Source of the DNA: Maribacter algarum (ex Lu et al. 2025) (nom. illeg.) | GTDB lineage: Bacteria > Bacteroidota > Bacteroidia > Flavobacteriales > Flavobacteriaceae | Length of the DNA: 64,000 nucleotides | Direction of reading: 5' to 3' | Assembly: GCA_947495915.1 (NCBI GenBank) | Contig: CANMAW010000005.1 | Location: 62,001-126,000 of the forward strand | Translations under genes and position numbers: made by a program | Notes under the pieces: model-generated | Databases searched by the model: none | The model's input: the letters and a program-made list of their open reading frames with translations, nothing else | Told to the model about the DNA's origin: nothing | Shown: positions 1 to 64,000 of the stretch, piece by piece | Layout of the letters: each line of letters starts with the position of its first letter | Numbering within the stretch: position 1 is the stretch's first letter

Positions 1-385
1 CTACTTCAGCACTATCAAGTTTCTCCATCCGAAGATATAATGCGCCTTGAGTTATTTGAAAACGACCTTCCCAAACCAAATCATTCTCGCGCTTGGCCAA
101 GTCTAAACTCAGCTTATTAAAATATAAGCCCTTTAATAGATTACGTGTATGTGAATAATATGCCAAATCATTAAGCATCGAAAATTTGATGGAATCGACT
201 TTGACCAACGGGTAATTCTTTTCTAATACCTCTAAATAGGAAGCTCCAAAATTATCAGTAATTACAAATACTTTTTTGTAGGGGGGGACACTTTCGAAAT
301 CTACAAATTGAGCAACAGCAATACCGCAATTCAAAATAATGAAAAGGCAAAATACCACTACCCTATATATAGAATTCCAATACAT
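1..385 (-). CDS. Partial secreted protein, probably TPR-like (3' end outside window)
   Basis: Reading leftward from an ATG at 383-385, the frame stays open to the window edge, giving the first 128 residues of a longer protein. The N-terminus has a hydrophobic stretch (about residues 8-25, ending in GIAVAQ) that looks like a signal peptide. The rest contains alternating amphipathic helices with tetratricopeptide-like spacing (for example NLLKGLYFNKLSLDLAK). In Bacteroidota such N-termini often belong to TPR-containing sensor kinases or regulators, but that part is not in the window. Function not assigned. Confidence 0.6.
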   Translation of the reverse strand, partial: MYWNSIYRVVVFCLFIILNCGIAVAQFVDFESVPPYKKVFVITDNFGASYLEVLEKNYPLVKVDSIKFSMLNDLAYYSHTRNLLKGLYFNKLSLDLAKRENDLVWEGRFQITQGALYLRMEKLDSAEV

Positions 386-587
386 ATTTTGTTTGGTTGG
401 TATAGGGGGAAGTAATAACTAAATATACAATATTAATTTGACGAATTCTTCGGTAAATAAAACCGCACCTTCGGACAAGAAATTGATACCCTCGTCCTGA
501 TTCGTTTATCAAAGTGCTAATAAAATCATTCTTTCGTTTTGGTTCCCATTAACTAATGCAACGCTGCTATTCAACTAGTAATGTATT

Positions 588-1124
588 ATGGGAAAATATA
601 CGTCTTACCTGTTTTTTATTATACTTCTAACGAGTGTTGCATGCAACGATCATAAAAGTACTGCGGCACTCCATAGCCCCAGCATAGATTCGCAATTGAC
701 TGCCCGATTAAAAGAATCATCACAAAATTACCTTAAAGCATGGAGTGAAATTAACCGTACCATTTTGAATGAAATCACCATTCGAAATGTAGTTCGAAAC
801 GTGAATGGAGAAATCGCTTCAAGCAACCAAACAGAACTTCAAAACCGCATCAAGTTTTGGCATATCGCATTACCTGATTTTAAACTGTTTGCTAATGAAG
901 TAACGGTGATTGGCAACCGAACATTTATTAGTTGGATTCTTACTGGCACCAATACCGGAATGTATGGAGAAATGACACCTACAGGTAAAAAATGTGAATC
1001 CCACGGTTTTAGCATTCTAACATTTGATGAATCTCAGCAAATTATACATATCACCGACTACCTCGATGTGTTAGGCTTGATGACTCAAATGGGCTATTCA
1101 TTACAACCGCCAAATACCGATTGA
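588..1124 (+). CDS. NTF2/SnoaL-like lipoprotein
   Basis: A 178-residue protein with a lipoprotein signal: basic start, hydrophobic stretch, and a lipobox ending at Cys19 (TSVAC). The mature part has the look of a SnoaL/NTF2-like fold: a long N-terminal helix with SQNYLKAWSEIN, a conserved-type segment around FWHIALPDFKLFANEV, then beta strands. This family binds small ligands or acts as a small cyclase or isomerase, and no specific reaction can be read here. It is the first of a run of related secreted genes on the same strand (1992 and 3092 also carry NTF2-like domains), which suggests a common theme. The start is the only sensible one before the signal sequence. Confidence 0.65.
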   Translation: MGKYTSYLFFIILLTSVACNDHKSTAALHSPSIDSQLTARLKESSQNYLKAWSEINRTILNEITIRNVVRNVNGEIASSNQTELQNRIKFWHIALPDFKLFANEVTVIGNRTFISWILTGTNTGMYGEMTPTGKKCESHGFSILTFDESQQIIHITDYLDVLGLMTQMGYSLQPPNTD

Positions 1125-1164
1125 AATTCCAATATTTTTTTAATAAAACCAAAATGAAACAATT

Positions 1165-1932
1165 ATGAAAACAAAACAAATTAAACTATTAGGAACATTA
1201 TTATTACTACTATGTCTTGCCTTGTCAACGGCACAAGAAACTAAGAATCAAGCCTATTATGTTCATGAAGACCAAGTAAAACCTTCTATGATCAGTGAGT
1301 ACCATGCTATTTCAAAAGAATTTTCGGAAGCCTGTAAAAAACACAATCTTCAAGATTATAGCTACAATGTTGCTGCAACAAATACGGGCAAATACATGTC
1401 GATTACTCCTATTGAAAAATTCGCAGATCTCGATGTAAATGTAATGGCACCTTTAGCAGAAAAAATGGGTGAAGAGGCGTTTACAGATCTTTTCAATCGC
1501 TTTAATTCTTGCTATGACAAACATGGTGATTATATCGTGTTTTTAAACAATGAATTGACCTATATGCCACAGGGTATTGATGTAAATACACCTGGTGAAG
1601 ATTATCGTATTTGGCATCGAATGAATGTAGCCCCAGAAAACATTCAAAAACTAAAGGGTAAGCTAAAAGAATTAAAAGCGCTGTATACCAAAAAAGGAGC
1701 TAAAGAATACTATAGAATTTATCACAATGGCTTTGGCAATATGGGAGATTACTATTTAGCAGTTATATCAGCAAAAGATGCCCAAGACTTGGCAAGAAAA
1801 ACAGCTGAGTCAGATGCATTACTTGGTGAAGAAGGAGAAAAACTGTTTCAAGAAATATTTAAATATGTTTCAAGCTATACTGTTGAAAGGGGTCGAATGC
1901 TACCTGATCTAGCTTACACACCTTCTAAATAG
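1165..1932 (+). CDS. Secreted protein of unknown function, duplicated alpha/beta halves
   Basis: A 255-residue protein with a clear signal peptide (residues 1-23, cleavage near STAQE). The mature part seems to be two halves of similar pattern, each opening with a strand and a helix (YYVHEDQVKPSMISEYHAISKE, and later RIWHRMNVAPENIQKLKGKL). This resembles dimeric alpha-beta barrel (NIPSNAP/antibiotic monooxygenase-like) proteins. No catalytic motif is recognised. It lies 40 bp downstream of the NTF2-like lipoprotein and 59 bp upstream of another, so the three may be co-transcribed. Reported as a real but uncharacterised gene. Confidence 0.6.
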   Translation: MKTKQIKLLGTLLLLLCLALSTAQETKNQAYYVHEDQVKPSMISEYHAISKEFSEACKKHNLQDYSYNVAATNTGKYMSITPIEKFADLDVNVMAPLAEKMGEEAFTDLFNRFNSCYDKHGDYIVFLNNELTYMPQGIDVNTPGEDYRIWHRMNVAPENIQKLKGKLKELKALYTKKGAKEYYRIYHNGFGNMGDYYLAVISAKDAQDLARKTAESDALLGEEGEKLFQEIFKYVSSYTVERGRMLPDLAYTPSK

Positions 1933-1991
1933 TTTCCCACAACTATAGATTCATTCTGAATGCAAGGCAATTTTAATTTTAAAACAACAAC

Positions 1992-2888
1992 ATGAAAAAA
2001 CTCATTCTATTCGCGATTTTGCTAAGTTTTTTAGCAGCTTGTAACCAAACGCAACGTTATACGCAAAGCTCTCCTGAAATTGATGCCTTTAAAGCCGTTA
2101 TTGAAAATTATAATAATCAAGATTGGGCAGCTATGACGGCACAATACGCCGATTCAGCCAAAACGTATAATAACAGCTCAGACTACGGTCTTTCGCTTTT
2201 TGAAATGATAGCTTATCACAAAGATGCTTTAACCAATTTGGCAGATCGAAAATTTCTAAAGAAAGACCAAGAATATGAGATGGTATTAACCGATGACGGT
2301 GAAACCTGGGTCAACTTTTGGGGAGATTGGGAAGGAACTTTGAAAGCCAATGGCAAAAAAATAAAAATTCCGATTCATTTAACAGCAAGATTCGTTGACG
2401 GAAAAATTATTCGTACCAGTGGTAATTGGGACAACTCTCCTATACTATTGGAGTTACAGGCTATTGATGCTAAAAACGACCTTTCCCCTGAAGACAATAG
2501 GGCAATCATTAATGGCATGTATGAAGCCTTTGCAACTGGAGATGTACCCGCTGTTCTTGGTGCAATGAACGAGCATGTCATCTGGAATGAGGCTGAAGGT
2601 AATTCATTGGCTAAAGGAAATCCATATAAGAGTCCAGATGCAGTGTTAAAAGGTGTTTTTACGCCCTTAACAGAAGAATGGGAGAACTTTAGACTGGCAG
2701 ATATTAAACTACATGAAATGTCAAACGATAAAGTCTTAGCAACGCTACGCTATCATGGTAAGTTCAAAAAAACAGGAAAATCGATTAACGCTCAGGCAGC
2801 TCATCTTTGGAAACTTGAAAACAGAAAGGTGATTTCTTTTCAACAATATGTTGACACCAAACAATTGGCTGAAGCAGAAAATAACTAA
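1992..2888 (+). CDS. Lipoprotein with two NTF2/SnoaL-like domains
   Basis: A 298-residue protein with a lipoprotein signal (SFLAAC, Cys17). Two successive NTF2-like units are visible. The first (about residues 28-155) starts with AFKAVIENYNNQDWAAM and ends in strands around GKIIRTSGNWDN. The second (about 165-295) starts with RAIINGMYEAFATGDVPAVL and contains HVIWNEAEG. The phrase 'A ... GD ... M ... W.. EG' is typical of SnoaL-like domains. The ligand is unknown. Its neighbours carry the same fold, so this looks like local expansion of one family. Confidence 0.65.
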   Translation: MKKLILFAILLSFLAACNQTQRYTQSSPEIDAFKAVIENYNNQDWAAMTAQYADSAKTYNNSSDYGLSLFEMIAYHKDALTNLADRKFLKKDQEYEMVLTDDGETWVNFWGDWEGTLKANGKKIKIPIHLTARFVDGKIIRTSGNWDNSPILLELQAIDAKNDLSPEDNRAIINGMYEAFATGDVPAVLGAMNEHVIWNEAEGNSLAKGNPYKSPDAVLKGVFTPLTEEWENFRLADIKLHEMSNDKVLATLRYHGKFKKTGKSINAQAAHLWKLENRKVISFQQYVDTKQLAEAENN

Positions 2889-3091
2889 AGCTACTCGCAA
2901 CAATTTCATCTTCTAAACCATAACAGGCAGATTAATTTCGGTGAAACTTTTTGTCCATTGGGTATAGACCGATTTCAGTGAAATTCTGATATGAACTATA
3001 TACCAATACTTGAGGGAATGAAAGTCTGTCTGTTTTAAACAATGTCCATACTATTAAAAACTATTACACTTAATAATTAAACTATAATAAA

Positions 3092-4027
3092 ATGAAAAAA
3101 ACACTTATTATGCTAGCGATGTTGACCGCTGTAGTCACCTTTGCTCAAAAGAAAAATGGAACAGTTTATAGTGAACATCCAACGATTGATGTTGTAAATA
3201 CATTCACAGAGGCCGTCGTCAGTGGTGACACCACTAAAATTGCTAGTTTATTAACTGATGATTTTAAATCTTACAATGGCCTATCAACAAACCCAGCTTT
3301 GAAAGGTGATGATAAGCGTAAATTTCTAAAAAATATCATACGCTGGTCAAATGAACTCGACTATTTTTCTATTACAGATTTTCCAGGAGCATACCCTGAT
3401 GCCATTGAATATAAAAAAGACAATAAAAATGATGAAGTATGGGTACAAACTTGGGAACTACTCAAGGGAGTACATCAAGTAACCGGAGTGAAATTTTCAT
3501 CGCCTGTACATCGGTTATTCCTGTTAACTAAAGAACACAAAATAAAATCTATCATTGGTTATTTCAATGAAGAAATATTTGTTGAAATGCGCCAAAGTTT
3601 TTCTGATCGCAGTAATGGTACGATATATAATCATCATGATAATATTAATACGGTTCGAAAAGCCGTATACGCTATGGAACATGCCGATTTAAATAAATCA
3701 ATGAGCTACTATCATGACGACGCTATTTTTTACGATATCAATGCTGATCTAAATACTCCCTTTTCTTTGGCCGAAGTAAAGAAAAACAGAGCAGATTTTC
3801 TAGCAGATTTTGAAATCAAAAGTATAGAAATGATTGGATACCCTGATTATTTAGAATATGAAATGGGCAACGGTCGATCGGTGCTGTCTTGGTGGAATCT
3901 TCATTTGATTAGAAAATCGGATAAAAAAGAAATAGTAATGCCTATGCATATCAATGATGATTTTGACGAAGATGGTAAAATCGCTTCTGAAATTTTATAC
4001 TACAGCAGTGCCCTGTTAGAGAAATAA
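3092..4027 (+). CDS. Secreted protein with two NTF2/SnoaL-like domains
   Basis: A 311-residue protein with a signal peptide (residues 1-18, ending VVTFAQ). There are two NTF2-like units, about 30-165 (opens TIDVVNTFTEAVVSGDTTKI) and about 185-310 (opens NTVRKAVYAMEHADLNKSM). It is related in layout to the lipoprotein ending at 2888 but lacks the lipobox Cys. It is followed by two hairpins (4030-4058 and 4107-4133), the second with a T-run, so transcription of this group probably stops there. No enzyme activity can be assigned from the sequence. Confidence 0.65.
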   Translation: MKKTLIMLAMLTAVVTFAQKKNGTVYSEHPTIDVVNTFTEAVVSGDTTKIASLLTDDFKSYNGLSTNPALKGDDKRKFLKNIIRWSNELDYFSITDFPGAYPDAIEYKKDNKNDEVWVQTWELLKGVHQVTGVKFSSPVHRLFLLTKEHKIKSIIGYFNEEIFVEMRQSFSDRSNGTIYNHHDNINTVRKAVYAMEHADLNKSMSYYHDDAIFYDINADLNTPFSLAEVKKNRADFLADFEIKSIEMIGYPDYLEYEMGNGRSVLSWWNLHLIRKSDKKEIVMPMHINDDFDEDGKIASEILYYSSALLEK

Positions 4028-4106
4028 CTCGAGACAAAAGCGACCACATTTTGTCTCGTCAAAAACGGTTTGAATTAGCTACATACCAAAACTGACCGAC
4101 ACTTTT

Positions 4107-4140
4107 AAAACCCGATAACCACTATCGGGTTTTATTTTTT
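4107..4140 (+). terminator. Rho-independent terminator
   Basis: An 11-bp stem (AAAACCCGATA / TATCGGGTTTT) with a 5-base loop is followed by a T-rich stretch. It lies about 80 bp after the stop of the secreted NTF2-like gene. An additional 10-bp hairpin (CGAGACAAAA / TTTTGTCTCG, 4030-4058) precedes it but lacks a T-run. Confidence 0.75.
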
Positions 4141-4380
4141 AGCAAAAAATAATGCTTAATTCATTATCAGATTAACCATATCGACATGATGGAGGGCTTT
4201 TCTATCTATATTGATCTATAAAACAATCATTAAATAGATTTTAAAGGGTTTTCAAAAGGATTGTTTATTTTTAAATAGTAACTATGCCTATTATAAGCCG
4301 GAAAGCTTGTTACTAGCTGCGGCAAAATTCAATAAAAACCATAATCAAAATACAAAAGGTATTTTCACTAGTATAGCCAA
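4141..4380. other. Intergenic region upstream of AraC regulator
   Basis: Together with the terminators before it, this makes a 353-bp gap without a gene. It is AT-rich and must hold the promoter of the AraC regulator. I see no clear TAnnTTTG element and no ORF with a credible start. Confidence 0.4.
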
Positions 4381-5193
4381 ATGAAGATTCTAAGCCACGG
4401 AGAATATTACGGTAGCCAAAATGCGGAATGCTCATTTAATGGAGTAATCTTATCGAAATATACGTATACAGCAGAAAGAACTGATTGGCATTATCATGAA
4501 AATCCATATTTCATGTACGTTTTACAGGGAAATATGAAAGATTGCAATACCAAGGTAAATACATTGTGCCCTACCGGAAGCTTAATGTTTAACAACTGGC
4601 AAGAGCCACACTACGGTTCTAAACATTCAGAAAAGGCTGGCGGATTTCATTTAGAATTTGAGAAACAATGGTTAAAAAACAATGGAGTTTCCTTGCCTTT
4701 ATGGGAAGGTAGTCAGCTTATTCAAAACCCTAAATTACATTTGCTTTTTGCTCAAATTTATCATGAATTCATACAGTCAGACAATTATAGTAAAATAGCC
4801 ATAGAATCAGCAATACTTGAGATTTGCACAACACTTTGTGACCTGAAGCAAGCGAATTTAATTGAAAACCCACATTGGGTAAAAGATTTGAAAGAATTAT
4901 TGCATTATGAATCTCATTCGTTAAGCCTTAATTATTTATCTCAAGAACTTGATATACATCCCGTGCATTTGTCACGTGCTGCCCCGAAATACCTTTCAAT
5001 GAGTTTAGGGCAATACATTAGACAAGAAAAACTAAAAAAAACACTTCCCCTACTTTTAGAAACATCCATGTCTTTAACTGAAATTACTTACCACGCAGGT
5101 TTTTCAGATCAAAGTCATTTTAACCGTGTCTTTAAATCTTTTTTTAAAATTAATCCTAGTGATTATCGAAGATTAGTTAAGAAAAACTTCTAA
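4381..5193 (+). CDS. AraC-family transcriptional regulator
   Basis: A 270-residue DNA-binding regulator. The N-terminal part (about 25-110) looks like a cupin-type sensor domain, with WHYHENPYFMYVLQG followed by the second strand set. The C-terminal 100 residues hold the two helix-turn-helix units typical of AraC/XylS. The first is around SLNYLSQELDIHPVHLSR. The second is around SLTEITYHAGFSDQSHFNRV, followed by the family signature FKINPSDYRR. The ligand is unknown. The next gene, a serine hydrolase, starts 64 bp downstream on the same strand and could be a target or operon partner. Confidence 0.88.
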   Translation: MKILSHGEYYGSQNAECSFNGVILSKYTYTAERTDWHYHENPYFMYVLQGNMKDCNTKVNTLCPTGSLMFNNWQEPHYGSKHSEKAGGFHLEFEKQWLKNNGVSLPLWEGSQLIQNPKLHLLFAQIYHEFIQSDNYSKIAIESAILEICTTLCDLKQANLIENPHWVKDLKELLHYESHSLSLNYLSQELDIHPVHLSRAAPKYLSMSLGQYIRQEKLKKTLPLLLETSMSLTEITYHAGFSDQSHFNRVFKSFFKINPSDYRRLVKKNF

Positions 5194-5257
5194 TGTTAAT
5201 CTGATACAATTTTCATTAAGATCACCGCGCTACATTTACCGTCAAATAGATATAAAG

Positions 5258-6976
5258 ATGAAAAAACACCTCATATCACTAGTAGTACTAACATTTTCAA
5301 CATTCCTAAGTTGTGCACAAAATAAAACACAGAATTATAACGGAGAGTGGGTTGGCTTCTTACCAAACAAGAATAGTTTTAATTTTAAAGTTAGCCTAGA
5401 TGCTATAGAAAATAATCAGTATCAACTAATCATAGCGAATGATAAAGTAGTTCTTGAAAAAACGGTTGAATCAGAAAGTAATAAGCATTTTAAATTCCAT
5501 ATTAATCAAGAATTATTTTTTAACCTGCACTATGATGATAACTTGAACGCACTTTTAGGTTCTATTAAAACTGGAAAGTTCATATACCATCTAACGCTAC
5601 CAAACATAGGTCACAATACGTTTATTGGAGATTGGAATCCCTTTATGTTTGATAATGGTCTACAGTCTGATGACATTATGCTGTATGTGGAAAATACTGC
5701 TGATAATCATATGGTAGCTTACCCATTTTTTGGTGATCAACGTTTTCGTGGTACCTGGACAACCGATTTCAAAAAACAAGATAATATACTCTACTTTACA
5801 GATAGTAATACCGGTTTAAATTTTAAAGCAACATTACTTGAAAAAACTATTGAACTAGAGCTATTATTAACTGATGTTTTGTTGACCAAAACAAGTTTAA
5901 AGCATACCTCTGATGGATGGGATTATAATACTAAACCTAAGAGTCAAATACAAAATACTAATAAACCATTAGACTTAAATGATGGATGGGCAACAGCCAG
6001 TATTAGTGATTTTGGCATTAACGAGCGTGAATTAACCCGATTGATAACAGACGTAAATTCAAACAAGTTAGTAAACACACATAGTGTGCTGATTGCACAA
6101 GAAAACAAATTGGTTTTCGAAACCTATTTTGAAGGCGTAAATGTCAACATTCCTCATGATTTGAGATCTGCTTCAAAAAGTATTTCTTCAGCAATAATCG
6201 GAATTGCCATTGATGATAAAATCATATCAGGTGTTGATGAAAAGTTATATGACTTTATACCTAATGCATTGCAATACACGAAAGACTCTTTAAAATCTAA
6301 AATCAGAATAAAAGATTTATTGACCATGAGTTCGGGCCTTGACGTAAACAATTTGGCATCAGAAGACTACTATCAAAATCCGAACAACTCAAAACCATGG
6401 TTGACGAGCGTTCTTGAAGCCCCGATGGTACATGAACCTGGCACCCATGCCGATTATGGTTCCGCCAATCCCTTTCTACTAGGTGTTTGTTTAAACGAAC
6501 AATTGAACACGCCGCTTGATTCATATATGAACGAAAAACTCTTTGCTCCGTTGCAGATTACCAATTATATCAACCATACCGATGATACACAGAATGCACC
6601 TTACTTTGGTGGCGGTTTACTATTAACATCAAGAGACCTACTAAAATTCGGTCAGTTATATCTAAATAAGGGCAACTGGAATGGCAAACAGATCATTTCA
6701 GAAAGTTGGGTTGACGAATCTTTCAAAAAACATGTTAAACTACAAGATCAAAAAGACAAAAATGACTACGGATATTTGTGGTGGCACGACACCTATAAAG
6801 TTAATGACAAAACCATAACGTCTATTGAAGCCCGAGGTGCAGGAGGGCAATTTGTATTCATACTGCCTGACCTGAAGTCTGTAGTGGTTATCACTTCAGG
6901 CAATTTTAGAAATGGTAAGGGTAATCAACCCCGTGATATTTTAAAAGAGTATCTTTTACCTGCGCTGTTGAATTAA
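5258..6976 (+). CDS. Beta-lactamase-fold serine hydrolase (class C / EstB-like), lipoprotein
   Basis: A 572-residue exported protein with a lipobox-like Cys19 (TFLSC). Residues 25-225 form a lipocalin-like beta-rich region. Residues about 250-570 form the class C beta-lactamase/penicillin-binding fold. The catalytic SxxK is S304-A-S-K307, a YGSAN motif gives the second conserved Tyr, and GAGGQ replaces the HxG/KTG strand. Proteins of this type include D-aminopeptidases, esterases and peptidoglycan-active enzymes; the substrate cannot be read. Its location behind an AraC gene suggests inducible expression. Confidence 0.82.
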   Translation: MKKHLISLVVLTFSTFLSCAQNKTQNYNGEWVGFLPNKNSFNFKVSLDAIENNQYQLIIANDKVVLEKTVESESNKHFKFHINQELFFNLHYDDNLNALLGSIKTGKFIYHLTLPNIGHNTFIGDWNPFMFDNGLQSDDIMLYVENTADNHMVAYPFFGDQRFRGTWTTDFKKQDNILYFTDSNTGLNFKATLLEKTIELELLLTDVLLTKTSLKHTSDGWDYNTKPKSQIQNTNKPLDLNDGWATASISDFGINERELTRLITDVNSNKLVNTHSVLIAQENKLVFETYFEGVNVNIPHDLRSASKSISSAIIGIAIDDKIISGVDEKLYDFIPNALQYTKDSLKSKIRIKDLLTMSSGLDVNNLASEDYYQNPNNSKPWLTSVLEAPMVHEPGTHADYGSANPFLLGVCLNEQLNTPLDSYMNEKLFAPLQITNYINHTDDTQNAPYFGGGLLLTSRDLLKFGQLYLNKGNWNGKQIISESWVDESFKKHVKLQDQKDKNDYGYLWWHDTYKVNDKTITSIEARGAGGQFVFILPDLKSVVVITSGNFRNGKGNQPRDILKEYLLPALLN

Positions 6977-7059
6977 AATCGGCATAAAATGAAAATGTCA
7001 ACATTTCTAAGTTTTTCGAGAGAGCAATATTGCAATACTTGTATAATGATACCCTAAGA

Positions 7060-7941
7060 TTATAGTTTAAACCGAATTCCCGTTCTGAAGTAATAGTGGT
7101 TATTTCGTTCAACTGATGACACTGTTTTATTCGAATTTGTTTTTAGTTTGGCACTATTGCTTAGAATGTTAGCTGCATTGGCATACACCTCTAAATATTT
7201 TGAGAACTTATATTCATACCGGAAGCCTGCAATAATTAATGACATGTTTGCCGTATGTGCAACTTCATTATTTGCTAGTACAATTCCATTTTGAATATTT
7301 GCAGTAAATCCGTCAAGCTCTGCTATAATTTTAAACCTTGATTTTTCTGACAAATGATACTGCAGGTTTGATTTAGGCACGCCCAATTTATACGACCACT
7401 TCGGATGAAACTTTCTGTAATATATAATAAAGGGCAAGGGAAAATTAAATCCCCTATTTTGAGAATAAGATAATCCCACAATTAATTGATAAGGCTTCGC
7501 TATTGAAGTATCATTTCTTTTATCATTAATAAAAACAAGATCACCTGAAAAAGTAGCATCTTCTAATGATAATTTTCGCACTAAATTGGAACTATACCCC
7601 GTTGAAAACCGAGCTCCAAAACGCCAATTGGCATTCATCTTGTAGGTATAGCCAATGTTAATATCTAACAACTGAAAATCATCAATGGCGTCTTTGTCAA
7701 AATCGGTAACATTTTGACCAAAAGATAAATCTATTTTACTATAGTCTAACCCTACTATAAAATAAGCCCCCTCTTTCACCTTTATAGGGTAATTAATTAA
7801 GCCGCGAAGGCGATCGTAACCTACGTCTGAATTCCCTTTTGGAAGGCGCGTATAATCGATTTTAGCTAAATCTGACAATTGCCCACGCATCATGGAGCTA
7901 ACCAGTACAAAAAGTATAAAAAGTAATGATCGTTCTCTCAT
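7060..7941 (-). CDS. Outer-membrane beta-barrel protein, DUF6268-like
   Basis: A 293-residue protein with a signal peptide (residues 1-20, ending MMRGQ). The rest shows alternating short amphipathic strands ending with the aromatic C-terminus typical of outer-membrane proteins (YYFRTGIRFKL). The pattern 'DY.RLPKGNSDVGYDRLRGLINYPIKV' and 'FIVGLDYSKIDL' matches my recollection of the DUF6268 family, which is widespread in Bacteroidota and of unknown function. It is convergent with the serine hydrolase, with an 83-bp gap. The 294 bp upstream of it contains no gene that I can support. Confidence 0.6.
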   Translation of the reverse strand: MRERSLLFILFVLVSSMMRGQLSDLAKIDYTRLPKGNSDVGYDRLRGLINYPIKVKEGAYFIVGLDYSKIDLSFGQNVTDFDKDAIDDFQLLDINIGYTYKMNANWRFGARFSTGYSSNLVRKLSLEDATFSGDLVFINDKRNDTSIAKPYQLIVGLSYSQNRGFNFPLPFIIYYRKFHPKWSYKLGVPKSNLQYHLSEKSRFKIIAELDGFTANIQNGIVLANNEVAHTANMSLIIAGFRYEYKFSKYLEVYANAANILSNSAKLKTNSNKTVSSVERNNHYYFRTGIRFKL

Positions 7942-8235
7942 AAAGAAGCTAAGTTCTATAAATCAATTAAATAGTCGCTATGATGAATTTTAAGGAGTCT
8001 TATTCAAGCATAATCTAGTCTACTACTTGAGCTACTTCAATATGTGTTTTTATATTCCGTTTAAATATCAGGCAGCATAGACCTCATTAGTCAGATTAAA
8101 AAACACATCACAAGAAATTTTATAAGAACCATCGAAGTAAAGCCAATAAAAATTGCTCTTGTAACCTCTAAAACTTCGCAAGAAGCAATTTATTGTTCCA
8201 AAAGAAAAGAATACAATTTAGAAGTTTAAAAGCTA

Positions 8236-9189
8236 TTAATATTGTTGCATTAAATAGGATAATACATTCGCTTCAATTCTTTCTTGAATATTAGAAATAT
8301 CTGCTTTTACAAAGGTTTCGCCTGTAATGTTTTCATACAATTCAATATATCGCTCAGAAACTGAATCAATATATTCGTCTGACATATGCGGTACAGTCTG
8401 ACCTTCTAAACCTTGAAAATTGTTAGATATTAACCATTGTCGTACAAATTCTTTAGAAAGCTGTTTTTGTGCTTCCCCTTTTTCTTGTCGTTCGTGATAC
8501 CCATCTGCGTAGAAATACCGTGAAGAATCAGGCGTATGAATTTCATCGATTAAGACAATTTTACCATCTTTCGTTTTACCGAATTCATATTTTGTATCTA
8601 CTAAAATCAACCCTCTTGAGGCAGCGATTTCTGAACCTCGCTGAAACAACGCTTGCGTGTATTTTTCTAAAACCTCGTAATCAGCTTCAGAGACAATTCC
8701 TCTTTTAAGAATATCTTCTTTTGAAATATCTTCATCATGATCACCTTGCTCTGCTTTGGTAGCGGGAGTAATAATGGGCTCAGGAAACTTGTCATTCTCT
8801 TTCATTCCGTCTGGCATCGCAACACCACAAAGCATTCTTTTCCCGGCCTTATACTCTCTTGCGGCATGACCAGACATATACCCACGAATAACCATTTCTA
8901 CCATAAAAGGTTTACAAGCAGCACCAACCGCTACATTCGGATCAGGCGTTGCTGATAACCAATTAGGTACAATATCTTCAGTAGCCGCCATCATTTTAGT
9001 GGCGATTTGATTTAAAATTTGACCTTTATACGGAATTCCTTTAGGCATAACTACATCAAAGGCAGAAAGCCGGTCTGTAGCAACCATTACCAAAACATCA
9101 TTCTCTAAAGCATAAACCTCACGTACTTTACCCTTGTAAACACTCTTCTGCTTTGGGAATTCAAAATTAGTATCGATAATAGTATTCAT
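8236..9189 (-). CDS. purC: SAICAR synthetase (phosphoribosylaminoimidazole-succinocarboxamide synthase)
   Basis: A 317-residue cytosolic enzyme that joins CAIR and L-aspartate with ATP to give SAICAR in purine biosynthesis. Family motifs are all present: [10 protein letters not shown] near the N-terminus, [41 protein letters not shown] and [12 protein letters not shown]. The length is that of the longer SAICAR synthetases common in Bacteroidota. It sits downstream of the phoH-type gene on the same strand, with a strong hairpin between the two. Confidence 0.96.
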
Positions 9190-9240
9190 GAAAAAATCTT
9201 TTAAAATTGAGGATTGATTGTATTAAAAAGTGAAACCAAA

Positions 9241-9272
9241 AACTAAGCGGCGGTATACCACCTTAGTTTTGA
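9241..9272 (-). terminator. Hairpin terminator at the end of the PhoH gene
   Basis: A 9-bp inverted repeat (AAAACTAAG / CTTAGTTTT) encloses a GC-richer core with the palindrome GGTATACC. On the minus strand its second arm ends in TTTTT. The first arm overlaps the last codons and stop of the phoH-type gene, and purC begins about 50 bp further on, so purC probably has some transcription of its own. Confidence 0.7.
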
Positions 9273-10216
9273 TGTTCTATGCTTTTATAAGCTGTTATCA
9301 CTTGTTTCACCAATTTGTGTCTAATTACATCTTTGTCATCTAAATGAATTACCGAAATACCTTCAACATTTTGAAGCACCAGTATCGCTTCTTTCAACCC
9401 AGAAATAACTCGACGTGGTAAATCGATTTGACCAGGATCACCAGTTATTAAAAACTTAGCATTCTTACCCATTCGCGTAAGAAACATTTTCATCTGCGCA
9501 TGTGTCGTATTTTGTGCTTCATCTAATATTACAAAAGCATTGTCTAAAGTACGCCCGCGCATAAAAGCCATAGGGGCTATTTGTATGGTACCATTTTCAA
9601 TATAATGCGTGAGTTTTTCTGGGGAAATCATATCACGTAATGCATCATACAACGGTTGCATATACGGGTCAAGCTTTTCTTTTAAATCCCCAGGAAGAAA
9701 ACCTAAATTTTCACCAGCCTCAACTGCAGGTCTAGTTAAAATAATTCGCTTTACTTGCTTCTCTTTCAATGCTTTAACCGCCAAAGCAACACCAGTATAG
9801 GTTTTTCCCGTTCCCGCTGGTCCGATGGCAAAAACCATGTCATTCTTTTTAGCGGCATCGACTAACTTTCGTTGGTTTGCGGTTTGCGCTTTTATCAAAC
9901 GACCTGCAACACCATGAACTAAAGTCTCGCCCGCTTTTTCAGAAGCTTTGTTTTCTTCTTGACTATTCGAAGTAAGTACACGTTCAATAGCATTTTCATC
10001 TATTTTATTGTATTTGATGAAATGATTGGTTAGCATATCAAAACGCCTTTCAAATTCTTCTAATAACTCTTCATCACCATATACTTTAATTTTGCTACCT
10101 CTGGCAACAATCTTAAGTTTCGGAAAATATTTCTTTAATAAGTTAATGTTTTCATTGCCTTGACCAAAAAACTCTCTTGGACTAATTTCCGTAAGTTCTA
10201 ATATAAGTTCGTTCAA
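9263..10216 (-). CDS. phoH: PhoH-family ATPase
   Basis: A 317-residue cytosolic P-loop protein of the PhoH/YbeZ type, a family linked to RNA metabolism and often found with the rRNA maturation factor YbeY. The N-terminal third (residues 1-100) resembles a KH-like RNA-binding region (KKYFPKLKIVARGSKIKVYG). The ATPase core holds Walker A (GPAGTGKT), Walker B (FVILDEAQN) and the family segment RPAVEAGENLGFLPG. A TAnnTTTG -7 element lies upstream at 10288-10295. Substrates in this clade are not defined. Confidence 0.93.
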   Translation of the reverse strand: MNELILELTEISPREFFGQGNENINLLKKYFPKLKIVARGSKIKVYGDEELLEEFERRFDMLTNHFIKYNKIDENAIERVLTSNSQEENKASEKAGETLVHGVAGRLIKAQTANQRKLVDAAKKNDMVFAIGPAGTGKTYTGVALAVKALKEKQVKRIILTRPAVEAGENLGFLPGDLKEKLDPYMQPLYDALRDMISPEKLTHYIENGTIQIAPMAFMRGRTLDNAFVILDEAQNTTHAQMKMFLTRMGKNAKFLITGDPGQIDLPRRVISGLKEAILVLQNVEGISVIHLDDKDVIRHKLVKQVITAYKSIEHQN

Positions 10217-10274
10217 AAAATAAGATGTTTAGATGATGCCATGAAATAATATTTCGATAGGCTATTTTTTTGAC

Positions 10275-10295
10275 TAATTTTGTTAAACAAATTTA
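10275..10295. promoter_or_regulatory. Divergent promoters with Bacteroidota -7 elements
   Basis: Plus strand TAATTTTG (10275-10282) points to the adenosyltransferase gene. Minus strand TAAATTTG (complement of CAAATTTA, 10288-10295) points to the phoH-type gene. Both fit the TAnnTTTG consensus of the Bacteroidota primary sigma factor. The -33 TTTG partner on the minus strand is plausible at 10318-10321 with a slightly long spacer; the plus-strand -33 is not clear. Confidence 0.5.
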
Positions 10296-10340
10296 GGTAA
10301 AATTCAGTTTTCTTAATCAAAAACATATCAACATTGCTGC

Positions 10341-11171
10341 ATGGCAATTATCACCCTCACAACTGATTTCGGACTCAAAGATCACTTTGTAGGTGCTTTA
10401 AAAGGAAGCATTTATAAAGAACTAGCTGATGCCAAAATAGTTGATATTTCTCATGGTATTAGTCCGTTTAACATTCAAGAATGTGCTTATATCTTAGGCA
10501 ATTCATACAAAAGCTTCCCTGAGGGCACCATACATATTGTTGGTGTTGATTCAGAACCTACGCAAGAAAATCAGCATATTGCTATTTTTCTTGATGGTCA
10601 TTATTTCATATCAGCGAATAATGGTGTAATTGGTTTAATAACTTCTGAAATTAAACCCGAAAAAGTCGTTGAAATAAATATTCCAAATCCTGCTGCGGGG
10701 TCATTCCCAGTAATGGATATTTTTATTCAAGTAGCTTGCCATATAGCAAGAGGAGGAACCTTAGAAGTTATTGGAAGGCCTTTCACGGCATTGAAAGACC
10801 TCACCGGTTTTCACCCTAGTGTTACTGACAATGGCAATAAAATTGTCGGTGCGGTTATTTACATCGATAATTATGGTAATGTAGTTACGAATATTCATAA
10901 AAATTTCTTCGAAGCCTATAGAAAAGGTCGTGATTTTGAAATCAATGCTAGAACGACTACCATTAATAAAATACATCAAAAATACAGCGATATTATAAAT
11001 TTTGAATTGGAAAAAGGCAAACGCAAAGGTGCAGGTGATAAGTTGGCCTTGTTCAATTCGTCTGAATATTTAGAATTAGCTATTTTTAAGAGTGATCGAC
11101 ATACGGTTGGCGCAGCCTCTACCCTACTTGGTTTAGATTATCTTGATACCATTACCATAACCTTTAGCTAA
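10341..11171 (+). CDS. SAM hydroxide adenosyltransferase (DUF62 family)
   Basis: A 276-residue protein of the family related to fluorinase and chlorinase. Bacterial and archaeal members hydrolyse S-adenosylmethionine to adenosine and methionine. The N-terminal motif ITLTTDFGLKDHFVGALKG and the segment VDISHGISPFNIQECAYIL are characteristic. VYIDNYGNVVTNI-type residues in the C-terminal domain (here VIYIDNYGNVVTNIH) are also family hallmarks. It is followed after 1 bp by a small monooxygenase gene, so the two are probably co-transcribed. The physiological role is still debated. Confidence 0.92.
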   Translation: MAIITLTTDFGLKDHFVGALKGSIYKELADAKIVDISHGISPFNIQECAYILGNSYKSFPEGTIHIVGVDSEPTQENQHIAIFLDGHYFISANNGVIGLITSEIKPEKVVEINIPNPAAGSFPVMDIFIQVACHIARGGTLEVIGRPFTALKDLTGFHPSVTDNGNKIVGAVIYIDNYGNVVTNIHKNFFEAYRKGRDFEINARTTTINKIHQKYSDIINFELEKGKRKGAGDKLALFNSSEYLELAIFKSDRHTVGAASTLLGLDYLDTITITFS

Positions 11172-11172
11172 A

Positions 11173-11469
11173 ATGTTAGTACGCATTGTAAAACTCACTT
11201 TTCACCAAGAAAGCATACCCACTTTTCTTGAAATCTTCGAAAACATTAAACATCGTATTCGTGCTTCGGAAGGATGCAGCTTCGTTGAGTTATATCAAGA
11301 TAAAAACAACGATTGTATCTTCTTTACCTATAGTTATTGGGATGATGAAAGCTTTTTAAACAACTATCGCGATTCTGAATTCTTTAAATCAGTTTGGTCG
11401 AAAACCAAAGTTTTATTTGCTGATAAACCCGAAGCCTGGAGCGTAAATAAGTTAGACACATTAGCTTAA
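11173..11469 (+). CDS. Antibiotic biosynthesis monooxygenase-like (ABM) small protein
   Basis: A 98-residue protein with the ABM/quinol monooxygenase fold: MLVRIVKLTF as first strand, IPTFLEIFENIKHRIRASEGC as helix, FVELYQDKNNDCIFFTYSYWDDE as central strands, and a final Trp-containing strand. Members form dimeric alpha-beta barrels that can oxidise quinols or haem, but many have unknown substrates. It starts 1 bp after the preceding stop codon, which indicates translational coupling. Confidence 0.8.
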   Translation: MLVRIVKLTFHQESIPTFLEIFENIKHRIRASEGCSFVELYQDKNNDCIFFTYSYWDDESFLNNYRDSEFFKSVWSKTKVLFADKPEAWSVNKLDTLA

Positions 11470-11785
11470 TCATCAAGTCTTGGTTATCAGGGTAACCTGC
11501 GAATGACTTACTTATAAACACTTCATTAACTTAAGAATTATTTTACGTATCGAAAGATGTTTTTTGTCAATACAAATACAGACTAAAACCATAATAAAAA
11601 CAGGCATTCACAAAGATATTAATCGACACGTAAAAGTGCTATTTCATGAAATAATCACATAGTTTCTTGTTGATAAGTTTGTTTCGCTGAAAAGCACATT
11701 TGAAATATCTTTGTTTGACTGTTAAAAGTGCGATTTGAATACATTTTACAGTTAAAACCAACAACTAATTTAAATTTTACAACAC
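11470..11785. other. Intergenic region upstream of dnaN
   Basis: A 316-bp AT-rich region without a credible gene. It holds the dnaN promoter (a TATCTTTG -7 element at 11706-11713). No DnaA-box cluster that would mark an origin is obvious, and no dnaA gene is adjacent. Confidence 0.5.
11706..11713 (+). promoter_or_regulatory. -7 promoter element of dnaN
   Basis: TATCTTTG is an exact fit to the TAnnTTTG consensus, 72 bp before the dnaN start. A TTTG at 11678-11681 could be a -33 element, with a spacer slightly longer than usual. Confidence 0.5.
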
Positions 11786-12904
11786 ATGAAGTTTATAGTA
11801 TCCAGCACCTATCTTTTAAAACAACTGCAGGTTTTGGGAGGCGTTATTAATAATAGCAACACTTTACCTATTCTGGATAATTTCTTGTTTGATTTAAAAC
11901 AAGATAAACTTACTGTTTCTGCCTCCGACTTAGAAACAACAATGAGCTCGGTATTAAATGTAGATTCTGATAACGAAGGAGTTATAGCGGTGCCTGCACG
12001 ATTATTATTAGAAACTTTAAAGACCTTTCCTGAGCAGCCATTAACTTTTGTTGTTGAAGATAATAATACCGTTGAAATAAGTTCAAATCATGGTAAATAT
12101 GCCTTGGCATACGCCGATGGGGCTGAATTTCCAAAAGCAGTAGCTTTAGCAAACCCAAGCTCAACAAGTATCATGGGTGATATTTTAGCTACAGCTATAA
12201 ACAAAACTATATTCGCGGCGGGCAATGATGATTTAAGACCCGTAATGAGTGGTGTTTTCTTTCAATTTTCACCAGAGAATTTAACCTTTGTTGCTACTGA
12301 TGCACACAAACTAGTAAAATATCAACGTGAAGATGTAACTGCTTCGGAAGTAGCTGAATTTATAATGCCTAAAAAGCCTTTAAATCTTTTAAAAGGAATT
12401 TTAGCAGGAAGCGAATCAGAAGTATCGATAGAATATAATGATAGTAATGCTAAATTCAGTTTCGAAGAAACCGAATTGATTTGCCGATTAATTGATGGAA
12501 AATATCCGAACTATGAAGCGGTAATTCCAAAAGAGAATCCGAACAGACTTACCATTTCAAGAAATCAGTTTTTGAGTTCTGTACGTCGTGTATCGATTTT
12601 TTCTAATAAAACTACGCACCAAATTCGTTTGAAAATAGCTGGTGCTGAATTAAATATTTCTGCAGAAGATATTGATTATAGCAATAAAGCAGAAGAGCGT
12701 TTGACTTGTGCATATCAAGGTGATGATATGCAGATTGGTTTCAACTCTCGTTTTCTTACAGAAATGTTGAACAATTTAACTTCAGATGAAGTTTCATTAG
12801 CAATGAGTCTACCCAATAGAGCAGGTATATTAACTCCGACTGATGGCCTTGATGAAGGCGAGCATGTTACCATGTTAGTAATGCCAGTGATGTTAAACAG
12901 CTAA
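11786..12904 (+). CDS. dnaN: DNA polymerase III beta subunit (sliding clamp)
   Basis: A 372-residue protein with the full clamp length. It forms the homodimeric ring that tethers DNA polymerase III and repair factors to DNA. Recognised segments are MKFIVSSTYLLKQLQVLGGVI at the start, NTLPILDNFLF, the central GNDDLRPVMSGVFF and ATDAHKLVKY, and LICRLIDGKYPNYEAVIPKEN. The C-terminal hydrophobic motif LVMPVML is close to the usual MPMRL end. It stands alone with its own promoter and terminator and is not next to dnaA. Confidence 0.97.
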   Translation: MKFIVSSTYLLKQLQVLGGVINNSNTLPILDNFLFDLKQDKLTVSASDLETTMSSVLNVDSDNEGVIAVPARLLLETLKTFPEQPLTFVVEDNNTVEISSNHGKYALAYADGAEFPKAVALANPSSTSIMGDILATAINKTIFAAGNDDLRPVMSGVFFQFSPENLTFVATDAHKLVKYQREDVTASEVAEFIMPKKPLNLLKGILAGSESEVSIEYNDSNAKFSFEETELICRLIDGKYPNYEAVIPKENPNRLTISRNQFLSSVRRVSIFSNKTTHQIRLKIAGAELNISAEDIDYSNKAEERLTCAYQGDDMQIGFNSRFLTEMLNNLTSDEVSLAMSLPNRAGILTPTDGLDEGEHVTMLVMPVMLNS

Positions 12905-12922
12905 TACGATATTAGATTTATA

Positions 12923-12950
12923 AAAAAACCACCGCTAGCGGTGGTTTTTT
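12923..12950. terminator. Bidirectional terminator (perfect palindrome)
   Basis: A 28-nt perfect palindrome with half-site AAAAAACCACCGCT lies between convergent dnaN (+) and the outer-membrane protein gene (-). A GC-rich stem core is flanked by an A-tract and a T-tract, so it can stop transcription from both sides. Confidence 0.9.
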
Positions 12951-12953
12951 AGT

Positions 12954-13940
12954 TTATAAGGTGTAGTTCAAATAAAACAGAAAGCGTTGTTTTATTTTTA
13001 CATCACCATCAAAAAGATGCTGAGCAAGCGGCAACCCAACATCAACCCCAATGACCAACCTGTTCAGATTAAACTCCGCTCCTACTGTACCTAGATGCAT
13101 ATAGCCATTAGTGTCTGGTAATTCATCTCGGTATTGTACAATGTTTTGAAAGAAATCTCCACTAACACCAACAAACGGTGCAATCACATTTGTTCCTAAT
13201 AAGAAGCCTTTGAAAACTTTGGCATTATAGCTTATTTGATTACCAAAACGATAATCATTCTTATTTTCTCCTTTTAAGAAATAGCTTCCTGTAATGCTCA
13301 CTCCTTCCATTTTCCTCGAATAACTATATCCTAAAGAAAAAACAGCATCCGTACTGCCGGTGCCGACTTGAAAACCAGGATTCACACGATCAGTAAGTAC
13401 TTCTTCAAAAGCGCCCGTGGGTAACTTCACCCCTAACCCAAATCGTAGCGAATGGCCCGTATACTCAGGCATAATCACCAAATTCGGATTCACTTCCTCT
13501 TCTGTATTTTCTGTTGTCTCCTTTTTCTTAAAATTGATAGTGTACCAACCAATGAAACTGATATCGCCAATGCCATTAAGACTTTCGATGCGGTCATCAT
13601 ACACTCTATTCAAATCTTGAAAAGGCATGGTACCCGTAATGTGAACCTTTGGAGTAACCGGAATTTTCATCCATAATTGATAGGTATTGAAATGTTCTTT
13701 ACTGGTGGGGGAATTATCAAAAATTCCGTCTTTTGATTCAAATTGCTGATAACTATAGCGCAAGCCTACAAAATTTGAATTACCTAAAGTTCCGTATCCG
13801 AAATTGCCACCTGTCGTGGCACATCCGCAGAAATCACAATCATCAAAATGCAAGAGATTTAGGGTACACGGACCAGCAGTTGCATACTGCGAAATTAATA
13901 TCGCGAAAAGCAACAGACTAAAACTCCGAAAATCGTTCAT
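12954..13940 (-). CDS. Outer-membrane protein (transporter-like barrel) of the MbnP/peroxidase cluster
   Basis: A protein of 328 residues from the preferred start MNDF at 13940. A start five codons upstream at 13955 is possible but reads further into the previous gene. It has a signal peptide ending TAGP, then an unusual Cys-rich head (CTLNLLHFDDCDFCGC). Beta-barrel strands follow to a C-terminal aromatic strand (FLFYLNYTL). The Cys/His/Asp head may bind a metal or be disulfide-linked. It overlaps the end of the cytochrome c peroxidase gene by 23 bp, so it is very likely co-expressed with it. Family: outer-membrane transporter-like; substrate inferred to be copper-related from context only. 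Confidence 0.65.
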   Translation of the reverse strand: MNDFRSFSLLLFAILISQYATAGPCTLNLLHFDDCDFCGCATTGGNFGYGTLGNSNFVGLRYSYQQFESKDGIFDNSPTSKEHFNTYQLWMKIPVTPKVHITGTMPFQDLNRVYDDRIESLNGIGDISFIGWYTINFKKKETTENTEEEVNPNLVIMPEYTGHSLRFGLGVKLPTGAFEEVLTDRVNPGFQVGTGSTDAVFSLGYSYSRKMEGVSITGSYFLKGENKNDYRFGNQISYNAKVFKGFLLGTNVIAPFVGVSGDFFQNIVQYRDELPDTNGYMHLGTVGAEFNLNRLVIGVDVGLPLAQHLFDGDVKIKQRFLFYLNYTL

Positions 13941-14964
13941 CTTGTATAAATTCATAATCTGTTAAAGTCTTTAAAAAATGTATAATATTTGTTTTTTCTG
14001 ATGCGCTAAGGTTAATGCCGAAACTACCATCATCTCTCTTTAAAAGTGGATCAACATTTCCATTATCTACCATTCCGTCAGTATAAAAATCTAGTACGGC
14101 TTCTAAACTCCCAAAACGACCATCGTGCATATAGGGGTAACTCAAAGCCACATTTCGTAGGCTCGGCACCCTAAATTTGTAAAAATCATCGGAAAAACCA
14201 CTGGCACGCATACGTCCTTCTTCCTCGGGAAAATTAGAATTTAACGGCAACCCATTATTACGGTATTTTTGATCAGTAAACAATTCACCCATATGGCATG
14301 AAGCACATTTTGCTTTAAAAAGAGAAGCACCTTCTAATTCTTCAGGTGTTAACTGTTCACCCTCTTTCCGCATATAGGCATCATACCGGCTGTTCGCAGA
14401 AACCATTTGTAACATAAACTGCGACAAGGCCTTCAACATGCGACCGCTCGTAATACTATCTGAGCCGAAAGCAGCTTCAAACATATACAAGTATTTAGGG
14501 TCTGCCTGTAATTTTGATAGCACACTGGGTATGGTTTCATTCATTTCAACTTCACTCGTAATAGGAATTATGGGCTGCAGATCTAAATGTAGTGCTGCGC
14601 CATCCCAAGTAAATTCTTTGTAAAAAGCCAAGTTGTGCAAAGGCTGCGTATTTCTAAACCCTTCTTCTCCGTTGACCCCATGACTTATGGTATGCCCGTG
14701 ATGTGTAAAGGAAAATGATTGCTCGTGACAAAATCCGCATGATACTACTCCGGTTGAAGACAACTGTCCGTCATAAAACAAAGCTTTGCCCAGCGCAATA
14801 CCTTCCTCAGTCAAAGGGTTGGCAGAAAAATCATAGTTGGGTTCAGGAAAGTTAGCAGGTACCTCAAAATTTACTGGAGTAGGCAACCCGATATAATCAT
14901 CAGCTGCATTATTACAGCCCATCAGAAGTACTGAAACTCCTATTAGTAACTTGAATAAATTCAT
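13918..14964 (-). CDS. Di-haem cytochrome c peroxidase / MauG-MbnH-like lipoprotein
   Basis: A protein of 348 residues from the ATG at 14964, which gives a lipoprotein signal (SVLLMGC); the longer frame to 15012 adds no signal. Two haem c sites are present: CGFCHEQ in the N-terminal domain and CASCHMG in the C-terminal domain. The bacterial peroxidase signature RVPSLRNVALSYPYMHDGRF appears as well. The family reduces peroxide or, in MauG/MbnH members, oxidises tryptophan on a partner protein. The immediately upstream gene is MbnP-like, and MbnH is the known partner that converts a Trp of MbnP to kynurenine, so an MbnH-type role is more likely than simple peroxidase. Periplasmic. Confidence 0.88.
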   Translation of the reverse strand: MNLFKLLIGVSVLLMGCNNAADDYIGLPTPVNFEVPANFPEPNYDFSANPLTEEGIALGKALFYDGQLSSTGVVSCGFCHEQSFSFTHHGHTISHGVNGEEGFRNTQPLHNLAFYKEFTWDGAALHLDLQPIIPITSEVEMNETIPSVLSKLQADPKYLYMFEAAFGSDSITSGRMLKALSQFMLQMVSANSRYDAYMRKEGEQLTPEELEGASLFKAKCASCHMGELFTDQKYRNNGLPLNSNFPEEEGRMRASGFSDDFYKFRVPSLRNVALSYPYMHDGRFGSLEAVLDFYTDGMVDNGNVDPLLKRDDGSFGINLSASEKTNIIHFLKTLTDYEFIQDERFSEF

Positions 14965-15029
14965 AACTATTTTGAATTTTAAAGAAGCTTGGAAAGGCAA
15001 AATCCCTTCCAAGCACCACCTATTATCTT

Positions 15030-15815
15030 TTAGTTATGAACATGATCAACGGTGAACATTTTTGAAGCGTTCGTAGCTACCTTCGGAGATTTATCAGGGT
15101 CAACATGTATTTGTGATTTCTCCTCTAAATACAACTTATCTTCACCAGAAAGTAATTGAGAAACATCAGCTACAACGTGAATTTCAGGTGTAATATCGGT
15201 GCGCACTTTAGCTGAAACTGGCAGGTTTACTGTTACCTCTTTATAGTTATCTAAAGACGACCCATGGCTACCCATATGTATTGCGAAAGCAGTTTCTTCA
15301 GGTTGTGCCTCAGCAGTAAATCTTCCTTCAAAACGAATAAACTTATAACCTGCTTGCCATGACCACATCATGCCTTGTGCAGTTGCTTGATTCAAGAAAT
15401 CACCTTGACCATCAGCACCTTGTAGATACTTGTCTTGATCAACGCCAATTCCGTAATGTACTTTCACATAGTCTGCCGCTGGAACATTTTCAATCGTAAT
15501 AAATCGCGAATCTTCATCAGCTTCGTTAACAATAAAAATAGATGCGTCTTCCGGCACTGTAAATAGCGTACCATCTTCGGTTTCTAATTGAATATTACTT
15601 ACAATGTACTTCAGTGTATCAATAACAATTTTCTCGGTGCCGTTAGCACTGTAAAATGCGGTTTGCAGCAACAGGTCAGAACCTGAATAGCTATTATCAA
15701 ATTCTATACGGGTAGTACCTTCGCCGGTTAATTCTGTATTTGTATTGTCGTCGCTATCGCACGCAACTAGAGCAACAGCCATCATAGCAATGGCCATATA
15801 ATTTAAAACTTTCAT
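15030..15815 (-). CDS. MbnP-family copper-binding lipoprotein
   Basis: A 261-residue protein with lipobox AVALVAC (Cys19). The pattern is that of MbnP-like domains: a first strand with RIEFDNSYSGSDL, the YIVSNIQLE strand, then ENVPAADYVKVHYGIGVD and the hallmark MMWSWQAGYKFIRFEG. The family is known from methanobactin operons, where MbnP binds copper and a Trp is oxidised by MbnH. It is also common outside those operons. The gene order MbnP, MbnH-like peroxidase, outer-membrane protein supports the call. No methanobactin precursor or MbnB/MbnC genes are in the window. Confidence 0.82.
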   Translation of the reverse strand: MKVLNYMAIAMMAVALVACDSDDNTNTELTGEGTTRIEFDNSYSGSDLLLQTAFYSANGTEKIVIDTLKYIVSNIQLETEDGTLFTVPEDASIFIVNEADEDSRFITIENVPAADYVKVHYGIGVDQDKYLQGADGQGDFLNQATAQGMMWSWQAGYKFIRFEGRFTAEAQPEETAFAIHMGSHGSSLDNYKEVTVNLPVSAKVRTDITPEIHVVADVSQLLSGEDKLYLEEKSQIHVDPDKSPKVATNASKMFTVDHVHN

Positions 15816-15890
15816 TTTTTTAATTATTGGAAATTAAACTACTATTTAAGGCCAGCAGTAGAAGCCTAGAAAAATAAACGAGATGAAAGT

Positions 15891-16262
15891 TTAGCAGCTT
15901 GGTGGTCTGAGCATACGCTGCACCAAAATATAATCGTGTAACGAGGAATAAAATACGAGAGGCACCTTTTCAAAGGTGGTCGTATTCATAAAAGTATACT
16001 TCGAAGAATATTGTACAAATAAAGGGGTAAAAGCTTCGCTGAGATTCACAAGTGCTTTACTTTCTTGTGTCGCTCTCTTTTCGGCTGCGGCTGTATTTAA
16101 TCGTTCCATTAAATAGCATTTACCGTTACAATCAAGTTCAGGTCGCTCTTTATTGACACAATAAGTTTCTATAATATAATCTACATTAAACTGAAAATAA
16201 GAAAAGTAGCCCACGTAATATGCAGGTCTAATTGCCAAAGCAAGGAGAAAACAAATGGCCAA
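15891..16262 (-). CDS. Small exported protein with CNGKC motif, copper-cluster neighbour
   Basis: About 123 residues. There is no ATG in this frame: the best candidates are TTG at 16262, or ATT/CTG at 16277/16274, which would give a longer hydrophobic N-terminus (ILKKYLAICFLLALAIR). One hydrophobic segment is followed by YIIETYCVNKERPELDCNGKCYLME. This segment is common in short Bacteroidota proteins found near metal-handling genes. The C-terminus is MLRPPSC. The four Cys residues could bind metal. It lies 75 bp upstream of the MbnP-like gene on the same strand, so it probably opens that operon. Function unknown. Confidence 0.6.
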   Translation of the reverse strand: MAICFLLALAIRPAYYVGYFSYFQFNVDYIIETYCVNKERPELDCNGKCYLMERLNTAAAEKRATQESKALVNLSEAFTPLFVQYSSKYTFMNTTTFEKVPLVFYSSLHDYILVQRMLRPPSC

Positions 16263-16342
16263 ATACTTTTTCAGAATCTTAAATTTTGCACGAAGATACG
16301 TTGCAAAATTTTCCTAAAAAATACTTGGCCAATAATTTATGA

Positions 16343-16705
16343 TTAGATAAAATTAATGGTTGCAAATTTACTAGGTGCTTCGCCGTTTGCAGCTCTTACT
16401 GCATTAACGATAGGCAGAATAAATCCGATAACACCGACGAATAAGAGTCCTAACAATCCTAATCCGAATAACAATATTGCCGGAATACTAATGACTAGCA
16501 TTAATAATAGGGTCAATTGAAAGTTCACGATTGATCTTCCGTGTTCGTCCATGCCATGAACAGAATCTTTAGAAGCTAACCAGATCACTAACGGGACAAT
16601 TAGTCCGCCAAAACCGGTTACATACGTTAATAATTGTGATGCATGGGTAAGTGCTAATAATTGATTATCTACCCGTTGTGCTGATTTTTGATTGATGATT
16701 TCCAT
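16343..16705 (-). CDS. DUF4870 small membrane protein
   Basis: A protein of 120 residues from the ATG at 16705 (MEIINQKS). The longer frame to 16732 starts at a TTG and adds an unlikely leader. There are three hydrophobic segments (LLTYVTGFGGLIVPLVIWL, a QLTLLLMLVISIPAILLFG helix, and LLFVGVIGFILPIVNAV). The HGRSIVNFQLTLLL phrase typical of DUF4870/Tic20-like proteins is present. It is an inner-membrane protein of unknown role. Confidence 0.8.
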   Translation of the reverse strand: MEIINQKSAQRVDNQLLALTHASQLLTYVTGFGGLIVPLVIWLASKDSVHGMDEHGRSIVNFQLTLLLMLVISIPAILLFGLGLLGLLFVGVIGFILPIVNAVRAANGEAPSKFATINFI

Positions 16706-16772
16706 AATATAAATTTTAGGGGTTCTTACCAATAAGACTACAAATTATAGAAAATGTTACAAAAATCAATAA

Positions 16773-17219
16773 CTATTGTTTTTGTTGTAGCTTACCTAAC
16801 TTCTCTTTGTCTTTGGCAATCGATAGTTCAAGCTTATTGATTTTTTGATTAATCTCCATTTCATCAACAGGTGAAATCTTACCCTTACTTTTATTCTTAG
16901 CCATTTTATTTTTCAGCTTACGAATTTTACCTTCACTTTTCTTGATGCTTTTCTTTTTAGCAGCAATAGCTTTGGCTAGCTTTTCTTGTTTTTTTACAGC
17001 TTTTTCTGCTTTCTTTTGTGCTTTTTCTGCCTTTTTTTGAGCTTTCTCAGCTTTTTCAATTTCTTTTTGTGCTGCTTTATCAGCTGCAATTTCTTGTTCT
17101 AGCTTCTCCATTTTTTCTTGTGCAATCAACACAGAATCAACGGGTTGCTCTGTTTCTTGTGCAAATCCAAATTGAGCAACTGCAAAAACTAAACTTAATG
17201 TAATTAAAAATTTTTTCAT
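16773..17219 (-). CDS. Secreted Lys/Glu-rich coiled-coil protein
   Basis: A protein of 148 residues from the ATG at 17219, which gives a good signal peptide (KKFLITLSLVFAVAQFGFAQ). The mature part is dominated by Lys, Glu, Ala and Gln in heptad-like order (repeats of EKAQKKAEKAQKKAEKA) and is probably one long helix or coiled coil. A minus-strand -7 element (TATCTTTG, 17243-17250) lies 24 bp upstream. The composition makes homology-based naming unsafe, and no function is assigned. Confidence 0.7.
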   Translation of the reverse strand: MKKFLITLSLVFAVAQFGFAQETEQPVDSVLIAQEKMEKLEQEIAADKAAQKEIEKAEKAQKKAEKAQKKAEKAVKKQEKLAKAIAAKKKSIKKSEGKIRKLKNKMAKNKSKGKISPVDEMEINQKINKLELSIAKDKEKLGKLQQKQ

Positions 17220-17242
17220 AGTATAAATGTTTATAGCGTCGG

Positions 17243-17250
17243 CAAAGATA
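17243..17250 (-). promoter_or_regulatory. -7 promoter element of the coiled-coil protein gene
   Basis: CAAAGATA on the plus strand reads TATCTTTG on the minus strand, an exact TAnnTTTG match 24 bp before the chosen start. This supports the start at 17219 rather than 17276, which lies upstream of the promoter. Confidence 0.5.
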
Positions 17251-17373
17251 ATGCATAAACTGTACCAAAATACCAAACTTTTATTTCAAAAATTAAATCA
17301 GAAATTCTTCAATATTCATGCGTATTTCGGTGTACAATTTTGATCAAAAACTAGAAGCCCTATTTTGAATTCG

Positions 17374-17381
17374 TATTTTTG
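17374..17381 (+). promoter_or_regulatory. -7 promoter element immediately before mnmE
   Basis: TATTTTTG matches TAnnTTTG exactly and ends 4 bp before the ATG at 17386. A second, shorter match (TATTTTG, 17361-17367) has a TTTG 18 bp upstream. If the element at 17374 is used, the transcript would begin at or next to the start codon. Confidence 0.4.
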
Positions 17382-17385
17382 CACT

Positions 17386-18774
17386 ATGAGTCATTTGGAT
17401 ACTATTGTTGCCTTAGCAACTCCTTCAGGAGCAGGGGCCATTGCTGTTATACGTTTGTCAGGAACCAATGCCATTGAAATTGCTGATACTCATTTTGAGT
17501 CTGTTCATGGAAAGCAGCTAAAAAAACAAAAAAGTCACACCATACTTTTAGGTCATATTGTTGAAAACAAAAGAACTTATGATCAGGTTTTACTTTCTAT
17601 TTTTAAGAATCCACATTCATATACTGGCGAAGATGTCGTTGAAATTTCGTGTCACGGCTCGCCATATATACAGCAACAAATCATACAATTGTTTCTTCGA
17701 AATGGCTGCAGAATGGCTGAAGCAGGTGAATTTACCCTTAGAGCCTTCTTAAATGGTAAACTTGATTTGAGTCAGGCAGAAGCAGTGGCCGATTTAATTG
17801 CTTCAGACAATGCAGCTAGTCATCAAATTGCGATGCAGCAAATGCGTGGTGGATTTAGTAGTGAAATTAAAGCGCTTCGTGATGAACTACTAAACTTCGC
17901 TTCACTCATAGAACTCGAATTAGATTTTGCTGAAGAAGATGTTGAATTTGCCAACAGAGAACAGTTTAAAGAATTGTTAACACGCATTCAAAATGTTTTG
18001 AAAAGTTTGATTGATTCTTTTGCTGTAGGTAATGTGATAAAAAATGGAATTCCCGTTGCGATTATTGGTGAACCCAATGTTGGTAAATCGACTTTACTCA
18101 ATGCCTTACTCAATGAAGAACGTGCCATTGTTTCTGAAATAGCAGGCACTACAAGAGATACCATTGAAGATGAAATTTCTATAGGCGGGTTAGGTTTCCG
18201 ATTTATTGATACTGCCGGAATCAGAGAAACAGAAGATGTTGTGGAAGGTATTGGTATTCGAAAGACATTTGAAAAAATCGAACAAGCCCAAGTGGTGATC
18301 TACCTCATCGAATCTCATAAATTTAAAGAAGAGGCCACTCGCTTTCGCATTGAAATTGAAAAAATCAAAAACAAATATCCGCAAGTACCCTTAATTATTG
18401 TCGCTAATAAAGTAGATCAACTATCGGATGCTGCCCTACCAGAACTACAACTGCAATTTCCGGAAGCCTTGCTTCTTTCTGCTAAAAACGGAATCGGCAT
18501 TGAAGATCTGCAAGATAAGTTGTTGGAATTTGTAAACACCGGAGCATTACGCAACAACGAAACCATTGTAACGAATACCCGACATTACGACTCGCTTTTG
18601 AAAGCGCTAGAAGCGGTAGAAAAAGTAAACTTTGCGATGCAAGATGGCGTTTCAGGTGATTTACTTTCTTTAGATATTAGAGAGGCGCTAGATCACTTTG
18701 GGGCTATCACCGGTGAAATTACCTCTGATGATTTATTAGGAAATATTTTTGCTAACTTTTGTATTGGAAAGTAA
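17386..18774 (+). CDS. mnmE: tRNA modification GTPase MnmE
   Basis: A protein of 462 residues from the ATG at 17386 (MSHLDTIVALATPSGAGAIAVIRLSG). The longer frame to 17365 would include the promoter. With MnmG it installs the cmnm5 group on U34 of tRNAs. The formyl-THF-binding N-terminal domain, helical domain and inserted G domain are all visible: P-loop GEPNVGKST, G2/G3 GTTRDTIED and DTAG, G4 NKVD. The C-terminal Cys motif ends FCIGK as in the family. Confidence 0.97.
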   Translation: MSHLDTIVALATPSGAGAIAVIRLSGTNAIEIADTHFESVHGKQLKKQKSHTILLGHIVENKRTYDQVLLSIFKNPHSYTGEDVVEISCHGSPYIQQQIIQLFLRNGCRMAEAGEFTLRAFLNGKLDLSQAEAVADLIASDNAASHQIAMQQMRGGFSSEIKALRDELLNFASLIELELDFAEEDVEFANREQFKELLTRIQNVLKSLIDSFAVGNVIKNGIPVAIIGEPNVGKSTLLNALLNEERAIVSEIAGTTRDTIEDEISIGGLGFRFIDTAGIRETEDVVEGIGIRKTFEKIEQAQVVIYLIESHKFKEEATRFRIEIEKIKNKYPQVPLIIVANKVDQLSDAALPELQLQFPEALLLSAKNGIGIEDLQDKLLEFVNTGALRNNETIVTNTRHYDSLLKALEAVEKVNFAMQDGVSGDLLSLDIREALDHFGAITGEITSDDLLGNIFANFCIGK

Positions 18775-18786
18775 AAACCATCGTTG

Positions 18787-21420
18787 CTAAGTCATTTCTT
18801 CAATTAAGTTAGCAACTAAAGCGGTCCAACCGGTTTGGTGAGATGCTCCTACTCCTCTTCCATTATCACCATGAAAATATTCATAAAACAATATTAGGTC
18901 TTCAAAATTTTCTTTAGAATAAGTGTTTTCATTTAAAGCATGAACTGGGCGCTGTCCTTTTTCATTTTTTTGAAATATACTGATAAGCCTTTGGCTCAAT
19001 TGGTTACCAATTTCATCTAGGCCTAAAATTGGTCCAGTTCCCGTTGGGAATTCCATATTAAATTCATTCTTACAATACCCAAAATATTCTCTCAACGATT
19101 TAATAAAAAGGTAATTCATTGGAAACCATACAGGCCCGCGCCAATTCGAATTTCCACCAAACAAAGGAACGGTTGATTCTGCAGGTTCATAATTAATATT
19201 ATAATTGACACCTTCAATTTCGATGTTATAAGGCGTAGTATGTTTTTTTGATAGCGATCTTATACCAAAAGGACTTAAAAATTCATTCTCATCAAGAAGT
19301 GTTTTTATCAATCGTTGCGTACGATCTTTAGGTACTAACGATAATAACAAATCTTCACCTTCGGCAAAATCTTGAATCACAGGAAACTTAAGATTATCAA
19401 TACGGTATTTTCTAAACCACTTCACACTATTTGCAAACCGAGGTAACTGTTCTAAAACTTCTTTTTTTATGGTTAATACCGCTGCTATAGACAATAAACC
19501 AGATATAGATCGAACTTTTATGGGAACGAAACGACCGTCTGGCAATACTAATTTATCATAAAAAAAACCTTCTTCTTCATCCCACGTGCCTTGATATTCT
19601 TGGCTGATTTTATTCATTGCCTCGGCAATAAAAATAAAGTGACCGAAATATTTGGTCGCCATATCTTCAAAGGTTTCATCTTCCATCGAAATTTCAAGGC
19701 TCATTTCTAACATGTTCAAACAATAAAGTGCCATCCATGAGGTACCATCAACTTGCTCTAATATGCCATCACCAGGTATACCATGACTACGATCAAAAAC
19801 ACCAATATTATCTAAACCTAAAAATCCACCTTCAAATACGTTATTTTGACTACTATCTAATCTATTTACCCACCAGGTGAAATTTAAGGTCAATTTATTA
19901 AACATTCTCTTGAGAAAGGCTATGTCACCATTACCCTTTTTCCGTTTATCGGTATGGTAAACCTCTAGAGCGGCCCATGCCTGCACTGGTGGATTAACGT
20001 CTCCAAAATTCCACTCATAGGCAGGAATTTGACCATTGGGCGCCATATACCATTCTTTGGTAAAAAGTAATAGTTGTTCTTTAGCAAATTCTGGGTCAAC
20101 CAAGGCCAAAGTTGTACAATGAAAAGCAGAATCCCAGGCAGCATACCACGGGTATTCCCAAGCATCAGGCATGGCATGAATATCATGATTACGAAGCGTT
20201 TTCCACGTGCTATTTCTTCCGAAATAACGCTCTTTAGGTGGAGTAGGTTCTTTCGGGTTACCTTGCAACCAAGGTTCTATTTCATAATTATAATACTGTT
20301 TCGACCATAACATACCTGCAAAAGCTTGCTTTTGAACATTCAATACTTCGGCCGTTTTTTTTGAACTTAAACTCGTGTAAAACTCCTCACATTCTTGTTT
20401 TCTATTATCTACAACAATATCAAAATCTTTGTCAAAATCTTCTTTTACTTCGGTATTAGTCAATCGTAATTTGATAGTACGTGTAGCACCGGCAGCGAGG
20501 TCTAAGATGTAGAGCGGTGAAAATTTAGTACCATCGGCACGCGACGTTGCAGTTAGGTAGTCATCTTGAATTACAGCGGTATGAAATAGATCTTTCTTAT
20601 AAGCATGATCATTTTTTTCTTGAAAAATTCGCTCTTTATTCGTCTCATTTTCAGTAAACAATAGTTTGTCAGCCTCATCGAAATATAAAAAATAGTCTCC
20701 TATATGATGGTGATTAATCACCACAAAATCTTTTTTATTTTTCGTTTTCTTCTGAATTGATGGTTTCAATGGTCGCTCTTTAAAACTCCAATAATTACGA
20801 ATCCATAAAGTTGGTAATAGGTGTATTGGTGCAGATTTTGTGCTTCTATTGGTAATGGATATTTGAATTAAAATATCGTTTTCATCTTTTTTGGTGTATT
20901 CTGTATAAACATCAAAATATTCGTCGTTGTCAAATATACCAGTGTCTAATAATTCATACTCTAAGTCTTTTCTACCTCTTTTCGCGTTTTCTTTTACTAA
21001 GGTATTATATGGGAACGCATTTTGTGGGTATTTGTACAAATGTTTCATGTACGAATGCGTTGGTGTATTTTCTAGGTAATAGTATAGTTCTTTAACATCT
21101 TCGCCATGATTACCCTCAGGGCCTGTTAATCCAAATAAGCGTTCTTTTAAAATGGGGTCATTTCCGTTCCACATGGCTATTCCGAAGCAAACATTGCAGT
21201 ACTTATCAGAAATACCAGCGATACCATCTTCACCCCATCTATACGCTCTACTTCGTGCATGGTCATGCGATAAATAATTCCAAGCATCACCATTACTGCT
21301 ATAGTCCTCGCGTACCGTACCCCATTGCCGCTCACTTAAATAAGGACCCCAAGAATGCCAATCTTTAACACCAGAATCTTTTTCGTTTATTCTTTGTTGT
21401 TCTTCACTTATTTTTCTCAT
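18787..21420 (-). CDS. GH63/MGH1-like glucosidase
   Basis: A protein of 877 residues from the ATG at 21420 (MRKISEEQQRINEKDSG). The family N-terminus with WGPYLSERQWGTVREDYS, then AWNYLSHDHARSRAYRWGEDG, is followed by a beta-sandwich region. The (alpha/alpha)6 barrel contains YPWYAAWDSAFHCTTLAL, QIPAYEWNFGDVNPPVQAWA, and near the end GNSNWRGPVWFPMNYL. These match the 'MGH1-like glycoside hydrolase' proteins related to GH63 mannosyl-oligosaccharide glucosidases. Acidic residues in WDSAF and YEWNFGD are likely catalytic. No signal peptide is seen, so it is probably cytosolic and acts on alpha-glucosides or glucosylglycerate-type solutes. Confidence 0.85.
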   Translation of the reverse strand: MRKISEEQQRINEKDSGVKDWHSWGPYLSERQWGTVREDYSSNGDAWNYLSHDHARSRAYRWGEDGIAGISDKYCNVCFGIAMWNGNDPILKERLFGLTGPEGNHGEDVKELYYYLENTPTHSYMKHLYKYPQNAFPYNTLVKENAKRGRKDLEYELLDTGIFDNDEYFDVYTEYTKKDENDILIQISITNRSTKSAPIHLLPTLWIRNYWSFKERPLKPSIQKKTKNKKDFVVINHHHIGDYFLYFDEADKLLFTENETNKERIFQEKNDHAYKKDLFHTAVIQDDYLTATSRADGTKFSPLYILDLAAGATRTIKLRLTNTEVKEDFDKDFDIVVDNRKQECEEFYTSLSSKKTAEVLNVQKQAFAGMLWSKQYYNYEIEPWLQGNPKEPTPPKERYFGRNSTWKTLRNHDIHAMPDAWEYPWYAAWDSAFHCTTLALVDPEFAKEQLLLFTKEWYMAPNGQIPAYEWNFGDVNPPVQAWAALEVYHTDKRKKGNGDIAFLKRMFNKLTLNFTWWVNRLDSSQNNVFEGGFLGLDNIGVFDRSHGIPGDGILEQVDGTSWMALYCLNMLEMSLEISMEDETFEDMATKYFGHFIFIAEAMNKISQEYQGTWDEEEGFFYDKLVLPDGRFVPIKVRSISGLLSIAAVLTIKKEVLEQLPRFANSVKWFRKYRIDNLKFPVIQDFAEGEDLLLSLVPKDRTQRLIKTLLDENEFLSPFGIRSLSKKHTTPYNIEIEGVNYNINYEPAESTVPLFGGNSNWRGPVWFPMNYLFIKSLREYFGYCKNEFNMEFPTGTGPILGLDEIGNQLSQRLISIFQKNEKGQRPVHALNENTYSKENFEDLILFYEYFHGDNGRGVGASHQTGWTALVANLIEEMT

Positions 21421-21648
21421 GAAAGCAATTATTACACTTAACTTAATCTTCAATGGCACATGCCTATTGCCGTTAAATAAAAGTATGGAAATCGGCCGAA
21501 TAACAAAAGCCTAGTAATTCTTAAAACCAGAATAAAAAATTATCAATAGGCCCATTTTCAAATTAGCTTGATCTTTTAAAAGATGCTCGATACCTTACTT
21601 TTATTAATGAATTTGTACCTTCATAATTTTCAAAATATGTAATATCGA

Positions 21649-22506
21649 ATGGCGAATTATCCTGAAAAAGTATATCTCAATGGTGAAATTATAAATGCTA
21701 AAGATGCCAAAATATCTGTTTTTGACCGAGGTTTTTTGTTTGGAGATGGCGTATACGAAGTCATGCTACAAATCAATGAGCATTTTTTCTTTGGCAAAGA
21801 ACATTTAGCAAGACTTAAAGAGGGGTTGTATAAGATAAATATCGAATTCGATGTGCATTCCTTACCTCCTATCATAACTAAATTATTAGAATGTGCTAAC
21901 CTTGCAGGCCGTGATTGTATGCTTTATATTCAGGTTACAAGAGGTGTAGCACCTAGAAAGCATGCTTTTCCTAAAGATGTTAAACCATCAGTTGTTTTAT
22001 ACGCTATACCTTTTATTTTGCCTTCAATTAATACCAATAACGTATCTGCAATTACACATACAGATTTTAGATGGCATCGCTGCGATATTAAAATGACATC
22101 ACTACTGGGAAATGTAATGGCAAATAACAACGCAGTTAAAAACGGCCATTATGAGACCATTTTTCACAGAGATGGCTTAATCACCGAAGCCTCACATTGC
22201 AACATATTTTTTGTTAAAGATGATATTGTTTATACCCATCCAGCAGATCAAAATATTTTAAATGGTATCACTAGACAAATTGTATTACAACTCTGTCAAG
22301 ATCATAAAATCGCATATAAAGAAGAAGCTATTGCACTCGAAAACATCAATCAAATGGACGAAGCGTTTTTAACCGGTACTTCTACTCAAATTGCTTCCAT
22401 TCAACAAATCGATGATCATAGGTTCTATAGCAATAACATGATACCAAAAACAACCCAATTGCTACAAGAGTTATTTCGAGAATTAAAAGGAAATTATGTC
22501 TCTTGA
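21649..22506 (+). CDS. PLP aminotransferase class IV, D-amino-acid transaminase type
   Basis: A 285-residue fold-type IV aminotransferase. VYLNGEIINAKDAKISVFDRGFLFGDGVYE at the start is the family signature. The PLP lysine is K148 in RCDIKMTSLLGN. The motif TRGVAPRKHAFP (residues 97-108) matches the R-x4-R-x-H pattern of D-amino-acid aminotransferases rather than branched-chain enzymes. TGTSTQIASI near the end binds the cofactor phosphate. Likely reaction: reversible transamination between D-amino acids and 2-oxo acids, supplying D-Glu or D-Ala for the cell wall. Its last codons overlap, tail to tail, the end of the next minus-strand gene. Confidence 0.88.
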   Translation: MANYPEKVYLNGEIINAKDAKISVFDRGFLFGDGVYEVMLQINEHFFFGKEHLARLKEGLYKINIEFDVHSLPPIITKLLECANLAGRDCMLYIQVTRGVAPRKHAFPKDVKPSVVLYAIPFILPSINTNNVSAITHTDFRWHRCDIKMTSLLGNVMANNNAVKNGHYETIFHRDGLITEASHCNIFFVKDDIVYTHPADQNILNGITRQIVLQLCQDHKIAYKEEAIALENINQMDEAFLTGTSTQIASIQQIDDHRFYSNNMIPKTTQLLQELFRELKGNYVS

Positions 22507-22871
22507 AGTAACTGATTCTTTTTTGCCTCTAATTCTTTGAACTGGCGATAAATAAATTGCTTTTCTTTCAAACTAAACTGTTTGGCTTCAAACCAATCAT
22601 AGGCTTCAATTTTATCATTTTCAATTTGCGCGTTTCGAATGGCATTTAAAGAAACTAAATGCCAATGCACCCCTTTTTGTCGAGAAACACAATATCCAAC
22701 ATCTTCAATAATATAAGAAGGTCTGGGCTGATTGAATAAGCGTACTCCATTTTTTAAAATGGCAAGGGTTTTCGTGAGTTTAACTACTTCAGAAAATGAA
22801 TACCGAGCGAAATCACCAAAGCCGTCTTGTTTAACGTTATAAAGTTTATCACCAATCACTAAATTTCTCAT
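22494..22871 (-). CDS. Conserved-looking hypothetical protein
   Basis: A protein of 125 residues from the ATG at 22871 (MRNLVIGDKLYNVKQDG). It has no signal or membrane segment and a central RPSYIIEDVGYCVSRQKGVHWHLVSL. It ends in a charged helix (EKQFIYRQFKELEAKKNQLL). It overlaps the 3' end of the aminotransferase by 13 bp. I do not recognise the family. Confidence 0.5.
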   Translation of the reverse strand: MRNLVIGDKLYNVKQDGFGDFARYSFSEVVKLTKTLAILKNGVRLFNQPRPSYIIEDVGYCVSRQKGVHWHLVSLNAIRNAQIENDKIEAYDWFEAKQFSLKEKQFIYRQFKELEAKKNQLLQET

Positions 22872-22950
22872 AGTCTTCAAAAAATCACAAAAATAAAAGG
22901 ACAACTAAGAAATTTGAGGTGGAAAAAAAAGAGTTATTAACAAAGTAGTT

Positions 22951-23412
22951 TTAAGCAATACCTTGCATGGTAAATAAGGTTGCTACCCAGATAATTACTG
23001 AAGAAATAAAAATACCAATTGTATTTGCAACAAAAGCTTTTTGACGTTCAATTTTAAATATATAGCTCGCTATACTACCAGCATAAACCCCAGTACCAGG
23101 TATCGGTAACATAACAAAAAAGATCAATCCCCAAAAACCATATTTCTTAATTTTATCTCCTGATCCTTTTTTTGCTCGTTGCGCTACAAACAATGCTGAT
23201 TTTTTATAGAATCGCATTTTTAAAAGGTATTTATTGATGTTCTCTAAGAAGAAAAACATTAAAGGAAAAACCAGAACATTAGCTAAAAAACAAGCCACAA
23301 ACACTAAATAGATATTGGCTCCGTTAGCCATACCATAGGGTATACCTACCTTAGCCTCTCCCAATGGAGAAATACTCCACAACATTGCAATTAATATATC
23401 TTTGAGCACCAA
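22951..23412 (-). CDS. Small multidrug exporter-like membrane protein (COG2426 type)
   Basis: A 153-residue inner-membrane protein. It has four hydrophobic segments with the family phrases ISPLGEAKVGIPYGMA near the start and FWGLIFFVMLPIPGTGVYAGSIASY in the second half. These match the 'putative small multi-drug export protein' family, whose transport function is weakly established. It lies downstream of the Bat-type operon on the same strand. Confidence 0.8.
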   Translation of the reverse strand: MVLKDILIAMLWSISPLGEAKVGIPYGMANGANIYLVFVACFLANVLVFPLMFFFLENINKYLLKMRFYKKSALFVAQRAKKGSGDKIKKYGFWGLIFFVMLPIPGTGVYAGSIASYIFKIERQKAFVANTIGIFISSVIIWVATLFTMQGIA

Positions 23413-23502
23413 TTTGTTTTAACTTACGAAGCTAACGCTGATTGCTCAATTGTAGTGTTAATAAAGTGCAAAAAACGACGAAATTCTTAACAAAATCGAT
23501 TT

Positions 23503-25254
23503 TTAGCTTTGCATTAGCTTTGGTCGCAGCCATAAAAAACCCATTCCTAAAAGTGCGATGGCAAAGAACCAAAAAGGGTTTATGCTTTTATATTGAACTT
23601 TTTCGTCTGCAACTATGGTTTTATTATTAAATAAGCGAATATTAGCCAAACGTTTTTCATGTCGTCTAAGTGCTGTCCATGATATAGAATCGGTTACATA
23701 CATTGTGGCCGTACTGATTGAGTCATTTTTTAAACGTAGTTCATGCCAGCCTTCACTTAATGGGTAAATAACTCCTTCCCATTTCGATGGAATGTCAATA
23801 TCTTGTTTTAAAGGAATAAGATTTCCATTCGCTTGTAGCACATTAGGATGCTCATAAGAGCTATTTAATTCGAAACGCAACGGCTCATCCTTCAAAGGAA
23901 ACATCGAGGAAAAATTGAATTTAGCAGCTATGGTTTTCTCTTTGGAAATCTTACTAATTATTTCTGACCAAAAATCACGGTAGAGCTCCTGTTTTCCAGC
24001 CAATTGCAACTGAAACGTATTTTGAATCAATGTCGTACCAATACGACCATTACCCCATCTTTTATACGCCGAAGCTATCTGATTACTATTAAAATGAATT
24101 TTCTCTATCCTAGGGCCATCGACAAAGCTGTATCTATAGGTGTCCCAAGTCTGGTTTGAAAAACCGTTTAAAACGATTTCAGAGTTTAGCGTAGGTTGAA
24201 ATTTAAGGTTAGTGCTCTCTTCTGATAGACGAAACAAGCTCGCATCGGGCTGTAAAAACACGCCAAGTCCATCAAGATAAACAGCATTTTTGATATCTTT
24301 TTTGGTTTGTTTTGATAAGTATCTGTATGCATTAGAAGAAATAATAAGCAAATCAAAATTCTGCATATTGGCCCGATTTAACGTATAAATTGGCGTTCTT
24401 TCTGTATTTAAATATTCGAACTTATACCGCCCTTTAGTAATTTGTGATCGAACCACTAACTTATGCCCTAATGATGACAAATAATTTTTTAGATACTTGG
24501 TTTCAAACGAAGGAAAATCATTTAGAATTAATATTTGTAAGTTTTGCTTTTCAACTACGTGAATCGGTATATTATTTTTTGACAAGATGGTACCCACCGA
24601 ATCTTTTTCAACCAATTGATAAACAAATTTACCTTTACTTTTTAAAGGCAGCTTCAATACGAAATTTGAAGAGCCATTCTTCTCAAAAACTACGGAGTCT
24701 TGTGCCTTTCCACTTGCATCTTCAAGTACTATACTATTTTTTTCTTGTGGCACATTATAGTTCCCTCGAACTATCATGAATTCACCCACATAGTTTATTT
24801 GCTTATAATTAATATTAGTGACCCCTTTTGGGATTTCATTCGAAAGGTAGCTGACTGATCTATTTTCAAATTGCCAGAAATCATAGGGCGCTATACCATC
24901 TCCTAAAACATAAATTGTTCGTAACGAATCTAACTTTGACTGAATAGAAAGGTTTTCTTGATATTGATACAGCTTTAAATCCTTTTCAACTTTCATCAAA
25001 CTATCTAATTGTTCTTCTTGATAAAAATCAGTTAAAACAACCCCAACGGAATTTGAAAGCGAACCTACTTTTGGCTTTAATGCAAGCATGGCTATTGCTA
25101 TAATAGTCAACAATGAAATTAAGCAGCTAGTAACAAATAGTTTAGATAGGGGCTTTCGCCACTCTTTCCAAACAAAAAGAAACCACAAAACAACGCCAAT
25201 AAAAATTACTGGCCAGCATAGATGTGCATTTTGAAAAAACAGATTTTCAATCAT
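23503..25254 (-). CDS. Membrane-anchored protein of aerotolerance-type operon
   Basis: A 583-residue protein with two N-terminal membrane helices (about 12-30 and 38-60) and one C-terminal helix (about 557-575). Between them is a large periplasmic part with an alpha/beta segment (LQILILNDFPSFETKYLKNYL, FDLLIISSNAYRYL) resembling a class I glutamine amidotransferase-like or VWA-like fold. It overlaps the preceding gene by 8 bp and is the last of six tightly linked genes. In Bacteroidota a membrane protein of this layout commonly ends MoxR/DUF58 operons; function unknown. Confidence 0.7.
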   Translation of the reverse strand: MIENLFFQNAHLCWPVIFIGVVLWFLFVWKEWRKPLSKLFVTSCLISLLTIIAIAMLALKPKVGSLSNSVGVVLTDFYQEEQLDSLMKVEKDLKLYQYQENLSIQSKLDSLRTIYVLGDGIAPYDFWQFENRSVSYLSNEIPKGVTNINYKQINYVGEFMIVRGNYNVPQEKNSIVLEDASGKAQDSVVFEKNGSSNFVLKLPLKSKGKFVYQLVEKDSVGTILSKNNIPIHVVEKQNLQILILNDFPSFETKYLKNYLSSLGHKLVVRSQITKGRYKFEYLNTERTPIYTLNRANMQNFDLLIISSNAYRYLSKQTKKDIKNAVYLDGLGVFLQPDASLFRLSEESTNLKFQPTLNSEIVLNGFSNQTWDTYRYSFVDGPRIEKIHFNSNQIASAYKRWGNGRIGTTLIQNTFQLQLAGKQELYRDFWSEIISKISKEKTIAAKFNFSSMFPLKDEPLRFELNSSYEHPNVLQANGNLIPLKQDIDIPSKWEGVIYPLSEGWHELRLKNDSISTATMYVTDSISWTALRRHEKRLANIRLFNNKTIVADEKVQYKSINPFWFFAIALLGMGFLWLRPKLMQS

Positions 25255-27481
25255 TGCTTGTTATTTCCTTTAATATCAAATCACTTAACTTGTTTTGATA
25301 GGTTTCGCGTTTAATTGGATTCTCAGGAGTTTTGGGTAATGCGTTTAGTAATTCAAATTGAACATATTTCAAGGTTTCCATTGAGGTTTGATGCTTTTCA
25401 GAAAGCAATTTGAGCTCTTGTAAAACATGAAGATACTTAACCGGTGATTCGATGGCGAGCACTGCTAGTTCATTACCTGCTGCGGCAAATGAATCACGAT
25501 CATCTTGTGAAATAGAAGCCTGACGATGTATAATTTCTGATATTCGGGCTACTGATTTTCGCATATATTCAAAATCGTCTGGTTCTTTAACTTCATCACT
25601 ATTTTGAATTGTGGTGACTTCGGTAAAATCACCCGTTAATCGTTTGTCTTCTTTAATCGGTGGAGGATCAAAACCAATACGATGTACGTAAATTCGAGCA
25701 CTGTTTTTAATTTCTTGAATAAGTTTTAGAGCTCTATATTGATAAGGTAATGACTTCTCAGGCGCATACAATCTTAAATGTAGTTCAGCGTCCCACATTT
25801 CGGCCATTGCTTGCTTTAATTTACCTCTTAATGATTCTGTAAACAAGGTAGATTCTTCAGGGTCATCATGATTATGCAGGTATGATTCTAAGGGGTCAAC
25901 TTTATTCTCAGTACCTGTATCGTCATCATGATCATGATCATGTTCATGATTTTCTACTAAATTGTGTTCATTACTCCCATCATGGTCGTGGGTATATTCT
26001 TCTAATAGATCGTGGTCATCAGCTGGAGTTTCCAGATCAATATCTTGCGTAACCTGAATTCCTGAGTCTGCTTCGTCTCCCATAAACTCCCCATACTTTA
26101 AACGTAAGGCCTTTTGATCGTAACCCAACGCATTACTTGTAGCATTAAAGTCCTCTTTAGATAGCCGATTCTTATCGGCAATTAATTTTTCAGTATCGAT
26201 GATCAGTTGCCTTTGACTTCTAAAATAATCAGGCATTAAATCTGCTGCCATGGTACCCTCTACCGAAAAATTATTGGTAGCCGTATCGCGAATAACCGCG
26301 AAGAATGTTTCACTTCTCGCCCTGTTTGCTTTTGGAGTTTTTACATCAACACTTTCAACATAAAAATAAAGTTCATCACCAGCTTCCATTTTTAACGCAT
26401 CAAGATCTAATGATTTGCTAAGGTTTAATTTTCTACTACCTTTTTCAAAACCTTGGTCAATGGCTAAGCGTTCTTCTCTAAATTTAACAGATTCCCCTTC
26501 CCCTTTAGTTACTGTTGCCACAATAAACGCATCAGCGATACCAAAATCATCAGACATTACAACATTAAAATTCAACACCTTAGAGTCTCCGATTTCAAAT
26601 GTGGTGAATTGTTTAATATTTATTATTTCTACTGCAGGCAGCTCATCTTTTATAACCTCAATAGCATAAAGATCTGAAAGGTAACTTAAGCCATTTAAAG
26701 CTTTAAACTTAAAATTATAAAAGTGTGAATTCTTAAGTTTCGTTTGAAAGAGGTAGCTTTCTTTGGCTAACCGCATCGCTTTCTCACTATTTTCATCAAC
26801 CCACATTACATGATCAATATCTTGATCAAATTTTAGCTTCCATGCCACTTGCGATCCTTCTAATGCTTTTAAATTCATATCTAGTGAAGTGCGAGGTTCT
26901 AAGTTGGTATATGCAGGATAAGTGATGTGTAGAATTTGATTGTGTATTTGAGGAGGATTTTCTTTTGAAGAAACAGAATCTAAAGCCTGAAAAACAATTA
27001 CTTCATTATCAGAAGGAAAATCAGAGGTACTATCTGATTTTTGAAAAACTTGAAACTGTAATAATACTCCACCAACCAGTAAACAAACTAATAGCACCAA
27101 AATAGAATTCCACATCTTCCTTTGTGGTAACAGCTGCGCTAACTCTGTTTGTAATAATCTTGAAACTTTTATTTTCTGTAGTCTTGCAATATTAGTAAGT
27201 TCAATCTCTGGTTTTAAAAATAGTTCAGTACTGTTTTCAATATGGTCTAACTGACCATCGATATATTGCGCTGTTTTTTGTAACGAAAACTGCCACGGTT
27301 TTTTTAGTAGGAACAAGCCTATACAAACACCACAAAAAATCAAAATTGTAACCACTATACTTAGAGAAAGCACATAACTTAGAAATGATAAACTTAAGGC
27401 ATACAATAGAACCTCAGCAACGATAATCGACTGCCATTGCTTTTGAAACCACCTGATATGTTCTAATCCCTGTCGTTTCAT
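25247..27481 (-). CDS. DUF4175-like membrane protein with His/Asp-rich insert
   Basis: A 744-residue protein. Two or three membrane helices lie in the first 150 residues (VLLYALSLSFLSYVLSL, ILIFCGVCIGLFLL, ILVLLVCLLVGGVLL). A long extracytoplasmic region follows, with helical C-terminal part. Residues about 486-540 form a His/Asp/Glu-rich insert (for example HEHDHDHDDD), flanked by normal sequence. The assignment to DUF4175 is from layout and operon position and is tentative. The ATG overlaps the stop of the BatA-like gene by 4 bp, which indicates translational coupling. Confidence 0.65.
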   Translation of the reverse strand: MKRQGLEHIRWFQKQWQSIIVAEVLLYALSLSFLSYVLSLSIVVTILIFCGVCIGLFLLKKPWQFSLQKTAQYIDGQLDHIENSTELFLKPEIELTNIARLQKIKVSRLLQTELAQLLPQRKMWNSILVLLVCLLVGGVLLQFQVFQKSDSTSDFPSDNEVIVFQALDSVSSKENPPQIHNQILHITYPAYTNLEPRTSLDMNLKALEGSQVAWKLKFDQDIDHVMWVDENSEKAMRLAKESYLFQTKLKNSHFYNFKFKALNGLSYLSDLYAIEVIKDELPAVEIINIKQFTTFEIGDSKVLNFNVVMSDDFGIADAFIVATVTKGEGESVKFREERLAIDQGFEKGSRKLNLSKSLDLDALKMEAGDELYFYVESVDVKTPKANRARSETFFAVIRDTATNNFSVEGTMAADLMPDYFRSQRQLIIDTEKLIADKNRLSKEDFNATSNALGYDQKALRLKYGEFMGDEADSGIQVTQDIDLETPADDHDLLEEYTHDHDGSNEHNLVENHEHDHDHDDDTGTENKVDPLESYLHNHDDPEESTLFTESLRGKLKQAMAEMWDAELHLRLYAPEKSLPYQYRALKLIQEIKNSARIYVHRIGFDPPPIKEDKRLTGDFTEVTTIQNSDEVKEPDDFEYMRKSVARISEIIHRQASISQDDRDSFAAAGNELAVLAIESPVKYLHVLQELKLLSEKHQTSMETLKYVQFELLNALPKTPENPIKRETYQNKLSDLILKEITSND
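25860..26025 (-). repeat. Low-complexity His/Asp-coding repeat
   Basis: A stretch rich in ATCATG/CATGAT units encodes clusters such as THDHDG, HEHDHDHDDD and LHNHDD inside the DUF4175-like protein. The DNA repeat structure suggests expansion by slippage, and the protein product would be a metal-binding tail-like insert. Confidence 0.7.
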
Positions 27482-28770
27482 TGTTTTCTAACTCGCGAAA
27501 GTATGCGTTCGATAATAACGGAAGCCAAAAAAAGCAACCACAGCAACATTGTTAAATCTTTTGAAATACTACGTCGTTTTAATTTTGACGGTTTTTGATA
27601 CACGGGTTGCAATTCAACACCTGAAATAATTCGCTGATCTGTCATTTCTAACTTGCCGATATCGCTATTTGTTACACTAAGCAACTTTAATAATTTTTCT
27701 CCAAGTTGTTCACCAACTATATTCTCACTATTTAATGGGCTAGTTAAATAATATTCGTACATTTTATGACCTGGTACAATCAAATTATTTTGCAAACCAT
27801 TGGGTTTATAAACTAAAACAGTGCCTAAAAAGTCATCAGGCACCAATTCAATTGCATCTACCACAAGGGCGGTTAATTCACTAAAAGTTATGTTAGCGCT
27901 ACTCTTATTAATAACTATAGGTTGATCAATAAATTTAGAGATAGCCATTAATGATCTTTCCAAATAAAAGATTTGTTGTTGCAACGTATCATGAAGTATT
28001 ATACCCACTTGAATAGCACTTTGTTGATGAAGTTTCAACCAATTTCGATTGGTGGTATTTAAAATCTGAATACTGTCTTTTTCATTATTAAGCAACACTT
28101 TAGAATCATTAAAAGGTATAGTATCTGTTTTATAAGTAAAGCTATTCGCATTACTAATTGCTGTTTTTATAAATGCTTGGTTTTGCTTTTGTACTGCTTT
28201 AATAGGTGTTAAAACCTCATTCTGAGATTCTAGCACTATCCACTTCGTATTTGCAGAGATTAGCGGTCTTTTACCGCGAATACCCTTTATTAATCCCTTG
28301 GCAAAAACTATCACACTATCGGAGGGAATGGTATACATATTTTGAGCCAATTGCCAATACGGAATCACTTCATCTTGGTTATTCCCTTGATAGTCTTCTA
28401 GTAATGGAAAATTCTTTGCTAAAACTCTTATGGCATCATCAGAAACCGAATCTAAAAATGAACTGATTTGTTCTTCTTTTAGTAAGCTGGGTTCAATAAT
28501 ATAAGTAACAGGTAGATTTTTGACCTTTTTTTTAAGACTAGGACCGGCCATTATAAAGACTAACAAAGTCAACATAAACAAACGTAACAACAGCAACCAC
28601 CATTCATTAATATGTATGCTACTGGTTTGCTTTGGTTCTGATTCTTGTAACAATTTTATACTACCCACTTTAATGGTTAGCACCTTTTTACGACTCCATA
28701 AATGAATCGCTATAGGAATAAGCAAACCTAATAAACCCCATAGATATGTTGCGTTTGCAAATACCATCAA
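27478..28770 (-). CDS. BatA-domain membrane protein
   Basis: A 430-residue protein. The N-terminus has the BatA signature: a first helix (ATYLWGLLGLLIPIAIHLW), then SRKKVLTIKVGSIKLL and a second helix (LLLLRLFMLTLLVFIM). A periplasmic alpha/beta region follows, with a last helix near the C-terminus (LTMLLWLLFLASVIIERIL). It overlaps both neighbours by 4 bp. In Bacteroides the Bat genes were linked to oxygen tolerance; the molecular role is unclear. Confidence 0.82.
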   Translation of the reverse strand: MMVFANATYLWGLLGLLIPIAIHLWSRKKVLTIKVGSIKLLQESEPKQTSSIHINEWWLLLLRLFMLTLLVFIMAGPSLKKKVKNLPVTYIIEPSLLKEEQISSFLDSVSDDAIRVLAKNFPLLEDYQGNNQDEVIPYWQLAQNMYTIPSDSVIVFAKGLIKGIRGKRPLISANTKWIVLESQNEVLTPIKAVQKQNQAFIKTAISNANSFTYKTDTIPFNDSKVLLNNEKDSIQILNTTNRNWLKLHQQSAIQVGIILHDTLQQQIFYLERSLMAISKFIDQPIVINKSSANITFSELTALVVDAIELVPDDFLGTVLVYKPNGLQNNLIVPGHKMYEYYLTSPLNSENIVGEQLGEKLLKLLSVTNSDIGKLEMTDQRIISGVELQPVYQKPSKLKRRSISKDLTMLLWLLFLASVIIERILSRVRKQ

Positions 28771-29663
28771 ATCAAGCGTTGTCTTTGTTTTAAAAAAAGA
28801 ATTAAAACATCAATTATAGAATCATTCATCTGAAAAACATGATGTTCAATATTATTTGACAACAAAACTTTTTTAGTATAGTCAAGCGTTTTTTGAACAT
28901 TATTTACATAGTTTTCTTTAGCGGTTTTAGCATCAACTTTAATCTTGGTGCCTAGTTCTAGATCTTCAAAAATCAGAAATCCCTCATAATCAAAATCAAT
29001 TTCGTTTTTTCCTAAAACTTGAAGAACAATAACTTCGTTAAACTTTGTTTTTAAACCTTTAATCGTAGCAGTAAGCTCGCTAGATTCTTCATGTAAATCG
29101 GTAATAAAAAACAATATTTCCTTACTATTTCTTCCTTGTAATTTTTTTAATTCATCTACCTCTTCTGGCCACTTACCTTTGGCATTTAATTCGGCTAACT
29201 CATGAATAAATTTTGAATAATGTTTTTTATGATTATTTGGAAGCACAGTAGTAAGTTTACTATCATTTAAAGCAAATAATCCAATTTGATCCCCTTGGTT
29301 TTGTGCTATTTTGGCCAATGAGGCAATTACTACCTTCGCGTATTCGAGCTTAGATAGCCCGCTTTCTTGATGTAACATTGATTTACTCGCATCAAGAATA
29401 AACTTAACGGTAACTTGAGTGTCAATTTCTGACTGCTTAATATAATATCTACCTGTTCGGGCTAATATCTTCCAATCTAACAATCGTAAATCGTCTCCCG
29501 CTTCATAGGCGCGATATTGACTAAATGTTAAACCAACCCCTACCCGACGACTGCTATTTAATCCTGACAAAAATCCATCACTAACTACCCTTGCAATCAA
29601 TGAAAGGCCTGAAAGACTATTGATAATTTCGGGCCGTAATAGTTCTTGATAGTTTTGATTCAA
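28767..29663 (-). CDS. DUF58 (VWA-like) protein
   Basis: A 298-residue cytosolic protein of the DUF58 family that accompanies MoxR ATPases. The family motif GLNSSRRVGVGLTFSQYRAYEAGDDLRLLDWKILARTGRYYIKQ-type region is present near residues 33-78. A VWA-like MIDAS segment follows (FILDASKSM, and later FFITDLHEES). It is probably a partner of the MoxR chaperone-like ATPase encoded 18 bp upstream. Confidence 0.92.
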   Translation of the reverse strand: MNQNYQELLRPEIINSLSGLSLIARVVSDGFLSGLNSSRRVGVGLTFSQYRAYEAGDDLRLLDWKILARTGRYYIKQSEIDTQVTVKFILDASKSMLHQESGLSKLEYAKVVIASLAKIAQNQGDQIGLFALNDSKLTTVLPNNHKKHYSKFIHELAELNAKGKWPEEVDELKKLQGRNSKEILFFITDLHEESSELTATIKGLKTKFNEVIVLQVLGKNEIDFDYEGFLIFEDLELGTKIKVDAKTAKENYVNNVQKTLDYTKKVLLSNNIEHHVFQMNDSIIDVLILFLKQRQRLI

Positions 29664-29681
29664 TTTTAATTTATTATCGGA

Positions 29682-30674
29682 TTATAGGATAGCTTCTAAT
29701 AAATGTTGCGTGACATTATCAGCGTTTAAACCCTCTGCCTCTGCTCTAAAATTTAGGAGTATGCGATGCCTTAGTACCGGATACGCCACATGTTTCAAAT
29801 CATCTAACGTCACCGCCAATCTTCCCGCTTGAAGCGCTCTCGCCTTTGCCGTAAGAATCATTGCTTGTCCGGCTCTGGGCCCAGCACCCCAACTCACCCA
29901 TTCTTTTACATAATCATTGGCAGTTGAATCTGGTCTAGTTGCTCTTACAACCTTGCTTACCTTATCAATTAAGTCATCACTAATCGGAATTTCTCGAACC
30001 AATTCTTGAAGACGAAGTATTTCTTTTCCAGATAATACCCTATTAACTTTTTCCTTTGCTATTCCTGTAGTTTTCTTTAAAATATTATTTTCTTCGGATG
30101 CAGTTGGGTAGCCTATTTTGATATAAAGTAAAAACCGATCTTGTTGTGCCTCAGGAAGCGGAAAAGTACCAGATTGTTCTATTGGATTTTGCGTCGCAAG
30201 AATAAAAAAGGGTCGGTCTAAAGCATAGGTTTTTCCCGAATACGTTACTTCAAACTCTTGCATTGCTTCCAATAACGCAGCTTGTGTTTTCGGAGGTGTA
30301 CGGTTGATTTCATCTGCTAAAATGATATTCGAGAATATGGGTCCTTTTTTAAATTCAAAAAACTTTTTACCAGTGGTTTGATCTTCTTCTATAATTTCTG
30401 TTCCTATAATATCCGAAGGCATTAAGTCAGGAGTAAACTGAATCCGTTTAAAATCTAAATCAATTGTTTCAGCAAGTGTACGTATCATTAAGGTTTTTGC
30501 TAGGCCCGGTACGCCTTCTAAAAGTGCGTGACCCCCAGCCAAAAACGTGATTAAAAGATGTTCAATTGTTTCCTCTTGGCCCACAATAACTTTCGTCATT
30601 TCCTTTTTTAACTCGATGAGTTTTTCAGTGAGCGTTTTCACCTCCTGTTGTATTTCTAACAGTTTTTTATCCAT
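29682..30674 (-). CDS. MoxR-family AAA+ ATPase
   Basis: A 330-residue AAA+ protein. Walker A is GVPGLAKT, Walker B ILADEINRTPPKTQAALLEAMQE, and sensor 1 ILATQNPIEQSGTFPLPEAQQDRF, all typical of MoxR. MoxR proteins act as chaperones that fold or insert metal or cofactor into partner proteins with VWA domains. The downstream DUF58 and BatA-like genes fit this role. It is preceded by a DUF4159 gene with an 11-bp gap. Confidence 0.95.
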   Translation of the reverse strand: MDKKLLEIQQEVKTLTEKLIELKKEMTKVIVGQEETIEHLLITFLAGGHALLEGVPGLAKTLMIRTLAETIDLDFKRIQFTPDLMPSDIIGTEIIEEDQTTGKKFFEFKKGPIFSNIILADEINRTPPKTQAALLEAMQEFEVTYSGKTYALDRPFFILATQNPIEQSGTFPLPEAQQDRFLLYIKIGYPTASEENNILKKTTGIAKEKVNRVLSGKEILRLQELVREIPISDDLIDKVSKVVRATRPDSTANDYVKEWVSWGAGPRAGQAMILTAKARALQAGRLAVTLDDLKHVAYPVLRHRILLNFRAEAEGLNADNVTQHLLEAIL

Positions 30675-30685
30675 TAAAATTTCGT

Positions 30686-31306
30686 TTAAGATGTAAGCGC
30701 ATACATCACTATATTTACCCCAAAACGGGTATTATCTATTTTGTACCAACGTTTGTTTCTAAAATCATAATCCCATTCACAACCATAATCTTTATTACTA
30801 TACAGTACTCCTATTCTACCATTAATTTCTATGGCTTTCAAATACTCATGAATCAAGTCATCACCCCATCCATTCAATTCTTGCGATGTTGTTGGCGGGC
30901 CATCATCAAAATGAAAAAACACGGAGTACAACTGGTGGTTATTTGGTATTTTTTGCAATGCTTCAGGCCCAAATATTTCTTCCATTTGACGTTCAAATGA
31001 TTTGGCAAACAGACCGTCAATATCATGATTACAATCATCTACAAATACAAAACCACCGTTGTTCACATACTTCTCAAAATTTTCTCTTTCCTTTTTAGTG
31101 AATTGCACTAATTTATGACCTGACAAATAGCAAAAAGGGCAATTGAAAATATCATCACTAGCTAGCGTAATTATATTTTCTTTTTTATCAACAGCCAGCG
31201 TAGTATACTCCACCAAAGAGTTTAAAAGATTTGAGGGCATGCGTTGGTCAACATCCCAGTCACCAGATTCATATTGTAAACGCGTGAAGAAAAACTCGTT
31301 ATTCAA
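30686..31306 (-). CDS. DUF4159 protein
   Basis: A 206-residue protein. The DUF4159 pattern is seen: FFFTRLQYESGDWDVDQRMPSNLLNSLVEYTTL at the start, FNCPFCYLSGHKLVQFTKKERENFEKYVNNGGFVFVDDC in the middle and VLYSNKDYGCEWDYD at the end. The fold is glutamine-amidotransferase-like and the function is unknown. In many Bacteroidota the gene leads the MoxR/DUF58 operon, as here. The protein has no obvious signal peptide with this start. Confidence 0.85.
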   Translation of the reverse strand: MNNEFFFTRLQYESGDWDVDQRMPSNLLNSLVEYTTLAVDKKENIITLASDDIFNCPFCYLSGHKLVQFTKKERENFEKYVNNGGFVFVDDCNHDIDGLFAKSFERQMEEIFGPEALQKIPNNHQLYSVFFHFDDGPPTTSQELNGWGDDLIHEYLKAIEINGRIGVLYSNKDYGCEWDYDFRNKRWYKIDNTRFGVNIVMYALTS

Positions 31307-31335
31307 TCTATACTTTTAATTTAACACTTTGTACG

Positions 31336-31373
31336 TAAAAAGAACCTCCGAGGATTTAAAACTTCGGAGGTTC
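31336..31373 (-). terminator. Terminator of the tldD-tldE operon
   Basis: A 10-bp stem (GAACCTCCGA / TCGGAGGTTC) with a 12-base loop is followed on the minus strand by TTTTT. It lies 20 bp after the TldE-type gene stop and before the DUF4159 gene, separating the two operons. Confidence 0.85.
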
Positions 31374-31392
31374 ATCAATATTTCAACATATA

Positions 31393-32706
31393 TTAAACAG
31401 CATCAGATAAACTAGTGAAAGTAAAATCTCTTATTTTCATGTAAGGAATCAAATTACCTTCAACCCGTACCTGTTTGCCTAGAGTTTCCAAATTATTGAG
31501 CATAATAATCGGACTTTCATTAAATCTAAAATTCTTTACAGGATATTTAATGGCACCGTTTTCAATGTAAAACGTTCCATCACGGGTCAAACCAGTATAA
31601 AGTAAAGTTTGTGGATCTACAGATCGAATGTACCACAATCTAGTAACTAAAATACCTTTCTTGGTGCTTTTGATCAATTCCTCCAACGAAGCATCACCAC
31701 CAGCCATAATAAAATTACTAGGATAAGGAACTGGCTCTACTCCTTTTTCAGCTGCCCAAAATCGATCATAAGCCAAGTTTTTCACAATACCATTTTCAAT
31801 CCAAGTTGTTTTCTTGAGTGGTTGTCCTGATCCATTCCAAGTAGCGCTAGGCACTTCCGAATTTAAAGGATCAGACCATATCTTCACTCTTTCATCAACT
31901 ATCTTTTCACCAATTTTATTTCCACCATCTTTTGACATGAAACTTCTGCCTTCATCTGCCGATCTTGCGCCAATTGATCTACCCAAACCGTTTAAAAGCC
32001 CTAAGCCGGCAGAGGGTTCTAAAATTACGGTATACTTACCTGGCTCGATAGCTTTCGCCTCTCTTGACATTACGGCCTTTTCAATTGCTGTATTGGAAGC
32101 CTCCGTTGCATTGAATTTAGTAACATCATTAAAATCACGCGTTACCCATCCTGAACCAGTTCCATCATTAGTACGCATGGTTACAGTGAATTCAAGGTTT
32201 GTCGATTTATTATAAGCGAACAATCCTTTCGTATTCATCATGGCACTAAACCCTGCTGAATCATCTAAAAAGCCTGCAGCGGTAACATCTTTAGAAACTG
32301 CTGGTTCGATACTACTATTTGCAACCTCAGCACGAAATTCGGGAGTAATATTCGCCGTACTCTCTACATAATTAATTGCTTTATCATACACCTGAGGGCC
32401 TAGCGGACCCATAAATTCAGGATTTTCAGGTGATAACTTTGCTAACTCTTCTGATCGTGCAACTACCCTCTTTAAAGATTCATCGTCAAACTCATCAATA
32501 GTAGCGGTTCCCATTTTTTTACCAAAATTTGATTGCACAACCAAAGTTTGATTTGATCGATGCCCAGAGGTAGATACCGAGTTTCGCGCATATCTTATAT
32601 TTCCGCTTTCACTACCATCTAAATTTACTTCGCAAGCATCGGCTTTAGAAAAGCTCAAGGCTTTCTCCATTATTTTTCTTGCTTCTTCTTCTGTATATAT
32701 TGCCAT
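31393..32706 (-). CDS. TldE/PmbA-family protease subunit
   Basis: A 437-residue partner of TldD. It has the family N-terminus (EEEARKIMEKALSFSKADACEVNLDGSESGNIRYARN) and the C-terminal barrel half (GILVTRLWYIRSVDPQTLLYTGLTRDGTFYIENG). In well-studied systems the TldD-TldE heterodimer is a zinc protease degrading unfolded peptides and processing microcin or quorum peptides; TldE lacks the zinc site. Here it follows the TldD gene by 27 bp. Confidence 0.92.
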   Translation of the reverse strand: MAIYTEEEARKIMEKALSFSKADACEVNLDGSESGNIRYARNSVSTSGHRSNQTLVVQSNFGKKMGTATIDEFDDESLKRVVARSEELAKLSPENPEFMGPLGPQVYDKAINYVESTANITPEFRAEVANSSIEPAVSKDVTAAGFLDDSAGFSAMMNTKGLFAYNKSTNLEFTVTMRTNDGTGSGWVTRDFNDVTKFNATEASNTAIEKAVMSREAKAIEPGKYTVILEPSAGLGLLNGLGRSIGARSADEGRSFMSKDGGNKIGEKIVDERVKIWSDPLNSEVPSATWNGSGQPLKKTTWIENGIVKNLAYDRFWAAEKGVEPVPYPSNFIMAGGDASLEELIKSTKKGILVTRLWYIRSVDPQTLLYTGLTRDGTFYIENGAIKYPVKNFRFNESPIIMLNNLETLGKQVRVEGNLIPYMKIRDFTFTSLSDAV

Positions 32707-32733
32707 TTTTATAATCTCTATATGAAACTAGAA

Positions 32734-34374
32734 TTAAACTGTTCTACCAGTGTTAATGACATTAATACCATTAAAACGTGTAGTAGAACTACCATGAGAA
32801 ACCGCACTTACTTGAGAAGGTTGGCCTTTACCATCGAAAAACGATCCGAATAATCGGTAATCATCCTTATCACATATTTTAGCGCATGCGTTCCAAAATT
32901 CTTGCGTATTCGATTGGTAGGCTACATCATTAAGCATGCCTACAATCTCACCGTTCTTAATTTCATAAAAGACAGTACCGCCAAACTGGAAATTATATCG
33001 CTGTTGATCAATAGAATAAGAACCTCTGCCGGCAATATAAATTCCCTTTTCAACATCTTTAATCATTTGACTTACCGAATAAGGGTCAGTACCAGCTTCT
33101 AAAGATATATTTGGCATTCTTTGGAATTGAACATCATTCCAACTCTGTGCATAACAACAACCGTGTGATTCATTTTGATCGATCATTTTCACTTGATCAC
33201 GAATTGCTTGATAGTTAACTAAAACTCCGTTTCTAATAATATCCCATTGTTTACATGGCACCCCTTCATCATCAAAACCTACAGCACCAAGGGAACCTTT
33301 TTGGGTTTTATCAGCAACGATGTTGACGATATCACTACCGTACTTGAAATTCTTAGATTTCCATTTATCGATTGTTGCAAAGCTTGTACCTGCATAGTTA
33401 GCCTCATACCCCAATACCCTATCTAATTCCGTTGGGTGCCCCACAGATTCGTGAATAGTTAAACCTAAATGATTTGGTTCTAACACAAGATCATACTTAC
33501 CAGGATCAACAGATTTAGCAGATAACATTTCTTTAGCTTGTTTAGCAGCTATAGTAGCGTCTTCAATCATATCATAACTGTTACGATATAATTTGAGACC
33601 GGCTGCACCAACAAGTTTCTCAGAATCTAGTCCGTCCATATACTCATACCCCATACCCATAGGAGCACTCATAGCCTGTCGAGTTTTAAATTTACCTGCT
33701 GCCTGATCTACTGCTGTTACTCCAAAAGTAGGCCAAATTCGATGTACATCTTGATCAATATAAGACCCGTCGGTTGAAGCAAAATACTTCTGTTCATTTA
33801 CCATGAAAAGTGCAGAGTTCACAAAATTCGCCCCATTATCGAGCGCTGCTGCATTCGCAGTAAGTAATAAATCAACTTTTTCAGAAACCGGAACATCTTT
33901 AAAGTCTTTTTGAATAGGAGTCTTCCATGAAACCTCACCTTGACCAGAAACTGGAGCTAACACCACAGGTTCTTTTTGAAACTTAGAATTCGCCTTTGCA
34001 ATATTTACTGCTTGTATTGTAGCTTTTTTTATACCATCTTCGCTCACATTATTAGTTGAGGCAAATCCCCAAGTACCATTTACGATAACTCTAATTCCTA
34101 TACCAAAAGATTCTGTATTGACTACATTTTGAACTTTGTCTTCACGAGTAAAGACATATTGGTTTAAATACCTACCAATTCGTGCGTCTGCGTAAGTGGC
34201 TCCCATTGAAGTTGCAGTATTCAGTGCAACATCGGCCATACGTTTTTTTACCAAAACATCCATACCTGGGGCAAGTAGTGCTTCTACGGCAATGTTATTT
34301 CCCATCATTGTTGATGGTATTAACAATGCACCTGCGCCCAAACCAGACATTTGAACAAAGTCTCTTCTTTTCAT
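32734..34374 (-). CDS. TldD-family metalloprotease, Tat-exported
   Basis: A 546-residue protein. It begins with a twin-arginine-type signal (MKRRDFVQMSGLGAGALLIP), so unlike E. coli TldD it is probably exported. The zinc motif HESVGHPTELDR (HExxxH) is intact. GCCYAQSWNDVQF and IYIAGRGSYSIDQQRYNFQFGG are family segments near the C-terminus. It forms an operon with the TldE-type gene that follows. The substrate is unknown. Confidence 0.92.
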   Translation of the reverse strand: MKRRDFVQMSGLGAGALLIPSTMMGNNIAVEALLAPGMDVLVKKRMADVALNTATSMGATYADARIGRYLNQYVFTREDKVQNVVNTESFGIGIRVIVNGTWGFASTNNVSEDGIKKATIQAVNIAKANSKFQKEPVVLAPVSGQGEVSWKTPIQKDFKDVPVSEKVDLLLTANAAALDNGANFVNSALFMVNEQKYFASTDGSYIDQDVHRIWPTFGVTAVDQAAGKFKTRQAMSAPMGMGYEYMDGLDSEKLVGAAGLKLYRNSYDMIEDATIAAKQAKEMLSAKSVDPGKYDLVLEPNHLGLTIHESVGHPTELDRVLGYEANYAGTSFATIDKWKSKNFKYGSDIVNIVADKTQKGSLGAVGFDDEGVPCKQWDIIRNGVLVNYQAIRDQVKMIDQNESHGCCYAQSWNDVQFQRMPNISLEAGTDPYSVSQMIKDVEKGIYIAGRGSYSIDQQRYNFQFGGTVFYEIKNGEIVGMLNDVAYQSNTQEFWNACAKICDKDDYRLFGSFFDGKGQPSQVSAVSHGSSTTRFNGINVINTGRTV

Positions 34375-34498
34375 CTGTTAGTTTTTTGAATTTTAATTAG
34401 CTATTGCACAAGATAATCAAAAGCAGGTGCACTTAAAATAGCATATACCTACATAAGCTCACATTTAAGATAACTTTAAGAAGAAAAGTTTAATGTAT

Positions 34499-35224
34499 TT
34501 ATTCGGTAATAGCGTCCAAATCATGATAAGACACTATTCCTACTTGAGCCTTAATTGCCAACGCACCAATATACTGCTCTGCAGGTTTAAAGGAAAATAA
34601 AGCCCATTGAAACCTCTCATTGCTATCCCATTTAGTTTCTTGTAGTTCGGCCTTTTCATCAGAATCAAGCGACACTGAAAATTGATCTAGTGGAAATGAC
34701 AATCCGCTTCCCTCCGCTTTAATAAATGATTCCTTACGCGTCCAACATCTAAAGAAGGACTTTACGAGAGAAACCTTAGGTTGTTTTTCAAGACTTGTAA
34801 TTTCACAATCAGAGAAAAAATGTTGAGCCAATTCTAACGCATTAAAATCATCTTTAATGTATTCAATATCTACTCCTACTTCTTTCCCTTTAACAAAGGC
34901 AAATACCGCCATATCAGCGGAATGAGAAACATTAAACTTGATATCTGTTTCTGCTATATACGGCTTTCCATGAGCGGAGTACAAAAATTGAATGTCTTCG
35001 GGTTTTTGATTTAAATAGACTGACACCAGTTGTCTTAAAGTCCCTCGACTTATGATATAAGCTAAGCGATCTTTCTCAAATTTAAATCTGCCAGCACGTG
35101 CTTTCTCATCAACAGAAAGTATATCCAAATAATTAGGCATTTGTTCTTTATGCTTGTTAAATGAACAATACCACACCGCGGCATGATTGGGTTTTAAGTC
35201 AAGAACATCTGGTATATGTATCAA
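34499..35224 (-). CDS. 4'-phosphopantetheinyl transferase (Sfp type)
   Basis: A 241-residue enzyme that moves phosphopantetheine from CoA onto carrier-protein serines. Both motifs are present: VGVDIEYI and FFRCWTRKESFIKAEGSGL. The length and the two-lobe layout match Sfp-type enzymes, which activate peptide synthetases. It sits 4 bp downstream of the glycosyltransferase gene in the leftward NRPS operon, so it very likely primes the carrier domains encoded at 36592-40611, 46068-46310 and 46331-50455. Confidence 0.92.
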   Translation of the reverse strand: MIHIPDVLDLKPNHAAVWYCSFNKHKEQMPNYLDILSVDEKARAGRFKFEKDRLAYIISRGTLRQLVSVYLNQKPEDIQFLYSAHGKPYIAETDIKFNVSHSADMAVFAFVKGKEVGVDIEYIKDDFNALELAQHFFSDCEITSLEKQPKVSLVKSFFRCWTRKESFIKAEGSGLSFPLDQFSVSLDSDEKAELQETKWDSNERFQWALFSFKPAEQYIGALAIKAQVGIVSYHDLDAITE

Positions 35225-35228
35225 TATT

Positions 35229-36575
35229 TTAGATTTTAATTCCTTCGAAAAGAATTGGCGTCAAATCTTTATCCTTATACTTTGTGTAGGTACTGTGCAC
35301 TTTTACTAAAGTATCACTGCTGCTCTGATCGTTTAACATCTGAAGTACGTTTTTCCGAATTTGCTCAGTTGTATCCGTAATCATATTGCCCCGCTTTCCT
35401 AAACCATGGTATTCCATTTTTGCCGCATTTCCGTTTTGATCAGTATAACCTAAAGCGTATAATAGCATAGGTACTTTAAAGTGAATACATTCATTAATTG
35501 TGTTTATTCCGCAGGAAACAATAGCACAATCAGCTACTTCCAGTACATTTGGCTGTGACACCCAATTAAAAAGATGCACATTGGTAGCTTTGACATTAAA
35601 GGTTGTTACTTTCATCTTCGGACCTATGGAAACAATTAACACTACTTCGTTTACATCAGCCATTGCATCTATCACTTTTTGCATAAATGCAACATTGCCT
35701 TCCGCCAACGATCCAACCGAAAGATATACGAGTTGATGGTTTTGCGATTTCTTGTTTTCAAGTATTTCTGCCAAGCGATTATCAATTGTATCACCAACTA
35801 ATGCATGAATTCTTTTCTGAAATATCATCGGACCAATGTGCGAAATATTTGAAGCCCTTTTATGAGGAAATTCCAGTTCAGCCATCGTCATGGTTAAAAT
35901 AGGCAACCGTGTAAAGCTGTATAAAGGCGGTAATGTATTGACCAACATCCCCGCGGTATCAAAACCTAATTCTCTAGCAAATTTTTTAAACATCCATCTG
36001 CGATAGTTTTCAAAAGTCAACCGATTTAAAACTACCCTTGCATTAATTTTAGCTCTCATTTTCAACCAAGACCATGCTATTCCAATCTTAGAACCAGTAA
36101 ATCCTTTACCTGGAATTATTGATGTACGCACCGATGGACTATGAAAGCTTATGGTATCAGAAAACCATGTAGTGATTAATTTCACCGGAATCTTTAATTT
36201 AATTGCAACAAAAATAAATTCATGAATTTCAGTATCTACCAATATTAAATCGGGTTGCACAGCAGCTAATACCTTTTGATGCTCCTCTAGTTTTAAAATC
36301 TCTTTACCAGCAGAATAATGCGATTGTAAATGCGAAAAGTGAAACCTAAGTTTTTGAAACCAAGAAGCATTTAGCGGTCTTCGAGGATCTTGATAATCAA
36401 AAGTTATTTCTGGCACTTCGGCACATGAAAATCCGTTAGCCTCAATTCCTTTGGTGGTTTGGGGCTGGCACAAAAAAGTAATGGTATGCCCTTCTTTTTG
36501 TAATCGGGTAGCCATTTCAAAACTTGAATTTAGACGACCCACAAGTAAACCCGTCACTATTGCTATATGCGCCAT
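35229..36575 (-). CDS. GT1-type glycosyltransferase of the NRPS cluster
   Basis: A 448-residue protein with the GT-B fold of macrolide/UDP-glycosyltransferases. The N-terminal acceptor domain starts IAIVTGLLVGRLNSSFEMATRLQKEGH. The C-terminal donor domain has YLSVGSLAEGN and the signature region around WVSQPNVLEVADCAIVSCG followed by INECIHFKVPMLLYALGYTDQNGNA. It presumably adds a sugar to the peptide product. It is 16 bp after the NRPS stop and 4 bp before the PPTase start. No sugar-nucleotide biosynthesis genes are nearby, so it probably uses a common donor. Confidence 0.85.
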   Translation of the reverse strand: MAHIAIVTGLLVGRLNSSFEMATRLQKEGHTITFLCQPQTTKGIEANGFSCAEVPEITFDYQDPRRPLNASWFQKLRFHFSHLQSHYSAGKEILKLEEHQKVLAAVQPDLILVDTEIHEFIFVAIKLKIPVKLITTWFSDTISFHSPSVRTSIIPGKGFTGSKIGIAWSWLKMRAKINARVVLNRLTFENYRRWMFKKFARELGFDTAGMLVNTLPPLYSFTRLPILTMTMAELEFPHKRASNISHIGPMIFQKRIHALVGDTIDNRLAEILENKKSQNHQLVYLSVGSLAEGNVAFMQKVIDAMADVNEVVLIVSIGPKMKVTTFNVKATNVHLFNWVSQPNVLEVADCAIVSCGINTINECIHFKVPMLLYALGYTDQNGNAAKMEYHGLGKRGNMITDTTEQIRKNVLQMLNDQSSSDTLVKVHSTYTKYKDKDLTPILFEGIKI

Positions 36576-36591
36576 TTCTCTATAACTTATA

Positions 36592-39500
36592 TCATCTAAT
36601 CAAACATTCTTCAATAGCAGCTGCAGTATGCTTTACATAGGGTTCTTCAAAAAGCAATTGATGACTTCCTTTGGTATGTATTACTGTAATTTCGTTTTCA
36701 CATAGTGCTCTCCAAGAACGTACGGTTTCTGTATTTAAGGAGTTGTGATCTTTTTTGGTAAGAATAACAGTTGTTCTACCCGAATAAGGCCTCCATTCGT
36801 AAGATTGACTTAATTGCATTAAATTCAAACGTAATTGCTCTAATTCCTTTGCTTCTATATCTCTTTCATGCGTACTTTTCCATTTCATTCGCCAAACTGC
36901 ATATTTTGCGATTAACATTCTTTTAATTGTTTTAAAAGGTGATCGAATCAAACGTACTGCAAATGCTGCTGCGCGAATCTTTATTCGTTCAGGAGTATTT
37001 AATGTTGCTGGTGCTGTCATGGTATCCATAACAATCAGATTAATTTCTTGATTTTCCTTTTTAAGTAGAAGGGCTATTTCATTACCTACTGCCGCACTAA
37101 AGCAATACACTAAAACATTATAAGGTCCGTTTGGTTGCACCCGTCGAATTGAATTCATATAAGCTTTTGCCATATCGTTTACGGTTTTATGCATTATCTT
37201 GTCTCCATATAAACCAGAGGGTTGAAGGGCATAAATAGGTACATCTTCAACTATATAATCTGTTAGTTTGTTATAGAAAAACACATGCCCACCACCGGCA
37301 TGAACACAGAATAAAGGTGTTTTATCACCTTCTTTTCGCAACGGTACTATATAGTCCCATTGATCTTTCTTTTGACTATTAGCATCAACAAAACTAGCAA
37401 GCTCGGCTATAGTTTGAAACTCAAACAATTGGTTAGGAGAAATTGCCATATTTGCTTTTCTCGCTTTTGAAATCACCTGAATCGTCATCAAACTATCACC
37501 TCCAATTTCGAAAAAATTATCGTTAATCCTCAACCCAGAAATTCCTAAAACTTCTTCCCAAATATTTAATAATTCTTTTTGGGTATCAGTATAAACTTTT
37601 ATTTCATCCTCAGATTCTACAACAATCTCAATGGGCGTATTAGTAAGACGTTTTTTATCTACTTTTCCATTCGGAAGCTTGATCAATGAATCATGAATTA
37701 TGATTCGTGCCGGTACCATATGTTTTGGTAATTCAGCTTTTAAGAATTGAACAAGTTCTTCTTTTATAAAATTAGATTTTACAGTGACATGGGCTACTAA
37801 TATTCCATTTGAAGTTGTTTGTTTATTTGAATAGACCACCACTGCCCCTTCTGATACCTGCGAGTATTGCAATATTGTATTTTCAATTTCATCAAGTTCA
37901 ATACGAAAGCCTCGTATTTTTATTTGTGAATCTGCTCTTCCTAAAAAATCAATGTTTCCATCTGCCAAGTAACGGCCTAAATCTCCTGATTTATATAAAA
38001 ATTGTGGCGTATTATTTTTTGTGAAAGGATTAGCTACAAACTTGCTTTTAGATAGTTCTGGTTGATTTAAATAACCTTGTGAAAGTCCTTCTCCTGAAAT
38101 GTAAATTTCTCCGACCGCCCCAAAGGGAACATGCTGCATTTTAGAATTTAGTAAATGAATTTGAACACCCGCAATAGGTTTTCCTATGGGAATTACCTGA
38201 TAGTTTTTATGTGCATCAAATTTGTACCCTAAACACCAAACGGTAGCCTCCGTAGGTCCGTATTCATTATATAATTTGGCGTTTGAAAGACTTTGAAAAT
38301 GTAATTTAGGAAGTTGTAACGGACAAGCTTCACCTGCTACAATTACCGTAGTAAGACTTTTTAAATCTTTTATCACAGCGTTTTCTAATAGTATACGATA
38401 TAAGGTGGGTAAGGTGAGCCAGTGGGTTATGGCATCTCGTTTTATGACAGCCTGCAATTGCTCTAAATCTTGTTCAAGATTCTTTTCTGCAATAACTAAA
38501 TTACCCCCTGTAGTTAGGGTCCAGAATATTCCAGCTTTTGAACTATCAAATGAGATAGAAGAAGTTAACAAAAATGCTTTCGGACTCGAATCATAAAATT
38601 GAAAACGCGCCTTTGTAGATGTTACAATATTTTTATGTGAAATAGGAACACCTTTGGGTTTTCCCGTACTACCAGAAGTATAAATAATGTAGGCAGTTCG
38701 ATTAGAATCAAATTCAGAAATTGACCATTCAGATAGCATCTCATCGTAGGAAACCTCATCGATCAAAACTCGTTCAAGTTCAGGTAATTCGAAACGATCT
38801 TTATATTTAGATTCTGTCAACACGAGATTAACTTTGGCATCGTACAAAATATAATTGCTACGCTCTTGCGGATATTCAGGATCTAGTGGAACGTATGCAC
38901 TACCCGCTTTTAAAATAGCCAATACACCAACAATCATTTCAATGGAACGTCCTATGCATAGCCCTATGATTTCATTTGCTCCCTTTGTGGTATTCATCAA
39001 TTGTTTTGCCAATTGATTCGCGCGCAAGTTCAAGGTTTCATACGAAATAGATTCGTCTTTATAGGTAACTGCAATCGCCTTAGGAATCTTTGATGCAACT
39101 TGTGTGATGAGATCGTGAATTCCTATTTGATTGGAATTATTCGATGTTAAAAGGTTTTCGGCCTGCGGTTTAAAAAAGAGTTGTTTCTCTTTCGGTGTCA
39201 GCATTGGCAGTTCTTGTAAACTGCTATTTTTATTTTGAACGACACCTGATGCTAGCAACTGTAAATGTTCTAAAAACCTCGAGATCGTGGTCGCCCCGAA
39301 TAGATCTGTAGCGTATTCAAAATTGGCGTGCAACCGACCTTTTTTTTCAGATACAAATAAGGTTAAATCAAATTTAGAGGTCTGAAGTTCTACTAACTCA
39401 GTTTTCTGAAAACTTAAATTGTCTCCAAATTCAGGATAATTTGAACCAGCATTATAAACAAACATAACCTGAAAAAAGGGATTTAATGCAGCCGAACGTT

Positions 39501-40611
39501 CAGGATTTAACTCTTTTACCAAAGTATCGAAAGAAATGTCTTTGTTAGAAAAAGCTTCTAAGGTGGTTTGGTGCACACTTGCCACCAAATTTGAAAAAGA
39601 CATGTTGCTATAAAGCTTATTTCGTAAAACCAATGTGTCTACAAAAAAGCCAATCATATCTTCCACTTCTTTGTGATTTCTATTGGCAATTGGAGAACCT
39701 ATTAAAATATCAGCTTGACCTGTATGACGGTAGAGCAAGGCGTAAAATAAAGAAAGTAATAACACAAATGGCGTGACCTGCATTTCTTTTGCCAAAGCGT
39801 TTAGCTCTGTTGATAGGTTTTCAGAAAAAACAATTTCTTTATGTGAGCCTCTATAGCTTCTTGTGGTCGGCCTTTTGTAATCGGTCTGCAAGGCTAAAGG
39901 TACTAGTTCTCCTGACAACTTCTGTTTCCAATAGTCCAACGACTCAGGTGCAATATTTCTTGAAGCGTTCCAATAGGCAAAATCTTGAAACTGTAACTTT
40001 CTTGTCTTTTGTTCTAGCTTTAAATTCTTTGAAGAGGCGTTATACAATCGTGCCAAATGATTAACAAAAACTTCCATTGACCACTCATCGGTGATAATAT
40101 GATGCATAGTTACTGACAAAACAAAGGTCGTTTCGGTTATTTTTATGACCGAAGCTTTCAATAAGGGTGATTTTGTTAAATCGAAAACAGTGGTAAAATC
40201 TTCCTGTACCACATCTTTTGCAAGCTGCCATGCTTCTTCTTCCGTCTTATTACTGAGATCAATATCTGCTACTAAAAAAGTAGAATTTTCATCAATTTGT
40301 AATTCAAGCCCTTCTTCACTATTAACACATTTCGAACGTAATAAATCATGTGACTTGTAAATCTCTTGAATACTATTCTTAAGAATTTCCACTGACCAAC
40401 TACCCTTTAGAAGAAATGCTTCACCATAGTTGTAAAAGGTGTTAGTTTTATTTAGATTTTGTAAAAACCATAATCGCTGTTGCGCACTAGATAGTGGAAT
40501 TTTAACCCCTGCAGGAGCTGTGGTTAATGGAAAAGACGAAATAGTAGATTCCTTCTTTACTCTATTTTTCCATTGTGCTAATACGTCAACTTTTGTGGTA
40601 TCTTTTTTCAA
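36592..40611 (-). CDS. Nonribosomal peptide synthetase, C-A-T-TE (terminal module)
   Basis: 1339 residues. C domain about 38-465: AQQRLWFLQN and an intact HHIITDEWS (His170/171, Asp175). A domain about 500-985: YTSGSTGKPKG, YNEYGPTEAT, GRADSQIKIRGFR, and the A10 Lys in NGKVDKKRL. The specificity residues I read by motif alignment are D-S-A-T-I-A-E-V-W-K, for which I know no safe substrate. T domain: Ser1040 in GGDSL. TE domain about 1085-1339: the nucleophile elbow reads YCFSAAVG, with Cys1170 at the usual Ser position. It is likely the last module of the assembly line, releasing the product. It is 20 bp after the HupE-like gene. Confidence 0.95.
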   Translation of the reverse strand: MKKDTTKVDVLAQWKNRVKKESTISSFPLTTAPAGVKIPLSSAQQRLWFLQNLNKTNTFYNYGEAFLLKGSWSVEILKNSIQEIYKSHDLLRSKCVNSEEGLELQIDENSTFLVADIDLSNKTEEEAWQLAKDVVQEDFTTVFDLTKSPLLKASVIKITETTFVLSVTMHHIITDEWSMEVFVNHLARLYNASSKNLKLEQKTRKLQFQDFAYWNASRNIAPESLDYWKQKLSGELVPLALQTDYKRPTTRSYRGSHKEIVFSENLSTELNALAKEMQVTPFVLLLSLFYALLYRHTGQADILIGSPIANRNHKEVEDMIGFFVDTLVLRNKLYSNMSFSNLVASVHQTTLEAFSNKDISFDTLVKELNPERSAALNPFFQVMFVYNAGSNYPEFGDNLSFQKTELVELQTSKFDLTLFVSEKKGRLHANFEYATDLFGATTISRFLEHLQLLASGVVQNKNSSLQELPMLTPKEKQLFFKPQAENLLTSNNSNQIGIHDLITQVASKIPKAIAVTYKDESISYETLNLRANQLAKQLMNTTKGANEIIGLCIGRSIEMIVGVLAILKAGSAYVPLDPEYPQERSNYILYDAKVNLVLTESKYKDRFELPELERVLIDEVSYDEMLSEWSISEFDSNRTAYIIYTSGSTGKPKGVPISHKNIVTSTKARFQFYDSSPKAFLLTSSISFDSSKAGIFWTLTTGGNLVIAEKNLEQDLEQLQAVIKRDAITHWLTLPTLYRILLENAVIKDLKSLTTVIVAGEACPLQLPKLHFQSLSNAKLYNEYGPTEATVWCLGYKFDAHKNYQVIPIGKPIAGVQIHLLNSKMQHVPFGAVGEIYISGEGLSQGYLNQPELSKSKFVANPFTKNNTPQFLYKSGDLGRYLADGNIDFLGRADSQIKIRGFRIELDEIENTILQYSQVSEGAVVVYSNKQTTSNGILVAHVTVKSNFIKEELVQFLKAELPKHMVPARIIIHDSLIKLPNGKVDKKRLTNTPIEIVVESEDEIKVYTDTQKELLNIWEEVLGISGLRINDNFFEIGGDSLMTIQVISKARKANMAISPNQLFEFQTIAELASFVDANSQKKDQWDYIVPLRKEGDKTPLFCVHAGGGHVFFYNKLTDYIVEDVPIYALQPSGLYGDKIMHKTVNDMAKAYMNSIRRVQPNGPYNVLVYCFSAAVGNEIALLLKKENQEINLIVMDTMTAPATLNTPERIKIRAAAFAVRLIRSPFKTIKRMLIAKYAVWRMKWKSTHERDIEAKELEQLRLNLMQLSQSYEWRPYSGRTTVILTKKDHNSLNTETVRSWRALCENEITVIHTKGSHQLLFEEPYVKHTAAAIEECLIR

Positions 40612-40631
40612 ATTCTAGTTGCTTTAGAAGC

Positions 40632-41861
40632 TTAAGACCAAAGCCCAAGTTGCACTGCCCATTCGCGAATTTGCATTTTTACAGCATAAAATACACCGAA
40701 TTCAAGATCAAAAATCCGCTCTATGCACCAATATAGTGATATGATTATCAATACGAGTGATGTGTAAACCAAAATCTTGTTATAAATTTTCGTCTTTCTT
40801 AATAGGAAAAGTATTGGAAATATCGCTGCTATTATAGCCACTTGGCCCAATTCAACTCCCACATTAAATCCTAGGAGTGATATTGTCAAAAAGTCATTAG
40901 TTAATCCCAAATCACCCAATACACTTGCAAATCCGAATCCATGGAACAACCCGAAAACAAATGCGATTACCCAATCACGGCCTTTAAAAATTGGTCGAAT
41001 ATTATGAAAGGCGGCCAGACCTATTGAAAATGCAATAATAGACTCTACTAATCTTGAGGGTAAATTAACAAGTTCAAGCGAAGCCAAAGTAAGAGTAATA
41101 GTGTGAGCAATAGTGAAAAATGTAATTACTCGAAGAATATAAAAGAAAGCTGGTTTGAATTCTAAAACAGGTTCCCAATTCGCAAGGTTATACCCTGTAG
41201 CATCAGATTTTCTTCTAACAACTGCCGGTAAAATCAATGCGACTAAAAATAAGATATGATCGAGTCCTATCCAAATATGCCACATACCCTGACGAACCAT
41301 TGCTACAAATCCTTTCCATACCGAAACATCAGTCAAAGACATGGTGTCAACCGTTCTTCCAGGTGCAAAGTCTAATGAAATATTCGCTTCTTCATTAATT
41401 ACACCAGCTTTCCAATTGTATTCGGTAATTAAAAACCCTCTATGAGTATCATCCTTTTCAAAAACCACATTATAGTTAACGGTTAGTTCATCAGGTATAT
41501 CATTAGTATTTTCTAAAACGAAGTAGACTTTTAAAAAATTCCCTAAATCAACAAATTGAATATCTTCTTTTTCAAGCAAAATATTGTGCTTGCCCAATGG
41601 AGATTCAAAAGACGTATTTCTCAATAGGTAGGCTTTTATTTCGTCTAAATATGGTTCAATATCTTTTAAAACAAAATCTTGCCCCAAATTAGTCCCAAAT
41701 ACGGTATTAATTTCGCGCGCATTAATTTCAAACCTACCTTCAATTCCTGATTTTTCATATACACGAAGAAAGATATAACTCTGATTTACTAAATGAGCAT
41801 CAGCAATATTTGGAAAAAGCAGTATTCCTAAAAGAAATAGCGCTGAAAGTAATTTTTTCAT
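40632..41861 (-). CDS. HupE/UreJ-type permease
   Basis: A protein of 409 residues from the ATG at 41861, giving a signal peptide (LFLLGILLFPNIADAH). An extracytoplasmic domain of about 180 residues follows, then six to seven membrane helices. Family motifs are MWHIWIGLDHILFL, FTIAHTITLTLA and FGLFHGFGFASVLGDLG, with His and Asp residues suited to divalent metal transport. HupE/UreJ proteins are linked to nickel or cobalt uptake; the long N-terminal domain is the HupE_2-type variant. It is the first gene of the leftward NRPS operon. Metal specificity cannot be read. Confidence 0.88.
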   Translation of the reverse strand: MKKLLSALFLLGILLFPNIADAHLVNQSYIFLRVYEKSGIEGRFEINAREINTVFGTNLGQDFVLKDIEPYLDEIKAYLLRNTSFESPLGKHNILLEKEDIQFVDLGNFLKVYFVLENTNDIPDELTVNYNVVFEKDDTHRGFLITEYNWKAGVINEEANISLDFAPGRTVDTMSLTDVSVWKGFVAMVRQGMWHIWIGLDHILFLVALILPAVVRRKSDATGYNLANWEPVLEFKPAFFYILRVITFFTIAHTITLTLASLELVNLPSRLVESIIAFSIGLAAFHNIRPIFKGRDWVIAFVFGLFHGFGFASVLGDLGLTNDFLTISLLGFNVGVELGQVAIIAAIFPILFLLRKTKIYNKILVYTSLVLIIISLYWCIERIFDLEFGVFYAVKMQIREWAVQLGLWS

Positions 41862-42180
41862 AGCAGTTTTATTTATTCTTAATCGGTAAATTACCATTTA
41901 TAAGAAGTACAATAAAAGAAAAAAGTTAAACACTTTTAAAATTTTACGTTAAACGGTGATTTTTTTACATTATAAACACAACCTCAACAAAACCAATACG
42001 TTAAACAAAACTCGCAACCAAAACATCTCAATTAGACATTCAAACACAATTATGGTTGCTAACTGACTTATATTACTGGTTGTTTATCGAAACTTGCATT
42101 GTTTTCTTGAAATTTCATACTTAAATTACTTACATTAAGTAAAAATTGCTGACTTGTTTAACCAAGTTTAAAAGAAAACA
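41862..42180. promoter_or_regulatory. Divergent promoter region of the NRPS cluster with repeated GTTAAAC sites
   Basis: A 319-bp AT-rich gap between the hupE-like (-) and cyclodeaminase (+) genes. GTTAAAC occurs at 41925-41931, 41948-41954 and 42000-42006, and as its inverse GTTTAAC at 42156-42162. The second and third are extended (TACGTTAAAC) and lie 52 bp apart. An 11-bp near-palindrome GGTAAATTACC is at 41885-41895. I see no exact TAnnTTTG element. The repeats are candidates for a shared operator. Confidence 0.35.
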
Positions 42181-43251
42181 ATGTTCCAAAAACAACAAAC
42201 ATCCATCGTTCTGTCAGGAATTGATGTTAGCCAAATTGTCGAGAAATTTGGACTAAATGAGCTGATGGACAACCTTATTAATCGATTGGAAAGTGCCATT
42301 AAAAACTTTGACAATTCAAAAATTGATATTCCGATCAGATCAGGGTTTAACTATCAAGCAACTAATCCTGGTTTAGTAGAATGGATGCCCATTCATAAAA
42401 AGGGTAAAGAGGTGGTGATAAAAGTTGTAGGTTATCACCCTCGCAATCCTGAAAAATTTAATTTACCAACGATATTATCCTCTATTTCAAGTTATGACAC
42501 CATCACAGGTCACTTGAACGGAATCGCAGATGGTGTTTTGCTTACTGCTTTACGAACAGGTGCTTCATCAGCTCTTGCGAGTAAATATCTAGCGAAACCA
42601 GGTAGCTCTGTTCTAGGCCTTATTGGTTGCGGAGCGCAATCAATAACTCAACTGCATGCCCTATCACGTATTTTTGATTTGAAAGAAGTATTTATTAATG
42701 ATATAGACAAAGATACAATCGCCACGTTTAAAGATCGAATTGCAATGCTCGATTTAGATATAGTAGTGCAAGAGACCTCGATCAAAACGATTATTGAGTC
42801 GTCTGACATTGTGTGTACTGAAACCTCAATTGATATAGGTACAGGCCCCCTTTTTAAAAATGTTGAAAGTAAAAGGCATTTACATATCAATGCTATCGGT
42901 TCTGATTTTCCTGGAAAAACCGAACTTCCTAAGGAGTTTTTGTTAAATAGTTTTGTGTGTCCTGACTTTTTAGAACAGGCAAAACTCGAAGGTGAATGCC
43001 AACAATTAAAAGATGAACAAATTGGCGCTGATTGGGTGCAAGTCATACAATCACCACAAGAATTTACAGAAATACCTTTTCAAAAATCTGTTTTTGATTC
43101 AACGGGATGGGCGCTTGAAGATCAAGTGGTGTTAGAGTTATTTTTAGAAAAGGCTAAAGAGTTTAAAATAGGGTTAGAAGTAGCTATTGAAAATGTTTCT
43201 GAAGACGCTAAAAACCCTTATCATTTTTTATTGAAAACAGTTCAGGCCTAA
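42181..43251 (+). CDS. Ornithine cyclodeaminase / mu-crystallin family enzyme
   Basis: A 356-residue NAD-binding enzyme. The N-terminal part has the family pattern (GFNYQATNPGLVEWMPIHKKGKEVVIKVVGYHP). DGVLLTALRTGASSALASKYLA precedes the Rossmann motif VLGLIGCGAQSITQLHAL. Family members convert L-ornithine to L-proline, lysine to pipecolate, or reduce cyclic imines. It opens the rightward operon whose next three genes resemble a prolyl-carrier-protein dehydrogenation pathway, so supplying proline is the simplest reading. An SbnB-like role is less likely because no SbnA homologue is present. Confidence 0.88.
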   Translation: MFQKQQTSIVLSGIDVSQIVEKFGLNELMDNLINRLESAIKNFDNSKIDIPIRSGFNYQATNPGLVEWMPIHKKGKEVVIKVVGYHPRNPEKFNLPTILSSISSYDTITGHLNGIADGVLLTALRTGASSALASKYLAKPGSSVLGLIGCGAQSITQLHALSRIFDLKEVFINDIDKDTIATFKDRIAMLDLDIVVQETSIKTIIESSDIVCTETSIDIGTGPLFKNVESKRHLHINAIGSDFPGKTELPKEFLLNSFVCPDFLEQAKLEGECQQLKDEQIGADWVQVIQSPQEFTEIPFQKSVFDSTGWALEDQVVLELFLEKAKEFKIGLEVAIENVSEDAKNPYHFLLKTVQA

Positions 43252-43338
43252 ACAGTCTAAAACTTAGATGTTATTAAAAATTTCAAACGATTGCTTACTT
43301 AAAACAATAATAAAGACTTTAATACAATTCGCTTATAA

Positions 43339-44490
43339 ATGAATTTATCGTGGACGTCAGAACAGATAGAATATAAAGAGGCAATTATTGCTTTTGCTCA
43401 AGAGCACCTCAATAATAACGTGGCGAGTCGCGATCAAAATTGTGAATTTTCTCGAGATGATTGGAAAAAGTGCGCGGCATTCGGAATTCAAGGTTTGGCT
43501 ACGCCAAAAGTATATGGAGGTTATAAACCGGAGGTTGATATACTAACCGCTACATTGGCAATGGAAGGCTTAGGGTACGGTTGTAAAGATAATGGACTAC
43601 CCTTTAGTTTAAATGCCCAAATGTGGACCGTACAATTACCCATTGCACAATTTGGTAATGAACAGCAGAAAACAAAATACCTCAACAAATTCACCTCTGG
43701 CGATTGGATTGGCTGTCACGGTTTAACCGAAGCTAATGCCGGTTCAGATATTTTCAGTATGGAAACATCTGCCAAAAAAGTGGATGGTGGCTACATTATA
43801 AACGGTAGTAAACGGCTTATAACATTAGGGCCGGTTGCTGATGTTGCTCTAATATTTTGTGTAACGAACGAGAAATTAGGCAAATGGGGCATTAGCGGCT
43901 TTATTATTGAAAAAGGTACTGAAGGGTTCACTCAAGGTGCCAACAAGGCTAAAATGGGGATGCGCACCGTACCTATTGGTGATTTAATCTTTGAAGATTG
44001 CTTCGTATCCGATGAAAATCGTTTGGGTGCTGAAGGTTCGGGTTGGAGTATTACTACAAGTTCTCTGGAATATGATCGAGGAGGAATTCTAGGTAGTCAG
44101 CTAGGGGCTATGGAAAGACAACTCGAAGAAAGTATTGCCTTTGTAAAAAAAAGAAATCAATTTGGCAAACCAGTAAGTGAATTTCAGTCTGTTTCAAATA
44201 GAATTGCAAATATGAAATTACGACTAGAAACCTCACGCTTATTACTTTATAAAGTCGCTTGGTTAAAAAGTATTGGAAAATCAGCAATGATGGAAGCCGC
44301 GTTGTTAAAGCTACAACTCAGTGAAAGCTTTATTGAATCAAGCTTAGATGCTATTCGATCACATGGTGGAAGTGGCTATTTAAGTGAAAATGAAATTGAA
44401 CGAGATTTAAGAGATGCGGTGGGTGGTGTAATCTACGCCGGAACCTCTGATATTCAAAGAAATATAATTGCCAACCTACTTGGCTTATAA
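43339..44490 (+). CDS. Acyl-CoA dehydrogenase-fold flavoenzyme, candidate prolyl-carrier-protein dehydrogenase
   Basis: 383 residues with the complete ACAD fold. GLTEANAGSDIFSM is the flavin/substrate signature, and the C-terminal part is RSHGGSGYLSENEIERDLRDAVGGVIYAGTSDIQR. The medium-chain-type catalytic Glu before GT is Ala367 here (YAGTS). The likely base is instead in the helix at L243-E-Y-D246-R, as in isovaleryl-CoA dehydrogenases and in PltE/RedW-type prolyl-S-carrier dehydrogenases. It lies between the cyclodeaminase and adenylation genes, 9 bp before the latter. Role inferred: oxidation of a carrier-bound proline (or similar amino acid) to a pyrrole or pyrroline. Confidence 0.85.
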   Translation: MNLSWTSEQIEYKEAIIAFAQEHLNNNVASRDQNCEFSRDDWKKCAAFGIQGLATPKVYGGYKPEVDILTATLAMEGLGYGCKDNGLPFSLNAQMWTVQLPIAQFGNEQQKTKYLNKFTSGDWIGCHGLTEANAGSDIFSMETSAKKVDGGYIINGSKRLITLGPVADVALIFCVTNEKLGKWGISGFIIEKGTEGFTQGANKAKMGMRTVPIGDLIFEDCFVSDENRLGAEGSGWSITTSSLEYDRGGILGSQLGAMERQLEESIAFVKKRNQFGKPVSEFQSVSNRIANMKLRLETSRLLLYKVAWLKSIGKSAMMEAALLKLQLSESFIESSLDAIRSHGGSGYLSENEIERDLRDAVGGVIYAGTSDIQRNIIANLLGL

Positions 44491-44499
44491 ATTACTATT

Positions 44500-46065
44500 A
44501 TGATAACAACGCTCCCAAATTGTATAGATAATGCTGTCCAACTACACCCGAAAAACGTTGCTTTTCGTTGTGGTGAACAACAACTCACCTATGAGCAGTT
44601 ACAATTAAAAACAAATCAATTGGCTCAGCATCTTGTTCATTCTGGAGTCAAGAAAGGTGATCGCGTTGGTATTTATATGAATCGCTGTTTAGAAACAGCA
44701 ATAGCCATTTATGGAATTTTAAAATCAGGAGCGGCCTATGTACCTATAGATCCTATTTCTCCAAAAAACAGAACCCTGTTCTTACTCGAAAACTGTGGTA
44801 TTGAAATTTTGATTACGGTTGAAAAACAAAAAAAACGCATACACAAACTATTAGAAACACCTACTTCTATAAAACAAATAATTGGTGTCTCAACTCAGTT
44901 TAATGTGAAGCATTGTTTATGGGAAGATTTATATAACACCTCGCTTGAAAGTTACCAACCCATACAACTTGATCAAAATGATCTAGCTTATATTATGTAT
45001 ACGTCTGGCTCAACAGGAGCGCCAAAGGGAATTATGCATACGCATAAAAGCGGTTTGGCTTATGCGAAGCTTTCCGCTGATTTATACGGTTTAACGGTAA
45101 CTGATAGGGTCGCGAATCACGCTCCATTACATTTCGATATTTCAACATTTGGCTATTTTTCGGCTCCGTTTGCTTCTGCGACAACGGTTATTATTCCTGA
45201 TGCTCATACCAACCTACCAGCTAGTTTAGCTGCTTTAATTGCAGCGGAAAAAATATCAGTTTGGTATTCTGTTCCATTGGCTTTGAGTCAACTAGTTTTA
45301 TCTAAAGTTTTAGATAATTATGATTTTAGTGCCTTGAGATGGGTGCTTTTTGGTGGAGAAAATTTTCCATTGAAATACCTCAACCTACTCATGCAGAAAT
45401 GGCCCCATGCAAGATATTCTAATGTATATGGCCCTGCAGAAGTGAATCAATGTACCTATTACAATTTTGACACATCAGTAAATATTGAAAAATATATTCC
45501 TATTGGTAAAGTCTGGAACTATACTGATTATAAAATCATTGACGAAAATGATCAAGAAATTTATGACGATACAGCAGGCCAATTGGTAATTCATTCAACA
45601 ACAATGATGAAAGGTTATTGGGGTAATGAAGTTTTAACCAAACAATCTATTTATACCGTTCAGACATCAGATAGTTCAAAGAAATCATTTTATCGAACTG
45701 GTGATTTAGTCAAAAGAGATCAATTAGGTCAGTTGATCTTTTTAGGACGAAAAGATAGACAAGTTAAGGTTCGTGGTTATCGAATTGAACTTGATGAAGT
45801 TGAAGCTGTATTAAACAATCATCCGGCAATAAAAGAAGCTACTGTATGTAAATTACAAAACAAAGATAATATCGCTACCATCCACGCTGCGGTTATCTTC
45901 GTGATTGGTGCAGAAATACCCGTGAATACCTTAATTACGTATTGTAGGTCTAACCTACCCTCTTACGCCGTACCAGAACGTTTAGACATTTTAGAAAGTT
46001 TCCCTAGAACTGGTTCTGGAAAAATTGACTTAACCCGAATTAAAGAAACTCTAATCGCCCTATAA
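44500..46065 (+). CDS. Free-standing amino-acid adenylation enzyme (PltF/AnaC type candidate)
   Basis: A 521-residue AMP-forming ligase without carrier or condensation domain. Core motifs: LKSGAAYVPIDP, YTSGSTGAPKG, NHAPLHFDISTFGYF, NVYGPAEVNQC, YRTGDL, GRKDRQVKVRGYRIELDEVE and the Lys in GSGKIDLTRI. By motif alignment the pocket reads D-I-F-S-L-G-V-Q-C-K. It is followed after 2 bp by a stand-alone carrier protein and preceded by the dehydrogenase, the same gene set as in pyrrole-2-carboxylate and anatoxin starter pathways, where the ligase loads L-proline. I cannot confirm proline from the pocket alone. Confidence 0.9.
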   Translation: MITTLPNCIDNAVQLHPKNVAFRCGEQQLTYEQLQLKTNQLAQHLVHSGVKKGDRVGIYMNRCLETAIAIYGILKSGAAYVPIDPISPKNRTLFLLENCGIEILITVEKQKKRIHKLLETPTSIKQIIGVSTQFNVKHCLWEDLYNTSLESYQPIQLDQNDLAYIMYTSGSTGAPKGIMHTHKSGLAYAKLSADLYGLTVTDRVANHAPLHFDISTFGYFSAPFASATTVIIPDAHTNLPASLAALIAAEKISVWYSVPLALSQLVLSKVLDNYDFSALRWVLFGGENFPLKYLNLLMQKWPHARYSNVYGPAEVNQCTYYNFDTSVNIEKYIPIGKVWNYTDYKIIDENDQEIYDDTAGQLVIHSTTMMKGYWGNEVLTKQSIYTVQTSDSSKKSFYRTGDLVKRDQLGQLIFLGRKDRQVKVRGYRIELDEVEAVLNNHPAIKEATVCKLQNKDNIATIHAAVIFVIGAEIPVNTLITYCRSNLPSYAVPERLDILESFPRTGSGKIDLTRIKETLIAL

Positions 46066-46067
46066 TT

Positions 46068-46310
46068 ATGAATGAAATTTTACTACAGTATATCTCTGAG
46101 CATATATTGAATAATGAACTTGAAGAACCTTTAGAAGCGCAAGATGACCTTTTGGGTGATGGAATTCTTGATTCTTTAGGCATGATGAAACTTATATTAT
46201 TTATTGAAACTAAGTATGATACCAAAGTACCACCGCAAGATATGATTATTGAAAATTTCATGACGGTGCAGCACATCAGTGACTATTTGGTTAAAACCAA
46301 GGTACAGTAA
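46068..46310 (+). CDS. Free-standing peptidyl/acyl carrier protein
   Basis: 80 residues with a four-helix carrier-protein pattern and the phosphopantetheine site Ser36 in GILDSLGMM. It starts 2 bp after the adenylation gene stop and 20 bp before the NRPS start. It should carry the adenylated amino acid during oxidation by the upstream flavoenzyme and deliver it to the condensation domain of the next gene. Confidence 0.93.
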   Translation: MNEILLQYISEHILNNELEEPLEAQDDLLGDGILDSLGMMKLILFIETKYDTKVPPQDMIIENFMTVQHISDYLVKTKVQ

Positions 46311-46330
46311 TCATTAGTTGATTTTTTTCT

Positions 46331-49300
46331 ATGGATCTAAAGTACAACGCACTTACCGAAAGTCAACTGTCCATTTGGACAGGTCAGCAAATGAATGCTG
46401 ATGCGCCTTTATACAATATGGCGCATGCATTTCATATTGATGGCGCTTTGAATTCAGATACATTTTCGCAAGCTTTTGCACTGCTAATAGAAAAAGTTGA
46501 AGTACTGCGCACGGTTATAATTCAAGAGGAAGATATTCCTAAACAGCGTATTTTTCATAAGGAAAAGCATTTGCTTCCAGTGCTTGATTTTTCACTTAAA
46601 ACAGTAAAAGAGATTGATGATTGGTTGCAAGAACGCAGTCAAGTCAATTTTGATCTTTCCAAACAATTGTATGATTCTGTTTTATTGCGATTAGGTGAAA
46701 AAGAACATGTTTGGTTTCTGAATGTTCATCATATTATTACTGACGCGACAGCATCAACCATTCTATTTAATATTCAGGCTGAACTTTATCAACAAATTCT
46801 AGAAAACAATCTAGATAACATGATTGAAGTGCCAAATTTTCAAGAGTTTTCTTCTTTTCAAAAACTTCAGAAAAATAATAACCAGAGTCAACTGATTAAG
46901 AAACATTGGAATGATAAGGTACAATCTTTAACCAATCCAATACAACTCTATGGGCGTTCGCATCAAACAAATAATTCATCGTCAGAAAGAATAAGCACAA
47001 ACTTAGGTATAGAACGATCAAACCGAATTCGAACTTTAGCTGCTTCGCCTTCAATACGCTGTTGGACAAAAGATTTGACGCTTTTTAATCTTTTTACAAC
47101 CGCTCTATTTTGCTATTTACATCGCGTAAGTGGTCAAGAGCAATTTGCGATTGGGGCTCCATCACATAATAGAACTACAAAAAAATTCAAACGTACACCG
47201 GGGTTATTTATAGAGTTTTTCCCACTACTTGCCAACATTAACCCTGATGATACATTTTTATCTGTGTTTGAAAAGGTAAAAATTGAAACAAACGATTACC
47301 TAAAAAATGCGCAAGCTGGCATGTCTACTCCTGAAATGAGTAGAAGTTTCAATATTGTACTGAATTATATCAACGCCTCTTTTTCTGATTTTAACGGTAT
47401 GCCGATAAAGTCAAAATGGATTCATCCTCAGCATTGTGATCCTGGCCATCAATTGCGTTGTCATGTTTACGATATGGATGATTCTGGACAAATAGAAGTT
47501 CATTTTGATCTTAACAATTCCATTTTTGATGATAAACTACAGCAAGATGTACCGCGACACTTTCTAAAAATAATGGATGGTATGCTCGACACTATGGAGC
47601 AATCTATATATGAACCCAGCATGGTTGCCCCACCTGTTATCGAGGTTATTCAACAACCATCTCATTTTATATCCCTAATTGAGCAGTTTGAACAACAGGT
47701 AATTAAAACACCAAATTCAATCGCCTTACGAGAAGATGATAAAACGTTTACATACCAAGAGCTTCAACAAAAAGTCAATCAACTCGCAAACGTATTAAGC
47801 AAAAATGGTTTGGCAACCCAAAACAGAGTGATTGTTCATTTATATAGATCGGCAGAATATGTGTTAACTGTATTGGCCATTTTAAAAACAGGAGCAACTT
47901 TTATTCCAATTTCGGCTGACCAACCGCCTAGTAGGGTTACTTACATTGCAAAAGACGCCAATTGTCAATTAATAATCACCGATACGCACCTTGCTGATAA
48001 CCTCGCTTCTGAATCAGTTTCCGTAATTAGAATTGATCAAGAAGAAGAAAACGTTACAAAAGAATCTAGGTTATTTGAAACCGTTGCAGTGCATGAAAAG
48101 GATATCGCTTACCTAATTTACACCTCAGGTTCTACGGGAAATCCTAAAGGAGTGCTTATTTCAAATACCGCAGTTGGAAACTATTTTAATTGGGCAAGGT
48201 CTTTTTATCCGAATGAAGAACAGTTTATTTTTCCGCTTTGTACAGCTATAGGATTTGACTTAACTATTACTTCAACTTTTTTACCGTTAATTACTGGTGG
48301 AGAATTGATTATTTATAAGGAAGCAGTTAATGGACCTGATATCTCTTTACTAGAAGTTGTTGCCCAAAACAAGGTAAATGCAATCAAACTAACACCTTCA
48401 CATTTGGCTTTGATCAAAGATCAGAACATGGCTGACTCAAATATTAAAACCATGATTGTAGGTGGTGAAGATTTTAAAACTAGTCTCGCAGAAACCATAC
48501 AAACATCCTTTGGTAAAAACCTTCGCATTTTTAATGAATACGGACCTACTGAAGCTACCATCGGTTGTATCGTAGCCACATATGAAAGGGAACTACATCG
48601 TGAAATATCCGTACCAATAGGCAAAGCAATTACAGGTATGTCGGCGCTAATTTTAGATAAGGCATATAATAGCGTTCCAGACGGCGTTACAGGCGAGTTA
48701 TTTTTAGGTGGTTTAGGGCTCGCTGAAGGTTACACTGGAATAGCAGAAATGACTTCAGAAAAGTTTATCAAAAATCCTGTTAATCCAAAGCAAACAATAT
48801 ACAAAACAGGTGATTTAGTCCGAAAAAATGAAAATGGCAATATGATCTATTTAGGTCGTATTGATGAGCAAGTAAAAGTAAGAGGCTATCGTTTAGAGTT
48901 GCCTGAAATTGAGGTAAACTTAGCGCAACATGATGGTATCACCAATGCTGCAGTTGTCGTTATTGAAAATGAACCAGTGGTACCCGAAGAAAAAGTAACA
49001 AACTGTTCTGAATGTGGATTGCCTTCGAATTACCCAAAGATAGACTTTGACGACAATAATGTTTGTCAAATTTGTGTCGCTTTCAAAGGATATAAAGAAG
49101 AAGCCGAAAAGTATTTCAAGACTGAAGACGAGTTGAAAGAAATTCTTAGTTCTAAAAGAGGCAAAAGTCCTGTCTATGATTGTATTTCACTATTGAGTGG
49201 TGGTAAAGATAGCACCTATATTTTAGCCCAACTCGTAAAAATGGGGTTACGCGTACTCGCCTTCACCTTAGATAACGGCTATATTTCGGAGCAAGCCAAA

Positions 49301-50455
49301 GACAATATTAACCGAATTGTAACAAAACTACACGTAGATCATATCTACGGAAAAACCGAACACATGAATGCCATTTTCGTAGATAGTCTGCATAGGCATC
49401 AAAACGTGTGCAATGGTTGTTTTAAAACGATTTACACACTAAGTACACAAATAGCATTAAGCAAACAAATACCCTTCGTAGTCACTGGTTTGTCAAGAGG
49501 TCAGTTTTTTGAAACACGATTAACCGAAGAATTGTTTTGGGATACCGACATTGACACCGATAGTATTGACGCTACCATTCTAGAAGCCAGAAAACTTTAC
49601 CATCAAGAAAATGACGCGGTAAAACAACTATTAGATGTATCGATGTTTGATTATGAAGACACCTTTAATAAAGTTCAGTTTATTGACTTTTATAGATATA
49701 GCGATGTGCGATTAGAAGACATGCTAACCTTTTTAAAAGAAAATGTAGACTGGGTACGGCCGACAGACACTGGTCGGTCAACTAACTGTTTGATTAATCA
49801 ACTAGGCATTCATGTGCATAAGAAAGAAAAAGGGTACAGTAATTACTCCTTTCCCTATAGTTGGGATGTTCGTATGGGGCACAAAACAAGAACGGAAACC
49901 TTAGAAGAAATTAATGAAGTAATTAATGAGGATGAGGTAAAACGAATTGCAAATGAAATTGGCTTCGTAATTCCAGACGGAAGTTCTTTAAACCAAAAGA
50001 ATTTGGTCGCGTATTATACTGGAAAAAAGACCCTTTCTGCGGATTTATCAAAACACTTAGAAAAAACACTACCGGCATATATGCTTCCGTCTTTCTATAA
50101 ATACATGACGGAGTTACCTTTAACAACAAATGGTAAGGTTGATAAAAAAGCTTTAAAGCAATTAAATACTGATCAGCTTGAAACCGATACCCCATTTGTA
50201 GCTCCAAATGGTGGAATTGAAATATTATTGGCAAGTATATGGCAAGAAGTATTGCGTATCGATACGATTAGTGTTTATGATAATTTCATCTCCTTAGGAG
50301 GGCATTCATTGGCCGCTATTCGCGTTACAGCTCGTGTTAATGACGAGCTAGAAGTAAAATTTCCGTTAAATAAAATATTTGAATTTCCCACTATTGCAAC
50401 ATATGCCGAGTATATCGAAAAAACATTAACCGCATTGTTAAATGAACAAAACTAA
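46331..50455 (+). CDS. Nonribosomal peptide synthetase C-A-T with a PP-loop ATPase inserted in the A domain
   Basis: 1374 residues. C domain about 5-440 with HHIITDA (His133/134, Asp138). A domain starts near 450: YTSGSTGNPKG, GFDLTITSTF, FNEYGPTEATIG, KTGDLVRK, and A8 GRIDEQVKVRGYR at 842-854. Then about 885-1217 is a foreign domain, after which A9 (LPAYMLP, 1247-1253) and A10 (NGKVDKKAL, 1267-1275) resume. T domain: Ser1326 in GGHSL. There is no TE. Pocket residues read D-L-T-K-I-G-E-I-G-K, very close to the published Asn code (DLTKLGEVGK). It probably accepts the starter from the free carrier, adds Asn or a modified Asn, and passes the chain to the C-A-T-TE enzyme encoded at 36592-40611. 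Confidence 0.95.
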   Translation: MDLKYNALTESQLSIWTGQQMNADAPLYNMAHAFHIDGALNSDTFSQAFALLIEKVEVLRTVIIQEEDIPKQRIFHKEKHLLPVLDFSLKTVKEIDDWLQERSQVNFDLSKQLYDSVLLRLGEKEHVWFLNVHHIITDATASTILFNIQAELYQQILENNLDNMIEVPNFQEFSSFQKLQKNNNQSQLIKKHWNDKVQSLTNPIQLYGRSHQTNNSSSERISTNLGIERSNRIRTLAASPSIRCWTKDLTLFNLFTTALFCYLHRVSGQEQFAIGAPSHNRTTKKFKRTPGLFIEFFPLLANINPDDTFLSVFEKVKIETNDYLKNAQAGMSTPEMSRSFNIVLNYINASFSDFNGMPIKSKWIHPQHCDPGHQLRCHVYDMDDSGQIEVHFDLNNSIFDDKLQQDVPRHFLKIMDGMLDTMEQSIYEPSMVAPPVIEVIQQPSHFISLIEQFEQQVIKTPNSIALREDDKTFTYQELQQKVNQLANVLSKNGLATQNRVIVHLYRSAEYVLTVLAILKTGATFIPISADQPPSRVTYIAKDANCQLIITDTHLADNLASESVSVIRIDQEEENVTKESRLFETVAVHEKDIAYLIYTSGSTGNPKGVLISNTAVGNYFNWARSFYPNEEQFIFPLCTAIGFDLTITSTFLPLITGGELIIYKEAVNGPDISLLEVVAQNKVNAIKLTPSHLALIKDQNMADSNIKTMIVGGEDFKTSLAETIQTSFGKNLRIFNEYGPTEATIGCIVATYERELHREISVPIGKAITGMSALILDKAYNSVPDGVTGELFLGGLGLAEGYTGIAEMTSEKFIKNPVNPKQTIYKTGDLVRKNENGNMIYLGRIDEQVKVRGYRLELPEIEVNLAQHDGITNAAVVVIENEPVVPEEKVTNCSECGLPSNYPKIDFDDNNVCQICVAFKGYKEEAEKYFKTEDELKEILSSKRGKSPVYDCISLLSGGKDSTYILAQLVKMGLRVLAFTLDNGYISEQAKDNINRIVTKLHVDHIYGKTEHMNAIFVDSLHRHQNVCNGCFKTIYTLSTQIALSKQIPFVVTGLSRGQFFETRLTEELFWDTDIDTDSIDATILEARKLYHQENDAVKQLLDVSMFDYEDTFNKVQFIDFYRYSDVRLEDMLTFLKENVDWVRPTDTGRSTNCLINQLGIHVHKKEKGYSNYSFPYSWDVRMGHKTRTETLEEINEVINEDEVKRIANEIGFVIPDGSSLNQKNLVAYYTGKKTLSADLSKHLEKTLPAYMLPSFYKYMTELPLTTNGKVDKKALKQLNTDQLETDTPFVAPNGGIEILLASIWQEVLRIDTISVYDNFISLGGHSLAAIRVTARVNDELEVKFPLNKIFEFPTIATYAEYIEKTLTALLNEQN
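48983..49981 (+). other. Inserted alpha-ANH / N-acetyl-sugar amidotransferase-like PP-loop domain
   Basis: Residues about 885-1217 of the NRPS at 46331-50455. It begins with a zinc-ribbon-like set (C892-x2-C895 and C912-x2-C915, with KIDFDDNNVC between). The PP-loop LLSGGKDSTYIL follows (SGGKDS at 956-961), then LRVLAFTLDNGY, a C1027-N-G-C1030 motif and FVVTGLSRGQFFETRL. This order matches WbpG/WbuX-type amidotransferases, which adenylate an amide or acyl oxygen and turn it into an amidine. Related alpha-ANH enzymes (closthioamide, 6-thioguanine pathways) install sulfur. Both the PP-loop and Cys residues are intact, so the insert is probably active. Confidence 0.85.
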
Positions 50456-50485
50456 ATTATCTTTTTCTCGTAGGTAGAACAAACC

Positions 50486-50953
50486 ATGAAAGCGAAATAT
50501 TCAGAAGGCTTAAAGCCATTAATATTTAAACATATAGTATTAATTGTAGGTTTATGTTATATGCTTGCACCCATTCAAAATCAATTATTGAGAGGGTTAC
50601 ATGCAGTTTCGCATCAATTTGAAATGCCTTCAACTATTCTATCTCATCAATCAAACGGCACCATTACTCATTCGGTACATGCTCAGCATAACCATGAAAT
50701 GGGCCATTCCGATCATGATCATTCGTTTATTGATTTAATCGACACTGTTTTTGAAGCTTCGGGCGCTGATCAAAGTTCTGATAAAAATGAATTAAAAATA
50801 TCGTCCTTAAAAAAACATCTAATTACTAACAATTATAATACTTGGTTCGCAAATTCAGAACTTCAAATAAAAATTTTCGATTCTTTTATACCATCTATTT
50901 CAGATGGCTACCCCAATAAAATATACTCCCCTCCTATTCTTAGTATTTGCTAG
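50486..50953 (+). CDS. Small His-rich membrane-anchored or exported protein
   Basis: 155 residues. One N-terminal hydrophobic segment (IVLIVGLCYMLAPI, about residues 18-31). A His-rich stretch follows (about 64-80: HAQHNHEMGHSDHDHS). The C-terminal part is ordinary. Such His/Asp clusters bind Zn, Ni, Co or Cu. It is 30 bp after the NRPS stop and before the TonB receptor, so it is probably the periplasmic part of a metal uptake set together with the receptor and the HupE-like permease. Family not recognised. Confidence 0.7.
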   Translation: MKAKYSEGLKPLIFKHIVLIVGLCYMLAPIQNQLLRGLHAVSHQFEMPSTILSHQSNGTITHSVHAQHNHEMGHSDHDHSFIDLIDTVFEASGADQSSDKNELKISSLKKHLITNNYNTWFANSELQIKIFDSFIPSISDGYPNKIYSPPILSIC

Positions 50954-51076
50954 TCTTAAATTGTTTTTATACAAAAAGCTCATCTACCTCCTTGATTAAA
51001 ATCCTTTTCTCAAATCGATAAGGGTGTAAATTCATGCGAAAATGGTTGTATGGGCAAGGTTACCAAATTTAAAATT

Positions 51077-53314
51077 ATGAAAAAATATATATTATTTTTT
51101 ATCATCTTAAACACCGCATTTACCATCTCTGCTCACGAATTCAGCGGAACTATTGTAGATCAAAACAACGCGCCTTTAGACGGTGTTGGCGTTTTTAACA
51201 AAACCACTAAAAATTACACCTATTCAAATGTCTCAGGATACTTTGAATTAGACGATATCTCGGTTGGCGATTTAATTGTTTTCAACTATTTAGGTTTTAA
51301 AACTCAAGAGATCACTATAGATAACAGCCAGTTAGATTCCAATATTAAAATTACAATGATCGAAGCAGCTGTTTCTTTAGATCAAGTAACATTGGTTTCA
51401 AACGTAAATGCACTTAGTCAATTTGTAAACGTTGATGTCAAAGCGAATCCTGTGAAATCATCCCAAGAAATACTTAGAAAAATACCTGGATTAATCATCG
51501 GTCAACATGCCGGAGGTGGGAAAGCAGAGCAAATATTTTTAAGAGGATTCGATATCGATCATGGCACAGATATCTCAATTAACGTTGATGGTTTACCAGT
51601 AAACATGGTATCGCATGCACACGGACAAGGGTATGCAGACATGCACTTTATTATTCCAGAAACTATTGATAACATAGACTTTGGCAAAGGTGCATACTAC
51701 GCCAACAAAGGTAATTTTAATACTGCTGGTTATGTTGATCTAAAAACCAAGAAAAAACTTTCGAACAGTCAAGTCTCGCTAGAAGCAGGCATTTTCAATA
51801 CCATACGAACGGTAGGAATGTTTAAAGTGGCAGAAGGCGAAAAAAGCAATGCTTACTTAGCATCAGAACTTGTACTTACCGATGGTGCTTTTGATTCTCC
51901 TCAGAACTTTAACCGACTTAATTTAATGGGACGGTATAACTTTAACAATCAAGAAGATCAAGACCTAAGTATTACCTTATCCCATTTTCAAAGTAAATGG
52001 GATGCTTCGGGTCAAATTCCGCAACGAGCCGTTGATCAAGGACTAATCGGTCGCTTTGGGGCTATCGATGATACAGAAGGTGGTAACACAAGCAGATCTA
52101 ATTTTCTTGTAAATCATATTAAGCAATTAGATGAACATTCAAGCATAACTTCTAAAGCCTTTATTTCTAAATACGATTTTGAGTTATTTTCTAACTTCAC
52201 TTTCTTTTTAGATGATCCTACCAATACTAACGGAGATCAAATTCGCCAAAAAGAAAATAGAACAATCATAGGTGCAGAAACAGTTTACAACCAATCATTT
52301 CACATCGGCGATCATGATTCTCAATTAAACTATCAAGCTGGTTTCGGATTTCGTTATGATGATGTCAATGATGTTCAACTTTCTCGGACTAAAAATCGTC
52401 AAGAGCTTTTAGAACGGTTGGCTTTTGGAAACATAGATGAACTTAACGGTTTTGGTTATATTAATCTTTCTTACAAGAAAAATAAATGGACTATAAACCC
52501 GGGGTTACGATTAGATTACTTTAAGTTTGACTATGTAAACCTTTTAACGGAAACCTATGATAGTCAAAGTGAGAACAAGGTTTTTGTTGGGCCAAAACTG
52601 AACGCTATATATGCGGCTTCCGATAAGCTTCAACTCTTTGCAAAAACAGGTATAGGTTACCATTCTAATGATACTCGTGTTGTAGTGGCAAATAACGGTA
52701 AAGAAATCTTACCAGCTGCGTACTCAGCAGATTTAGGTACCATTTTTAAGCCAAGTAATAAACTAGTAGTAAATGCTGGATTATGGAGTCTATTTCTTGA
52801 TCAAGAGTTTGTTTATGTTGGTGATGCCGCGATTGTAGAGCCTAGTGGTAAATCAAGAAGAGTTGGTGCTGATTTGGGTTTCAGATATCAACTTACCGAT
52901 TGGTTATATACAAATGCTGATGTTAATTATACCCTTGCCAGAAGCATTGATGAACCAGAAGGTCAAGATTTCATTCCTTTAGCACCTGATTTCACTTCTT
53001 CAGGAGGTCTTAGTATAACAGATATTGGAAATTTATCTGGAGGGTTAAGTTATCGTTACATTAAAAATAGACCTGCCAATGAAGACAATTCAATTGTCGC
53101 AGAAGGCTATTTTATTACCGATTTAAATTTAAGTTATGCGTACAAAAATTGGAACTTTGGCTTTATAATTGAAAACTTGTTTGATTCTGAATGGAATGAA
53201 ACACAGTTTGCCACTGAAAGTAGACTAATTAGTGAAACACAATCAGTTGAAGAAATTCACTTTACACCAGGTACACCTTTTTATCTTCGAGGTAAAATCA
53301 CGGTAACCTTTTAA
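51077..53314 (+). CDS. TonB-dependent outer-membrane receptor with carboxypeptidase-like N-domain
   Basis: A protein of 745 residues from the ATG at 51077 (MKKYILFFIILNTAFTISAHEF, a good signal peptide). Residues 23-105 form a CarboxypepD_reg-like domain (SGTIVDQNNAPLDGVGVF). A plug domain follows (SSQEILRKIPGLIIGQHAGGG; FLRGFDIDHGTDISINVDG with HAHGQGYADMHF). The rest is a 22-strand barrel ending FYLRGKITVTF. The HAHGQGYADMHF His residues are typical of a receptor group that I associate with metal or metallophore uptake. It is the last gene of the rightward NRPS operon and is likely to import the metal-loaded product or a metal complex. Confidence 0.88.
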   Translation: MKKYILFFIILNTAFTISAHEFSGTIVDQNNAPLDGVGVFNKTTKNYTYSNVSGYFELDDISVGDLIVFNYLGFKTQEITIDNSQLDSNIKITMIEAAVSLDQVTLVSNVNALSQFVNVDVKANPVKSSQEILRKIPGLIIGQHAGGGKAEQIFLRGFDIDHGTDISINVDGLPVNMVSHAHGQGYADMHFIIPETIDNIDFGKGAYYANKGNFNTAGYVDLKTKKKLSNSQVSLEAGIFNTIRTVGMFKVAEGEKSNAYLASELVLTDGAFDSPQNFNRLNLMGRYNFNNQEDQDLSITLSHFQSKWDASGQIPQRAVDQGLIGRFGAIDDTEGGNTSRSNFLVNHIKQLDEHSSITSKAFISKYDFELFSNFTFFLDDPTNTNGDQIRQKENRTIIGAETVYNQSFHIGDHDSQLNYQAGFGFRYDDVNDVQLSRTKNRQELLERLAFGNIDELNGFGYINLSYKKNKWTINPGLRLDYFKFDYVNLLTETYDSQSENKVFVGPKLNAIYAASDKLQLFAKTGIGYHSNDTRVVVANNGKEILPAAYSADLGTIFKPSNKLVVNAGLWSLFLDQEFVYVGDAAIVEPSGKSRRVGADLGFRYQLTDWLYTNADVNYTLARSIDEPEGQDFIPLAPDFTSSGGLSITDIGNLSGGLSYRYIKNRPANEDNSIVAEGYFITDLNLSYAYKNWNFGFIIENLFDSEWNETQFATESRLISETQSVEEIHFTPGTPFYLRGKITVTF

Positions 53315-53416
53315 AAAAGTCTAATATAGGAAAGTAACGTTTACATTTTTAAAATCTAATGGCATCGATTTACTACATCATACTAAAACGGTACAATTCA
53401 TGTTAAGTTATTTGAG

Positions 53417-53424
53417 TAGTTTTG
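53417..53424 (+). promoter_or_regulatory. Candidate -7 element of the cpsB-like gene
   Basis: TAGTTTTG fits TAnnTTTG and lies 18 bp before the ATG at 53443. No clear -33 partner is seen. It favours the 53443 start over the 53422 frame start, which lies inside the element. Confidence 0.4.
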
Positions 53425-53442
53425 CAAATCAAGCCCTCAATA

Positions 53443-54183
53443 ATGTTAAATTTCTTTAGTAAAAAAATATTTTTAGTAGATCTTTTAGAAGGTTTTGTTG
53501 ACATTCACAATCACATACTACCAGGTATAGATGATGGTGCAAAAACCGTAGAAAATTCGATCGAATTACTTAAAGGTTTTTCTGAGTTTGGAGTAGCTAA
53601 TTTTATAGCTACTCCTCATATTATGCATAATTATTATGATAATACCCCTCAAACCATTAGTAAATCTTTAAATCAATTAAAAGTAGCACTTAAAAAAAAT
53701 AAACTGAGTTCAATTAGTATTGATGCTTCCGCTGAGCATATGATTGATGATAACTTTGAAACCATACTAAACAATAAATGTATCATGCCTTTGCGTAAGG
53801 AACATTTATTGGTTGAAATGAGTTATTTACAGCCTCCAATTAATTTTGATGAGGCTATGATATCAATAGCACATAATCGTTATTTTCCGATCTTGGCACA
53901 CCCTGAGCGTTATAACTTTTTACACGCAAGGAGCCAGAAATATGGTGAATTTAAACAACAAGGTATTTTATTTCAGTTAAACATGTTATCGTTAAGCGAA
54001 TTCTATGGAAAAGATGTTCAGAAGATGGCATTCAGGCTATTAGAAGAAGATATGATCGATTTTATAGGTTCTGATGTTCATAATACATCTCAGTTAAACG
54101 CCATTAAACAAATAACAATTTCAAAAAAGTTAAGGCCCACTTTAGAAGCAATTATCGAAGGTACTGTTCTTCGATTTTTATAA
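53443..54183 (+). CDS. CpsB/YwqE-type PHP-domain tyrosine phosphatase
   Basis: A protein of 246 residues from the ATG at 53443. The PHP metal-binding motifs are all present: FVDIHNHILPGIDDGAKT, FIATPHIMHNYY, HPERY and the C-terminal GSDVHN. The family dephosphorylates the tyrosine cluster of Wzc-type kinases and so controls capsule or exopolysaccharide chain assembly. A Wzc-type kinase gene is at the right end of the window, in keeping with this role, although the two are not in one operon. Confidence 0.92.
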   Translation: MLNFFSKKIFLVDLLEGFVDIHNHILPGIDDGAKTVENSIELLKGFSEFGVANFIATPHIMHNYYDNTPQTISKSLNQLKVALKKNKLSSISIDASAEHMIDDNFETILNNKCIMPLRKEHLLVEMSYLQPPINFDEAMISIAHNRYFPILAHPERYNFLHARSQKYGEFKQQGILFQLNMLSLSEFYGKDVQKMAFRLLEEDMIDFIGSDVHNTSQLNAIKQITISKKLRPTLEAIIEGTVLRFL

Positions 54184-54262
54184 TTATGTTTTTATAGGGT
54201 ACTATTTTTTTCAAAATAATTATTGACAATCGAAGGTGTTATTTTATAAAGATTTAAACCCT

Positions 54263-54301
54263 AAAAAAAAAGTCCACTGTTCAAAGTGGACCTTTTTTTT
54301 T
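54263..54301. terminator. Bidirectional terminator
   Basis: An 8-bp stem (AGTCCACT / AGTGGACC with a small bulge) is flanked by an A-run on the left and nine T on the right. It lies between the convergent phosphatase gene and the giant gene. Confidence 0.85.
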
Positions 54302-54317
54302 GCTTTAACTTTAATTA

Positions 54318-57300
54318 TTAATTTCTCACCCAAAGTTTAATTAAGGTCGTTTCTCCTTGATTTAATGCCACTCTCACGAAATACAATCCGTCTCTAAGTG
54401 TTGCTGTAGGCAACTCAAAAATGCCATTATTCTCGATATCTGAGGCAATATAGCCTTCAATATAACGACCTCCAACATCGTGTAAAGTAATATTAAGAAC
54501 AGTTAAATCAACTGGCTTATTTATAATCAAAATTCTTGCAACACCACCATCAGCAGGGTTTGGAGGATTACTCTCAAGAATAACATTCATTTTACCAGCG
54601 GGATCTTCTTCAACCGTTACAGTAATTGTCGCAGAACTGGTAAGTCCGCCTTCATCGGTTACCGTTAATTGTACCGTAAATACACCTGGCACCGCATATA
54701 TTTTCTGAGGATCTGCTTCAGTAGAAGTTGTACCATCACCAAAATCCCATAGATAACTAATTACTCCATTATCATCGGTAGAATTACTACCTGTAAAATT
54801 AACTAACAAAGATGCGGGGCCTGATAGCGGGTCTGCTTCAGCCACTGCCGTTGGTGCACCATTGATACCGCCTTCAGGTGCTACCGTTATGGTCGCTTCA
54901 TCAAAACTAACTTCTAATTCATCATCAGTTATTGTTAATCTAAAAACATATACACCTTCAATTAAACCACTAGCCGCTAAATCAGCTGTGTCTGCACCAG
55001 CTAATGTGGCAGTGTTAGGACCGCTAATTTGAGTCCATTCATAGGTTACCTCTCCTCCATCAGAATCACTTCCTGAACCATTTAAAACTACGCTATTATC
55101 AGGTATAATAATAGTTTGATCAGGACCAGCATCTACATCAGGAGCACGTGTTTCAAAAACACCAATCCCTGATATTTTAGGAAATTCAGTAACTGCAGTT
55201 AAAGTAATCGTTAACATACCATCATTAACCGTAATACTTTGATAACGCTCAACCACTGCCGTTGCACTACCGCCTGCTTGTTCAACAATATCATAGTCAT
55301 CAACCTGTACTTGTCCATTTTCAATAGAGATATCAAATACTCTAGACCCTACTCCACCTGACTGACTACCTACACCATAAAATAATTCTGCAAAATGAAG
55401 ATCTATATTAAAGACTCCATTATCTACAGGAATTTCATAGACCAAAGTTCCTGAGGTACTAAATCTCTCCGTTTGATATAACTCATCATTCTCTGTGTTT
55501 GCAATAGGAATAGCATCTTCAAAGGTAGTTCCACCAACGAAATAGTTGTCTGCAGTCCACTGCTCTGTCATAAAATCAAAGGCAGGACCACCAGAGTTAA
55601 TTAATAAGCTAGAAGGTTGACTTGCTATTGTTATGGTAACTTGGTCAGATGCCATATCACCTTCATCATCGGTCGCCGTTAATTCAAAAACGTAGTTTCC
55701 TTCTATCATGTCACTAACCGTAGGGTCAGTTACAGTATCGTCACTAATAGTTGCCAAATTCGGACCGCTTATTTGTACCCAAGAATACGAAACAATTGCG
55801 CCTCCATCAGGATCTGTAGCAGAACCGTCTAAAGTTAAACTGTTATTCGGAAATGTAATAGATCGATCGTCACCAGCTGAAACAATTGGTGCGTTATTAT
55901 TTTCACTAAATTCTACAACTTCAATACCCGATATTTTAGGAAATTCTACTACTCCAGTTAATGTTATAGTTAACAATCCATCAGTTACGGTTACCTGCGT
56001 AAAATTCTCTACAATTGCCGTTGCCGGTGCTCCTGATTCTGCGATTATGTCATAATTAGTCAAAGTACCTTGACCATTTTCAATGTCAACATTGAAAATT
56101 CTTGACCCTTCACCACCAGCTGAACCTGCTCCTGGTACTCCATAATAAATTTCAGCAAAATGTAAGTTAATATTATAATCTCCATTCGAAACTGGAATTT
56201 CATACGTCAAGTTTCCAGTAGAAAATCTTTCTGTTTGATACAACTGATCATTAGAAGTATTCGCAATATCTATTACATTTTCCTCAATATCACCTCCATT
56301 AAAATATTGATCTGCAGACCAGGTAAGTGAGTTAAAGTTAAAGGTTGGCCCTCCTGCATTAATTCTAATAGAAGATAATTGCTCAGCTACTGTAATTATA
56401 ACTTCATCAAAAGCTGAATCAAGCTCATCATCAGTTGCTGTAAGTCTAAAAACATAAACCCCTACCACCAAGTTACTAAGTTCTAAAGTTGCTGTAGTTT
56501 CTCCACTTAAAGTCGCCGTATTCGGTCCACTTATTTGCGTCCACTGATATTGCGTAATTAAACCGCCATCTGGGTCACTAGCAGAACCATTTAAAGTTGC
56601 TGTGTCAGGTAAAATATTTTGATCTGTACCTGCGTCTACAATTGGCTCATCATCTTCAGTAGGAACCGTTTGGTTCTCATATATTCTAGGGAAATTTCTA
56701 ATTTGCCCACCAACGAACCAACCATTAGATACAACATCTAAATCACCATCGTTGTCTAAATCTGTAACACGGGCTCCATCATGATGCTCTTGGTTCGGAA
56801 TACCCGAATTCAAAACACGCTTGGTAAATGTACCATCAACACATAAATTGTTTTCAAATGCAAGAAGTCTGTAGTCACCAATCCATTCTCCAACTACGAT
56901 GTCAGTATCACCATCAAAATCAATATCAGTAGCAAAAACACTTAAGCTACCGTTTACATCAGTATCAATCACATTTCGAACCCATGGTTGCGTCGGATCT
57001 GCGGGAGCAGCAAACCATGACAGCTCTCCGGCGTTGGGATCAGAAGTAAATGCACTTAATTGACCAACTACAGCATCTAAATCTCCATCTCTATCAAAAT
57101 CTGCAAGTTGCGCTCTATCTGGTGTTGTAGCATAGGTTATACCCGTATTGAATGTAGTCCATCCACCTCCAGTACTTAAATCATTTCTTAACCAGTTAGT
57201 ACCTTGAAATAAATCTAAGTCATTATCTTGATCAATATCTCCTACTTGAATATCTTCCCCTGTTGAATCAGGACTTAAAGTTACTAAAGACCACATTCCT

Positions 57301-60300
57301 GTTGTTGGATCTGGAGATGGAGTAAGCATTTGCATTGGGTCACTATTTGTTTCGGCACCGTTCCAATTAATGGCCATTTGAAAAGGACCGGCAACTTCAA
57401 ACACACCACCTGCTATACCGGCTAAAAATGGCTCACTATAGGTTGTGTTACCTGACGGAATGTTTGAGAAAACAGTGAAATTACCAGCACCATCATTTTG
57501 TGCCCATACCAGATCTGCACCTTGATAAGCACCAGTTGTTCCTAATAAATCTAAGTCTCCATCATTATCAAAGTCATGAACATACACCACATTGTTAAAA
57601 GTGTTACCAATATCACTTCGAACCCAATTCCCTTGAATTGTTCCTGGATTCTTGTACCACCATGCACCTGTAACAATATCTTTCAACCCATCTCCATCGA
57701 AATCAAAATCTGCAAAAGTATAGACCGACACGTGTGGTAATGAAGACGTTTCTAATTGTTTAACACCCCATTGATCAGGAAATTCGGTAGTGTTACAAGT
57801 AATTGCACCAGTAACATTAACAGTAACTTCATCAAAGATTCCTGTTGCAGTATGATTAGCATTAAAAAGCTCAATCTTTATGGTATGTTCGCCTAAACTT
57901 AGATTATCTATTGAAATTGGTTCATAACTATAATATGGGCCAATCATCATATCATCTATGTAATAATGAACATGAGTATCTCCTTCTAAAACCGTCCAGT
58001 TTTCAACTCTAAAAGCAACATCGAAGGGTTGATTTACATCCCAACCGTTGGAGGGAGATGTAATGGTAACATCAGCATCAATTGAACCTTCAAAAGCATC
58101 AAAAGGAAGTACTTCAATACCTGAAACTTTTGGGCTTTCTACTATTTTGCTAAATACTATAGTAGCAAAACCGTCATTAACTGTTACATTATTAAATTCT
58201 TTTTGAAGAGCCGTTGCCGGTGCTACCTCACTTAAAATATCAAAATTTGTTAATACTTGATTACCTTCAATACTAACATTAAATACTCTTGAACCAGCAC
58301 CTCCCGCTTGACCGCCAACACCGAAAAATATTTCGGCAAAATGTAATCTAATATCATACTCGCCTGCCGATCCTACCGGAATATCATATGAAAATGTACC
58401 TACACCTGGGCCATATCTTTCCGTTTGATATAAGGCATCATCCGTTGTACCATCAATTGGAATTACAGCTTCAAAGTCGGTACCCCCAGTGTTATATTGA
58501 TCCATTTCAAAAACATCCCCAGACCAAGTTACCGACGGTCCACCTGAATTTATTCGAACTCCGTTAAAAGTGGAAAAAGCATAATTACCTGTTGCAACAG
58601 GAATACCAGCTTCATTTTCTACATTACTTACGGTAATACTATACGAAGTTCCAGTATTTAAGGTTGAAGTTGTTAAAGCAACTGTTTGATTGTTTGGCTG
58701 TAATACGGCGTTTGTAATTGTAATGCCATTATTAATCGCATAATTACCAATATTTTCAGCGATGGTTTGATCAATATATTCCGAAAATTTAACTTCTACT
58801 ATAGTGGCGCTTGGTGCTTTAACACTTTCAACTAAAGGTGCTGAATTGTCAATTGAAGTACCGGCTCCAATAAATTCAATATAATTTAAATCAAAAATAT
58901 TTGAACCTGAACCCGTAAAAACAAAAAACAAATCATTCTTTCCTCCCGGATCAGTGAATACAGTCTCTACATTAACCCAAGTGCTAGTGCTTCCAGTTGC
59001 GGGAACCACTGTGGTAGCAATAATAGGTCCTGTTACACTACCGGTTCTCATTTGAATACTACCTCCAGCTGCAGTTGCCGCAACTTGATATTTAACTGCA
59101 GTCATGTTTAAAAGATTGCGACCATAAAAAGCCATGTACCCTCCTGCATTTACCCTCAAGGCTTTTTGCCCTCCCTCAATAGGGTTGTTATTGTCAATTA
59201 CGGTTGTACCATTTTGTTCGTCAAAAAATTCTGCTTCTTTTCGCTTCGGGTGTAGAGTTATCAAATCACGAGCAATAAGGCCACCAGTATCTTCATAAGT
59301 TAAAGATAACGAAGCAAATATATCATCGTTGCCATCTGTACCATGACTTCCATCAGCACCCAAGGTTACCAATTGCGGGCAGGCATCAATTGTAGATTCA
59401 GGGTGTACGTGCGCAAAACCAGCATCACTATGACCAAAGCCAGGAACCAAGTCAACATCAGTACAATTTACATTACCATCTTCAGGATCTTGCACACTAA
59501 TATCAATAGATACATCATCATTCCAATTAAATAAACCGCCATCTACAGGAGAATTAACTATAAAATTGGCCTGATTATTACCAGCATAAATGGTAACATT
59601 TTTAATACTTTGCCCATTGGTAGCATTTCCATCATTCACCTTAACCTGAGCATTATAAGTACCTGCAGACGTATACGTATGTGTTGGGTTTGGATCAGTA
59701 GAAAGTGGAGAGCCATCACCAAAATTCCATTCATAACTTAACGGACTATCTCCATTTGGATCGGTAGTTCCAGCTGTTGAAAAACTAACAACTAATGGCA
59801 AATCACCATTTGTAGGTGTTGCTGTTAATTCAATGACTGGCGGACTGTTCGTAGTTTCACCCGTATAATCAACACGAATTAATTTTCCTGTTGGTCCTGC
59901 GTCTGGATCACAACATGGAACACCATAGGCCAAAATGTACATTTTACCATCCGGTCCTAATTCCATATCTATAAAACCTTCCGTACCACCGTTAGGGAAA
60001 AGTGTTGGAGCAAATCGCGGTAAATTAAGTACATCATTACTTAAGTCATCAGTAATATTTCCGTTTGCATCAAGCTCAACAGCCCAAATTCGACTTGAGT
60101 TAAAATCATAGAAAAAATACTTTCCATCAAATTCAACAGGTAATCTTTGTAAATCTGTTAAATTTGGATCGTGATAGTAACGAAAACCAGCTAAATAACA
60201 CCTATTATCAAATGCCGCCATTGCAGGAACCGCTGGAGGCAAGTTCTGTATACCGGTATTAAAAGCAGAAATATTTTCTGGTGCAGATGCCACATTTTTG

Positions 60301-61292
60301 TAGGTAGGGCTAGCATAAGTAATCTCAAATGCCTCGTTACTTGTACCTAAAAAATAAGGCCAACCATAATTACCGGCTGTTTTAGCTAAATTTAATTCAT
60401 CCATTCCCGCTGGGCCAAGCGTAGTTGCACTAGCGGCATCAGGTCCAACTTCACCCCAATATAACCAGTCGTTCGCTTCACTATCCACAAATATTCTATA
60501 CGGGTTTCTAACTCCCATTACATAAATCTCAGGTAATGTACCAGGTGTTCCACTAAACAGGTTTCCTGCTGGAATGGTATAGGTACCATTAAGTTGAGGA
60601 GTTATTCTCAAAATTTTTCCTCTCAAATCATTAGTGTTTGAAGAAGATTTTTCTGCAGAAGCCACAGGGTCTGAATCATCGGGACTGATTGAAGACGGAT
60701 GCTGTACATTAGGATCTACATAAGTTACATTGTCTCCTGTTGCAATGTATAAATTACCTTGTGAATCAAATGCCATATCACCTCCAGAGTGAAACTTAGC
60801 ATCTCTACTTGTGGGCCATTGCAATAATGTTATCTCAGAATTTAAATCTAAAGTATTACCAACCATACTAAATCTAGAAACCCTATTTCCCACATAATCA
60901 GAACTTAAAGGTGAATAGTATATATAGATATAGTTATTACTTGTAAAATTTGGGTCGAATGCTATTCCTAACAAACCATCTTCTAAATCATGGAAAACTG
61001 GCAAGTTACCTGCAGATACAGGTACACCAACACTAGATTCATATATTAAAAGTTCACCATAGCGATCAAGAATAAAAATTCTTCCGTCAGGTGCAAATTT
61101 GAAAGTGGTAGTATTTGAAAGACCATTTGCTAATTCTACTCTAGCAAAATCATCTGGTAATTGACCATAAGTCTTATTTACGAAAAGGCTTAAAAATACC
61201 AAAAGTGGTACAAAAAGGTTTTTTATTAATCCTTTAAAAAAAGGTTTAGTAGAAAATTTTGATTCTAAAATCAAATTGTAATTTTTTTCCAT
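54318..61292 (-). CDS. Giant secreted PQQ-type sugar dehydrogenase with PKD, CBM6, FG-GAP and malectin domains
   Basis: 2324 residues with a signal peptide after a long basic leader (hydrophobic part about 25-40, ending NKTYGQ). Domains by eye: glucose/sorbosone dehydrogenase propeller about 45-480 (GLLGIAFDPNF, GGDMAFDSQGNLYIATGD); PKD about 485-568; CBM6-like about 685-810; Ig/Big_5-like about 812-905; malectin-like about 910-1062; FG-GAP region about 1177-1530 with six D-x-D-x-D/N-x-x-D motifs; malectin-like about 1636-1792 and 1893-2047, alternating with REJ/PKD-like units; PKD about 2141-2228; C-terminal sorting-like domain about 2235-2324 (DGLYFVRVALNQGETTLIKLWV). Probably a cell-surface sugar oxidase or binding protein exported by the type IX system. 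Substrate unknown. Confidence 0.88.
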   Translation of the reverse strand: MEKNYNLILESKFSTKPFFKGLIKNLFVPLLVFLSLFVNKTYGQLPDDFARVELANGLSNTTTFKFAPDGRIFILDRYGELLIYESSVGVPVSAGNLPVFHDLEDGLLGIAFDPNFTSNNYIYIYYSPLSSDYVGNRVSRFSMVGNTLDLNSEITLLQWPTSRDAKFHSGGDMAFDSQGNLYIATGDNVTYVDPNVQHPSSISPDDSDPVASAEKSSSNTNDLRGKILRITPQLNGTYTIPAGNLFSGTPGTLPEIYVMGVRNPYRIFVDSEANDWLYWGEVGPDAASATTLGPAGMDELNLAKTAGNYGWPYFLGTSNEAFEITYASPTYKNVASAPENISAFNTGIQNLPPAVPAMAAFDNRCYLAGFRYYHDPNLTDLQRLPVEFDGKYFFYDFNSSRIWAVELDANGNITDDLSNDVLNLPRFAPTLFPNGGTEGFIDMELGPDGKMYILAYGVPCCDPDAGPTGKLIRVDYTGETTNSPPVIELTATPTNGDLPLVVSFSTAGTTDPNGDSPLSYEWNFGDGSPLSTDPNPTHTYTSAGTYNAQVKVNDGNATNGQSIKNVTIYAGNNQANFIVNSPVDGGLFNWNDDVSIDISVQDPEDGNVNCTDVDLVPGFGHSDAGFAHVHPESTIDACPQLVTLGADGSHGTDGNDDIFASLSLTYEDTGGLIARDLITLHPKRKEAEFFDEQNGTTVIDNNNPIEGGQKALRVNAGGYMAFYGRNLLNMTAVKYQVAATAAGGSIQMRTGSVTGPIIATTVVPATGSTSTWVNVETVFTDPGGKNDLFFVFTGSGSNIFDLNYIEFIGAGTSIDNSAPLVESVKAPSATIVEVKFSEYIDQTIAENIGNYAINNGITITNAVLQPNNQTVALTTSTLNTGTSYSITVSNVENEAGIPVATGNYAFSTFNGVRINSGGPSVTWSGDVFEMDQYNTGGTDFEAVIPIDGTTDDALYQTERYGPGVGTFSYDIPVGSAGEYDIRLHFAEIFFGVGGQAGGAGSRVFNVSIEGNQVLTNFDILSEVAPATALQKEFNNVTVNDGFATIVFSKIVESPKVSGIEVLPFDAFEGSIDADVTITSPSNGWDVNQPFDVAFRVENWTVLEGDTHVHYYIDDMMIGPYYSYEPISIDNLSLGEHTIKIELFNANHTATGIFDEVTVNVTGAITCNTTEFPDQWGVKQLETSSLPHVSVYTFADFDFDGDGLKDIVTGAWWYKNPGTIQGNWVRSDIGNTFNNVVYVHDFDNDGDLDLLGTTGAYQGADLVWAQNDGAGNFTVFSNIPSGNTTYSEPFLAGIAGGVFEVAGPFQMAINWNGAETNSDPMQMLTPSPDPTTGMWSLVTLSPDSTGEDIQVGDIDQDNDLDLFQGTNWLRNDLSTGGGWTTFNTGITYATTPDRAQLADFDRDGDLDAVVGQLSAFTSDPNAGELSWFAAPADPTQPWVRNVIDTDVNGSLSVFATDIDFDGDTDIVVGEWIGDYRLLAFENNLCVDGTFTKRVLNSGIPNQEHHDGARVTDLDNDGDLDVVSNGWFVGGQIRNFPRIYENQTVPTEDDEPIVDAGTDQNILPDTATLNGSASDPDGGLITQYQWTQISGPNTATLSGETTATLELSNLVVGVYVFRLTATDDELDSAFDEVIITVAEQLSSIRINAGGPTFNFNSLTWSADQYFNGGDIEENVIDIANTSNDQLYQTERFSTGNLTYEIPVSNGDYNINLHFAEIYYGVPGAGSAGGEGSRIFNVDIENGQGTLTNYDIIAESGAPATAIVENFTQVTVTDGLLTITLTGVVEFPKISGIEVVEFSENNNAPIVSAGDDRSITFPNNSLTLDGSATDPDGGAIVSYSWVQISGPNLATISDDTVTDPTVSDMIEGNYVFELTATDDEGDMASDQVTITIASQPSSLLINSGGPAFDFMTEQWTADNYFVGGTTFEDAIPIANTENDELYQTERFSTSGTLVYEIPVDNGVFNIDLHFAELFYGVGSQSGGVGSRVFDISIENGQVQVDDYDIVEQAGGSATAVVERYQSITVNDGMLTITLTAVTEFPKISGIGVFETRAPDVDAGPDQTIIIPDNSVVLNGSGSDSDGGEVTYEWTQISGPNTATLAGADTADLAASGLIEGVYVFRLTITDDELEVSFDEATITVAPEGGINGAPTAVAEADPLSGPASLLVNFTGSNSTDDNGVISYLWDFGDGTTSTEADPQKIYAVPGVFTVQLTVTDEGGLTSSATITVTVEEDPAGKMNVILESNPPNPADGGVARILIINKPVDLTVLNITLHDVGGRYIEGYIASDIENNGIFELPTATLRDGLYFVRVALNQGETTLIKLWVRN
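55147..55615 (-). repeat. Malectin-like domain repeat 3
   Basis: Encodes residues about 1893-2047: LLINSGGPAFDF, FVGGTTFEDAIPI, LYQTERFS, IDLHFAELFYG, GSRVFDISIE and FPKISGIGV. It is collinear with the repeats at 55915-56385 and 58100-58565. Confidence 0.8.
55915..56385 (-). repeat. Malectin-like domain repeat 2
   Basis: Encodes residues about 1636-1792: IRINAGGPTFNF, LYQTERFSTGNL, INLHFAEIYYG, GSRIFNVDIE and FPKISGIEVVEF. It is most like repeat 3. Confidence 0.8.
56700..57760 (-). repeat. FG-GAP/VCBS calcium-binding repeats
   Basis: Encodes six acidic motifs of the form DxDxDGxxD (DFDGDGLKD, DFDNDGDLD, DIDQDNDLD, DFDRDGDLD, DIDFDGDTD, DLDNDGDLD), spaced as in a seven-bladed integrin-like propeller. 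Calcium binding is expected. Confidence 0.85.
58100..58565 (-). repeat. Malectin-like domain repeat 1
   Basis: Encodes residues about 910-1062: VRINSGGPSVTW, DALYQTERYG, IRLHFAEIFFG, GSRVFNVSIE and KVSGIEVLPF. It is the most distant of the three copies. Confidence 0.8.
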
Positions 61293-61354
61293 AGCTAAAA
61301 TTCGGTTACTAACACTCTATTTTTGCGTTCAATTTTGGTCATTGGGTTGTTCCC

Positions 61355-61362
61355 CAAAGATA
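61355..61362 (-). promoter_or_regulatory. Candidate -7 element of the giant surface protein gene
   Basis: CAAAGATA on the plus strand reads TATCTTTG on the minus strand, an exact TAnnTTTG match 63 bp before the start at 61292. No good -33 partner was found. Confidence 0.4.
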
Positions 61363-61498
61363 ATTGAATAACAATTAAGGGTAAAAATACCCTAATGGTT
61401 TTCGTTTAAAATTGGGGGTTTATCGATATAACACAGTTTAAACCGACGACTTTGCAATTCATCGAGATTAAAGTATGTCATTTTAGATATATAAGAAC

Positions 61499-61526
61499 TT
61501 TAAAAACTGAGTACTCAGTTTTTAAA
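61499..61526. terminator. 28-bp perfect palindrome, probable terminator or operator
   Basis: Half-site TTTAAAAACTGAGT is perfectly mirrored. A-run, short stem and T-run would form a (GC-poor) bidirectional terminator about 170 bp after the Wzc-type gene. An operator for a dimeric regulator of the downstream giant gene is the alternative. Confidence 0.5.
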
Positions 61527-61698
61527 CGCTCTTTAAACTAAAATATTTGCCATACTAAAATAAAGCTGCATTTTTCGATCTATTATCTATAAAGGGTAAT
61601 AGATGATTGCTCACAAAATATACGTGAGATACATGTAAAAAGTTTGAAATTTATCGAAAATGTAAACTAGTCGAAGAAATTAGCTCAAAAGAAGCTAA

Positions 61699-64000
61699 TT
61701 AAAATTTCCACCACTTTTTTTGAGATTTACCATATCCATAACCGTACTTTCCTCCGTATCCTAAATTAGAGTCTTTAACATCATTGACCACAAAAGAAAG
61801 ACCTTTGATTTTACCTTCCTCTTGAAGCTTTAGAGGATAGCCAACTGCTTTATTGTCAGTAACTCCTGCCCTAGTGACATATACAATATGATTTGCGTAT
61901 GGACTTATTAAAAGGGTGTCAGTAACTACCATTAAAGGTGCCGTATCAACAATCACGTAATCATATTTCTCAGAAACTTCATCAAAAAGTTCTTTTATAC
62001 GATCACTCATTAATAATTCTGCCGGGTTAGGTGGTATTCTTCCTGAATATACAACATCTATAGTATTATGATGTACAAGCATAGGGTTGATAATGTCATT
62101 TGAGTTCAATGTATCGTCATAAAGAAACTCGGTAAGACCGGCATCTTTATTTCGACTCGCTTTGGTCATTTTATCAACATTACTCCCTGTAAAAAAGGTG
62201 TAAATTTTTGGATTTCGAATATCTGCACCGATCAATAGCACTTTTTTATTAGTACTTGCCAAAATCATTGAAAGGTTTGTAGACAAAAATGTTTTACCTT
62301 CTCCTGGCACACTAGACGTAACAAATACAATATTGTTTTTTCCGGTACTTGGTTTCTTAGTACGAATAAGATAATCTAGGTTCGTTCGAATAATTCTTAA
62401 AGATTCAGCTAGAACAGAACGATCTTCTTTAATAACTAATTTATCATCTTTACGCGCTAATTTAGGAATCTCACCAAGCACAGGTGTATTCGTTGTAAGT
62501 TTCTCTAAACTATGCATATTGTGCACTTTATTATCTAATAGGTCATTAGCATATATTATAGAAAATGGAATAAGAAGACCCAATAAAAAAGATGCCAGAT
62601 AAACCACACTTTTTTGTGGTGAAACAGGCAGTCTACTAACACTATATCCTCCATCTATAGTTTTAGATTTTGGAGATTGAGAAGCTACTGCTATTTGCGA
62701 CTCTTCTCTTTTAGTTAAAAGATACACATATAACTCTTCAATGGTTTGCTGTTTTCTAGTAATATCTCTTAAGGCTCTTTCATTCTTAGGAGAAGAATAT
62801 ATCTTAGAATTAAATCGTGCTCTTTGGCCACTTAAAGAGTTCACTGTTAAACTTAAATTATTAACTGTACCCTTCAAACTAGAAGACAAGCTTCTTTTTA
62901 AATTATCAAGTTGCTGGTCTATATTAACAATAATTGGATTTTTTTCATTAGAACTTTCTAAAAGCCTTCTTCTTTCTGAAACCAATTGATTGTACTGTGC
63001 CGTGGTGCTTGCAATTGCAGCGCCCCCAATGTTGGCTGGTAAAACATCATACCCCTTTTGATTCTCAATTATACTACTCATTTGAGCAGCCATATTAAGC
63101 TCATTCTCGGCGGCAGATAGTCTTTGCTGCGCATCAACACTAGCACTTAAGTTAATATTTGTTTCTACAGGAATATCAGTAACCCCTTGTTCTGTTTTAA
63201 AATTCTCTGCGGTTTGATCAACATTCGAAAGGTTACCCGAAATTTCTACAATACGATCATTAATAAACTTAGAAGTACGATCTGCTATAATTTGTTTGTC
63301 TTCAATAGCATTTTCGTTGTACACTCGAACTAACGTATTTACTATATCTATTGCTTTTTGCTTAATAGGATCTTCTAAACGAATATCTATAATATTCGAT
63401 TTTTCATCTGTATTACTAATTGTAATTTTCTCTTTATACCCTAAGGCTATAACATCTATAGGTCTTAATGAAACTTTTAATTTCTTACCTTTAAATCTAT
63501 TAAAACTAATAAGGTTCGGCGTTATAACAATATCACCTATAGGTGTGGTTATATTTTTACCATAGGAATACACTTTTACAGGCTTATCCTCTTCTTCACT
63601 ATACCCAAAAGTAGTAGAAGATGAAAGTGTAAGATAAAAATCGAAATTTGCATTATTTATAGTAGAATCTGCAGCGATAAAATTAAGGTTAATAGGCGGA
63701 TTGACATAAAGCTCTGTACTAATAACATTACCAATAACTTGAATTTGAGAATTCAATTTTAGCTCTTTCACAACATCTATAAAGTTAGATCGAGAACCAA
63801 TTAATTCAATCTCATCAATTACCTTGTTTTTAATTCCACCAAAAACGTCTAAATCAGAAAAAGCCCCTAAACCTGCACTAGAGTTTTCATCTTCTAAAAT
63901 TTGTATTTTGGCAGCAGCAGCATATTGAGGACTAGCATATCTGATGTAAACAACAGCCAATAACAGCATTACAATTACTGAAATCACAAACCATTTCCAA
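61699..64000 (-). CDS. Wzc-type polysaccharide co-polymerase / tyrosine kinase (N-terminus outside window)
   Basis: The frame is open to the right edge (residues WKWF precede the GTG at 63987), so the true start lies beyond the window; at least 766 residues are seen. A first membrane helix (VISVIVMLLLAVVYI), a Wzz-type periplasmic domain with long coiled coils, and a second helix (VVYLASFLLGLLIPFSIIYA) are followed by a BY-kinase domain. The kinase has Walker A SSVPGEGKT, Walker A' VLLIGADIRNP and Walker B YDYVIVDTAPLMVV. The C-terminus has a tyrosine cluster (YGGKYGYGYGK) for autophosphorylation. It controls capsule or exopolysaccharide chain length; the CpsB-type phosphatase at 53443 is its likely antagonist. 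Confidence 0.94.
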   Translation of the reverse strand, partial: WKWFVISVIVMLLLAVVYIRYASPQYAAAAKIQILEDENSSAGLGAFSDLDVFGGIKNKVIDEIELIGSRSNFIDVVKELKLNSQIQVIGNVISTELYVNPPINLNFIAADSTINNANFDFYLTLSSSTTFGYSEEEDKPVKVYSYGKNITTPIGDIVITPNLISFNRFKGKKLKVSLRPIDVIALGYKEKITISNTDEKSNIIDIRLEDPIKQKAIDIVNTLVRVYNENAIEDKQIIADRTSKFINDRIVEISGNLSNVDQTAENFKTEQGVTDIPVETNINLSASVDAQQRLSAAENELNMAAQMSSIIENQKGYDVLPANIGGAAIASTTAQYNQLVSERRRLLESSNEKNPIIVNIDQQLDNLKRSLSSSLKGTVNNLSLTVNSLSGQRARFNSKIYSSPKNERALRDITRKQQTIEELYVYLLTKREESQIAVASQSPKSKTIDGGYSVSRLPVSPQKSVVYLASFLLGLLIPFSIIYANDLLDNKVHNMHSLEKLTTNTPVLGEIPKLARKDDKLVIKEDRSVLAESLRIIRTNLDYLIRTKKPSTGKNNIVFVTSSVPGEGKTFLSTNLSMILASTNKKVLLIGADIRNPKIYTFFTGSNVDKMTKASRNKDAGLTEFLYDDTLNSNDIINPMLVHHNTIDVVYSGRIPPNPAELLMSDRIKELFDEVSEKYDYVIVDTAPLMVVTDTLLISPYANHIVYVTRAGVTDNKAVGYPLKLQEEGKIKGLSFVVNDVKDSNLGYGGKYGYGYGKSQKKWWKF

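What the first reader, a model, noticed from the sequence alone, without database searches (positions are those of the whole stretch)
48983..49981. NRPS adenylation domain interrupted by a WbpG/alpha-ANH-type PP-loop ATPase
Seen: in the NRPS at 46331-50455 the A domain runs normally to A8 (residues 842-854). About 330 residues then follow with two CxxC pairs, SGGKDS and CNGC, and A9/A10 resume at 1247-1275 before the carrier domain. Known: interrupted A domains usually carry methyltransferases; WbpG-type enzymes turn amides into amidines, and alpha-ANH enzymes in closthioamide and 6-thioguanine pathways insert sulfur. Inference: the insert modifies the amino acid or amide tethered on this module, giving an amidine or thioamide. 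I know of no characterised NRPS with this insert. No glutaminase partner (HisH/WbpH type) is in the window, which leaves free ammonia or a sulfur donor open.
Basis: partly seen in the sequence, partly recalled or inferred. Interest (0 to 1): 0.92.

Follow-up and report, generated by a model that had tools for sequence, protein, structure and literature searches.

The report
Asparagine-modifying domain inside peptide synthetase
A peptide-making enzyme of marine bacteria carries, inside its amino-acid-loading domain, an ATP-using domain that looks like a kind known to turn asparagine into a nitrile or a rearranged asparagine, and it sits in a gene cluster that may make a small copper-collecting peptide.

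Summary
The 1374-residue NRPS at 46331-50455 is C-A-T, with a ~330-residue PP-loop domain between A8 and A9/A10. It is no sequencing artefact: the same fusion is in frame in 57 of 57 loci from a named collection and in 14 of 98 genomes (own included), and the insert is the most conserved part. The insert has the site, length, SGGKDS motif and Asn code of the AMDH domain of cystobactamid CysH and albicidin AlbIV, which converts carrier-bound Asn to beta-cyanoalanine or isoasparagine. CysH's sequence could not be fetched, so this rests on published features. New here: (1) a CxxC...C set, in 58 of 58 rows, as in [4Fe-4S] PP-loop enzymes, could explain why purified CysH was brown; (2) the module belongs to a conserved cluster: free carrier protein, variable starter genes, a His-coded C-A-T-TE synthetase, a TonB receptor and a HupE/UreJ-2 permease whose N-terminal domain resembles a copper-bound crystal structure. 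I predict a starter-Asn*-His copper metallophore. That part is inference; the AMDH reading is well supported.

The parts
46331..50455 (+). NRPS1: C-A-[AMDH-type PP-loop insert]-A(C-terminal)-T, 1374 aa, no TE
   Evidence: C-domain HHxxxD and T-domain Ser1326 invariant in 14 of 14
47687..48901 (+). A-domain core (residues 453-857), code DL[TS]KIGE[VI]GK in 58 of 58 = Asn/cyanoalanine code
   Evidence: code meaning from PMC12283262 (passage)
48974..49996 (+). Insert: AMDH-type PP-loop domain (residues ~882-1222, ends approximate)
49004..49075 (+). N-terminal CxxC...CxxC (Cys892/895/912/915), Zn-ribbon-like, largely shared with WbuX proteins
   Evidence: 'Zn-ribbon' is recalled
49196..49213 (+). 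PP-loop SGGKDS (956-961)
   Evidence: invariant in 58 of 58
49409..49420 (+). CNGC (Cys1027, Cys1030), proposed [4Fe-4S] ligands
   Evidence: 58 of 58; aligned with CYNC of mmLarE-[4Fe-4S] 8cnz
49787..49789 (+). Cys1153 (STNCLIN), proposed third cluster ligand
   Evidence: 58 of 58
46068..46310 (+).
   Evidence: Pfam PP-binding 23.1 bits over cut-off 20.8; equivalent ORF in 53 of 58 loci
44500..46065 (+). Stand-alone A domain, code close to proline codes (DIFxLGVQCK type; likeness recalled)
43339..44490 (+). Acyl-CoA-dehydrogenase-type enzyme related to PigA / L-prolyl-PCP dehydrogenase
   Evidence: NF053553 382 bits, NF045652 339 bits, both below cut-off
42181..43251 (+). Ornithine cyclodeaminase / mu-crystallin family enzyme, possible proline supply
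   Evidence: PF02423
40632..41897 (-). HupE/UreJ-2 permease with an N-terminal copper-domain-like fold and His35 just after the signal peptide (cleavage judged by eye)
36592..40611 (-). NRPS2: C-A(His code)-T-TE, 1339 aa
   Evidence: code DSAWIAEVWK here; first nine positions DSAL[IMV]AEVW in 35 of 35 relatives' ORFs; His meaning from PMC12283262 (passage)
35229..36575 (-). UDP-glycosyltransferase-like protein, in 9 of 57 relatives' loci within the stretch fetched
34499..35224 (-). 4'-phosphopantetheinyl transferase
50486..50953 (+). Small His-rich protein, by eye membrane-anchored
   Evidence: 43 of 57 loci
51050..53314 (+). TonB-dependent receptor
   Evidence: 53 of 57 loci

Best explanation
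The insert is an AMDH-type domain (asparagine amide dehydratase/aminomutase). The A domain activates L-Asn and loads it on the T domain. The PP-loop domain then binds ATP through SGGKDS and activates the side-chain amide oxygen, presumably as an O-adenylate as in QueC-type nitrile synthesis; loss of AMP (net -H2O) gives beta-cyanoalanine. Under other conditions a domain of this kind gives isoasparagine. Cys1027, Cys1030 and Cys1153 probably hold an oxygen-labile [4Fe-4S] cluster with one open iron site near the nucleotide. With no hydroxylase gene seen in this cluster I expect the nitrile. The C domain joins the modified residue to a starter on the free carrier protein (here probably a proline-derived, perhaps pyrrole, group); NRPS2 adds His and its TE releases starter-Asn*-His. 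Shown: fusion, predicted fold, A-domain code, conservation. Inferred from described homologues: the Asn chemistry. Inferred only: the cluster ligands, product and role in metal uptake.
Confidence: 0.84

Rival explanations
1. Thioamide former: the PP-loop and a [4Fe-4S]/[4Fe-5S] cluster insert sulfur in the activated Asn side chain, giving thioasparagine, a soft copper ligand.
For: CxxC...C set with SGGKDS as in LarE and TtuA, which are proposed to transfer a cluster-bound sulfide (PMC9283937, passages); fold rows include YcfA (its role in 6-thioguanine synthesis is recalled); the cluster looks copper-linked.
Against: The same kind of domain in CysH gives -18 Da. No cysteine desulfurase among the 43 window ORFs scanned; small sulfur carriers could have been missed, as ORFs under 100 aa were not scanned, save one.
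Confidence: 0.07
2. Amidine former, like the WbpG/WbuX sugar amidotransferases: ammonia attacks the activated amide.
Against: Below the family cut-off; WbuX genes sit beside or near hisH in 5 of the 6 plasmid loci fetched (of 11 hits H4-H14) while no glutaminase was found here; AMDH rows form one side of the tree against WbuX-like rows, 97/99 support; the characterised inserts in Asn A domains are not reported to make amidines.
Confidence: 0.05
3. Non-catalytic insert kept as linker or docking part.
For: In CysH the AMDH domain also affects O-methylation by CysQ, perhaps by contact.
Against: PP-loop and eight Cys in 58 of 58 and strongest conservation of the four regions compared.
Confidence: 0.02
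4. For the cluster, not the insert: an antibiotic, or a siderophore for iron or nickel, rather than a copper metallophore.
For: TonB receptors mostly serve iron, and HupE/UreJ proteins are best known as nickel permeases (both recalled); this receptor's PDB hits at E<=0.01 are FecA, BtuB and a SusC homologue; distant receptor relatives lie near urease in two genomes; the characterised AMDH clusters make antibiotics.
Against: No catechol or hydroxamate genes among the Pfam-scanned cluster genes; His code in all 35 NRPS2 ORFs examined; HupE N-terminal domain resembles a Cu-bound structure.
Confidence: 0.3

Closest known systems
AMDH domain of CysH (cystobactamid) and the alpha-ANH-like domain of AlbIV (albicidin)
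   Same: ~330-340-aa SGGKD PP-loop insert with an Asn-activating A domain, before the T domain (PMC7966384, PMC8949500, PMC12283262; passages)
   Different: Those are stand-alone A-T modules; CysH feeds its line by the shuttle CysB. Here the module carries its own C domain, and in Rhodobacterales plasmid L104 it lies in line as C-A[AMDH]-T-C-A-T-TE (read by eye). No hydroxylase or methyltransferase was seen among the Pfam-scanned genes of this cluster.
WbuX/WbpG N-acetyl sugar amidotransferases (TIGR03573; PDB 8wex)
   Same: Nearly whole-length fold, N-terminal CxxC pairs (in most), SGGxDS
   Different: Free-standing, near hisH in 5 of 6 loci fetched; 8 of 9 lack the CNGC/Cys1153 set
[4Fe-4S] PP-loop sulfurtransferases TtuA, NcsA, LarE
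   Same: SGGxDS plus CxxC and a distant third Cys (LarE: PMC9283937)
QueC / ArtA nitrile synthetases
   Same: PP-loop enzymes of nitrile synthesis (QueC: recalled; ArtA: PDB title)
   Different: Weak sequence match; not carrier-bound Asn (substrates recalled)
Known chalkophores (methanobactin, chalkophomycin)
   Same: Copper-binding peptides; methanobactin is taken up by TonB receptors (abstracts)
   Different: Methanobactin is ribosomal; none seen in the listings is a starter-Asn*-His peptide

Membership tests
AMDH-interrupted Asn A domain (CysH/AlbIV kind) | ~330-342-aa insert in the A domain, after A8 and before T | tested here: met
   residues ~882-1222
AMDH-interrupted Asn A domain (CysH/AlbIV kind) | SGGKD ATP motif | tested here: met
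   invariant in 58 of 58
AMDH-interrupted Asn A domain (CysH/AlbIV kind) | Asn specificity code | tested here: met
   DL[TS]KIGE[VI]GK 58 of 58; PMC12283262
AMDH-interrupted Asn A domain (CysH/AlbIV kind) | sequence homology to the CysH AMDH domain (CysH and AlbIV domains are 69% identical, PMC7966384) | not tested
AMDH-interrupted Asn A domain (CysH/AlbIV kind) | converts T-bound Asn to cyanoalanine or isoAsn | not testable with these tools
   needs intact-protein MS
WbuX N-acetyl sugar amidotransferase (TIGR03573) | score over curated cut-off 203.2 | tested here: not met
   127 bits
WbuX N-acetyl sugar amidotransferase (TIGR03573) | glutaminase partner (HisH) nearby | tested here: not met
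   none in 43 of 48 window ORFs of at least 100 aa
[4Fe-4S] PP-loop enzymes | SGGxDS with CxxC...C | tested here: met
   58 of 58; CxxC aligned with 8cnz
[4Fe-4S] PP-loop enzymes | three Cys clustered in space and an iron-sulfur cluster present | not testable with these tools
   model coordinates not supplied; no spectroscopy
Copper metallophore cluster | outer-membrane receptor and inner-membrane transporter genes beside the synthetase | tested here: met
   TBDT in 53 of 57, HupE in 49 of 57 loci
Copper metallophore cluster | copper-specific part | tested here: inconclusive
Copper metallophore cluster | product binds copper | not testable with these tools
   product unknown

The most novel reading that the evidence does not exclude
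A marine family of NRPS-made copper metallophores, starter-X-His, in which X is AMDH-modified Asn (Ser in two relatives) and His follows, in shape like the ATCUN X-X-His site; re-imported by a TonB receptor and passed to a HupE/UreJ-2 permease with a copper-binding mature N-terminal histidine. The AMDH domain works through a [4Fe-4S] cluster, which would account for the brown colour of CysH, making it an iron-sulfur PP-loop enzyme used for dehydration instead of sulfur insertion.
Probability: 0.27. Interest if true: 0.87.

Novelty: new member of a known kind. Interest (0 to 1): 0.6.

Why it matters
Groß et al. (PMC7966384, passages) could link none of the further AMDH homologues they found to a known metabolite and left the mechanism open. 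This window gives one large, coherent set of such clusters with a testable product (starter-Asn*-His), a testable role (copper uptake) and a testable cofactor (CxxC...C iron-sulfur cluster). If right, it adds a peptide copper metallophore family in marine Bacteroidota and explains how an ATP-dependent domain makes nitriles on an assembly line.

Tried and rejected
Sequencing or fusion error: rejected, 57 of 57 genome-contig loci (two cut at the start) and 14 of 98 genomes (own included) carry the fusion in frame. Viral relatives: none. Nickel instead of copper: partly against. Urease is over cut-off in only 1 of the 16 genomes with the long HupE, NiFe hydrogenase in 3 of 16; Ni-SOD 0 of 98 but nothing rang in the controls, so uninformative. 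For nickel: a TBDT relative (47%) lies about 7 kb from urease in G086 (L125) and a decayed copy about 4 kb from urease in G026 (L126); G094 has both, on different contigs. Riboswitch: no Rfam match in the window at gathering scores. Shared operator motif upstream of HupE: a simple count showed nothing convincing. MbnP/MbnH at 13918-15815 as part of the cluster: not seen in the stretches fetched around the relatives' clusters, so set aside. Counts of 'Alone' and 'NRPS2' are inflated by cross-hits to NRPS1 and were not used; ORF-level counts were. The carrier-protein pattern missed many and was replaced by the HMM. Letters at code position 517 were partly misaligned, and one search's patterns left 14 of 57 codes incomplete; one search replaced both. 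WbuX comparison: of plasmid hits H4-H14 I fetched six; H5, H6, H7, H9 and H13 were not used. Of the nine rows called WbuX-like, six are annotated as N-acetyl sugar amidotransferase, two (L088, L089) pass TIGR03573, and L015 bears my label only. Literature: (0 papers); two searches showed no description of this cluster in their listings; most subscription papers are not held. The Fisher value (14/0/2/82) ignores kinship and is not used. AMDH distribution in other phyla was not surveyed beyond.
Full report

Not an artefact. In 98 genomes (own included), 19 match the insert at E<=0.001; 14 of them, in six genera, carry it inside a 1374-1417-aa open frame, the other five in free frames of 380-418 aa. 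A scan of genome contigs gave 57 loci, and in 57 of 57 it sits in an NRPS frame of more than 1330 aa, two of which (L074, L081) are cut by the contig's start. Names include Maribacter, Arenibacter, Zobellia, Euzebyella, Algibacter, Gelidibacter, Lewinella, Algoriphagus, one Acidobacteria and one Gemmatimonadetes MAG. Some of these are the same genomes as the unnamed ones: G006:C15 and Maribacter algarum NZ_VATY01000004.1 have equal contig length. In an even draw of 395 genomes of the phylum only 2, the window's own included, have it at E<=1e-30, so it is patchy.

The insert is the best-conserved of four regions compared: mean pairwise identity 73%, against 51% for the A core, 38% for C and 62% for T over 58 sequences. 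All eight insert cysteines are present in 58 of 58 and SGGKDS is invariant.

What it is. The A-domain code is DL[TS]KIGE[VI]GK in 58 of 58 (the numbering against PheA is recalled). PMC12283262 (passages) says that DLTKIGEVGK is also compatible with cyanoalanine and that AlbIV's A domain holds a 342-aa alpha-ANH insertion. PMC8949500 (passages) describes the SGGKD motif and Asn preference of AlbIV. PMC7966384 (passages) reports that CysH with Asn gives a -18 Da product only when its AMDH domain is present, that deleting the domain abolishes isoAsn and cyanoalanine linkers, and that the homologues found all lie in Asn A domains of clusters without known product. The window's insert fits on position, size, motif and code. 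I could not fetch CysH, and I left AlbIV aside because it belongs to a listed crop pathogen's toxin pathway. So membership rests on published features, not on a measured alignment.

Mechanism. QueC-type enzymes make nitriles through an adenylated amide (recalled). An O-adenylated Asn side chain losing AMP gives cyanoalanine. The authors of PMC7966384 saw that CysH was dark brown, found no CxxCxxxC and left the cofactor open. Here CNGC (1027/1030) plus Cys1153 copy the CxxC...C pattern that PMC9283937 (passages) reports for [4Fe-4S] LarE. The profile aligns CNGC with CYNC of mmLarE-[4Fe-4S] (E 1.3e-7). Of nine free-standing WbuX-like proteins, eight lack these cysteines and one (L132) has them and groups with the AMDH rows on a very long branch. 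That row weakens 'AMDH-specific' but not the cluster proposal. The third Cys was not covered by the alignment, and distances in the model could not be measured.

The cluster. A 243-base ORF at 46068-46310 is a free carrier protein with counterparts in 53 of 58 loci, including 39 of 39 with a stand-alone A gene. Stand-alone A genes occur in 38 of 57 loci, the PigA-like dehydrogenase in 19 and OCD in 16, so the starter varies; here it looks proline-derived. NRPS2 is C-A-T-TE in the window; the first nine code positions are DSAL[IMV]AEVW in 35 of 35 relatives' ORFs over 900 aa (from 57 loci; the rest are cut, split or missing in the stretch), and the window reads DSAWIAEVWK. PMC12283262 names DSALIAEVWK in its passage on His domains. 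Against a uniform product: in L116 and L079 NRPS2 is longer (1538 and 1565 aa, C-A-T-C), and in L079 the next gene carries C-T-TE without an A domain, so some clusters may make something larger. On a Roseovarius plasmid one 2697-aa protein, read by eye as C-A[AMDH]-T-C-A(His-like code)-T-TE, lies beside HupE, a carrier protein, the dehydrogenase and the A gene, which supports the order Asn* then His. In two relatives (L115, L116) the surroundings are much the same (HupE, NRPS2, dehydrogenase, A gene, His-rich gene, TBDT) but NRPS1 is a 1041-aa C-A-T with code DVWHFSLVDK and no insert, a Ser code (PMC3795760, passage). Four loci (L080, L082-L084) lack HupE in the fetched stretch and have an extra 253-256-aa ORF between the A gene and NRPS1; in L082 it is a PhyH dioxygenase, conceivably doing what CysJ does.

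Verdict. The insert is a new member of the AMDH kind, in a module with its own C domain, inside a conserved cluster that I did not find described in the searches named. The copper-metallophore and iron-sulfur proposals are inference with specific tests.

Noticed in passing
window 13918-15815 (-): MbnH-type di-haem protein and MbnP-type copper-binding protein genes next to each other, about 20 kb from the NRPS2 end of the cluster.
   Followed up: partly
L117 10826-11155: A 109-aa ORF 61% identical to the NRPS1 T domain lies beside the His-rich gene and TBDT; no synthetase is in the stretch and the genome has no AMDH match: it looks like the remnant of a lost cluster.
   Followed up: no
L105 14932-17112 (Streptomyces plasmid NZ_CP108680.1): A PP-loop domain 37% identical to the insert, with the same Cys set, apparently at the N-terminus of a condensation-domain protein rather than inside an A domain; asnB and a tyrosine 2,3-aminomutase gene are close by.
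   Followed up: partly
L115 5627-8752, L116 11793-14918: Similar cluster with a Ser-coded C-A-T in place of the AMDH synthetase: a natural swap of the middle residue.
   Followed up: yes
L082 6335-7096: PhyH dioxygenase gene between the stand-alone A gene and the AMDH synthetase in Algoriphagus.
   Followed up: partly
L126 5625-7724: TBDT gene broken in several pieces, about 4 kb from urease, in G026.
   Followed up: no
window 54318-61292 (-): 2324-aa protein with malectin, PKD, CBM6 and GSDH domains and a weak C-terminal sorting-tail match; similar ORFs lie next to the cluster in several relatives.
   Followed up: no
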